DNA of 36,272 nucleotides, taken from the NCBI GenBank assembly GCA_903932505.1, contig CAIZGN010000582.1, positions 1-36,272 of the forward strand, written 5' to 3'. A program made the position numbers and the translations under genes. The notes under the pieces are model-generated. The model worked only from the letters and a program-made list of their open reading frames with translations, did not search any database and was not told where the DNA came from. This document shows, piece after piece, positions 1 to 36,272 of the stretch (position 1 is the stretch's first letter; the number at the start of each line of letters is the position of its first letter). This DNA is from Candidatus Hydrogenedentota bacterium. Its GTDB lineage: Bacteria > Hydrogenedentota > Hydrogenedentia > Hydrogenedentales > CAIZGN01.

Positions 1-86
1 ATTTCTCGCTGCGCTCGAAAAGACAAGGCATACGCCAATACCTCCCACTCCCTGTCATTTCGACGAACGTAGTGAGGAGAAATCTT
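1..86. repeat. Dispersed GAGAAATCTT-type repeat, two inverted copies
   Basis: Positions 1-25 and 51-86 are related copies in opposite orientation: the complement of the first has the form TGTC(A/T)TTTCGA...GAGAAAT, and the second reads the same way with a few extra bases in the middle. A third copy lies at 16284-16313. Together the two copies can fold into a long imperfect hairpin with a loop of about 25 nt. Short intergenic units built around 'catttcgagc..gagaaatctt' are scattered through many environmental bacterial genomes; no function is known to me. I see no gene in 1-222 apart from this repeat and the tRNA promoter. Confidence 0.6.
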
Positions 87-144
87 GGGTCATAAAGATG
101 CGCCACAGAACCCGAGCGAAGACCTCCATGTCCTCGATTCCAAT

Positions 145-174
145 TTGCATTTTGCAGTCCAGTTTTGCTAATAT
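145..174 (+). promoter_or_regulatory. Promoter of tRNA-Ala
   Basis: A TTGCAT -35 element (145-150) is followed after 18 nt by TAATAT (169-174). The -10 is preceded by TGC, which makes an extended -10 (TGN-TAATAT). Transcription would start near 181, about 40 nt before the mature tRNA, a normal leader length for processing by RNase P. The call rests on motif match and position only. Confidence 0.5.
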
Positions 175-222
175 TCCTCCAGTACGCAGGGCGTGTTCAA
201 CATGCGTTGCGGAAAGACTCAT

Positions 223-298
223 GGGGTCGTAGCTCAGTTGGGAGAGCGCATGACTGGCAGTCATGAGGTCAGGAGTTCGATCCTCCTCGGCTCCACCA
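223..298 (+). tRNA. tRNA-Ala (anticodon GGC)
   Basis: This 76-nt cloverleaf includes an encoded CCA end at 296-298. The acceptor strands GGGGTCG (223-229) and CGGCTCC (288-294) pair over 7 bp and contain G3:U70, the classic alanine identity pair. The D arm is GCTC...GAGC. The anticodon stem is CATGA/TCATG around loop CTGGCAG, giving anticodon GGC, which reads GCC and GCU. The T arm is AGGAG-TTCGATC-CTCCT. The discriminator base is A. It stands alone with its own promoter and terminator. Confidence 0.97.
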
Positions 299-311
299 TG
301 AAACATTCGAA

Positions 312-359
312 GCCCCTGATAGGCAGGCGTTGAAAACGCAGTGTTTATCAGGGGTTTTT
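312..359 (+). terminator. Intrinsic terminator after tRNA-Ala
   Basis: A perfect 9-bp stem, CCCCTGATA (313-321) with TATCAGGGG (346-354), is followed directly by TTTTT (355-359). It lies 14 nt after the tRNA and ends its transcript. On the opposite strand there is no T-run, so it does not obviously serve the convergent gene ending at 527. Between 360 and 526 I see no gene or signal. Confidence 0.85.
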
Positions 360-526
360 CGTTGTCCAAGGGTTTGGGCGCTTACACGGAATTGGCGCTT
401 GCTTCTACGAGGAATCTCGCTGTTTTGCTTGAAAGAGGGGGACAAATCAGGGGACATTTTCCGAGGCCGTTTTTGCTTCCCTTGGTGGGGTCGCACTCGA
501 TTAAAGCGGGTGATGGGATTTCGGGG

Positions 527-2194
527 TTATTCGATTGTGAAGACCTGCACTTCGACGGAGCGATTATTTTCCCGATTCTGGTCTTTTTCCGGCTCTTCCC
601 ATCCGCATCCTTCAGCATCGATGTGGCTCGCATCGACGGCCGGGGCCACTTTAAGGAGTTCCGCTTTCACGGAGACGGCTCGTTGTATGGATTCCTGCAC
701 GGCGAGTAGGACGACTCGCTTGAAGGAGTCGTCCCCGTTTGTTCGGAACTGTGAGATTTTGGTGGAATCCACATGGCCACGCAATGAGATATAGGCCCCA
801 GGCATGACCTTGAGCAAATTCGCGAGTTCGTTCAAGGACTGTTTGTTGGAGCCATACTGAAGGTCCAATGTCATCGTATTGAACGGGAAATAGAAGCGGA
901 TCTTCGTGGTGAGCAATGGATTTCGACCCTTGATTAAGGGTTTATCCTTCATTGGGGTTGGGGATACCTCCGGAACCTGATCGGCAAAGGTTCCCTCTTG
1001 TGCAATGGCCTCAAGGTAGGCACGGTTCTGCAATACCTTGGGAAGAATGGGATAGGATATGGTCTCTTCCCCATAGGTAGCCACCGCTGTATCATAGAGT
1101 CCGCAGAAGGTACCCTCAAGTCCGGGTTGGTCGGAGAAGAACGCCATGTTTTCGGCATGATTGGATATGTGGATGTCTCTTAAGGATGTTCGCAATTTCT
1201 GGACGGACAGATTGAATGCCGTGGCTACAAGGGGGAGGGTTTGGAGTGGGTCTCGGGACATCATGTCCGCCCCGGTCAAGAAACCATCGACAAGCCCCTG
1301 CACCACTTTCGGGGACTCCGCCGCAAAGCCGGGATTGACCACAAGGACATCGGCAATGAGCAGCATGTTTCGACTGGTGACGAGGAGTTTAGCCCTCTTT
1401 GGGAAAAGGTCGAGCACTTCGATGTCTTTGGGCGACCAAGTAACCGCCCCACTGATGATGTGGTCGCCCCTCTTGAGGCTTTCTGCGAAGATGTCTGCAG
1501 CACCAAAACCTGTTTCCGTAAAGAGCAGATTAATGCAATCACGGTCGGGCTTCGCGGCAAGGTCAGCAAGTGGAATAACCTTAACGCCCGCCGCTTGCGC
1601 CAGAAAACGGATGAAGAAATCCGACGAGGTATACTGTGCGACGACTACAATTTTCCCCTTCAATTGATTGATGCTCGTAATCTCTTTATCGACAAGAATA
1701 GCATCGCCCCCGCGAGAATAATCCAGCTGAAGCGGCACTTCGCACTTGAGCTGATCCCCATAAAGTGCCACCACATCCACGGTCGTTGAGGTTACACCGA
1801 GCTTGCCGCTATGCAAGGATTCCCAGGCCGTTCCCTCCTCTTCACTCAGCACAATTCGAAGCTTGAATCCGTACTTCTTGAAGAAAATGGACTCGGGATT
1901 TGGCTCGAGTCCCCCATTGGCGACAATCAGCGGAGCATAGCCGGGCCAGACACTTAGCTCAACGTCAAGGATGTCCCCGTCCATTTTGTAGACACCGGGC
2001 GTACCGAGATTTGGAATCTTGGAGGGAGGGATAATCTTGCCTGACAAACTATTAGCCAAGCTCTCTTTTTCAAATTTTCGCACGGTTGTCCCGGGAGTCG
2101 CGTCCTCCTGCACTGCTTTTAGCCTAACGGCAAAGAAAATCAGGAACACCACCAGAACAATACAAACCTCCACCATGAAGGCTTTCTTCCGCAC
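527..2194 (-). CDS. Solute-binding (NMT1/TauA-like) domain fused to OmpA C-terminal domain
   Basis: The 555-residue envelope protein has one N-terminal membrane segment (about 8-27), so the rest should lie in the periplasm. Residues about 78-360 resemble ABC-type NitT/TauT substrate-binding proteins (EVPLQLDYSRGGDAILV, then INQLKGKIVVV and later AFNLS). Residues about 429-552 form an OmpA/MotB peptidoglycan-binding domain, with GHVDST at 473-478 and the closing NRENNRSVEV at 540-549. No permease or ATPase is adjacent, so a transport role is not supported; a ligand sensor tethered to the cell wall is equally possible. I take the GTG at 2194 as start because GGGAGGA sits 9 nt upstream; a later ATG (residue 7) would cut into the run before the membrane helix. 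It has its own near-perfect promoter. Confidence 0.8.
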   Translation of the reverse strand: MRKKAFMVEVCIVLVVFLIFFAVRLKAVQEDATPGTTVRKFEKESLANSLSGKIIPPSKIPNLGTPGVYKMDGDILDVELSVWPGYAPLIVANGGLEPNPESIFFKKYGFKLRIVLSEEEGTAWESLHSGKLGVTSTTVDVVALYGDQLKCEVPLQLDYSRGGDAILVDKEITSINQLKGKIVVVAQYTSSDFFIRFLAQAAGVKVIPLADLAAKPDRDCINLLFTETGFGAADIFAESLKRGDHIISGAVTWSPKDIEVLDLFPKRAKLLVTSRNMLLIADVLVVNPGFAAESPKVVQGLVDGFLTGADMMSRDPLQTLPLVATAFNLSVQKLRTSLRDIHISNHAENMAFFSDQPGLEGTFCGLYDTAVATYGEETISYPILPKVLQNRAYLEAIAQEGTFADQVPEVSPTPMKDKPLIKGRNPLLTTKIRFYFPFNTMTLDLQYGSNKQSLNELANLLKVMPGAYISLRGHVDSTKISQFRTNGDDSFKRVVLLAVQESIQRAVSVKAELLKVAPAVDASHIDAEGCGWEEPEKDQNRENNRSVEVQVFTIE

Positions 2195-2266
2195 TCGTCA
2201 CTCTCCTCCCTCTATCATGAGGTATACCCCCCTCACGCCGAGAGAACTCTATTATTCGACCACAAC

Positions 2267-2295
2267 ATTATAGAGTTTACAGCACGGTATGTCAA
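2267..2295 (-). promoter_or_regulatory. Consensus sigma-70 promoter of the OmpA-fusion gene
   Basis: On the minus strand TTGACA (2295-2290) is followed by a 17-nt spacer and TATAAT (2272-2267), an exact match to the housekeeping consensus. Transcription would start near 2260, giving a leader of about 65 nt. An inverted repeat, CTCTAT at 2247-2252 with ATAGAG at 2270-2275, overlaps the -10 element and could be an operator. The local sequence (about 2260-2400) is clearly more AT-rich than the flanks. From 2296 to 2474 I see no gene or recognisable signal. Confidence 0.85.
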
Positions 2296-2474
2296 ATGCT
2301 ACATTCCAATATATGCAGACGAAAATTTCTTACATGCATGATTACTTCGATTGCGCCGTTATTTCTCATTATTAGCACTTAATGCCTGCGGTTCGGAATT
2401 TTCGCGTTTTTTGGGGCCTGCTAATTGGAGGTGTGGGGTCGCCGCAGTCCATCTAGGGGGTGATGGGGGGCTTG

Positions 2475-3164
2475 TTATGGTGCGCAGACTGCGCAGGGGC
2501 CTCTGCCCTGGCTTATGGCCTCGGTTCGGCTGACTTGGGATAGGTGTTTTGAGCGGGAGAGGGTAGAACATGAGGGACGGTGGAATTTTTTCCCGGTGGG
2601 CGTTATGACCACCGTGCCACCCTGGTCGGTTTGAGATGCGGACACAGCAGGTCGGGCTGCCGCGCCACCCGTTCCCTTGGATGGTTTACGAAATTCCCAA
2701 GGGGGCACAGGATTGGGGTCAGCCCATAGTCCTATGCGGCTTTGGCGGGCGTGCTGCTCGAGAGGTTTCAATGTGGACTCAAGCTCTGGGGCGTATTTTT
2801 GGTAATACCACGCGAATCCCGCCTCGACCAGGAGTCCGCTGAGATTCATTCCGTTTTCAAGGACGACATGCGCCACGGTGCGACCATAGCGGTCGGTGGC
2901 TCTCGGATGCACGGTCACTACCTTGCCGAAGACCTGGCTGGAGCTGAATTCCTTGGCCTTCTGTCCGAAGGCCTGGGATTTTTCGGGGCAGTCCACGCCG
3001 TATAATCGAACCCGTACCTCGGCCCCATCGCGCATCACGCTGATGGTGTCACCATCGAGTACGCCCACGCACTTGCCGGTCCATTGCGGCTGCTGCGCCG
3101 CCCTCAATGCGCCGCAGGAAAGAATCATGGCCACAAAAAGTGGAATTACTTTCTTCAGATTCAT
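2475..3164 (-). CDS. Secreted thermonuclease-family (SNase) nuclease with Cys-rich tail
   Basis: The 229-residue protein has a signal peptide (MNLKKVIPLFVAMILSCGA; the Cys at 17 might instead be a lipidation site). Residues about 28-152 form a staphylococcal-nuclease fold: LDGDT with Asp37 and Asp39 for calcium, catalytic Arg53 in RLYGVDCPE, Glu61, and Arg95 in DRYGR. All three catalytic residues are present, so an active Ca-dependent phosphodiesterase is expected. After a low-complexity linker, residues 190-229 form a small module with His195, Cys199, Cys224 and Cys227 (HRPSC...EAISQGRGPCAVC), which resembles the Ada-type zinc-binding tails seen on other exported nucleases. Its ATG overlaps the stop of prmC by ATGA, so the two are translationally coupled. 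Confidence 0.88.
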   Translation of the reverse strand: MNLKKVIPLFVAMILSCGALRAAQQPQWTGKCVGVLDGDTISVMRDGAEVRVRLYGVDCPEKSQAFGQKAKEFSSSQVFGKVVTVHPRATDRYGRTVAHVVLENGMNLSGLLVEAGFAWYYQKYAPELESTLKPLEQHARQSRIGLWADPNPVPPWEFRKPSKGTGGAAARPAVSASQTDQGGTVVITPTGKKFHRPSCSTLSRSKHLSQVSRTEAISQGRGPCAVCAP

Positions 3165-4024
3165 AACCGCCCCTCCGCGATGCGTGCGATACCGGCGAGG
3201 TCTTTGTGGAAACGGATATTGTCAAATCCGCCTTCCTGCAAAATCCCTGCGACAGCATCGCGCTGGTTGTCTCCGATTTCCAAGGCCAGAAAGCCGCTCG
3301 CCGCTAGGTGGCGGGGGGCTTGGGTCACAATGGTGCGGATGAAGTCGAGTCCTTCTTCCCCCGCCAGCAATGCGCGTGGGTCCTCGTGTTTCTGGATGAC
3401 CGGTGACAAGGTCGGCCACTCATCGTCCGCCACGTAGGGCGGGTTGGACACGATAAGGTCGAAGACCGCATCGGCGGGGAGGGCCTGAAAGAGATCCCCC
3501 TCGTGGAACTCGATTTGGACTTCATGACGCAGTGCGTTTTCACGCGCCAAGGCGAGTGCCTCCGGGTTGAGGTCGGTCGCGGTCACTCGGGTTTCCGGCG
3601 CGCTCTTGGCAATGGTGATGGCCACGCAACCACTTCCTGTGCAGAGATCCAGGACGCGCAGGCTGTCGGACTTCGCCGCCTTCACGGCCGCGAGTGCCGC
3701 TTCGACGAGATGCTCGGTTTCCGGCCGGGGAACGAGGATGGGCGGGCGGGTGCTGAATTCCAGCGAAAAAAACTCCCAAGTACCCATGATATAGGCAATG
3801 GGTTCGTGGTCGAGTCGCCGCTGCAGGAAGGTTTCAAAGGCTTGAGGCACGGGAATGGAATCGCGCAGTTGGGCAAGCAGCTTTGTTCTGGTAAGACCGA
3901 TGGCGTGGGCCAAGAGCAGCTCCGCATCCAGACGCGGGGTCTCAGAGATGGGCGCGAGCCGGTCTGTGGCGACGCTGAGCGATTCCCGCAGCGTCATTGG
4001 TGAGAAGGCCTTATTGATTTTCAA
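3161..4024 (-). CDS. prmC: Release factor glutamine methyltransferase PrmC (HemK)
   Basis: The enzyme methylates the glutamine of the GGQ motif of release factors RF1 and RF2 with SAM. The 287-residue length is normal for the family. Residues 1-75 form the helical N-terminal substrate-binding domain. LVPRPETE (97-104) is the family signature, DLCTGSG (126-132) is the SAM-binding loop, and NPPY (194-197) is the catalytic motif that holds the glutamine amide. It sits 24 nt downstream of the cyclic-nucleotide-domain gene and overlaps the nuclease gene by 4 nt. prfA is not in the window, although it is a usual partner. Confidence 0.95.
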   Translation of the reverse strand: MKINKAFSPMTLRESLSVATDRLAPISETPRLDAELLLAHAIGLTRTKLLAQLRDSIPVPQAFETFLQRRLDHEPIAYIMGTWEFFSLEFSTRPPILVPRPETEHLVEAALAAVKAAKSDSLRVLDLCTGSGCVAITIAKSAPETRVTATDLNPEALALARENALRHEVQIEFHEGDLFQALPADAVFDLIVSNPPYVADDEWPTLSPVIQKHEDPRALLAGEEGLDFIRTIVTQAPRHLAASGFLALEIGDNQRDAVAGILQEGGFDNIRFHKDLAGIARIAEGRL

Positions 4025-4048
4025 GACATCACCCCCCGGTGGCCGAAC

Positions 4049-4519
4049 TCAGGAAGCCGGTTCCGATTTTTCGTGGGCAAAAAGGTCGGGCCCTCGTCGC
4101 CAAGCACAATCCACAATGGCCTTCTTCAAGAGCGTGAGCTCTGCCTTATCAAACAGCTTGCGGGACTCGACGCCGAACTCACGCCAATGAAATTCCAGAA
4201 CAACCCCGCCCACGGAGATTTCCACGGTAGCAGTTCGCTGGCCCTGCGGGGTGAAAAGGCGCATTTCGCCGAGAATGTCGGGAGCCTGAACAAAGACCGG
4301 GGACTCGCCTTCCTTGCGAACCTCGGCGGTTCCTTGGAGGAGGAGGCAGCCGGTGTCTGTTTCGCGTTCCCCCTGTAGAAAGAGAAAGTCGCCGCGCGTG
4401 ACCGGGCGGGTTCGCGCGATGAACAAGAACCCGCTGAGGAGGCGCTGATGCATGGCTTCAGGGAGTGCCTTGAAAACAGGCACGCTGAGAATCTGGTCAC
4501 GAATTTCCTGTAATTCCAT
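4049..4519 (-). CDS. Cyclic nucleotide-binding domain protein, no effector domain
   Basis: The 156-residue protein is essentially a single Crp/cNMP-binding beta-roll. FKALPEAMHQRLL near residues 16-28 is the usual entry helix. GDFLFLQGE (43-51) and the phosphate-binding cassette GEM...QRTATV follow, with Glu85 and Arg95 in the positions that contact ribose and phosphate. The normal Crp helix-turn-helix is absent: the last 45 residues are a short helical tail ending in HEKSEPAS, so direct DNA binding is unlikely. AAGGAG precedes the ATG by about 9 nt. It follows the ahcY terminator and leads into prmC, so it is probably read through from ahcY or from a promoter I could not identify in the 98-nt gap. 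The ligand is unknown. Confidence 0.82.
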   Translation of the reverse strand: MELQEIRDQILSVPVFKALPEAMHQRLLSGFLFIARTRPVTRGDFLFLQGERETDTGCLLLQGTAEVRKEGESPVFVQAPDILGEMRLFTPQGQRTATVEISVGGVVLEFHWREFGVESRKLFDKAELTLLKKAIVDCAWRRGPDLFAHEKSEPAS

Positions 4520-4559
4520 CGCCGCACTCTCCTTGCCGTGCCCTCGGGCCCTGGCTGTG

Positions 4560-4607
4560 AAAAAGAACCGCCGCCGCGCCGGGCATTCTCTCTGTGCGCG
4601 GCGGCGG
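4560..4607 (-). terminator. Strong intrinsic terminator after ahcY
   Basis: On the minus strand a perfect 12-bp GC stem, arms 4607-4596 and 4579-4568 (CCGCCGCCGCGC type), encloses a 16-nt loop and is followed by TTCTTTTT (4567-4560). It starts 11 nt past the ahcY stop codon. It separates ahcY from the following co-oriented genes, unless there is read-through. Confidence 0.9.
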
Positions 4608-4617
4608 GTCGCATGCG

Positions 4618-6075
4618 CTAGTAGCGGTAGTGATCCGGCTTATAGGGGCCTTCTGCGGGAAGGCCGAGATAGCTGGCCTGCTTGTCGTTGAGAACCTCAA
4701 GCCTCGCGCCCAGTTTGCCCAGGTGCAAGCGCGCCACTTCTTCGTCGAGAATCTTCGGCAAGGTGTAGACTTTGCCCTTCTCGTACTTCTCCGATTCAGT
4801 CCACAGGGCGATTTGCGCGATGGTCTGGTTCGTGAAGGAATTCGACATCACGAAAGAGGGATGGCCGGTGGCGCAGCCCAAGTTCACCAAACGACCGCTT
4901 GCCAGGATGATGATGGAGTGCCCATCCGGGAAGATGAACTTGTCCACCTGCGGCTTAATGTTCATCATGCGCACATTGGGATTGGTCTCGAGCCAAGCAA
5001 TATCGATTTCAGAGTCGAAGTGACCGATGTTGCAGACGATGGCCTCGTCCTTCATCGCGGTCATGTGTTCGCCTCGAATGACGTCACAGCAGCCGGTCGT
5101 GGTTACGAAGATATCGCCACGGGGGGCGGCGTCTTCCATCGTGGTGACCTCGTATCCTTCCATGCAGGCCTGCAAGGCGCAGATGGGGTCGATTTCCGTG
5201 ATGAGGATGCGGGCACCGAGACCGCGCATAGCGTGCGCGCAGCCTTTGCCCACATCGCCGTAACCAGCCACCACCACGACTTTGCCCGCCACCATGACAT
5301 CCGTGGCGCGCTTGATGCCGTCGGCCAGCGACTCGCGGCAGCCGTAGAGGTTGTCAAACTTCGACTTGGTCACGGAGTCGTTCACGTTCATGGCGCGGGT
5401 CAGCAGCGCACCGTCCTTCATCATGTGATAGAGGCGATGCACGCCCGTGGTGGTTTCCTCGGAAACGCCCACCCAGTTAGCGGCCACACGACGCCAATAG
5501 CCGGGATCTTCCGCATGCACCTTGTGCAGCAGCATGTCGATGATTTCGATCTCGCGATTGTCGCGACAGATGTCGATCAGCTTTCCAGTCTTGTCGAAGT
5601 GCTCTTCAAGGGTACAGCCCCGATGGATGAGCAAGGTGGCGTCGCCACCGTCATCCACGATCATGTTCAGGGTTTCTCCGTTCGGGAAATTGATGGCCTG
5701 ATAGGTGCACCACCAGTATTCCTCGAGGGTCTCGCCCTTCCAGGCAAAGACGGGAGTGTTCTTAACGGCCACAGCCGCCGCCGCATGGTCTTGGGTGGAG
5801 AATATGTTACAGCTCGCCCAGCGCACATCCGCGCCGAGCGCCTGCAGGGTCTCAATCAGGACGGCGGTCTGAATCGTCATGTGCAGCGAGCCCATGATAC
5901 GGGCACCGCGCAGGGGTTGGCGGTCGGCATAACGATCGCGAACCGTCATGAGTCCGGGCATTTCCTTTTCCGCCATGTCAATCTCTTTGCGGCCCCATTC
6001 CGCAAGGCTCAAATCGGCCACTTTATAAACAAGCGACGCATCAAAATTCGGAATATCACGCACTGCATCGGCCAT
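4618..6075 (-). CDS. ahcY: Adenosylhomocysteinase (S-adenosyl-L-homocysteine hydrolase)
   Basis: The enzyme hydrolyses S-adenosylhomocysteine to adenosine and homocysteine in the cytosol, which relieves product inhibition of methyltransferases. The 485-residue length fits bacterial members with the extended insertion. Recognisable blocks are [13 protein letters not shown] (about 88-100), the substrate-site DDGGD (141-145), K237/D241 in VTKSKFDN, and the NAD-binding [10 protein letters not shown] (271-280). The C-terminus ends in YKPDHYRY, with the lysine and tyrosine that complete the NAD site of the neighbouring subunit. AGGAG lies just upstream of the ATG. The neighbourhood includes a SAM-dependent methylase (prmC), but a strong terminator separates them. 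I looked for an SAH riboswitch in the leader and see none. Confidence 0.98.
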
Positions 6076-6128
6076 AATTCAGTCAGCTCCTGTAAGTTGG
6101 AATCGTGGAAACAGCTCTAATGGCCCCT

Positions 6129-6158
6129 ATCATATCAAATTTGGCTCTTTTTTCGCAA
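6129..6158 (-). promoter_or_regulatory. Probable promoter of ahcY
   Basis: On the minus strand TTGCGA (6158-6153) is followed after 18 nt by TATGAT (6134-6129). The start would be near 6122, which gives a leader of about 46 nt carrying ACAGGAG before the ATG at 6075. The leader is too short for a known SAH riboswitch fold. Confidence 0.45.
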
Positions 6159-6207
6159 AAGGCCCTTTCTTCGGGGAGAAATTGAGCCGCGGGGGGCCGC
6201 GTCCCTC

Positions 6208-6236
6208 TTGAACTTATCGCAGGACTCTGCCATAGT
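6208..6236 (+). promoter_or_regulatory. Possible promoter of the DUF1080 operon
   Basis: TTGAAC (6208-6213) and CATAGT (6231-6236) are separated by 17 nt. Each matches four of six consensus bases. The predicted start near 6243 lies 65 nt before the ATG at 6308. This is the only reasonable match in the divergent ahcY/DUF1080 intergenic region. Confidence 0.35.
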
Positions 6237-6307
6237 GATGGCATGTGGCGCTGTGCCTTTCGGGCGGCGTCCGGAATGATAACCCCAACTGGAACGAAGG
6301 AATCGAC

Positions 6308-6934
6308 ATGAATATCGAGCGAAGGGCGTTCTTGAAACACACGGCGGGCGTGGTGGCAGGCATGGCGGTGGCCGGTGCCGCGATGGCGGAGGAAAAGGCG
6401 AAGGACTGGAAGCCGCTGTTCAACGGCAAAGACCTGACTGGCTGGAAGCCCGAAGGCGGTGCCGTCTGGACGGTGGAGAACGGCACGCTCGTCGGGAAGC
6501 AAGGCCCGAAATTCGCCCCCGGCGATCTCTTCACCACGGAGGAATTCGGCGATTTCGATTTGGAAGTCGAGTACAAGGCGATCTGGCCCGCCAACAGCGG
6601 GGTGTGGTTCCGCTATCAGTCGCCGGAGAAGGCCTATCAGGCGGATATCCTTGAGTACAAAGATCCCTTGGCCTATAGCGGCACCATCTATTGCCCGGGA
6701 AAGCTGTTCATCGCCAAGAACCTGGATCCCAAGCTGGAAAAGAAGGAAGACTGGAACACCATCGCCGTGAAGGCGCAGGGCGACCATCTGGTGGTGTCGC
6801 TCAACGGCAAAGTCACCGGCGATGTGCACGACAACTCGATGGCCAAGGGCCGGATCGGATTTCAGGTGCATCCCGGGGAAGAATTCAAGGACATGAAGAT
6901 TATCGTTCGCAGCATCCGCCTGCGCGCGCTGTAG
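6308..6934 (+). CDS. DUF1080 (3-keto-disaccharide hydrolase) family protein, Tat-exported
   Basis: The 208-residue protein starts with a twin-arginine signal (ERRAFLKHTAGVVAGMAVAGA). Residues about 30-208 are a single concanavalin-like beta-sandwich of the DUF1080 family: WKPLFNGKDLTGWK, ENGTLVGKQGP, GDFDLEVEYKAIWPANSGVW and the closing GRIGFQVHPGEEFKDMKI. Some family members cleave 3-keto-glucosides or 3-keto-disaccharides, and many sit next to Gfo/Idh oxidoreductases, as here (the next gene is 68 nt downstream on the same strand). I chose the ATG at 6308 because GAAGGA lies 7 nt upstream and the Tat signal begins there; an upstream in-frame ATG would put 21 extra residues before the signal. 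Substrate specificity cannot be read from sequence. Confidence 0.9.
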   Translation: MNIERRAFLKHTAGVVAGMAVAGAAMAEEKAKDWKPLFNGKDLTGWKPEGGAVWTVENGTLVGKQGPKFAPGDLFTTEEFGDFDLEVEYKAIWPANSGVWFRYQSPEKAYQADILEYKDPLAYSGTIYCPGKLFIAKNLDPKLEKKEDWNTIAVKAQGDHLVVSLNGKVTGDVHDNSMAKGRIGFQVHPGEEFKDMKIIVRSIRLRAL

Positions 6935-7002
6935 CCGACACCGGTGAACATTTCCGGGGTGCGGCTTTGCCAAGCCCCTCAACCTTGCATGGAGATTCTG
7001 GC

Positions 7003-8397
7003 ATGAAGGATCAAGGACTGAGCCGGAGGGCATTTTTGCTCGCCACCACCACCGCCGCGACTGTGGCCGCCGGTGGATGCGCCACACGGCCGAACACGGC
7101 GAAAGTGGTGCCGGGCAAACAATCCCCCAACGAGCGAGTAATTGTCGGCATGATCGGTTTGGGCGGACGGTGCCGTGGCGTGGGTGCGGACTGCCTCAAA
7201 GTGCCCCAGATGCAGATTGTGGCCGCCTGCGACTGTTTCAAGGTGCGCGTAGATTCGTTTCTGCAAACCGTGGGCAAAGATCAGAACTGGAAGGGCTATC
7301 TCGACTTCCGAGAAATGATCGAGCGCGAGAAACTCGACGCAGTGATGGTGGAAACCACGACCCATGCCCGCGCTTGGGTGGCCTGCACGGCCATGTCCAT
7401 GGGTGTGGATGCCTACATCGAGAAGCCGATGGCTTTGACAATTTCCGAAGGCCGCCATATGGTTCAGGTTGCGCGGAAATACAAGCGGGTGACGCAAGTG
7501 GGCACCCAGCAGCGATCGATTCCCCTGAACATGTGGGCCAGCGACCTCGTGAAGAACGGGGCGATTGGAAAAGTGAAGACGGTATGGGCGCCGAACTATG
7601 TAGCCGCCAGCCGCTGGACGCCCCAACCCGGCCAAGACCTTCCCGAGGGTGGCACCGAGGGTTGGTGGGATCTCTGGACGAACCAGGCGGAATTCCGCCC
7701 CTATCACAAAGAGCTGCACACAAATTGGTCAAAATGGTGGGACTATGACGGCGGTGGCGTTTGTTTCGGTGTCACCGGCTGGGGTACGCACAGCTACGAC
7801 CAAATCCAGCGCGGACTTGGCACGGATGAGACCGGCCCAGTGGAAGTACTGCTTGAGGAACCGATGCGTGAAGAACTCACCGGGAAATTTGACGATCGGA
7901 AGCCGTCCCCGGATGAAACCGGTGCGCCTTATTACTCCATGGTGAAGAATCTCAAGGGCGAACGCGCCAAGGTCAGCATGAAATTCAAGAACGGGACGGA
8001 ACTGAAGCTGCATCTTGATGCAGACAACGCGCCGGGCCTGGGTTGCATCTTCGAGGGCGAGAAGGGTCGCATCGAGATCAACCGCGACATGATATCCGCG
8101 AATCCCAAGGAACTCATCAGTGGACCGGATAATCCCGGCCCGCTGAAAGTCCCCGAAAATCAGCCGCACATTGAGAATTGGATCGACTGCGTCAAAACAC
8201 GCAAGCGCTGCAATGCCGACATCGAATACGGACAGCGTGCCACCTCGCTATGCTACTTGGTGAACATCGTGCGCGATGTCGGTCAGGTCGGCAAAGTGCA
8301 GAAGTGGGATCCGGCCAAGGAACGCTTTACCAACTGCGAAGAAGGCAATGCGCTGTTGTCGCGTCCGCGTCGTCCGGGTTTTGAACTCCCTGCGTGA
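7003..8397 (+). CDS. Gfo/Idh/MocA oxidoreductase, Tat signal, possibly lipidated
   Basis: The 464-residue protein begins MKDQGLSRRAFLLATTT, a Tat signal, and has AAGGC with Cys26 as a possible lipobox. The Rossmann NAD(P) motif is IGLGGRCRG (51-59). EKPMA (140-144) carries the conserved lysine of the family. The C-terminal half is the alpha/beta substrate domain, including a long aromatic insertion around WGTHSYDQIQRGLGTDETGP. Such proteins oxidise or reduce sugar hydroxyls. The export signal is typical of planctomycete-like bacteria, where the cofactor is presumably bound before export. GGAG lies 8 nt before the ATG at 7003. Together with the DUF1080 neighbour it suggests a 3-keto-sugar pathway; the substrate is unknown. 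Confidence 0.92.
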   Translation: MKDQGLSRRAFLLATTTAATVAAGGCATRPNTAKVVPGKQSPNERVIVGMIGLGGRCRGVGADCLKVPQMQIVAACDCFKVRVDSFLQTVGKDQNWKGYLDFREMIEREKLDAVMVETTTHARAWVACTAMSMGVDAYIEKPMALTISEGRHMVQVARKYKRVTQVGTQQRSIPLNMWASDLVKNGAIGKVKTVWAPNYVAASRWTPQPGQDLPEGGTEGWWDLWTNQAEFRPYHKELHTNWSKWWDYDGGGVCFGVTGWGTHSYDQIQRGLGTDETGPVEVLLEEPMREELTGKFDDRKPSPDETGAPYYSMVKNLKGERAKVSMKFKNGTELKLHLDADNAPGLGCIFEGEKGRIEINRDMISANPKELISGPDNPGPLKVPENQPHIENWIDCVKTRKRCNADIEYGQRATSLCYLVNIVRDVGQVGKVQKWDPAKERFTNCEEGNALLSRPRRPGFELPA

Positions 8398-8411
8398 AGC
8401 ATGATTGTGTC

Positions 8412-8449
8412 GCCCCACATTCCCCAGCTGCGGCGCGGGAATGTGGGGC
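8412..8449 (+). other. Intercistronic 13-bp perfect hairpin
   Basis: GCCCCACATTCCC (8412-8424) pairs perfectly with GGGAATGTGGGGC (8437-8449) around a 12-nt loop. It fills half of the 79-nt gap between the Gfo/Idh gene and the HzsA-like gene. There is no T-run after it on either strand, so a classical terminator is unlikely. It could set mRNA stability or expression ratio between the two genes, or be a protein-binding palindrome. Confidence 0.6.
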
Positions 8450-8476
8450 CGTTGTTCATTAAAGGAACCACCCCTC

Positions 8477-11400
8477 GTGAAACGTTTCCTCCTGTTCGCC
8501 TTGAGCCTCGCCACCCTCTTCCCCATTTCGACCGCACAGGCGGTGGAACGGCAGGAAGGCGCGTACGGCAACGCCCTGGACACGCTCCGGGGCGCGATGC
8601 TGGTACCCGCCGACCCTGTGTTCACGACCCTCCCACTCACCGTGGAATGCCGCGTGAAGCTCTTCGGCACCACGGCCTACAACATCATCGCGGCGAATGA
8701 GACCAAGGCGTCCGGCAGCCACTGGGAACTCTTTACCACGCCGGGCGATGGCACGCTGCACGCCTATGTGCCGGGCCGCACCCCTGACCATGTCCACACC
8801 AGCACCGCCATCGCGGATGGACAATGGCATTGGTTGACGATGCTTATGGAAGAGGGGCGGATACGGCTGATGGTCGACGGGGTGGAAAAAGCGAACACGG
8901 AATCCACCTCCACCGGCGCACCGGGCGTTTCCGGACCACTCGCCTTTGGTAGTCTCGCCGAGGGTGGCTTCAACTGCAACGGGGTTATTGACGAACTTCG
9001 GATATCCAAAGGACTGCACACGTCACCGACCGTGCCACAAGGTGAACTGGCTTCCGATGAGACCACAGTCGGACTATGGCATTTTGCGTTGGACGCTTCC
9101 GGCAAGGATGCTTCGCCCGGAAAACACGATGCGCAATTGCGGGCCTCCCAATCGACTTTCCTTGCGGACGGCACCGAAATTCCGGGCGGCATGCCGACGG
9201 CGCTGCAAGCACTTCCCCTGGCCGAAGACCCCGCCCCATCCCGCGCGGCCGTGCTTGAGGTAGCCACGCGTCTACCACTGCACACGGTGGATGCGGGGGC
9301 GGTTCCAGACGCCGCCCTCCGCGAATGGCTTTATGACTTCGTGTGGATGGGAAAAAAGGAATATCCCGACCAGCGACCCGGCGAATCCAAGCCGGAGAAG
9401 GTCAAGGAAGAGGTTTACGATCCGCAATCGTTGATGAGGGAAGAGGATGGCGGGCCCTTGGGCGCGGTCGTCCGGCGCACCCGTGCGTTGTTGGCGAACC
9501 CCGCCTTTTCCGGTGGCACCGACAAGACTGCGGCTTGGGGAAGCGATCTGCAAGCAATTGAATCCGCCCGGGCAATGGTTGCCGGGGATCCGGAGAAGTC
9601 CAAAGCACTGTATCTGGCTGCATGCGCCCTTCGGCGCGAGGTTGCGCTTCGGAATCCTGTGCTGGACTTCGATTCGATCCTGTGCGTGGCGCGCGGGAGT
9701 TTTGAGGGAAGTGTGCGGTCAAACCCGAGTACCGCCGACCCGCAGGGCGGGCATTTTGTCACGCAATACTTCGGGCACAACGCCCTGCCCGGGGGCGGGC
9801 TTTATGTGGTGCGAAACTACAAGACCAAACCGGAAATTATGGACCTACTGAAGGATTCGGTGGTAGAAAACGGCCCGATGAAGGGGCAGAAGCTCGACCA
9901 CGGTGGCTTTGCCACACCCGACCTTTCCTATGACGGGAAAAGCATCGTTTTTGCATGGACGGGAAACAAGGAACATCTTTGGGTCTACTCAAAGGACACC
10001 TGCTTTCATCTTTTCAAGGTCAATGTGGACGGAACGGGTCTAACCCAATTGACCGACGGCGATGTCAATGATTTTTCACCGTGCTGGTTGCCCAATGGTC
10101 GCATTGCGTTCGTATCGGAACGGCGCGGCGGCTATATCCGGTGCTTTTCCGCATATCTCAAGGTGCGCAGTTACACGCTGTTTTCCATGCGGGAGGACGG
10201 GACGGATATCTCGCCCCTGAGTTACTTTGAGACCAGCGAATGGAATCCCTCTGTGAACAACGAAGGGCAGCTCGTCTATACGCGATGGGATTATGTGGAT
10301 CGCGAAAACTGTCTTGGCACTCGTTTCTGGATCAGCGGGGTGGATGGCACGAATCCGCGTGCGCCACACGGGAACTATCCGCTGCCGTACGATACCTTCC
10401 CCGACCATAAGCCTTGGGAAGTGCGGAACGGGCGGGAGTGGGACAGCCGCTTCGGCGCGCCCCTGGTCGAAATGGATATCCATGCGGTGCCGAATTCGCC
10501 GCTCTACCTCTTCACCGCCGCACCGCACCACGGTGAGATCTACGGTTCGTTGTGCATGCTTGACCTGCGCCAAACCGATGACCACCACATGGGACAGATC
10601 AAGCGCATCACGCCGGAGGAACCTTTCCCGGAAACTGAGACGGCCGGACGGCGGCACTACAAATACGGCACCCCGTGGCCATTGAATGAGGACTTTTATC
10701 TTTGCAACGTGTGGGAGAACATGGCGCTGATCGACCGCTATGGGAACAAGGAAGTCCTTTGCGACCTGCGGTCACTGCCCTGTGCCCAAGATGAACGCTT
10801 GCGCATCATCGATCCCATCCCCCTCCGCGCGCGGCCACGACCGGAGAACGAGCCCGCCCCCGCGCCAAGTACGCCCGCCGCATCCCGCCCCAAGGCCACC
10901 ATCGCGGTCATGAATGTGTATGACTCCGATCTGCCATTGCCCGAAGGAGTTAAAATCAAGTGGCTGCGGGTCGTGCAGAATATCCCCAAAACCAACCATG
11001 CCATGGGCGAACCGCTGATCGGCTATGAGCGAGAAAACACCCCGCGCATCCCGCTTGGCATTGTTCCGGTGGAAGAGGATGGCAGCGCCTATTTCGAGGC
11101 GCCGGTGGGCAAGATGCTCATATTCCAGGCGCTGGATGATCACCACATGGCGGTGCAATCCATGCGGTCGTCGGCTTTTGTGCATCCGGGCGAACAGCTG
11201 TCCTGCATGGGCTGTCACGAGAACCCGCAGCGGGCTGCGGCACCGACTGCTTCCCCAATTGCCACGCGCCGCGCACCTTCCAGGCTGGAACCTGAAATCG
11301 GCCCGATCGAGCCGATCAGCTACTATCGACAGATCAAGCCCATCTTCGATAAGACCTGCGTGCCGTGCCACAAGGAAAAGGCCTTGGGCCCGCAGGACAT

Positions 11401-12595
11401 GAGTTATGAAGCCCTGAAGGAAGACTACACCTTCTGGTTCTCTGGAGCGATGTTTACGGACATGACCACCGCCTACAGCGGCGTGCACGGAGGATCGCGG
11501 ACCATCCCCGGGCGTTTCGGGGCGCGCGCCTCGAAAATCGGACAGGCCCTCCTGACGGAATCGCACCGCACATGCGTCTCCCCCGAGGACCGCCTCAAAG
11601 TCACCGTGTGGCTCGACTCCAATTCCCTGCGCCTGGGCGCATACACCCGTGAAGACAAGCAACTCGCGGGTGAACTGGTGTGGCCTGCCATGGATGTGGA
11701 TCCCGCCAACCCGCAGGGTATAGACGGAAGCGAGCCGGGGCTGCGCCACAATTTCTGGCATGAGAATCTTTATGGCCCCTTCCCCATACTGTTTTCAGAA
11801 CACACCCACGACCGCGTCGCCATCATGGACAAGACGGGCAGTATCGTGTGGGAATACCCCGTGCCACATCCGCAGGACGTCTGGATGCTGCCCAACGGCA
11901 ACATCCTCACCACGTATTATCAGGGCGTCCGCGAGGTCACCCGCGACAAGCAGACGGTGTGGGAATTCACGGTTGAAAAGCCCAACGAAATCCCGAACTG
12001 CCAACCCCTTCCTGACGGGAATGTGCTCATTGGCATCGTGGGCCAATGCCGCTTGATCGAAGTCAATCGCAAGGGCGAAATCGTGCACGAGGTTCAGCTG
12101 CAAACCACCGAAAAAACAGCGCACGCGCAATTCCGCATGTGCCGGAAGACACCGGAAGGGACTTATGTCGTCCCCTTCACCGCTGAGGGAGCCATTCGTG
12201 AATACGATGCCTCGGGCAAGGTTATTCGCGAGTTCCCGAAGCAGCCCATGCCCGTAGGTGTGGTGCGTCTGGACAATGGAAACACGCTGATCAGCGCCGA
12301 TGGCAAGGTGACCGAGTACGACCGCAACGACAAGGTAGTCTGGCAGGTACTCCCCCACGAAATCCCGGACATCCAAATCGGCGTGTTGGCAGGCATATCC
12401 AGACTGGACAATGGCAATACGCTGGTCTGCAACTGGAACGCACAGGACAAAGACCGCAAAGTCGGAGCGCACCTTTTCGAGATTACTGATGACAAACGGG
12501 TCGTCTGGCAGATTTCCGGCCCGCAGGTGGGGCAAATGGCGCAATGTCAGGTGTTGGCGGAGGATCTCGCCAGGCCAGCCCCAAGTCTAAAGTAG
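8477..12595 (+). CDS. LamG + HzsA-related dihaem propeller protein with C-terminal ASST/PQQ-like propeller
   Basis: The 1372-residue exported protein has a signal peptide KRFLLFALSLATLFPISTAQA. Residues about 45-205 are a LamG jelly-roll domain ending in LWHFALD. Residues about 475-760 carry TolB/WD40-like blades (PDLSYDGKSIVFAW and relatives), as in hydrazine synthase alpha-subunit (HzsA) relatives. Two c-type haem sites follow: CMGCH at 910-914 and CVPCH at 961-965. Residues about 1115-1360 form a second propeller with repeated 'LxNGNTLI' and 'VVWQ' blades, as in arylsulfotransferase/PQQ families. The GTG at 8477 is chosen because the signal peptide begins there and AAAGGA precedes it. It shares strand with the DUF1080 and Gfo/Idh genes and may take electrons from them. 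The HzsA relation does not imply hydrazine chemistry. Confidence 0.85.
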   Translation: MKRFLLFALSLATLFPISTAQAVERQEGAYGNALDTLRGAMLVPADPVFTTLPLTVECRVKLFGTTAYNIIAANETKASGSHWELFTTPGDGTLHAYVPGRTPDHVHTSTAIADGQWHWLTMLMEEGRIRLMVDGVEKANTESTSTGAPGVSGPLAFGSLAEGGFNCNGVIDELRISKGLHTSPTVPQGELASDETTVGLWHFALDASGKDASPGKHDAQLRASQSTFLADGTEIPGGMPTALQALPLAEDPAPSRAAVLEVATRLPLHTVDAGAVPDAALREWLYDFVWMGKKEYPDQRPGESKPEKVKEEVYDPQSLMREEDGGPLGAVVRRTRALLANPAFSGGTDKTAAWGSDLQAIESARAMVAGDPEKSKALYLAACALRREVALRNPVLDFDSILCVARGSFEGSVRSNPSTADPQGGHFVTQYFGHNALPGGGLYVVRNYKTKPEIMDLLKDSVVENGPMKGQKLDHGGFATPDLSYDGKSIVFAWTGNKEHLWVYSKDTCFHLFKVNVDGTGLTQLTDGDVNDFSPCWLPNGRIAFVSERRGGYIRCFSAYLKVRSYTLFSMREDGTDISPLSYFETSEWNPSVNNEGQLVYTRWDYVDRENCLGTRFWISGVDGTNPRAPHGNYPLPYDTFPDHKPWEVRNGREWDSRFGAPLVEMDIHAVPNSPLYLFTAAPHHGEIYGSLCMLDLRQTDDHHMGQIKRITPEEPFPETETAGRRHYKYGTPWPLNEDFYLCNVWENMALIDRYGNKEVLCDLRSLPCAQDERLRIIDPIPLRARPRPENEPAPAPSTPAASRPKATIAVMNVYDSDLPLPEGVKIKWLRVVQNIPKTNHAMGEPLIGYERENTPRIPLGIVPVEEDGSAYFEAPVGKMLIFQALDDHHMAVQSMRSSAFVHPGEQLSCMGCHENPQRAAAPTASPIATRRAPSRLEPEIGPIEPISYYRQIKPIFDKTCVPCHKEKALGPQDMSYEALKEDYTFWFSGAMFTDMTTAYSGVHGGSRTIPGRFGARASKIGQALLTESHRTCVSPEDRLKVTVWLDSNSLRLGAYTREDKQLAGELVWPAMDVDPANPQGIDGSEPGLRHNFWHENLYGPFPILFSEHTHDRVAIMDKTGSIVWEYPVPHPQDVWMLPNGNILTTYYQGVREVTRDKQTVWEFTVEKPNEIPNCQPLPDGNVLIGIVGQCRLIEVNRKGEIVHEVQLQTTEKTAHAQFRMCRKTPEGTYVVPFTAEGAIREYDASGKVIREFPKQPMPVGVVRLDNGNTLISADGKVTEYDRNDKVVWQVLPHEIPDIQIGVLAGISRLDNGNTLVCNWNAQDKDRKVGAHLFEITDDKRVVWQISGPQVGQMAQCQVLAEDLARPAPSLK

Positions 12596-12620
12596 TGCGC
12601 TACGTTCGCGATTATTCTTA

Positions 12621-12649
12621 TTGACATCGCATGTTGATGCGGGTAGGCT
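12621..12649 (+). promoter_or_regulatory. Possible promoter of the small 70-residue gene
   Basis: A perfect -35 TTGACA (12621-12626) is followed by 17 nt and TAGGCT (12644-12649), a weak -10. The start would fall near 12656, 18 nt before the proposed ATG at 12674. The -35 is convincing, the -10 is not. Confidence 0.35.
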
Positions 12650-12673
12650 TGGCGCATGAACTTGGAGGCGACC

Positions 12674-12886
12674 ATGGTATCGAAAACTGATAAAGCAAGA
12701 AAGAGGGAAAGGGGGCGTATCGTCCCGAATGTTATTGACGATGCTCACATGCCTGTGGACGATGCCACTAGCATCAAAACGTCCAGACTCCAGCGCAATC
12801 TGAAGGAACTGTTATCCAAAGTCCCATCAGAGAGTGCGGGTGCGCAAGAGGATTGGGGTGTACCTCAGGGAAAGGAAATTTGGTAA
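12674..12886 (+). CDS. Small hypothetical protein (70 aa)
   Basis: I do not recognise this protein. It is charged, with a basic N-terminus (TDKARKRERGR) and a helix-like segment SRLQRNLKELLSKVP near residues 39-53, and ends in DWGVPQGKEIW. There is no signal peptide or membrane segment. The ATG at 12674 is preferred to the one at 12656 because GGAGG ends 5 nt before it. The composition resembles small DNA-binding or antitoxin-like proteins, but there is no partner gene beside it (13062-14327 is an unrelated oxidoreductase on the other strand). Confidence 0.5.
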   Translation: MVSKTDKARKRERGRIVPNVIDDAHMPVDDATSIKTSRLQRNLKELLSKVPSESAGAQEDWGVPQGKEIW

Positions 12887-13006
12887 GCGGGGACTGGGGT
12901 TATCGCGCCATCTTGTGAGTGGAGCCTTGAATAGACCGGTTGCCTGTTCTTCACTGGGTTCGCAATAGAAGGCTACACGCCGTATTGCATATCGACACTA
13001 CAACAT

Positions 13007-13036
13007 GGCGCGCCATCCCTGCCGGGATGACGCGCC
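13007..13036. terminator. Hairpin between convergent genes
   Basis: GGCGCG-C-CATCCC (13007-13019) pairs with GGGATG-A-CGCGCC (13024-13036) around a TGCC loop: two 6-bp helices separated by one mismatch. It lies between the convergent small gene (ending 12886) and the Gfo/Idh gene (ending 13062), where a bidirectional terminator is expected. Neither strand has a T-run, so termination is uncertain. Its CATCCCTGCCGGGATG core resembles dispersed intergenic repeats. Confidence 0.45.
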
Positions 13037-13061
13037 CATCAAGACTGGTTTCCAACAAATC

Positions 13062-14327
13062 CTAGACCACCGGCTCTTCTTTTCCTGCGTCGAATTTGAC
13101 CACTTTGCCTTCGCGCAGAGACTGCATGCCCATGATTAGGGCGGTTTGGGTGTGGTAGGCCAAGTCGGCGGGACTGTCGGGGTTTCTGTTGCCGGTTTGT
13201 GCGCAATGCACCAGATTCCGCATGTGGAACAGGGTGTTCTCGCCATGCTCGATGGCGAACTTCTGTTCTTCCTTCCCTGCCTTCTTGCTCTCATCGGTGG
13301 GGATGAGCACGATCTCATTTTCCTTGATGGTGAGTGATGCATCCCATCCGCGAATGACCGGTATGCGCATGCCAGCCCCGCGACCACCGGTCGCCTGATA
13401 ATCGTTACCCTGGGTGCCCAGCACGGCCACGGTGATTTTCTCGGGGTAATCGATGAGCATGTTAAACGTGTCCGGCACTTCTCGTTCGGTGTAGCGCCAC
13501 ATACCGCCGGTCGCCACGACTTTTGAGGGCATCTTGACGCCCAAAATATGCAGCACGGGGGTCAGCGAATGCGGGAACAGGTCCGTCACCGGGCCTCCCG
13601 CATAATCCTCATACATGCGCCAGCGGAATAAACGGCTGACGTCGAAATCACGCTTGGGCGCATCGCCCAGAAAGGCCTCCCAGTTGAGGTCGCGGCCCGG
13701 CTTGGCATTCGGGTCATCGATGGGCATACCGCGTTCGCCCCAGTCACCGGTACGGAAGAAACCGCACTCCGCGTGGATGGGTTGCCCGATGGCCCCGTCT
13801 TTCACCAGCTTCTCAATTTGATGCCAGGCGGTGTCCGACATACCCTGCGTACCCAACTGGAAAATGGCGTTGGACTCGGCGGCCACCTTGGCCAGTTCTT
13901 TGATGACGCCGAACTGCCGCCAATGCGTCACAGGCTTCTCGCAATAGACATGCTTACCCGCCTTCAGGGCGTCCATGGCCTGATGCCCGTGGTGGTGATC
14001 GGGGGTGGCGATGGTGACCATATCGACGCGCTTGTCCGCGAGCAGTTCGCGGTGATCCATGTATTTCTTGACCTTCTTGAATCCAAATTTCTCGATGGTC
14101 TTTTCTATGCGCGGGCGATAGACGTCGCAGAGGGCCACAATCTCCACCGTGCCGTCACGTTCCGCCATTTCCTTGAGGGCTGCCAAGTGCGCGCCACCGC
14201 GTCCGCCACAGCCGATCAGTCCGACGCCGATGCGCTCATTCGGGCTCTTCACTTTTTTCGCATGCGCCATTGCACTCGCGGCCCACGCCGTTGCGGCGGC
14301 ACTCGCCATAAACTGCCTGCGATCCAT
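13062..14327 (-). CDS. Gfo/Idh/MocA oxidoreductase with Tat signal
   Basis: The 421-residue protein opens with the Tat signal MDRRQFMASAAATAWAASA, cleaved near AHA. The Rossmann motif is IGCGGRGGAH (38-47). ATPDHHHGHQ (107-116) and EKPVT (130-134) are the usual NAD-side and catalytic-lysine blocks. The C-terminal domain has YEDYAGGPVTDLFPHSL, typical of the exported subfamily common in planctomycete-like bacteria. It is the last gene of a three-gene minus-strand operon (isomerase, DUF6807 protein, oxidoreductase), with a 44-nt gap upstream and GGGAG before the ATG. It is a distant homologue of the plus-strand oxidoreductase at 7003-8397, not a recent duplicate. A sugar or cyclitol substrate is likely; identity unknown. 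Confidence 0.92.
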   Translation of the reverse strand: MDRRQFMASAAATAWAASAMAHAKKVKSPNERIGVGLIGCGGRGGAHLAALKEMAERDGTVEIVALCDVYRPRIEKTIEKFGFKKVKKYMDHRELLADKRVDMVTIATPDHHHGHQAMDALKAGKHVYCEKPVTHWRQFGVIKELAKVAAESNAIFQLGTQGMSDTAWHQIEKLVKDGAIGQPIHAECGFFRTGDWGERGMPIDDPNAKPGRDLNWEAFLGDAPKRDFDVSRLFRWRMYEDYAGGPVTDLFPHSLTPVLHILGVKMPSKVVATGGMWRYTEREVPDTFNMLIDYPEKITVAVLGTQGNDYQATGGRGAGMRIPVIRGWDASLTIKENEIVLIPTDESKKAGKEEQKFAIEHGENTLFHMRNLVHCAQTGNRNPDSPADLAYHTQTALIMGMQSLREGKVVKFDAGKEEPVV

Positions 14328-14371
14328 GGTGTCTTTCTCCCAGTCTTGGTTTATAGGCCTTCGTTAAAAAA

Positions 14372-15307
14372 TTACTTACCCACGGCCTTCTTCCAGGCCT
14401 TGTAGTCCTTCGCCAGTTTCTTCGCGTTCGGTTGTCCGTCATAAAACACGACGCCATAGCGCACGCGCAAGGTCTCACCTTGCTTGAGGGACATGGGTTC
14501 ACGATAGAGGTTGAGTGTGGCGGCCAGATAGGCAAAAATGCCGCCATTGTCCCCCATGGTGAACCATGTGGCCGGATGCCGGGGATTGTCGGGATGCTCG
14601 AACATCGCAATGGTGACGGGCTTGCCATCCGCCTCGGCCTGATAGGCGCACCAGATATCCGGGGTGTTGCGCTCGTCCCCGCGCACGATCGGGCCGGGTT
14701 TGCCGGAGGCGAAAATGAACTTGCCGTTCTTGTCCATGCTCTGAATGAAACGCGCACCAAGCCCGTAGTAGTGGTTTCCTGTGAGTTCCAAGTCACCCGC
14801 GCCATGCGCCGGGGTCAGTTGCGTTTCCCAACTCACCACGCGACCAGAGACTCCCTTGAGTTGCATCACGCCCACAGTGCGCATTTCCGCCGCCCAGGGC
14901 TTGTCCTGTCCCGGGGCGGTCCAGTCCAGCATCTCCCCGAAATGGGTCCAATTCCCGCCACGAACGGTTTCGGTCTTGGAACCGGTAAACTCCCGGTGAA
15001 GCTGTTTTCCGCCCTTCTCGGTTTCTTCCCAGAAGGAGACTTTGTTGATGCCCAGCGCGTACATGAGTGCGTGGTGGTGCTTGTGATCAGACGGGGAATC
15101 GCGCAGAAATTGCACCCCGCCCGGCGTGTAGCATTCGTTCACATAGGGCTTGAAAGGCACCTTTGTGAAAAGATACTTGAGCACCGGCCCCCGGGTGTCG
15201 CGAATCTCGACCGCCTCGTCCCCCATGTTTACCCGCAGGGCGGGCGGGGCTGCGAATGCGGAAAACGATGCTGTCACGCCCAATACCAACACCAGTCTGG
15301 AAACCAT
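14372..15307 (-). CDS. PmoA-like DUF6807 family protein
   Basis: The 311-residue protein has a signal peptide (MVSRLVLVLGVTASFSAFA). The body matches the DUF6807 ('methane oxygenase PmoA', a misleading name) family: RDTRGPVLKYLFTKVPFKPY, SPSDHKHHHALMYA with its histidine cluster (74-79), FHYYGLG-type NHYYGLGARF and the closing YGVVFYDGQ. These proteins are not membrane methane monooxygenases; they occur in carbohydrate loci next to Gfo/Idh oxidoreductases and isomerases, exactly as here. I chose the ATG at 15307 because it begins the signal peptide and is preceded by AGGGAG; the frame is open further upstream into the preceding gene, which is 22 nt away. Confidence 0.88.
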   Translation of the reverse strand: MVSRLVLVLGVTASFSAFAAPPALRVNMGDEAVEIRDTRGPVLKYLFTKVPFKPYVNECYTPGGVQFLRDSPSDHKHHHALMYALGINKVSFWEETEKGGKQLHREFTGSKTETVRGGNWTHFGEMLDWTAPGQDKPWAAEMRTVGVMQLKGVSGRVVSWETQLTPAHGAGDLELTGNHYYGLGARFIQSMDKNGKFIFASGKPGPIVRGDERNTPDIWCAYQAEADGKPVTIAMFEHPDNPRHPATWFTMGDNGGIFAYLAATLNLYREPMSLKQGETLRVRYGVVFYDGQPNAKKLAKDYKAWKKAVGK

Positions 15308-15329
15308 GGCCAATTCTCCCTTGCCCGGC

Positions 15330-16157
15330 TTAGCCCACCAGGGGTTTAAGGTGATCAATACTGCGTTTTGCCTGATCGACGGTGCCGCATTCCACAGAAA
15401 ACACGACATCCTGCGGCATATCCCGGCACAGGTCGATAACTTTGCCCCAGTCAATCACACCATCGCCACAGGCACAGCCCACGGGCGTGCCGGTGACTTT
15501 GCCGCGCTCGGCGTCCGATTGCTGCACCGAGATATCTTTGGCGTGCAAATGCACCAAGCGGTGTCGCACACGCACCAGCCACTCGAGCGGATCCTGTCCG
15601 GACAGATAGCTGTTGCCCGTGTCGAAATTGATGCCGATCGCCGGGGAATTCACCAACGCGTGAATCCGGTCGAGTCCGTCCGGCGTCTTGCTGTATTGCT
15701 GGTGCGGCTCAATGCCGATTTTGATATTGCGTGGTTCGGCGAACTTGGCCGCTTCCATGAGCACATAGCGCATGAGAACGTGATCTTCCACCACGGTCGT
15801 CCAAGCGGGCTTGGGACCTTCGTCCGTGTTGATGACGGGCGCGCCAATCTCGGCAGCGAAACGCACAGCTTGCTTGAGGTACTCCACGCTGATTTCGGGC
15901 TTGCACAGGGGGCAGTGCGCGGAAAGTCCGGAACATTTCACGCCCGCCTTGTCGCAGGCCCGTTTAATTCGAAGCGGATCATCGAGCATCGAAACGCTGT
16001 GAAAATATCCTGCTTCGCTCAGCAGTTCCCGGCCCCAATGCACCATGGGCTCCACGTATTCGTATCCCAACTCAGCGGCCTTTTCAATGCCCCACTCAAA
16101 GGGCTTGTCCTCGTGCCGAACAAATTCGAGGTTGATACCGATGCCAATCTTACCCAT
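15330..16157 (-). CDS. Sugar phosphate isomerase/epimerase (xylose isomerase-like TIM barrel)
   Basis: The 275-residue cytosolic protein has the AP-endonuclease-2/xylose isomerase-like barrel. Metal ligands expected for the family are visible: Glu150 in GIEPH, Asp179 in NFDTGN, His205 in HLHAKD and Glu256 in SVECG. There is no signal peptide, in contrast to its two operon partners. GGAGG lies 9 nt before the ATG. It is the first gene of the operon, and probably isomerises, epimerises or dehydrates a (keto-)sugar formed by the oxidoreductase. Cysteine-rich stretches around SAHCPLC (79-85) and GCACGDG (227-233) are worth noting. Exact reaction unknown. Confidence 0.9.
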   Translation of the reverse strand: MGKIGIGINLEFVRHEDKPFEWGIEKAAELGYEYVEPMVHWGRELLSEAGYFHSVSMLDDPLRIKRACDKAGVKCSGLSAHCPLCKPEISVEYLKQAVRFAAEIGAPVINTDEGPKPAWTTVVEDHVLMRYVLMEAAKFAEPRNIKIGIEPHQQYSKTPDGLDRIHALVNSPAIGINFDTGNSYLSGQDPLEWLVRVRHRLVHLHAKDISVQQSDAERGKVTGTPVGCACGDGVIDWGKVIDLCRDMPQDVVFSVECGTVDQAKRSIDHLKPLVG

Positions 16158-16217
16158 TGCTCTTTTCCTCCGCTATGATCCTTGATTCTCGTCCGCGCCG
16201 CATGGCACGTTCCATAC

Positions 16218-16246
16218 ATGGTAACCGAAACTGATTGAATTGTCAC
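16218..16246 (-). promoter_or_regulatory. Probable promoter of the isomerase-DUF6807-oxidoreductase operon
   Basis: On the minus strand GTGACA (16246-16241) is followed by 17 nt and TACCAT (16223-16218). It matches five and four consensus bases. The start near 16211 leaves a leader of about 53 nt before the ATG at 16157. Confidence 0.45.
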
Positions 16247-16283
16247 GCGCGGTGGAAACGTTGCGGGGTGCAGTGTTGGACAC

Positions 16284-16313
16284 AAGATTTCTCGCTGCGC
16301 TCGCAATGACAGG
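16284..16313. repeat. Third copy of the GAGAAATCTT-type repeat
   Basis: The unit reads AAGATTTCTCGCTGCG, then CTCGCAATGACAGG. Its core ATTTCTCGCTGCGCTCG is identical to the start of the window (1-17), about 16 kb away. It lies in the intergenic region upstream of the isomerase operon. Close by, 16332-16359 can form an imperfect hairpin (GCGGTG with CACCGC) about 20 nt after the stop of mrfB, a weak terminator candidate without a T-run. Confidence 0.7.
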
Positions 16314-16378
16314 GGGGCTTGGGGTTGTGATGCGGTGATACGGATGGTTATAACACCGCCCGTCCTATCATTCTCCGG

Positions 16379-17764
16379 CTAATCGTCTGCACATTCGCCG
16401 GTTCCCGCCCGGCGCAGTTTCTTTTGGATACGCTCCAATCGTCGATGCAGGGCTTCCACCAGCAAATTGGCTTCTCTGGTATTACCGGCCTGACTGATGG
16501 CTTCGGCGCAGATTCGCTCGGCCTCGAAGAGGTTCCGCGTTCGGTGTTCATGGAGTTTCGCAAGTTCGAGACGCGCGCTGAGATCGCTGGGGAATTCCTG
16601 GACTTGCAATTCCAAGGTTTCCTGCATCGCGGGGAATTCTTGCAGGCGCTTGTGGGCCAGCCCCAGCATTTCGAGGCATTCCCGACGTAGCGGGCCGCCA
16701 CTTCCGCTTTCCAGGTAGGTGCGGGCATGGCGCACGACCTCGACATAGTTCTTCTGGTTGAAATGCACGCGTACCAAGGAAAGCTGGTCTTCGGTGTGCT
16801 CAAATCCGCTCCCCGTGGATTCAAGGCACTGCGACAGCCATGCGGTCAGGGCGACAAGCGACAGGATATCCATGCGATGGTGGTAGAAGACGCTTTCAAG
16901 CGGACGCGCATCCCGGGAGTTCAGGTAGTCGAGCCACAGTTGCGGGATGAGATAACCGGGGACATCGCCATGCCGCCGGATGCCCAGCACCTCTCGCTCG
17001 ATATTGCCCAGACTGCAGTCCGATAGGCGACGCTTCCAGAATCGTCGCGCCGCATGGACCAAGTCGTAATGAGGTCGTGCTTCCAAGCGGAAGGGCAGAC
17101 GATTCTGAATGAAGCGGGTGCGCAATAGCGGCAGGTCAAAACACTTGCTGTTGTAGCCCACCACGGTACCACATTCCCGGAAACGCTCGTCCAGAAAGGC
17201 AAGCATGGGACCCTCGTCGTCATAATCGCGCATGAAGCACTGGTCGAGGCGAAAACAATCGCCCGCGAAGTACCCCACTCCGACCAGAAAGGCGACCGTC
17301 CCGGTGCCTCCGGCGAGGCCGGTCGTTTCAGTATCCATGAACAGGGCGGTGCGCGGGTCGAAGTCCAGGAGATCCGGGTCGGCGGCACTGAGCGCGACGT
17401 GCTTGGACGAAGCCTGCAATGCTTCGCCCAACTCCAGGTTACCTTGGCGGTGTTCCAGCGGGAAATCCCGGCGCACCAGAAAAAAACGGCACTCCTCCCC
17501 GCCGAGCAACTCGCCGGGGATAATCTTGTCGACCTCAAATTCACCCGCCTCGCGACGCGCCTGCACTTCTTCGTGCTGCGCCACCCATTGCGAACCCGTG
17601 CGCAGATTGAGTCGGGCGGTGAGGTCCCGGAGCATCTCCCGCGAGTCAGTTACGGGTCCAGATGCCACAGGCGGCTTTGCGATCTTTCCCTGCGCCACTT
17701 CGGCACCTGTTTTGAGTCCGAGCTTTTCGGTGAGGGCCTTGAGTTTGTCTTTCATGTCCGACAT
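16379..17764 (-). CDS. mrfB: MrfB/YprB-type DEDD exonuclease with TPR-like tail
   Basis: The 461-residue protein has a central RNase H-like DEDD exonuclease domain (about 139-312). Asp144 and Glu146 in MDTETTG, Asp210 in YNSKCFDLP and Asp299 in YHHRMDILSL are the four acidic metal ligands. The C-terminal third (about 325-445) is made of helical, TPR-like repeats. In Bacillus subtilis MrfB works with the helicase MrfA in a UvrABC-independent pathway for mitomycin C lesions. Here mrfA lies directly upstream and its stop is 8 nt from this ATG, so the pairing is conserved. I start at the ATG at 17764 (MSDMKDKLKAL); an alternative ATG lies three codons on. The frame is open further upstream only inside mrfA. 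Confidence 0.87.
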   Translation of the reverse strand: MSDMKDKLKALTEKLGLKTGAEVAQGKIAKPPVASGPVTDSREMLRDLTARLNLRTGSQWVAQHEEVQARREAGEFEVDKIIPGELLGGEECRFFLVRRDFPLEHRQGNLELGEALQASSKHVALSAADPDLLDFDPRTALFMDTETTGLAGGTGTVAFLVGVGYFAGDCFRLDQCFMRDYDDEGPMLAFLDERFRECGTVVGYNSKCFDLPLLRTRFIQNRLPFRLEARPHYDLVHAARRFWKRRLSDCSLGNIEREVLGIRRHGDVPGYLIPQLWLDYLNSRDARPLESVFYHHRMDILSLVALTAWLSQCLESTGSGFEHTEDQLSLVRVHFNQKNYVEVVRHARTYLESGSGGPLRRECLEMLGLAHKRLQEFPAMQETLELQVQEFPSDLSARLELAKLHEHRTRNLFEAERICAEAISQAGNTREANLLVEALHRRLERIQKKLRRAGTGECADD

Positions 17765-17772
17765 CGGCCGAC

Positions 17773-20052
17773 TCAGCTCCCTTGCATCCGCGCCAATGCC
17801 GCCAGCTTCAACGCGCCCGGTTTGCCGTGTGTGCCGGTTTCGAGGGCCGTGCCCACACAACTCGGACAACCCTCCTTGCAACAGCAATCCGAGAGCAGGG
17901 AAATGACTGCCTCTATCAAACGGTCATGGTGCGTGAAAAGTTTCGCACTGAATCCCACGCCTCCCGGGTAGGTTTCATAGAGGAATACGGTGGGTTTTGC
18001 AGTGGCGGGGGCACGGAGCATGGCTTGGGCGCGGATGTCGGAGAGGTCACACAAGACCTGCACCGGCGCGACCTGGCGCAAGGCGTTCGCCAGCGAATGA
18101 AGGGCCTCGCCCAGTTCTTCCTGCTTGAGCGCGAATCGGTCGCCGGTATCCTCGGGGAACTCGATCCAGTAACTCGAGGTGTGCATGGTCTGCTCGGGCA
18201 AGTGAATCTCGCCCCAGCCCACGTTCTCGTGCGTTCCGAATTTTATTTTCTTGTAGATGGTGGGCAGCCAGGTGACGCTAAGTTCCCCGGTGCATCGCAC
18301 CGCACCGCCGACGGACGATTCATCGAAACGATCCAAGACCTTGAGATCGACCTTCATCTCCGCGTCCGTGTAATAGTCCGTCTCCACCGGCCGGGCATAG
18401 GCCTTGCGGTCATCCAAGTCGAGTCGCTCGATGGTGTATTGGGCGGTCTCGTGCATGTAGATGGCGTTCTGATATACCTCAACCGGCGCAGCGAAAAAGT
18501 CTACTTCGCCGATGACCTGCCCATTGTTGGACACATCCAAGATAACGACATTGCCCGGCGCGGCGGTGCGCAGGCTGATGTCGCCCGCCGGATAGGTGTC
18601 CGCGCTCCAATGCCATTTTCCTCCGGCCTTGCGCACAATGCGATGTTCGGCGAGGTAGGTCAGGATCTCCTCGGTGGACGCTGCGTCCAAGCCGAAGGCC
18701 TCACCCTCCACAAACGGCAGCTCAAAGGCCGCGCACTTGATGTGGCTGGAAAGAATAATGAGGTTGTTCGTGTCCACTGTGGCGTGTTCAGGTGATTGCC
18801 CGAAGAAGTATTCGGGATGCGCGATGATGTACTGATCGAGCGGGGCGCTGGTGGCCACCAGCACCGCGAGGGCCACGTTGTTGCGGCGACCTGCGCGACC
18901 CGCCTGCTGCCAGGTGCTTGCGACGCTACCCGCGTAGCCAGTCATCACGCAGACGTCCAGCGCGCCGATATCAATGCCCAGTTCGAGCGCGTTCGTGCTG
19001 ACCACGGTCATAACCTCGCCCGCCCGCAGTCCCTGCTCGATGGCCCGGCGTTCGGTGGGCAGGTAGCCGCCGCGATAGCCGCGCACCAAACGGTGATCCT
19101 TGCCCATTCGGCGCACCGCGTCCTTGAGGTAGGTCGTGAGAATCTCGACGCGGAGTCGGCTCCGCGCAAAAACGATGCTTTGGATGTTCTTCGACAGGAG
19201 TTGGGTGGCGAGACGGCTTGCCTCTTTCACTGATGAACGCCGTATCCCCAATTCGGCGTTTACCACAGGCGGATTGTAGAACAGAAAGTGTTTTTCTCCC
19301 GAGGGTGCGCCGTTGTTGTCGATGAACACGACCGGTTCGCCGATGACGCGCTCGGCGAGTTCCTGTGGATTCGCGATGGTCGCGCTGCAACAGATGAACT
19401 GCGGGTGTGAGCCGTAGAAGGCGCAAATGCGGCGCAAGCGCCGCAACACATTGGCGAGATGGCTGCCGAAAACGCCCCGATAGTGATGAATTTCGTCGAT
19501 CACCACAAACTCGAGGTTCTCAAAGAGGCGTATCCATATGGTGTGGTGCGGCAGTATGCCCGAATGCAGCATGTCGGGATTAGTGACCACCACATGCCCC
19601 GCGCTGCGCACGGCCTTGCGCGCTGTGGCCGGGGTATCGCCATCAAAGGTGTACGCCCCGATCTTCACCTCCATCGTGTCGATGGTGTCCTTGATCTCGT
19701 GTAGTTGATCCTGTGACAGAGCCTTGGTCGGAAACAAATACAGCGCGCGGGCCTTGGGGTTGGTCAGGAGGCGGTTCAAGACCGGCACATTGTAGCAGAG
19801 GGTTTTCCCCGAGGCGGTTGGCGTGACCACGCAGACATTTTTTCCGGCCAGTACCGCTTCCACCGCCTCGCTCTGGTGCGTATAGAGCTGCTCGATACCG
19901 CGCCGTTGCAGGGCGGCCACCAGCGTGGGATGAAGGGCCTCGGGAAATGGCGCGCTGCGCGCGTCGCGTGCGGGCAAGGTGCGCCATGCGGTCAGGTTTC
20001 GAACAAAATCCTGATCCTGTCGCAACTTATCAACGACCTGCGCTACATTCAT
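17773..20052 (-). CDS. mrfA: MrfA/YprA-type DEAD/DEAH helicase
   Basis: The 759-residue superfamily-2 helicase is full length. Helicase motifs run in order: Q-like region YTHQSEAV (57-64), Walker A TPTASGKT (77-84), PTKAL (108-112), DEIH box (186-189), SAT (in CCSATIA), then STNALELGIDIG and QQAGRAGRR in the second RecA domain. The C-terminal domain (DUF1998 type) ends in a four-cysteine cluster CCCKEGCPSC that is characteristic of MrfA. MrfA is a 3'-to-5' DNA helicase for mitomycin C repair in B. subtilis. GGGAG lies 9 nt before the ATG. The gene forms an operon with mrfB and has a plausible promoter overlapping a small palindrome. Confidence 0.93.
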   Translation of the reverse strand: MNVAQVVDKLRQDQDFVRNLTAWRTLPARDARSAPFPEALHPTLVAALQRRGIEQLYTHQSEAVEAVLAGKNVCVVTPTASGKTLCYNVPVLNRLLTNPKARALYLFPTKALSQDQLHEIKDTIDTMEVKIGAYTFDGDTPATARKAVRSAGHVVVTNPDMLHSGILPHHTIWIRLFENLEFVVIDEIHHYRGVFGSHLANVLRRLRRICAFYGSHPQFICCSATIANPQELAERVIGEPVVFIDNNGAPSGEKHFLFYNPPVVNAELGIRRSSVKEASRLATQLLSKNIQSIVFARSRLRVEILTTYLKDAVRRMGKDHRLVRGYRGGYLPTERRAIEQGLRAGEVMTVVSTNALELGIDIGALDVCVMTGYAGSVASTWQQAGRAGRRNNVALAVLVATSAPLDQYIIAHPEYFFGQSPEHATVDTNNLIILSSHIKCAAFELPFVEGEAFGLDAASTEEILTYLAEHRIVRKAGGKWHWSADTYPAGDISLRTAAPGNVVILDVSNNGQVIGEVDFFAAPVEVYQNAIYMHETAQYTIERLDLDDRKAYARPVETDYYTDAEMKVDLKVLDRFDESSVGGAVRCTGELSVTWLPTIYKKIKFGTHENVGWGEIHLPEQTMHTSSYWIEFPEDTGDRFALKQEELGEALHSLANALRQVAPVQVLCDLSDIRAQAMLRAPATAKPTVFLYETYPGGVGFSAKLFTHHDRLIEAVISLLSDCCCKEGCPSCVGTALETGTHGKPGALKLAALARMQGS

Positions 20053-20074
20053 TCTGGCGTTCTCCCGCTCTTAC

Positions 20075-20112
20075 GATATACTGAATATATCATCAGGGGT
20101 TAGCGGATGCAA
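20075..20112 (-). promoter_or_regulatory. Promoter of mrfAB with overlapping palindrome
   Basis: On the minus strand TTGCAT (20112-20107) is followed by 17 nt and TATATT (20089-20084). A perfect inverted repeat GATATA-CTGAA-TATATC (20075-20091 on the plus strand) covers the -10 and the predicted start, so it could be an operator. It is too short and AT-rich to be called a LexA or other known damage-response box. Confidence 0.5.
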
Positions 20113-20183
20113 GAAATGGAAACTTAGTTTGGATCTTGAAAGAAATTTTTCCATGGACGAGCAGAAGCCTCGACAAGACGATT

Positions 20184-20447
20184 CTACTCCATGACGAAAT
20201 ATCGAACCCGGTGGCGGGATTCCTCGACTGTGACGACGGCACCTGCATCCTGCGGTTTGGCCGAAACGGCTAGCACATGGTTCAGACGGTCAATGACATG
20301 AGCGGCCCGGGTATTGTGAAGCCGAAAGACAACGACACTGGTGCGTTTATCTCGGCATCGGGCGGCGATCTCGCCAAAGTCCAAGTCAAAGGTTAGAATA
20401 ATCCTGCTCTCACGTACGGCTTTGGAGAAAACCTCGTCGTCTGGCAC
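20184..20447 (-). pseudogene. DUF5615 (PIN-like) toxin, N-terminus deleted
   Basis: The remaining 87 codons match the C-terminal two thirds of DUF5615 PIN-like toxins: PDDEVFSKAVRESRIILTFD, then DFGEIAARC with acidic nuclease residues, VVFRLHNTRAAHVIDRLNHVL and the closing AGAVVTVEESRHRVRYF. Family members normally begin with about 40 more residues including MKxLxDENLP and GHDVxxV, which supply part of the active site. Those are missing here; the frame is instead joined to the start of the DUF433 antitoxin, out of phase. The GTG at 20447 is only the first in-frame start-like codon. The fragment is probably non-functional. Confidence 0.8.
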
Positions 20448-20550
20448 CGTGCGCTATCTGGCCCACGATGACGGATACGGGAATTCGCATACCCCGGATA
20501 CAAGCCCTGCCCCCCATAATTTCCGGAGAGAATGTAATACGGTCGAACAT
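20410..20550 (-). pseudogene. DUF433 antitoxin, C-terminus deleted and frame-shifted
   Basis: A 46-codon frame opens with ATG at 20550, preceded by GGAGG at 8 nt. It reads MFDRITFSPEIMGGRACIRG then MRIPVSVIVGQIAHG, the unmistakable N-terminal half of DUF433 antitoxins. After residue 36 it runs into the toxin sequence in another frame and stops at 20410. The expected middle (a helix-turn-helix-like EEILxxYPxLxxxDI segment) is absent. This and the toxin fragment overlap at 20410-20447, with the junction at 20443-20448. The frame is too short for default gene calling. Confidence 0.85.
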
Positions 20551-20578
20551 GGCACGAACCTCCGCTTCTACCCTCCTC

Positions 20579-20587
20579 ATTATATCA
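20579..20587 (-). promoter_or_regulatory. Extended -10 promoter of the toxin-antitoxin remnant
   Basis: On the minus strand TGA-TATAAT (20587-20579) is an exact extended -10 element. No good -35 is present. The start would be near 20572, 22 nt before the DUF433 ATG. The signals needed for expression are intact although the genes are broken. Confidence 0.55.
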
Positions 20588-20623
20588 GAAAGGCGGACTG
20601 GCGAAAAGGCGCTTTTCTGAATC

Positions 20624-22189
20624 TCAGGTGCCCGGTTTCAACTGAATTCTGAATGGTTTTCCCGGGGCTACTGTGGCAGGCAACCCGGCACGCAGTTCCT
20701 CACTGCTGATGGAAGCATCCCCCTTGTCATACTGCATCCGGGCGGGAACCGTGAACCATTCCTGAAATTGGTTGAGCCGCGCATAGTCGGAGGGGATGTT
20801 GAGGTTTTCGGTGTGGCGGGGGCGGTCAAAGCGCAAACGTCCCTCCCATGGCCAATCGGACTGCACCTCGAAATAGGTGAACCCATCCCCGGCTTTCACC
20901 GCGCCCACCCGGAGATCAGCGCGCCACGGTTCCACATATGCGCCCTGACTCTTCCACTGGGCGTACATGATTGCGGTTCGGGCAAAATTTCCGTCACCAT
21001 GCCAGCCTTCGATGATGCCGGTGTCGCGCGGTTTTGCCAGTAAAATCTGGGCCACATGGTCGGCCCACTCCATAGCTTCTGGAACCGGCAGGCGGTTGAG
21101 CATGTTGATGCCGCCTTCCAGCGCATCGGCGTAGCCGTCTGAAGAACCGCCTTCGTAGACGTAATCCTTGTTATTCAGCAGGTGGGACAGCACAAATTCG
21201 CAAGCTTCGCGATAACGGGGTTCTTGATCCAACTCGGCCACCACCAGAAAGGCGTTGTAGTTGTATCCGAAATTATCGGTGCGCTCTTCCGAAAACACTT
21301 TGCCGGTGACGGGATTCACCGAGCTGTAGAGAAGGCCGTTTTCGTCGCGGCCGACCTCCAGGATACGGTCGAGCAGCCGGTGCATAGCCGGTTTCCATTG
21401 TTCATGCTTCGCGGGGTCTTTTTTCGCGGCCACATAGTAAATCTCAGACAAGCCGTTGATGACCTCGCAGCCGTGATCCTCAAACTGCAGCTTTTCTGCC
21501 TGCTCAGGCGGATGGTGCAGCAGGAAATAGTCACCAATCAGCGTGGCCCGGGTGCGGTAGGTTTCTTCGCCGGTCATCCAATACATGCGTGACATGGCTT
21601 GCATGAGATTCCCCGCTACTTCATGGGAGGTGGCCGGGATTTTGCCCACCTCGGTATCCACCGCGCCATAGACCCACAGGTCTTCCAGCAAACCGCGCAT
21701 CCGGTCGGACCACACACTCGGGCCAAGCCATTCGGTGAGGGGCAGAAGCCCATCCTTTGCATATTCACTCGCGCCAAAGATAAGGTGATCCATGGCGGGT
21801 TCGGGGCTGCGGAAAGCCTGGGTGGTGAAGAGCCAGTCGTCCGGGAGCCGCCCCACCCGGTTGCATAGCCGCTGCTCGGTCTCGAGAATCTGTTTGATGC
21901 GACCGTTGAAAAGGGTGCGATCCGTGAAGAAGGTGGTCAGCACCATGAACGGATAGTTGTCCGCTGCAGAATCCTGGGCATTCCAGTAGGGCGAGTCTTT
22001 GAGGTTGCGCGGGATCAGCCCCGTCGCGGGGTCGGCGCATTGCAGCCAGGCCTGCGCGAATTTCCAGCTCTTGAGGAGTGCGAGCCGGGATAATTCGCCG
22101 TTTTTCGCGGTAGTGTCCCACGGGGACTGCGCGCTGACATTTATGCACGCCAGAATGAGTAAAACTGCCAGGGCCAAACGTTTCAACAT
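20624..22189 (-). CDS. Secreted protein of unknown function, alpha-helical toroid-like
   Basis: The 521-residue protein begins with a signal peptide MLKRLALAVLLILACINVSA; the Cys at residue 15 could be a lipidation site, but the preceding residues fit the lipobox poorly. The mature part is mostly alpha-helical with spaced aromatic and acidic motifs (WLQCADPATGLIPRN, NYPFMVLTTFF, GNLMQAMSRMYWMTGE, FGYNYNAFLVVAEL, EGWHGDGNFARTA), the layout of (alpha/alpha)6 barrel glycosidase-like or glycan-processing proteins. A beta-rich tail follows from about residue 440. I do not recognise a specific family. It begins 127 nt after the end of the large redox operon, beyond a repeat-rich spacer, and may be transcribed separately. 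Confidence 0.8.
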   Translation of the reverse strand: MLKRLALAVLLILACINVSAQSPWDTTAKNGELSRLALLKSWKFAQAWLQCADPATGLIPRNLKDSPYWNAQDSAADNYPFMVLTTFFTDRTLFNGRIKQILETEQRLCNRVGRLPDDWLFTTQAFRSPEPAMDHLIFGASEYAKDGLLPLTEWLGPSVWSDRMRGLLEDLWVYGAVDTEVGKIPATSHEVAGNLMQAMSRMYWMTGEETYRTRATLIGDYFLLHHPPEQAEKLQFEDHGCEVINGLSEIYYVAAKKDPAKHEQWKPAMHRLLDRILEVGRDENGLLYSSVNPVTGKVFSEERTDNFGYNYNAFLVVAELDQEPRYREACEFVLSHLLNNKDYVYEGGSSDGYADALEGGINMLNRLPVPEAMEWADHVAQILLAKPRDTGIIEGWHGDGNFARTAIMYAQWKSQGAYVEPWRADLRVGAVKAGDGFTYFEVQSDWPWEGRLRFDRPRHTENLNIPSDYARLNQFQEWFTVPARMQYDKGDASISSEELRAGLPATVAPGKPFRIQLKPGT

Positions 22190-22254
22190 GCTTGCCTGCC
22201 TCTCTGCCTTCGTTGTGCAGTTACTTGTCTATGGGTGGACGCGCGACATCCCCC

Positions 22255-22311
22255 GGCGCTCCGCGCCACCCCCTTCGAAGGGGGATTTTTTCGGGCGCTC
22301 CGCGCCACCCC
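22255..22311. repeat. Direct repeat flanking a perfect palindrome
   Basis: An 18-nt unit, GGCGCTCCGCGCCACCCC, occurs at 22255-22272 and 22294-22311 without change, and each copy can form a GGCGC/GCGCC hairpin. Between and partly overlapping them lies the palindrome CCCCCTTCGAAGGGGG (22269-22284) followed on the plus strand by ATTTTTT. This fills the 127-nt spacer between the redox operon and the secreted-protein gene. The unit resembles mobile-looking intergenic repeats of other genomes. Confidence 0.75.
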
Positions 22312-22316
22312 ATTCA

Positions 22317-24065
22317 CTACTTTGTTCCGATGCTGACGAGCATCTTATCTGTCCTCAGGTAAATCCTGTTATCGAGAAATGCGGGGGTTGCGTAGACCGG
22401 AGCACCCATATCGACATCGCCGATGGATTCGAATTGCGCGGCATCCTTGAAGATATGCACAATACCTTTCTTGTCGGGCAGGTAAATGCGGTCACCCACC
22501 AGCACCATCGATGCGCTGAATCCCTCGTCGTACTCATGGGTCCACAGGGACTTTCCGGTCTGCCGATCCAGACAGACCACCTCGCCGCGCGAGGTGGCGA
22601 TGTAGAAATGGGCGGCGGAGGCCACCGGACTTGAGACGTCGGGCAGGATATCCTCGTAGATCCACTTTACCTCGGTCTTTACGGCAGTGCCGTCCTTGCT
22701 GACTTGGATGGCCGAGGCCTTGGCGTATTCATTCGCCACGAAAACGATGCCGTCGGCATAGGCGGGGGACGGGGCCACCTCACCATCGAGACAGGTCACC
22801 TTCCACAGTGCCGCACCCGTCTTCGGCTCGTACGCATCCACATCTTTTTCCGAGACGAGCACGAGTTGTAGTCCGGCGGGCGTGGGGATGCACGAGGGCG
22901 ACCCCCACGAAATCTTGGTGCGCTTGGCGACCCACGCTTCTTTGCCGGTGGCGGCATCAAAGGCGGTCAAGCGCGGCGTTGCGCGATCATCGAACTGCAC
23001 ATACACCAGCGAACCCAGCGCGATAAGCGATGAGGCATGCCCGTAGTGGTTGTCCGGCACACCGAGGTTCTTGCCCCACTGCGGATTGCCATCGGCATCA
23101 AAACAGGCAAGGTCGCCGTTTGGAAACATGGCGAAAACCCGTTTGCCCAGCGCAGCCATCGTGGGGGGGGCATAACCGGTTTCGTCCTCTATTTTTGCGC
23201 TCTTGTCCGGCGTTCCCGGGAATTTCTCGAGGGCTTTTTTCCAGAGAAGCGCACCGGTCTCCGTGTCGAAGGCATAGACTTCACGGGCATCCTGCGTGGC
23301 GCCGCACAGGAACACGCGATTGCCCCAAACCACGGGGGAATTGTTGCCGGGCAAAGGCACCTCCGTCTTCCAACGGATATTCTGTCCGGCGGCGACATCC
23401 CACTGCGTGGGCGCGGTTGTGAAATGCGCGACGCCATAGTTCCCGGGTCCCCGGAAGGCGGGCCACTGCAATTGCAAGTCATCCCAAGTGGGTTCGGCAT
23501 CGGCGACGGGAGCGGTCGGGGCTTCACCCGGTGCCGGGGCGGCAGGCGGTGCTTCGGTGGCAGGAATTCCAACCGGCGTCAGCCAGGCCGCGCCCAGTGC
23601 GAACACCGCCAGCACCATACCGCCGGTGATGAGATAGCTTTTCGCCTGCGCCGCCATTTCCCAATAATTCGTCGCGACATATTCAATGCGCGGTAGCACA
23701 GGTCGCCAACGCGCGGCCAGCTTGAAGGAAATCACAAAGACGACCACCCCGGCGAGCAGCAACTTGGCCCCCATGGCCAACTGCGCCTGGTTGGTAAAGA
23801 AGGCTTTTCGCGCGAGCAGATCCATGGCGCGAATATCCTCCACCAGCTTGGGGTCCGCGTCCGGCGAGGTGTTGAGCTGCTTGCGCAGGGCAATCAGGCC
23901 GGGGTTGTCGAGCGGCGCGACCGATTGCATCTGCAGGTAGTTCGCGATGAGCAGCACGGAAACGATCAACACGAATAAACCGGACACGACCGCCACGGTG
24001 GCGGCCAGTGTCCAGGCATCGGGATTCCCCGCGAATGTTTTCTGTTTGGCTTCAGGAATGGGCAT
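22317..24065 (-). CDS. Membrane-anchored PQQ-type beta-propeller protein
   Basis: The 582-residue protein has three membrane segments (about 18-41, 96-117 and 143-165), a Pro/Ala-rich linker (165-195), and then a PQQ-binding-like propeller. WPAFRGPGNYGV (201-212) is the usual propeller entry, and blades with 'AxDxxTGxxxW' recur (YAFDTETGALLWKK, AFDAATGKEAW, CLDRQTGKSLW). No catalytic residues of true quinoprotein dehydrogenases are evident, so it may be structural or a PQQ-independent scaffold. I use the ATG at 24065 with GAGGAAG upstream; it overlaps the end of the NapH-like gene by 14 nt. A longer frame exists only inside that gene. It is the last gene of the operon. Confidence 0.88.
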   Translation of the reverse strand: MPIPEAKQKTFAGNPDAWTLAATVAVVSGLFVLIVSVLLIANYLQMQSVAPLDNPGLIALRKQLNTSPDADPKLVEDIRAMDLLARKAFFTNQAQLAMGAKLLLAGVVVFVISFKLAARWRPVLPRIEYVATNYWEMAAQAKSYLITGGMVLAVFALGAAWLTPVGIPATEAPPAAPAPGEAPTAPVADAEPTWDDLQLQWPAFRGPGNYGVAHFTTAPTQWDVAAGQNIRWKTEVPLPGNNSPVVWGNRVFLCGATQDAREVYAFDTETGALLWKKALEKFPGTPDKSAKIEDETGYAPPTMAALGKRVFAMFPNGDLACFDADGNPQWGKNLGVPDNHYGHASSLIALGSLVYVQFDDRATPRLTAFDAATGKEAWVAKRTKISWGSPSCIPTPAGLQLVLVSEKDVDAYEPKTGAALWKVTCLDGEVAPSPAYADGIVFVANEYAKASAIQVSKDGTAVKTEVKWIYEDILPDVSSPVASAAHFYIATSRGEVVCLDRQTGKSLWTHEYDEGFSASMVLVGDRIYLPDKKGIVHIFKDAAQFESIGDVDMGAPVYATPAFLDNRIYLRTDKMLVSIGTK

Positions 24066-25374
24066 GGTCTTCCTCTGTCGGGCAATTCCCTTTTTCCACG
24101 GGACAATACGCAAAACAACGGCCGCAGCTCAGGCACGCGCCGCGATCCATTTCATAGTCCACCCGCCCTCGCACGCGCGAAAAACGCACCAGTTTCCCCA
24201 CCACGACCAATCCCATGAACGCGCCCAGGCACAAGGCCCCGATCGCGAAGGAGGATTGGATGGCATTGGCCTCAGCGTAGAGTTGCTGCGGCGTTTGTTT
24301 GCCCGCGTGGAAGGCGTCACTGTCAATCGTGCGGTCTTTGAACTCGCCCCGCTCCTCGCCGGAGATACGCTCTGCCAACTGCACTTTGGGGTGGAGCTTC
24401 GAGAGAAATCCGTGCGACAAATATCCGGCCCCGGCACCCAATCCCATGATCAAGGGCGCGGCCACCAGCAGCCATCCAACACGTCGCGCACCTTCGCGCC
24501 GGGAAAGTGGGCGTTCCTCGGGCGTGGGCATTTCGATGGCCCCATAGGGACAGGAAGCCTCGCACAGGCGGCATTGTATGCATGCCGTGGGGGGGATTTT
24601 CGCATGCCATTTCGAGAACATGGACATCCAGCGTAACAGCACGCCATAGGGGCACAAAAAGCGGCAATAGGGGCGTCCGATGAAGACACCCAGCACCAGA
24701 AAAATCCCGCCGACCAGCAGCATATTGAAACTCGCGCCCTGGCGGAAGAAACCGATAAAGGGGTCATAGCGGCAGATGAGATAGCCGGTATTAGTCGTCA
24801 TGCCGAGGACGACCAAGCCCAAATACAGGTATGCACCCAATCCGAGCACGGCTTCCAACGGCTTTCCCAATTGCACAGGGCGGATGGCCACCAGTTCCTG
24901 CACTGCGCCCAGCGGGCACACCCCCGCGCAGAATACCCGCCCCCAGAAGAGGGCAGCGAGCAGGGGTAGCACAAAAAAGACCAGCACCAACCACGGTAAG
25001 CCCACCGCCGGGTCGAGGAGCGCGGCCAACACATTTTGCAGTGAACCCACGGGGCATACACAGCCCTTGCGCCAGAAACCGAAATAGAGAACCGAGGCCA
25101 CAGCCAGCGCGAATAGTCCCGCCCGGGAACGGCGCACCATCACGAGATAGGCGGAGAGAATGAGCGAAGCAGCCAGCACCACAGTGTCCAACACGGGATA
25201 ATAGCGGGCCGGCATCGGCATTTCGACATGCGGTTGCTTGTAACCCGACTCGAACTCCGGCATGGGAAAACGGAATTCCGCGTTCGCGGCGGCGCAGACG
25301 AGCCACAACCCCAGAATGGCAAGCACGAGGACTTTGACATAGCTCGGGCCGTTGTTTGTTGGGTGACTTTTCAT
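24052..25374 (-). CDS. NapH/NosR-like membrane 4Fe-4S protein
   Basis: The 440-residue polytopic protein has around six to seven membrane segments. CAGVCP (149-154) and CRFLCP (237-242) are the CxxxCP pairs of NapH, NosR and CcoG proteins; CVCP (105-108) is a further cysteine motif. Two cytoplasmic ferredoxin sites follow: CIQCRLCEASCP (265-276) and CLSCGRCFAYCP (414-425). NapH passes electrons from quinol to NapG and on to periplasmic partners. Here no nitrate reductase subunit is present; the co-transcribed proteins are propellers. Its ATG overlaps the stop of the NapG-like gene (ATGA). A loop of about 60 residues (325-375) has no Cys and looks extracytoplasmic. Confidence 0.88.
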   Translation of the reverse strand: MKSHPTNNGPSYVKVLVLAILGLWLVCAAANAEFRFPMPEFESGYKQPHVEMPMPARYYPVLDTVVLAASLILSAYLVMVRRSRAGLFALAVASVLYFGFWRKGCVCPVGSLQNVLAALLDPAVGLPWLVLVFFVLPLLAALFWGRVFCAGVCPLGAVQELVAIRPVQLGKPLEAVLGLGAYLYLGLVVLGMTTNTGYLICRYDPFIGFFRQGASFNMLLVGGIFLVLGVFIGRPYCRFLCPYGVLLRWMSMFSKWHAKIPPTACIQCRLCEASCPYGAIEMPTPEERPLSRREGARRVGWLLVAAPLIMGLGAGAGYLSHGFLSKLHPKVQLAERISGEERGEFKDRTIDSDAFHAGKQTPQQLYAEANAIQSSFAIGALCLGAFMGLVVVGKLVRFSRVRGRVDYEMDRGACLSCGRCFAYCPVEKGNCPTEEDHAHS

Positions 25375-25934
25375 GCGGGCGGGGGCGTCTCCTTCGGGCG
25401 GGTCTTCAGCAAATAGGGGTCATGGGCGGGCACTCGCACAAAAGCGTTTGAGGGACAGGCCCGGGCGATGGAGCATTCGTTGCAATTCACGCAAAGGTCC
25501 TGCTTCACCTGAAGGTAGAGCGAGCCGTTGCCGAACATGCTGCAGCCTTTCACGCACTTGCCGCAACCCACGCATGCCGCCTCGTCAATGCTGTACTGGA
25601 AATACGGCACTTCAATGAATTTACGTTGAAGCGCCGCAGTCGGACACAACTGATTTTCCGCGCCGGTATTCCGGGCCTTCGCCCCCGGCTGGAGATAGCC
25701 GCCGCAAAGGTCGCAATACCCGCAAATCTGAAAGGAGTGGACGCACTTGACCGCCGAGGGGTTCAGCACACAGTTGGTGGCGCAACGGCCGCACTGCACG
25801 CATTTGGCCGGGTCAATCTGCCAACGCATGGATTCTGCCGAACTGCGCTCCGTGCGCACGGCCAAACCGCCGCACACGGCAGCCGCACCGGCCACACGCA
25901 TGAAATCCCGGCGGCAGAAGCACTTTTCGCTCAT
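25371..25934 (-). CDS. NapG-like Tat-exported ferredoxin (four 4Fe-4S sites)
   Basis: The 187-residue protein starts MSEKCFCRRDFMRVAGAAAV, a Tat signal with RRDF, as needed to export a prefolded Fe-S protein. Cysteines fall into four groups: C45/48/51/55, C64-C71/74/77 with C97, C121/124/127/131 and C148/151/154/160. This is the NapG/MauM layout. Two more cysteines (5 and 7) are inside the signal and would be removed. I use the ATG at 25934, with GGAGG 7 nt upstream, because the upstream extension would precede the Tat motif. It overlaps both neighbours by ATGA. Likely role: periplasmic electron carrier partner of the NapH-like protein. Confidence 0.92.
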   Translation of the reverse strand: MSEKCFCRRDFMRVAGAAAVCGGLAVRTERSSAESMRWQIDPAKCVQCGRCATNCVLNPSAVKCVHSFQICGYCDLCGGYLQPGAKARNTGAENQLCPTAALQRKFIEVPYFQYSIDEAACVGCGKCVKGCSMFGNGSLYLQVKQDLCVNCNECSIARACPSNAFVRVPAHDPYLLKTRPKETPPPA

Positions 25935-26119
25935 GGCGCGGCCTCCACCCGGTTGGCACAATCCTTATTGACGGGGCACGCGGGACAAGCGCCGGGTGCG
26001 CAGGCCTGTACCTGCCGACGAGCCCCGAAAAAAAGGGCCAGCGCGGCCAAGCCACCGGCCAGACCCAAGCGCGCCATGCCCGCGAACAGTTCACGACGAC
26101 TTTCGTTGGTGGGGTTCAT
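25931..26119 (-). CDS. Small Tat-type Cys-rich protein (62 aa)
   Basis: The protein starts MNPTNESRRELFAGMARLGL, with a twin arginine at 8-9 and a hydrophobic stretch (19-32). The exported tail has only four cysteines: C40, C45, C48 and C54 (CAPGACPACPVNKDC), enough for one metal or Fe-S centre. It overlaps its neighbours on both sides by ATGA, so it is a real coupled gene of the operon and not a chance frame. I know no named family. A small accessory subunit, redox shuttle or assembly factor of the NapG-like protein is a reasonable guess. Confidence 0.8.
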   Translation of the reverse strand: MNPTNESRRELFAGMARLGLAGGLAALALFFGARRQVQACAPGACPACPVNKDCANRVEAAP

Positions 26120-27132
26120 GCCAGCTTCTCTTTCTCTTCAAAGATCAAAACGGCACCCTGTTCACGATGGACGACCAAAACCCGGTTGTTCTTGTCCACG
26201 GCCAAATCGCGCAGGGGTGTTTCAATATCGCAGCATGCGGCTGCCTGAACATTCACCCCGAGAATATCCGGCGAAGCCACCACGGCGAGCATTTTCTGGT
26301 CGGGGGAATAGACCTTCACGCGGGAGAGACCCTTTTCGAGGGTGACCAGCAGACCATCACTCCGAAAGGCGATGTGTATCGGATTGCAGCATCCGGCGAA
26401 GCCGTCCAATTCGATGGAGGGGCGATACCAAGAGGCGGCGAGGTCGCCATTGTCCCGGTATTGCTCCAGCCCGTGCTTCCCGGGATTCACCGCCCACAAC
26501 GCGCCCTGCTTGTCAAAACAGACGTCGAAATACGGACTCGGCACGACGAAACCGGCCATTTCATTGGCTTCATGCTTGCCGTCAAAACGCCCCAACCGCT
26601 TCCCCTGTCGATCATAGCGCAGCAGAACCCGGTTCCCCGCGTCCGCCACGTAGACATCGGTATCATTCACCGCAATTGCCGTGATGTACCCCCGCGCTCC
26701 GAGGTCTTCCCAGCTGCCGGTCTTGACGCCGTCCGCCCCGAGGACATCCACGCGCCCCCGCATCCCCAACAAAATTCCACCGTCCGGTGCCACCGCGATG
26801 CAGTCCGGCGTGCCTTCCAGCACAAACCGGGCCTTCTCTTTGGCGTCCGCACCATAACGTACCAGTGCTTTCTCCCCCGCCACATAAACATCTCCATCGG
26901 GACCAATGGCCAGCGAGGACAGGTTGGGGATATTGGGCGTCAGCTTTCCCGCTGCCTTGAATTTGATCAGGGCGGGGTCGACCTTCGTGTAATCGTCCAC
27001 GTTGTAGACCAGTGCATTGGAGGGTTCCTTGGGTTTGTCGCGGGCAATGAGGAGCCCGGCAAACCCGGCCGCAGCCGCAGCCATCCCCCCCCACACCCAT
27101 TTTAGAAAGCCTTTTCGGTTCATCGCTTCCAT
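26116..27132 (-). CDS. NHL-type six-bladed beta-propeller, membrane-anchored
   Basis: The 338-residue protein has an N-terminal membrane anchor (about 11-30, NRKGFLKWVWGG, lacking the full twin arginine) and then NHL blades: LSSLAIGPDGDVYVA, PDCIAVAPDGGILLG, TAIAVNDTDVYVADAGNRVL, YFDVCFDKQGALWAVNPGKH and a closing RDLAVDKNNRVLVVH. Two vicinal cysteine pairs, C248-C249 (GCCNP) and C300-C301 (ACCDI), are striking and may bind metal or form redox disulfides. The ATG at 27132 is chosen (AAGGAA upstream); a second ATG lies three codons on. It overlaps the small Cys protein by ATGA and follows the PQQ-type gene with a 34-nt gap. Confidence 0.88.
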   Translation of the reverse strand: MEAMNRKGFLKWVWGGMAAAAAGFAGLLIARDKPKEPSNALVYNVDDYTKVDPALIKFKAAGKLTPNIPNLSSLAIGPDGDVYVAGEKALVRYGADAKEKARFVLEGTPDCIAVAPDGGILLGMRGRVDVLGADGVKTGSWEDLGARGYITAIAVNDTDVYVADAGNRVLLRYDRQGKRLGRFDGKHEANEMAGFVVPSPYFDVCFDKQGALWAVNPGKHGLEQYRDNGDLAASWYRPSIELDGFAGCCNPIHIAFRSDGLLVTLEKGLSRVKVYSPDQKMLAVVASPDILGVNVQAAACCDIETPLRDLAVDKNNRVLVVHREQGAVLIFEEKEKLA

Positions 27133-27166
27133 GGATACATTTCCTTATTCACGCGGCCTGCGCGCT

Positions 27167-28609
27167 TCACTGAGCCGCCGCGCCAATCTCGACACAGGCC
27201 ATGCGCTTGGAATCCCGCAGCAGCAGACGCGTACCCGCGAGGGCCAGCGGCCCCCAGGCATCTTGCCCATCGAAAATCCGCGCCTGACCGAGTTGCTCAT
27301 ATTTTCCGGCGTCCGCCTTGATCATGGTCAGCAGACCATCGTCACCAAGAATAAAAAACTTGCCGTCTGCCAGCAGGAAGGGACCGAGTCCGAAGCGGTT
27401 TTCCGGCCCGCTCGACCATGCCAGCGTTCCGTCCGGTTTGTAGCACACGAACTGCCCCCGCAGCGCACCACCGTCTTTCGGCATGATACCATAGAGCAGA
27501 CCGCCCGTATAGATGGGGGTTTGCTGTTCACTCGCGAGGAAATCCGACGGGCTCTTCTGAAACAGCGACTCCGCCGTGAACTTTCCGCCGTCTGCGTGCA
27601 CCTGCATCATGAGGCTTCCGTAGCCATACCCAGCGGTGGCGTAAATCTTGCCCTCATCCAGCGGCACGGGCGAAGGCGCGGCCACGCGTGCATTCCAGGG
27701 CAATTCCCAGAGCAGGGTTCCGGCATCGGCGGCATCCGCCGACACGCCCACAATACCGCCCAGCGCGGAGTACACATACATGCGCTTGCCCGCCAAGGTC
27801 ATGGGCATGATGGACGCGTGCGACATGTTCCAGAGCTTCGGGTTCGGTGTTTTCCACACCGGCTTGCCGGTGGCCAGATCCACCGCCATGAGAAGGGCAT
27901 CCTTTCCTCCCGGGGCGAGAATGAGTTTGTCGCCGTCAATCATGGGGCATTGCCCCGCGTACCACAGCGGCTCGGCAGTGCCGTATTCCGCCTGCAAATC
28001 GATACCCCACTTAAAATCGCCGGTTGCAGGACTGAGGCACACCACATGACAGCGCGGGCCCAAGGTGATGAGGTATTCGCCGGTCAAGGCGGGGACGGTG
28101 CGCGACATGCCGTGATTTCGCTTGGTGCTCACCGCGTAGGACCGCCGCCAAATCTCCTTGCCGTCGGCCAGTGAAAAACAACGCGCCGCGTCCGCTTTTT
28201 TTTGTTCATCGTAATCCAAGACAAAGACCCGGCCCTGTCCCACGACGGCCGCCGCATGGCCCTCGCCCAATTCGACTTGCCATAATACCTTCGGGCCGTC
28301 TTTTGGCCAGGTGGATGCCAGCGCGGGCGCGTCTTTAACGATGTTGTCGCAATCTTTTCCCCGAAATCGGGGCCACTCCCCGGGCAAGGTCGCAGGGGTT
28401 CCGTCAAAGGTTTCCAGTTTGCCTTTGAGATCGGCCACCGCCCCTGTTTCCGGCATGGACTCCGGACGGCCATCCTTTCCTGGCAGGCTCACGGGCAAGT
28501 CGTGCGCAGGGTCATATATGAACCACCCACCCAGCACGGCAAGCGCCACGGCAGTGCTGAGCACCAGCACAAAGAGCGCTTTCTTCGGCGGGCCGGGACT
28601 CTGCATCAT
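27167..28609 (-). CDS. PQQ-type beta-propeller protein, signal-anchored
   Basis: The 480-residue protein has one N-terminal membrane segment (about 10-31) and a periplasmic propeller. WPRFRGKDCDNIV is the entry motif, and blades such as CFSLADGKEIWRR, CLSPATGDFKWGI and AVDLATGKPVWKTPNPK are clear. It is related in architecture, not in close sequence, to the last gene of the operon. It starts directly after the TAG stop of the J-domain gene with no spacer (ATG-ATG). Its ligand is unknown; as with the other member no dehydrogenase catalytic residues are apparent. Confidence 0.88.
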   Translation of the reverse strand: MMQSPGPPKKALFVLVLSTAVALAVLGGWFIYDPAHDLPVSLPGKDGRPESMPETGAVADLKGKLETFDGTPATLPGEWPRFRGKDCDNIVKDAPALASTWPKDGPKVLWQVELGEGHAAAVVGQGRVFVLDYDEQKKADAARCFSLADGKEIWRRSYAVSTKRNHGMSRTVPALTGEYLITLGPRCHVVCLSPATGDFKWGIDLQAEYGTAEPLWYAGQCPMIDGDKLILAPGGKDALLMAVDLATGKPVWKTPNPKLWNMSHASIMPMTLAGKRMYVYSALGGIVGVSADAADAGTLLWELPWNARVAAPSPVPLDEGKIYATAGYGYGSLMMQVHADGGKFTAESLFQKSPSDFLASEQQTPIYTGGLLYGIMPKDGGALRGQFVCYKPDGTLAWSSGPENRFGLGPFLLADGKFFILGDDGLLTMIKADAGKYEQLGQARIFDGQDAWGPLALAGTRLLLRDSKRMACVEIGAAAQ

Positions 28610-28936
28610 CTAACGCCCCTTAAGGCGCTTGAGCCGGTTGTAGGCCTCGTTGAGCGTTCGCATGGCGTCCTCGTCGCCCCCGCGATCAGGATGATGCACC
28701 TTGGCTTTGCTGCGGTAGGCCTTCTCGATTTCTTCCCATGGCGCGGTGGAGGATACCCCCATCAATCGGTAACACATGTCGAGGTCGGAGGGCGGCGACT
28801 GCGGACGGGAGGGTTCTGCGGGTCGCTCCCCGCGCAATTCGCGCAGTCCCTGCATGACCATCCGCCACAGACCGGTCGCCTGCAGCACCACGATGATCGC
28901 CACGATCAGGATAAATTCTTGGGGGCCCGGAAGCAT
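28610..28936 (-). CDS. Membrane-anchored J-domain (DnaJ-like) protein
   Basis: The 108-residue protein has an N-terminal membrane helix and amphipathic segment (MLPGPQEFILIVAIIVVLQA, then WRMVMQGLRELRGE) and a C-terminal J domain (about 52-108) with the invariant HPD at 82-84 in VHHPDRGG. It therefore should recruit DnaK (Hsp70) to the membrane. The start is uncertain: the longer frame uses TTG at 28951 with no ribosome site, and I prefer the ATG at 28936, which begins the hydrophobic segment and has GAGGA just upstream, though very close. It lies between the rhomboid gene and the PQQ-type gene and abuts the latter. The N-terminus resembles TatA/B. Confidence 0.82.
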   Translation of the reverse strand: MLPGPQEFILIVAIIVVLQATGLWRMVMQGLRELRGERPAEPSRPQSPPSDLDMCYRLMGVSSTAPWEEIEKAYRSKAKVHHPDRGGDEDAMRTLNEAYNRLKRLKGR

Positions 28937-28966
28937 AGTCCTCGCATTCAACCGTCGTTGGGACGG

Positions 28967-29773
28967 TTAGTGCCGTCGTTTTTTTTCATCGAAGCGGAAG
29001 ATGTTGTCGACCGCCTCGCCTACCTTGTCAAATTCAGTTTTTGGCCGTTGTCCTTGGGAGGAACGGCGACGTTCGCTTTGCCACAGGTTAATCCGGGGCA
29101 GAAGCTTCATGTATCCGTATCCGGCAAGCATGCCGCCAAAGTGGGTGCTGACGGAAATGCCGTCGGCGTTCAGACCCGAAATCACATTCATCACCACCAC
29201 AATGAGCACCAGCGCGCGCGCGTTGATCGGCACGGGCAGGGGAAACATGTAGAACTGCCGGTCGGGGTCAGTCATGGCGAAGGCGATGAGCACACCCATG
29301 ACCGCGCCGCTTGCCCCCATGACGGAGGGGTCGGTAACCGTATCACCCGCCAGATGACGTACTGCATAGGGCACAAAATTCGCGAGCACCCCCACGGCAC
29401 CGCACACCACATAAAAACGGAAGAACTGCCGGGTGCCGAGAACCCGCTCCACGTTCGTGCCGAAAAAGTAGAGCCACAGAAGATTCATGAGCAGATGCAT
29501 GAGATTCCCGTGGAGGAACATATAGCTGAAGGGCTTCCAGATTTGTCCGTGCATGAATATGTGCACCTGGAAGGACAGCAGGGTATCAATGGCATTGGGT
29601 ATCCAACCCCAGCGGTACTGGAGGTAGACTTCGAAGGGATCCCACGCCAGCTGGAGAGCGAAGACCAAGACATTCGCCAAGATGAGGCGCTGCACGGCCC
29701 ACGTAATCCGGGGACCGCTAAAGCTCCAGCTCTCTTCTGGGTCGTTGTATTGTTTCATGTTCGAAAATGGCAT
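28967..29773 (-). CDS. Rhomboid-family intramembrane serine protease
   Basis: The 268-residue protein has six membrane segments. Catalytic Ser155 in GASGAVMG and His211 in STHFGGMLAGY are both present, as is the oxyanion-side HGNLMH (88-93) and the loop motif NVERVLGTRQF. It should be an active protease cutting membrane helices of single-pass proteins. The long cytoplasmic tail (about 225-268) is basic. It is the first gene of the eight-gene minus-strand operon and is divergent from the LOG gene. The start at 29773 has no clear ribosome site; ATG at residue 6 (29758) is an alternative. I could not identify its promoter. Confidence 0.9.
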   Translation of the reverse strand: MPFSNMKQYNDPEESWSFSGPRITWAVQRLILANVLVFALQLAWDPFEVYLQYRWGWIPNAIDTLLSFQVHIFMHGQIWKPFSYMFLHGNLMHLLMNLLWLYFFGTNVERVLGTRQFFRFYVVCGAVGVLANFVPYAVRHLAGDTVTDPSVMGASGAVMGVLIAFAMTDPDRQFYMFPLPVPINARALVLIVVVMNVISGLNADGISVSTHFGGMLAGYGYMKLLPRINLWQSERRRSSQGQRPKTEFDKVGEAVDNIFRFDEKKRRH

Positions 29774-29862
29774 TTGACGCCATGGTACCCGATTTCGGCT
29801 TTATGGAGCCAGTTTTTCACACCAAAACCTGCATCCTGTCCCTTTCCGGGCGAAGCCCGTAC

Positions 29863-29892
29863 TAGACAACACCCGCCCGCTTGGGGTACATT
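29863..29892 (+). promoter_or_regulatory. Possible promoter of the LOG-family gene
   Basis: TAGACA (29863-29868) and TACATT (29887-29892) are spaced by 18 nt. The start near 29899 gives a leader of about 40 nt with AGGGAG before the ATG at 29939. The match is moderate. Confidence 0.35.
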
Positions 29893-29938
29893 CCTAAGGC
29901 AGTAACCCGGTTCCAACCGTAGCCCACAGGGAGACATC

Positions 29939-30796
29939 ATGGAAATTGAAAAAGAGTCCTTTGATTCAGGGAAATGGCCGGAAAAGGCCTACAAAAACCC
30001 GAGATTCCTGACCTCTACCGCCGCGAGAGAAGTGCGGGTCCTTTGCGAGTTCGTCGAGCCCCGGGACCGCCTCAAGAAACTCGGGGTCAAGGATACCGTC
30101 GTTTTCTTCGGTTCTGCACGCACACCTTCCCGGGAGGTTGCTGAAAAACGACTGGCTGAGGCGGAGGCGGCTGCATTGCGTGGGGGGGGCGATGCCAAGG
30201 CCTTGGCGACTGCCGTGGAAACTGCCGAGCGCAACCTGCACCAGTCGCGGTACTATGAAGACGCGCGGGAACTGGCCCGACGCATGACCGAGTGGTCCAA
30301 GACCCTCCACAATCATGTGCACCGTTTCATCGTATGTTCCGGTGGCGGTCCCGGCATCATGGAAGCGGCAAATCGGGGTGCCAGCGAGGCCCAGGGACAG
30401 ACGGCAGGACTCAACATCAGCCTCCCCATGGAGCAAAACCCCAACCCTTACCAGACCCGAGAGCTCTCCTTTGAATTCCACTATTTCTTTATCCGGAAGT
30501 TTTGGTTCGTGTATCTGGCCAAGGCACTGGTCGCTTTTCCGGGCGGATTCGGGACCTTTGACGAGCTCTTTGAGGTGCTAACGCTTATTCAGACCAACAA
30601 GCTGGAAAAGCCCATGCCGGTCATTATCTACGGCACGGAATTCTGGAAACCGCTCATCGACTTCGATTGGCTCATCAAATGGGGCATGATTGCACCGGAA
30701 GACCTGGAGCTCTTCCATTTCTGCGACTCGGTGGACGAGGCCTTCGAACTTCTCAAGTCCGAATTGACCCGTCTGTATCTCAACGAGGATGACTAG
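29939..30796 (+). CDS. LOG-family protein (nucleotide monophosphate phosphoribohydrolase-like)
   Basis: The 285-residue protein has a Rossmann-type fold with FFGSART (56-62), SGGGPGIMEAANRG (134-147) and PGGFGTFDE (201-209). This is the signature once mislabelled 'lysine decarboxylase'; many members release the base from AMP or related nucleotides. About 50 residues precede the core, and a helical insertion (about 64-105) is longer than in the shortest members; both occur in the long bacterial subfamily. GGGAG lies 6 nt before the ATG. It is followed by its own terminator, so it is a single-gene unit. Function in this organism is unclear. Confidence 0.92.
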   Translation: MEIEKESFDSGKWPEKAYKNPRFLTSTAAREVRVLCEFVEPRDRLKKLGVKDTVVFFGSARTPSREVAEKRLAEAEAAALRGGGDAKALATAVETAERNLHQSRYYEDARELARRMTEWSKTLHNHVHRFIVCSGGGPGIMEAANRGASEAQGQTAGLNISLPMEQNPNPYQTRELSFEFHYFFIRKFWFVYLAKALVAFPGGFGTFDELFEVLTLIQTNKLEKPMPVIIYGTEFWKPLIDFDWLIKWGMIAPEDLELFHFCDSVDEAFELLKSELTRLYLNEDD

Positions 30797-30817
30797 TCCC
30801 ATCTTCGACACCCGTAG

Positions 30818-30847
30818 AACCCCGCGCTGCCCGGCGCGGGGTTTTTA
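30818..30847 (+). terminator. Intrinsic terminator of the LOG gene
   Basis: A perfect 8-bp stem, CCCCGCGC (30820-30827) with GCGCGGGG (30834-30841), is followed by TTTTTATATTTT from 30842. It starts 22 nt after the stop codon. Confidence 0.92.
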
Positions 30848-30874
30848 TATTTTCCTCATTTTCAGCCCGTGCTC

Positions 30875-30904
30875 TTGTCGAACCGCGTAGGAATGTTGTA
30901 TGAT
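30875..30904 (+). promoter_or_regulatory. Promoter of the hybrid histidine kinase
   Basis: TTGTCG (30875-30880) is followed by 18 nt and TATGAT (30899-30904). The start near 30911 lies downstream of the longer in-frame GTG (30869) and ATG (30893), so it decides the translation start in favour of the ATGs at 30956 or 30962. Confidence 0.5.
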
Positions 30905-30955
30905 GGCGGTAGTGCGAATACTTCTGTTTTCTTGAACGCAATCAGCCGGAGTAGG

Positions 30956-33900
30956 ATGGACATGCCCGAGACTCACGAGGGATCTGAGACCAACCCAATC
31001 ACGGGGAGGAGCGGCGGGTACCACAGGCGTGGATTCTTCAGCGCGAGGCTGACACGCAGGAAAACCCTGGCGGCGCGACGGCACGGCGAAACCCATTATC
31101 AATCCCTTTTTGAAAACATGATGAACGGCTTTGCACATTGCCAGATGCTCTATGATGCAGCAGGAGACGCAAGCGACTTCGTATATCTGGAAGTGAATGC
31201 GGCTTTTGAAGCGCAGACAGGATTGCGTAATGTGGTGGGCAAACGGGTCTCCGAGGTGATTCCCGGCATTGGGAAAAGCGATAAAAACATCCTAGAGACC
31301 TACGGTCGCGTTACACGCACGGGTGTGCCCGAGCGCTTTGAGGTTCACGTCGTCGCCTTGGACATGTGGTTCTCGATATCGGTGTACAGCCCAGAGCAGG
31401 ATCATTTTGTCGCGCTCTTTGACGTGGTCACGGATCGCAAACGCGCGGAGGAGACCTTGCGAGAGAAGGAGTACTACCTTGAGAAATCGCAGGCGGTGAC
31501 CCACGTTGGACATTGGCACCTCAATCTTCTCACGCAAGAATTAACAACCTCGGATGAACTTCTTCGCATCCTTCGAGTGAATGAATGCGATGTGAGCCTC
31601 GATGTCCTGAAAAACATGGTGCACCCTGACGACCGGGACGCTGCCATGGAATGTGTGCGTCTGGCCATGGAAGAAGGCACGGGCTACGCAATGGAACACC
31701 GCGTGCTCCTCAGGGACAGCACCGTGAAATGGGTTCGTGCTATCGGTGAGCCCAAGGTCGGACCTGGGGGTGTTGTGGAGCACCTGTACGTGACTACGCA
31801 GGATATCACCGACCAAAAACGCGCTGTGGAAGTCCTCAACGAAAGTGAGGAGCGTTATCGTAATCTTGTAGAACTGTCACCCGAGGCTATTTACGTGCAC
31901 GTGGGTGGAGCCTTCGTCTTCTCGAATTCGGCGGGGCTCAAACTTCTCAGAGCATCGTCCTCACAGGAACTCATTGGCAGTGCAGTGATGGATCGGATTC
32001 ACCCCAATTTCCACAGCCTTGTCAAACGCAGGCTCGCCAGTATTGCTGCGAACCAGGAATGCCCCGACATGGTCGAAGAGAGGCTAATCCGGTTGGACGG
32101 CTCCGAGGTTGATGCCGAGGTCGTGGCCAGGCCCTTCTCCTACCACGACTGGCCCGCCGTACAAGTCATTGCCCGCGATATTACGGAGCGAAAACGCGCC
32201 GAGGAACAGCTGCGCTGGTCGCACGAAAAACTCACCCGGCTCCAACAGTCCACCGGCAGCGGGATTTGGGATTGGGACGTTGTCACGGGAACCATTGAGT
32301 GGTCCCCAGAAATGTACGCCCTTATGGGGTTGTCCAGCAGCAGCGGCTCTCCCTCCTTCGAAACTTGGCGAAGTGTCTTGCATCCGGCCGACCGCGTGGC
32401 CGCCGAAGCAAATATTGAACGCTCAATACAAGATAGTACCCCACTGCGCAACGAGTACCGGGTGCTTTGGGGGAATGGACAAATCCGATGGATTCTCGCA
32501 GTCGGGCATGCCAGCTACGATGACCATGGTGCCCCCATACGCATGACCGGCATATGCCTGGATATCACGGAGCAGAAAAGGGCCGACCAGGCGCTAAAAG
32601 ACCGGGAACAGGAATTTCGGGGGCTTCTGGACGCCATTCCGGACAACATCACCCTTCAGGATCGTGATTTTAAGATTATCTGGGCCAACCGGCGATGCGC
32701 AGGTGGGGAAGATGGGGGTGTTGAGGGATTAACCGGAAAGCGGTGCTTCGTCGCATGGCATGGACGCACCGAGCCTTGCGAGGTCTGTCCCGTGATGGAA
32801 AGCATGGAAACAGGCAAACCGGGCCGACATGTTGTGAAATCGAAGGATGCGCGATTGTGGGACTTGCAGTCGGTTCCCTTGTTTGACGATGAGGGCAAAA
32901 TCAAAAATGTCATTGAGGTTGCCCGCGATATCACGGAAGTGCGCACACTTGAGGAGCAACTGCTGCAATCCCAGAAGATGGAATCGGTGGGACGGCTCGC
33001 CGGTGGCGTTGCGCATGACTTTAACAATATGTTGAGCGTGATTCTCGGTCACACCGAGCTTGCCATGTCCCGCATCGCCAACTCCGAACCGATCTATAAA
33101 GATCTCATTGAAATCGAACACGCGGCGCAACGTTCTGCCGACCTCACGAGACAGCTCCTAGCCTTCGCACGCAAACAAACCGTGGTGCCCAAAGTCCTCA
33201 ACATCAATACGTGTGTGGAGGGATTAATCAGCATGCTGCGGCGTCTCATCGGCGAGGATATCGATCTGCTTTGGGCTCCGGCCCATGAGGTCTGGCGCAT
33301 CATCATGGATTCAAGTCAGCTTGACCAGATCTTGACCAACCTCTGCGTCAATGCCCGGGACGCGATCTCCGGGCCGGGGCGAATTTCGATATCCACAGAA
33401 AACGCCGCCTACGACGACGCCTGGTGCGCCACTCACGCAGGCTTCTCCCCCGGTCAGTTTGTGCGTCTGCGCGTGCAGGACGATGGCGAAGGAATGAACG
33501 AGGAAACCCTAAGCCACCTCTTCGAGCCGTTTTTCACAACGAAGGCTCTCGGGCGCGGCACGGGTTTAGGGTTGGCCACAGTCTATGGGGTGATCCAGCA
33601 GAACAAAGGATTTATCCACGTCCACAGTGAAATCGCACACGGCTCATCGTTTGAGATCCACCTTCCCCGATACCTCGACAAAGAAGAGGAAAGAAAAATG
33701 CACCCTGCCGCACCGGGCATCGTACCCGGCAAGGAGACGGTGCTGGTGGTCGAGGATGAACCGGCACTGCTGAAGCTCTCAGAAACGGTGCTTGCGCAGA
33801 TGGGTTACCAAGTGCTCGCCGCCGCCACCCCGGGTGAAGCCCTCCAGATAGCACGAAAACAGCAGGGGGAGATACAATTGGTCATGACGGATGTGATCAT

Positions 33901-34093
33901 GCCAGAGATGAATGGGCGCGTGCTGGCCAAACAAGTGCAGGCCATGTATCCGCAAATCAAAAAGCTGTTCATGTCAGGTTATACGGCAGAGATTGTGTCC
34001 AGGGACGGCATACTGGACGGCGGCGCGCATTTTATACAAAAACCATTTTCCATGGCGCAGCTATCAACCAAGATTCGTGAAGTGCTTCAATGA
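30956..34093 (+). CDS. Hybrid sensor histidine kinase with five PAS domains and a receiver
   Basis: The 1045-residue cytosolic protein has no membrane segment. Five PAS domains lie at about 46-165, 172-292, 296-416, 424-544 and 552-664, the usual DITERKR-like ends marking four of them. The fifth has a CEVCPV cysteine motif (608-613) found in other PAS proteins and possibly redox- or metal-responsive. The kinase follows: phosphoacceptor His687 in [10 protein letters not shown]-box around NLCVNARDA (795-803), DDGEGM (842-847) and GRGTGLGL (866-873). The C-terminal receiver has Asp979 in [10 protein letters not shown] and Lys1029. No DNA-binding output is present. I use the ATG at 30956 (GGAG at 4 nt); ATG 30962 (AGGA at 5 nt) is equally likely. 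Confidence 0.92.
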
Positions 34094-34107
34094 TTTAAGA
34101 TGGTGTC

Positions 34108-34206
34108 GTGAACTACGCCCTTGAAGAACTCTTCGACCTCCGTCAATTCCAGCAACTCCAGAATCGACTCCACGATATTTATGCTTTCCCGTCGGCTATT
34201 CTCAAT
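34108..34206 (+). pseudogene. Stub of a PocR-domain sensor gene
   Basis: About 33 codons from GTG 34108 read NYALEELFDLRQFQQLQN, then RLHDIYAFPSAILN. This matches the start of PocR sensory domains, which usually continue with DxDGxILTxxxWQDIC. After AILN the similarity stops, and the frame runs on antisense to the next gene until 34320. There is no good ribosome site. It lies 14 nt after the hybrid kinase on the same strand, so it is probably the 5' remnant of a second sensor gene that has lost the rest by deletion or rearrangement. The stop codon of the opposite gene (34202-34204) lies inside its last codons. Confidence 0.6.
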
Positions 34207-36272
34207 AGTACCCGTGCTGTCGTCCCATCCAGTAGGGGAGGAGCCAGTATACCGGGGTCCATTCCGATGCGCCGTTGTCGCCGCTTATGGCTTCCCAGGG
34301 ATTCTTGTCCCAGCGCATGACGGATCGTTCGCTCGGGGGTAGCATTCGGCTGATTTGCATGGGCATGATTTCCGGGGCGCGCACGAGGGTGATGTCCTCG
34401 CGCTTGGTGTTGTCCACCGTCCAATTGATGCAATCGATAGGGGCGTCGCGCAGGAAAAACAGGCAACGGTCGATGGGCGGAACCGCACCCGTGAGGGTGG
34501 CATAGATGAAGTCGAAATAGGGGCTTTCATCAGGCGAAACCCCGCCGTACCACGCATCGAGGCTCTCGCGGTAGATGGCTTTGATCGCGGGATCGGTTTC
34601 ATACATCATAAGGGCCGGATAGGTCATCGCGAGGAGTTCGTCGTCGATGTGGGTGCGCCACATGCGGCCGAAAACCTTGGCCTGACGCGCGTTTTCGGCG
34701 TAGTGGTGTTCCGTGATGAGTTTCATGTATTCACGCTGGTATTTTTCATCGTTGCTGACGTGAAAGGCGAGTTTGAGGAAGGAAAGTATCTCGGCGGAGT
34801 TGATGTTGCGTTCGGCGGCCCAGTTGGGGTCGTCATTCAGTCGCTCCGGCGCCCACACACCCCAGCGGGTATGTTTTCCATCGGTATCCTTCAGGACGTA
34901 ACCGTTGTCGATAATGTAATCGACAATGCGGCAGACCAAACCGCATACTTCCTTCTTTTCCGCATCGTCGGCAACGAGGTCAAAGTAGTGCGCGCAGCCG
35001 TACATCTGCGCCACCATTTCATCACTGGAGGTGTCGCCCTTCCACAGCCACTTGCCGTCTTTGGAGGGCCGCCAGCGTTGCTCGACCGGCTTAAAACGCA
35101 CATCCTCGATTTGCCCGGCGGCGAGTTCCTGCGGGGTATAGGTCCGGTTGCCATCATGCACGCCGTCCCAACCCACAGGAACGACCGTGCGCGCAAAGAA
35201 GCCGCTGGTCTCAGTAATATTCTGAAGGAAAAGCAGGGTCTCAAAGGCCTTTCGCGCGTTCTGTTTGGCCTCGGGACTCTTCGTGACGGCGTAGCGATAG
35301 CATTCCATGGTCATGTAGATGGCTGTGTAGCCGCCATCGTTGTCATCGTCCATCGGTGTCCACTCACTGAGGTCGCCGGGCTTGGGCAGACCGCATTTTT
35401 CGACAATAAACGGAGGGCGCACATGCCGTTCCTTTATCATCGTGTGGAAGAAATCAGCCTTTTCCGCCAAGACCATCTTCCGCGGGCGAATGGCGCTCAC
35501 TCCTCCCGATGTCGCCACCCAAGCGGTGCCGTCGGCACCGAAGGCCACGCCGTGCACTTCGTCGTTGAGCAGCCAGCGGCGGCTGTGAAAGAGAGTCCAG
35601 CGTTTTCCGTCGAACCGGGCCAGACCGCTATCAGTGCCCACCCACATGCGGCCATCCGCGTCCCGGTCCACCGATTGCACGTTCATGTGGGGCAGCCCGT
35701 CTTTCGCCTCAATGAAGCGAACCGGCTTGCCCGGCGCGTAGACAGACAAGCCGCCAAGGCCACCCGCCCAGACGGCCTTATCCGGTCCGGGAACCACGTC
35801 TGTAAGCGCACCGGTCAATACCTCACCAGTGTAGAGATAGCGGGTGGTGGTCTTTCCATCAATATGCCACAACCCGGCCCCGGTGGCGACCCATCCACCC
35901 GTATCGGTAGGCAACAACGCGCGCACATTTCCTGAACACCGGAGCTCAAGACGAACAAGGCCTTTCTCGCCAAGTTCCCAAACCCCTTGCGGGCCGCCGC
36001 ACCAGACTTTGCCCGAGGCGGCACCCACTGCACCCAGCGGGCCCTCCGTACCCGGACAGGGTCGCACCGCCCCATTCTCGAGGCACCACAGTCCATCCCA
36101 GGCGGCGATCCATCCCCGACCCTGCGCGTCGAAAGCGATGTCAAAAGCGGGACCGCGCCCCTCGGTGGGCAATACCGGAGTCCACGCCTTGCCTTCCAAA
36201 CGGAATAACCCTTCGAGGGTGGCAGCGAAGACCTGCCCATCGGGGCTCAGGGCCACGGACTGCACATTGTTG
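34202..36272 (-). CDS. Sensor-type beta-propeller fused to helical domain (5' end outside window)
   Basis: The visible part is about 690 residues; the gene continues past the window edge, since the first visible codons already form a propeller strand (NNVQSVALSPDGQVFAAT) and the nearby GTG at 36265 is only an internal codon. The first about 280 residues are seven or so blades of the two-component-regulator propeller type (GLWCLENG, GVWELGEKG, GLWHIDGKT, MWVGTDSGLARFDGKRW, AWVATSGGVSAIRP). From about residue 295 comes a helical domain of unknown family (WTPMDDDNDGGYTAIYMTME, NITETSGFFARTVVP, AERNINSAEILSFLKLA), suggestive of an (alpha/alpha) toroid glycan-active protein. No signal or kinase domain is visible. 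Confidence 0.8.
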   Translation of the reverse strand, partial: NNVQSVALSPDGQVFAATLEGLFRLEGKAWTPVLPTEGRGPAFDIAFDAQGRGWIAAWDGLWCLENGAVRPCPGTEGPLGAVGAASGKVWCGGPQGVWELGEKGLVRLELRCSGNVRALLPTDTGGWVATGAGLWHIDGKTTTRYLYTGEVLTGALTDVVPGPDKAVWAGGLGGLSVYAPGKPVRFIEAKDGLPHMNVQSVDRDADGRMWVGTDSGLARFDGKRWTLFHSRRWLLNDEVHGVAFGADGTAWVATSGGVSAIRPRKMVLAEKADFFHTMIKERHVRPPFIVEKCGLPKPGDLSEWTPMDDDNDGGYTAIYMTMECYRYAVTKSPEAKQNARKAFETLLFLQNITETSGFFARTVVPVGWDGVHDGNRTYTPQELAAGQIEDVRFKPVEQRWRPSKDGKWLWKGDTSSDEMVAQMYGCAHYFDLVADDAEKKEVCGLVCRIVDYIIDNGYVLKDTDGKHTRWGVWAPERLNDDPNWAAERNINSAEILSFLKLAFHVSNDEKYQREYMKLITEHHYAENARQAKVFGRMWRTHIDDELLAMTYPALMMYETDPAIKAIYRESLDAWYGGVSPDESPYFDFIYATLTGAVPPIDRCLFFLRDAPIDCINWTVDNTKREDITLVRAPEIMPMQISRMLPPSERSVMRWDKNPWEAISGDNGASEWTPVYWLLPYWMGRQHGYY

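Follow-up and report, generated by a model that had tools for sequence, protein, structure and literature searches.

We suggest that the haem protein encoded at the center of this analysis is, on balance, an alpha-type subunit of a hydrazine synthase (HZS)-like periplasmic haem oxidoreductase that would catalyze a reaction other than hydrazine synthesis, within a LamG-bearing clade. The clade to which it belongs is well supported and separate, usually carries an extra propeller behind the dihaem region, and is a little-studied family spread over several bacterial groups. The window (the whole stretch of 36,272 nucleotides that was analyzed) contains the complete gene, and the features referred to below are listed in Table 1.

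Table 1. Features of the haem-protein gene and its upstream region
Feature	Position	Strand	Basis
DUF1080 / 3-keto-disaccharide hydrolase gene, twin-arginine-type leader; neighbor, outside the system	6308..6934	+	PF06439, E 3.6e-35
Gfo/Idh-type dehydrogenase gene, twin-arginine/lipobox-type leader; neighbor, outside the system	7003..8397	+	Profile matches
13-bp perfect inverted repeat in the gap between the Gfo/Idh and haem-protein genes	8412..8449	+	Terminator-like hairpin without T tract; z -3.99
AAAGGA, plausible ribosome-binding site	8461..8466	+	Ten bases 5' of GTG; read from sequence
Gene for the LamG - HzsA-like dihaem - propeller protein	8477..12595	+	1372 aa, GTG start; frame open throughout; orthologues aligned
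Sec-type signal peptide, aa 1-22, ending AQA	8477..8542	+	By eye from the translation, no prediction program
LamG / concanavalin A-like domain, aa 43-181	8603..9019	+	Pfam PF13385, 58.6 bits, cut-off 27.6
TolB-like (PD40) beta-propeller, about aa 389-786	9641..10834	+	VIA, core model against TolB, Z about 23; PD40 match
HZS_alpha middle domain, aa 827-915	10955..11221	+	Pfam PF18582, 68.2 bits, gathering cut-off 26.6
Haem-binding motif I, CMGCH, aa 910-914, followed by E915	11204..11218	+	C910, C913, H914 in 40/40 family rows; E915 in 38/40
Haem-binding motif II, CVPCH, aa 961-965	11357..11371	+	C961, C964 in 40/40 family rows; H965 in 39/40
C-terminal propeller, about aa 1101-1364, Mala_s_1-like / 3NO2-like	11777..12568	+	Pfam PF22701, 91.6 bits; 3NO2 by VIA

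Domain architecture and predicted fold

The exported chain of 1372 residues is ordered as signal peptide, LamG, TolB-like propeller, HzsA-type dihaem region, and C-terminal propeller. The ORF list opens the same frame at TTG 8405, which would place extra residues ahead of the signal peptide. A Pfam search of the translation returned, above the curated cut-offs, Laminin_G_3 (residues 43-181), Laminin_G_2 (97-160), PD40 (522-553), HZS_alpha (827-915), and Mala_s_1-like (1132-1320). The relationship to HzsA that the original prediction had proposed was borne out by structure comparison: the predicted core (a 741-residue model with pLDDT 83.7) matched chain D of 5C2V with Z 30.4 and rmsd 3.3 over 555 aligned residues, the alignment covering positions 53-806 of 5C2V, nearly the whole length of HzsA, and 5C2V was the top Foldseek match for both structure models. 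According to these models, the core of the haem protein has the hydrazine synthase alpha fold.

The two CxxCH haem sites are likewise present, and in the 40-row family alignment in which conservation of the haem residues was counted the motif cysteines are invariant, indicating that the motifs are not a product of chance; the loss of these cysteines in homologues, which the original prediction had named as a reason to abandon it, was not observed.

A LamG-bearing clade

The protein falls into a clade of 35 rows with a support of 100/100, whose members, by submitter title, come from Hydrogenedentota, Armatimonadota, Verrucomicrobiota, and Lentisphaerota. All 30 clade members scanned contain both HZS_alpha and LamG, and LamG is present in 30/30 full-length orthologues scanned at E <= 0.001. 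Anammox HzsA sequences, of which only pieces of 5C2V were seen in alignments, are not part of the tree. The position of the clade relative to HzsA is therefore outside its scope, and its deep joins involve long branches that were flagged as possibly false.

Association with beta-gamma homologues

In two genomes of the same Hydrogenedentota genus (G048 and G052), a gene for a beta-gamma homologue is adjacent to and co-directional with the orthologue of the haem protein, and its in-frame ATG overlaps the stop codon of the orthologue or comes two bases after it. A co-directional beta-gamma gene also lies 59 bp upstream of the orthologue in a Verrucomicrobiaceae contig (QYQL01000025.1, locus L073). 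The beta-gamma homologues matched NCBIfam NF052342 with E 2.7e-44 and 3.5e-53, and the L073 copy matched chains B and C of 5C2V with E 1.8e-33 and 8.6e-26. In the genome of L073 (G076), HZS_alpha and beta-gamma were each matched by a single gene, and these two genes are the adjacent pair. Among the Hydrogenedentota genomes whose orthologue is at least 55% identical, 15 of 16 contain beta-gamma at E <= 1e-80, and among the genomes of the named loci 22 of 25 do so at E <= 1e-70, both counts including the query's own genome; by genus, the co-occurrence was weaker (8/9 versus 14/30, p 0.052, kinship uncorrected). When 50 beta-gamma loci were inspected with flanks of about 1.5 kb, 3 adjoined the present LamG-bearing alpha type, 20 adjoined a different alpha paralogue with 25-36% identity to the present core, and the other 27 had no alpha core within the flank.

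The host genome (G000, 97% complete) yielded no beta-gamma: the best match had E 4.8e-11 and was confined to query residues 72-165, a propeller part, the best match to the beta-gamma NCBIfam model (E 3.5e-16) was again to the propeller part only, and there was no CCP_MauG match. The host therefore apparently has an alpha-type protein without the usual beta-gamma partner, which means that the protein acts alone, that it acts with an unrecognized partner, or that the partner is missing from the assembly. For the same reason the association could not be foreseen in the original prediction.

Such a host leads to a different, more tentative proposal, in which the protein is a stand-alone cell-surface dihaem electron carrier or sensor whose LamG and C-terminal propeller bind a polymer and whose haems connect to soluble cytochromes, with no need of beta-gamma; its adjacency to beta-gamma in G048, G052, and L073 would then reflect secondary recruitment. 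This proposal agrees with the host genome, with the three genomes among the 25 (G074, G083, and G092) that have an orthologue and no strong beta-gamma match, with the small share of beta-gamma loci that adjoin this alpha type, and with the result of an all-against-all BLAST of the orthologous loci, in which no neighbor was conserved beyond close relatives. In the latter, the widely recurring clusters resembled the haem protein and the alternative or antisense reading frames of its gene, while the remaining clusters were common to few, mostly close, relatives; one neighbor analysis took ORFs by a greedy longest-ORF choice, which may pick antisense frames. However, the stand-alone proposal is possible rather than probable, because it does not account well for the presence of beta-gamma in most genomes with an orthologue, for the genome in which the one alpha and the one beta-gamma gene are adjacent, or for the way in which the stop and start codons meet in the two Hydrogenedentota genomes.

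In the alpha-subunit interpretation that we prefer, the protein would be a c-type cytochrome that is exported, carries two haems, and has the HzsA fold. The alpha subunit would hold haem I in a His-coordinated site beside the TolB-like propeller, and a beta-gamma partner, composed of a propeller and a MauG/CCP-like dihaem domain, would supply or take the electrons. LamG may anchor the complex to a glycan or to a surface, the C-terminal propeller may be an optional docking or ligand-binding module, and the reaction would not be hydrazine synthesis.

A gene encoding a Rid-family enzyme is located beside most of the beta-gamma genes examined in Hydrogenedentota. In G048, G052, and L073, where beta-gamma adjoins the present alpha type, beta-gamma was not found to have such a neighbor. 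As a speculation to which we give little weight, widespread non-anammox HZS-like alpha-beta-gamma enzymes might act on another nitrogen compound, oxidizing for example amines or the amino-sugar units of a polymer, with the LamG of this clade holding the enzyme on the polymer and the Rid-family enzyme clearing the imine product.

The upstream DUF1080 and Gfo/Idh genes

The DUF1080 and Gfo/Idh genes were correctly recognized upstream on the same strand, and from their position the haem protein had been proposed to link carbohydrate oxidation with periplasmic electron transfer, serving as the electron-transfer partner while the two upstream products oxidize sugars in the periplasm. In agreement with such a role, all three products carry export leaders (judged by eye), their genes share a strand in a stretch of about 6.3 kb, and the NCBIfam model nearest to the Gfo/Idh product is glycoside 3-dehydrogenase, although the match is below the cut-off of that model. 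Of 25 further loci, nearly all of them loci of HzsA-like paralogues or sisters, 6 likewise have a Gfo/Idh gene, and at one locus, L051, the reading frames overlap. However, when both upstream genes were sought by tblastn at 48 orthologous loci (from 40 distinct contigs, 8 loci being second copies, and some with short flanks where the contig ends), DUF1080 was found at 0/48 and a Gfo/Idh-like gene at 2/48. A lack of linkage in relatives is what the original prediction had named as a reason to give it up. The host genome has 81 Gfo/Idh matches in 5.86 Mb, about one per 72 kb, so such a neighbor is expected and unremarkable, and the strong hairpin in the gap (Table 1) separates the Gfo/Idh and haem-protein genes. 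The carbohydrate link is therefore rejected because the upstream genes are not conserved at the orthologous loci, and we regard a partnership in sugar oxidation as very unlikely.

The loop of the hairpin, 12 bases long, is beyond the limit of the promoter and terminator scan, which in the window gave about as many matches as in shuffled sequences. The Rfam search of the window found a single tRNA and nothing else.

The C-terminal propeller

The model of the C-terminal propeller was closest among solved structures to 3NO2, an uncharacterized Bacteroides protein (VIA; Z 32.2, rmsd 2.2 over 260, 30% identity). The domain had been described as an ASST/PQQ-like propeller. The propeller fold is supported, with ASST structures at Z about 22, whereas assignment to the families is not: the bit scores stayed below the Pfam cut-offs for Arylsulfotrans (16.7 versus 24.2 and 16.0 versus 27) and for PQQ_2 (20.7 versus 27.6). 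A catalytic role of its own for the propeller, as a sulfotransferase-like enzyme or quinoprotein fused to the haem protein, would be in keeping with the ASST structures and with the retention of H1216 in 30/34 and R1220 in 31/34 propeller rows, but we consider it improbable, given the family scores and the distribution of the domain.

This distribution also bears on the question, raised in the original prediction, of whether the fusion is conserved. The propeller extends well beyond the host genome, being present in 28 of the 35 clade rows, but it is missing in the other 7, and 4 of the 28 are degenerate, having lost H1216 together with the residues around it. Presence was scored manually for each row, and Fitch parsimony on the 35 rows then required 6 changes, compared with a mean of 6.6 for shuffled labels, 168 of 500 of which were as low. 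The fit is no better than with shuffled labels, so that a single origin is not supported and losses and gains cannot be ordered.

Comparison with hydrazine synthase and other known systems

A de novo origin had been hypothesized for hydrazine synthase, for which homologues were lacking, as the available part of PMC12758564 recounts. A wider haem-protein family is argued for in the available parts of PMC12758564 and PMC10732223, the latter with other substrates. What is new here is a distinct LamG-bearing alpha type of the HZS-like family in several phyla. The Verrucomicrobiaceae genome (contig QYQL01000025.1), with its single alpha and single beta-gamma found side by side, offers a simple test case for the function of the family outside anammox bacteria.

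In the open-access papers searched, we found none joining Hydrogenedentota with hydrazine synthase, and nothing related that combines at least two of LamG, DUF1080, and HZS alpha; proteins called hydrazine synthase-like are named in a single paper. Opitutus terrae is presumably a verrucomicrobium. The species is included in clade I of PMC12758564, from whose main text names beginning with Hydrogenedent-, Armatimonad-, or Verrucomicrob- are absent. The HZS-like homologues of clades I-IV (PMC12758564) and the Phycisphaerae and KSB1 hzs-like genes (PMC10732223) belong to the same superfamily as the present protein; as here, key HZS residues are lost and the alpha and beta-gamma genes are sometimes neighbors. 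Both studies center on co-located alpha/beta-gamma pairs, and their available parts make no mention of LamG or of a second alpha propeller.

Among other known proteins, the Laminin_G_3 family is represented by the N-terminal domain, which scores above the cut-off and is fused to an HzsA-type core in 30/30 orthologues scanned. The C-terminal domain has the propeller fold in common with 3NO2 and the Mala_s_1-like proteins, 3NO2 being a separate protein whose aligned part contains no haem motifs, and with arylsulfate sulfotransferase (3ETT) and Cpz4, at Z about 22-23.5.

The closest comparison is with HzsA of Kuenenia stuttgartiensis (5C2V). The same fold, the two CxxCH motifs, and the HZS_alpha domain could be taken to indicate that the protein is a genuine alpha subunit of hydrazine synthase and its host an unrecognized anammox bacterium, but we give this practically no credence. 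The score against the hydrazine synthase alpha equivalog (NCBIfam NF052339) was 33.4 bits versus a cut-off of 800, and beta-gamma, which accompanies alpha in the hydrazine synthase complex, was not found in the host genome. Tyr591 is the proximal ligand of HZS haem alphaI (PMC12607021, PMC12758564), and the pairwise alignment places Q918 at this position, tyrosine occurring in 4/40 family rows; the register there is uncertain, since PMC12758564 reports a two-residue gap at the site in clades I-III. The same idea is also rejected for the homologues of PMC12758564 in the available part of that paper. Judged by its sequence, the haem protein is not a hydrazine synthase. It shares with HzsA the core fold, the HZS_alpha middle domain, and two CxxCH motifs in the same order, CSGCH of HzsA aligning with CMGCH; it differs in having CxGCHE where HzsA has CxGCHY, in lacking a tyrosine at the position of the haem-iron ligand, and in the addition of LamG and a second propeller.

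Results

The gene under study lies on a contig of a 5.86-Mb genome (740 contigs, 97% complete), the window being one entire contig, and the closest named relatives are Hydrogenedentota assemblies. The Pfam domains and the motifs CMGCH and CVPCH confirm the original prediction that LamG, propellers and two CxxCH sites are combined in one exported chain.

Features of the gene and its upstream flank (aa, residues of the protein; all Pfam domains exceed the curated cut-off)
Feature	Position	Strand	Remarks
Hairpin	8412-8449		perfect 13-bp; z -3.99; separates DUF1080 and Gfo/Idh genes from the gene
AAAGGA	ten bases 5' of the GTG start		
LamG-HzsA-like-propeller gene	8477-12595	+	open frame, 1372 residues, GTG start
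Leader peptide			ends AQA
Laminin_G_3	aa 43-181		Pfam
PD40	aa 522-553		Pfam
HZS_alpha	aa 827-915		Pfam
Haem motif I, CMGCH	aa 910-914		at the HZS_alpha domain end
Haem motif II, CVPCH	aa 961-965		beyond the HZS_alpha domain
Mala_s_1-like propeller	aa 1132-1320		Pfam

With a model of residues 200-1372 (pLDDT 85.2, pTM 0.87), the top Foldseek match was hydrazine synthase (HZS) alpha, HzsA (5C2V, E 8.8e-23), and 3NO2 was second. The core-only model (residues 350-1090, pLDDT 83.7) aligned with 5C2V chain D over 555 residues (Z 30.4, rmsd 3.3) and scored lower against TolB (Z 23-24), so the predicted structure bears out the proposed relationship to HzsA. The C-terminal propeller best matched 3NO2 (Z 32.2), followed by LDL-receptor-type and sulfotransferase propellers (Z 22-24).

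Both haem motifs are invariant across 13 aligned orthologues. In the 35 named loci, 8 of which are contigs already in the first orthologue set, CxGCH of motif I was found in 34/34 loci covering that stretch and a complete motif II in 32/34, the exceptions being L086, where Asn replaces the histidine, and L091. C910, C913, H914, C961 and C964 are invariant in a 40-row alignment that includes distant paralogues; the haem-site cysteines, on which the original prediction hinged, are thus retained. The HZS haem-alphaI tyrosine is replaced in the window protein, and Tyr occupies that column in 4 of the 40 rows. C941 and C1048, which all 12 other sequences of the 13-orthologue alignment contain, are both replaced in the window protein, a small sign of drift. 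Among the 40 rows, C941 (in Hydrogenedentota orthologues and L076) is always accompanied by C1048, which also occurs alone elsewhere; the pair is a candidate disulfide.

A maximum-likelihood tree of 63 cores placed 35 rows in one clade (support 100/100), comprising, by submitter titles, Hydrogenedentota, Armatimonadota, Verrucomicrobiota and Lentisphaerota, the last merged into Verrucomicrobiota by some taxonomies. LamG is as constant as the core (30/30 full-length orthologues scanned). Conservation of the propeller fusion held in part: the propeller is present in 28 of the 35 clade rows, 4 of them degenerate, and is missing from 7, which end at or slightly before the common FWHEN boundary. 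Three Hydrogenedentota genomes belonging to a single genus (L051-L053) carry a related core gene side by side with a separate propeller gene, which suggests that core and propeller function together. Hydrogenedentota show a large expansion of the wider HZS_alpha family (46/68 genomes, up to 21 matches per genome, 7 in the window genome), and no match was found in 14 control genomes.

When the window and 48 orthologous loci were searched by tblastn, an HZS beta-gamma homologue was found only in L048 and L073 (the latter Verrucomicrobiaceae), adjacent to the orthologue and on the same strand; it likewise adjoins the orthologue in G052, of the same genus as G048. The beta-gamma ATG in G048 and G052 overlaps the orthologue's stop codon or lies two bases after it, and in L073 beta-gamma ends 59 bp upstream of the orthologue's GTG. 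The L073 product matches 5C2V chains B and C (E 1.8e-33 and 8.6e-26), and this adjacent pair comprises the single HZS_alpha match and the single beta-gamma match of its genome. In G004, three consecutive genes encode beta-gamma, a Rid-family protein and a core that shares 54% identity with the window core and has no LamG match at E <= 1e-8.

Of the 16 Hydrogenedentota genomes that have an orthologue, 15 contain beta-gamma, as do 22 of the 25 genomes represented by named loci; both counts include the source genome of the query. With G004 counted, beta-gamma occurs in 16/17 genomes with an orthologue versus 21/43 without (Fisher p 0.001 across genomes, p 0.052 across genera), the sole exception among the 17 being the window genome, where it was not found. 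Gene order speaks against obligate pairing of this alpha type with beta-gamma: among 50 beta-gamma loci (flanks of ~1.5 kb) 3 adjoin this alpha type, 20 another alpha paralogue and 27 none.

Clusters at L101, L102, L167, L168, L052 and L053 hold at least two different HzsA-like alpha paralogues adjoining one beta-gamma gene, and some of these paralogues have three CxxCH. A two-domain Rid-family gene (Ribonuc_L-PSP, weaker FkbO/Hyg5-like) lies in the beta-gamma flank at 26/30 Hydrogenedentota loci (L109-L138; not found at L109, L110, L118 and L130), an observation that also covers L165 and L167-L170. Rid enzymes hydrolyse imines. The window genome, despite its lack of a recognised beta-gamma gene, has a Rid-like homologue (33% identity; G000:C626:16986-17864).

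The DUF1080 and Gfo/Idh genes upstream are real. At the 48 orthologous loci (40 distinct contigs), however, DUF1080 was found at none and Gfo/Idh at 2, and the hairpin intervenes; the carbohydrate link originally drawn from this pair is therefore unsupported. Gfo/Idh genes at 6/25 other fetched loci, nearly all loci of HzsA-like paralogues or sisters, need no special link because the window genome holds 81. The pair itself (6308-8397) has twin-arginine-type leaders on both genes and resembles exported 3-keto-glycoside enzymes. Elsewhere in the window, minus-strand Gfo/Idh, DUF6807 and xylose-isomerase-like TIM-barrel genes (13062-16157) are likely a sugar-catabolic cluster, and another minus-strand cluster (22317-28609) holds two PQQ_2 propeller genes, a weakly NHL-like propeller gene, a NapH-like membrane polyferredoxin and a small 4Fe-4S ferredoxin.

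Discussion

The gene product is exported, is predicted to adopt the HzsA fold, and has two haem motifs and a conserved LamG; its group is genetically linked to beta-gamma. Most likely, the protein serves an HZS-like periplasmic oxidoreductase as its alpha-type subunit. Haem alphaI of HZS is ligated by Tyr591/His587 (PMC12607021); here, the haem I ligand would be the histidine of CxGCHE, not a tyrosine, and hydrazine synthesis is for this reason unlikely. LamG would bring the protein to a glycan or surface, and the C-terminal propeller would be an accessory; in this host the usual beta-gamma partner is either missing or unrecognised.

HZS homologues that have lost key residues occur outside anammox bacteria, and non-anammox alpha and beta-gamma genes are co-located in some genomes (PMC12758564); an HZS-like family that is broader and acts on other substrates has been proposed (PMC10732223). 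No description of a LamG-bearing alpha type was found in the portions consulted of PMC12758564, PMC10732223 and PMC12607021, and no paper combining Hydrogenedentota with hydrazine synthase was found among the open-access papers searched. The LamG-bearing type extends the HZS-like family and makes a concrete partner, beta-gamma, and a concrete genome available for testing. The window protein shares with hydrazine synthase alpha (5C2V) the predicted fold of its core.
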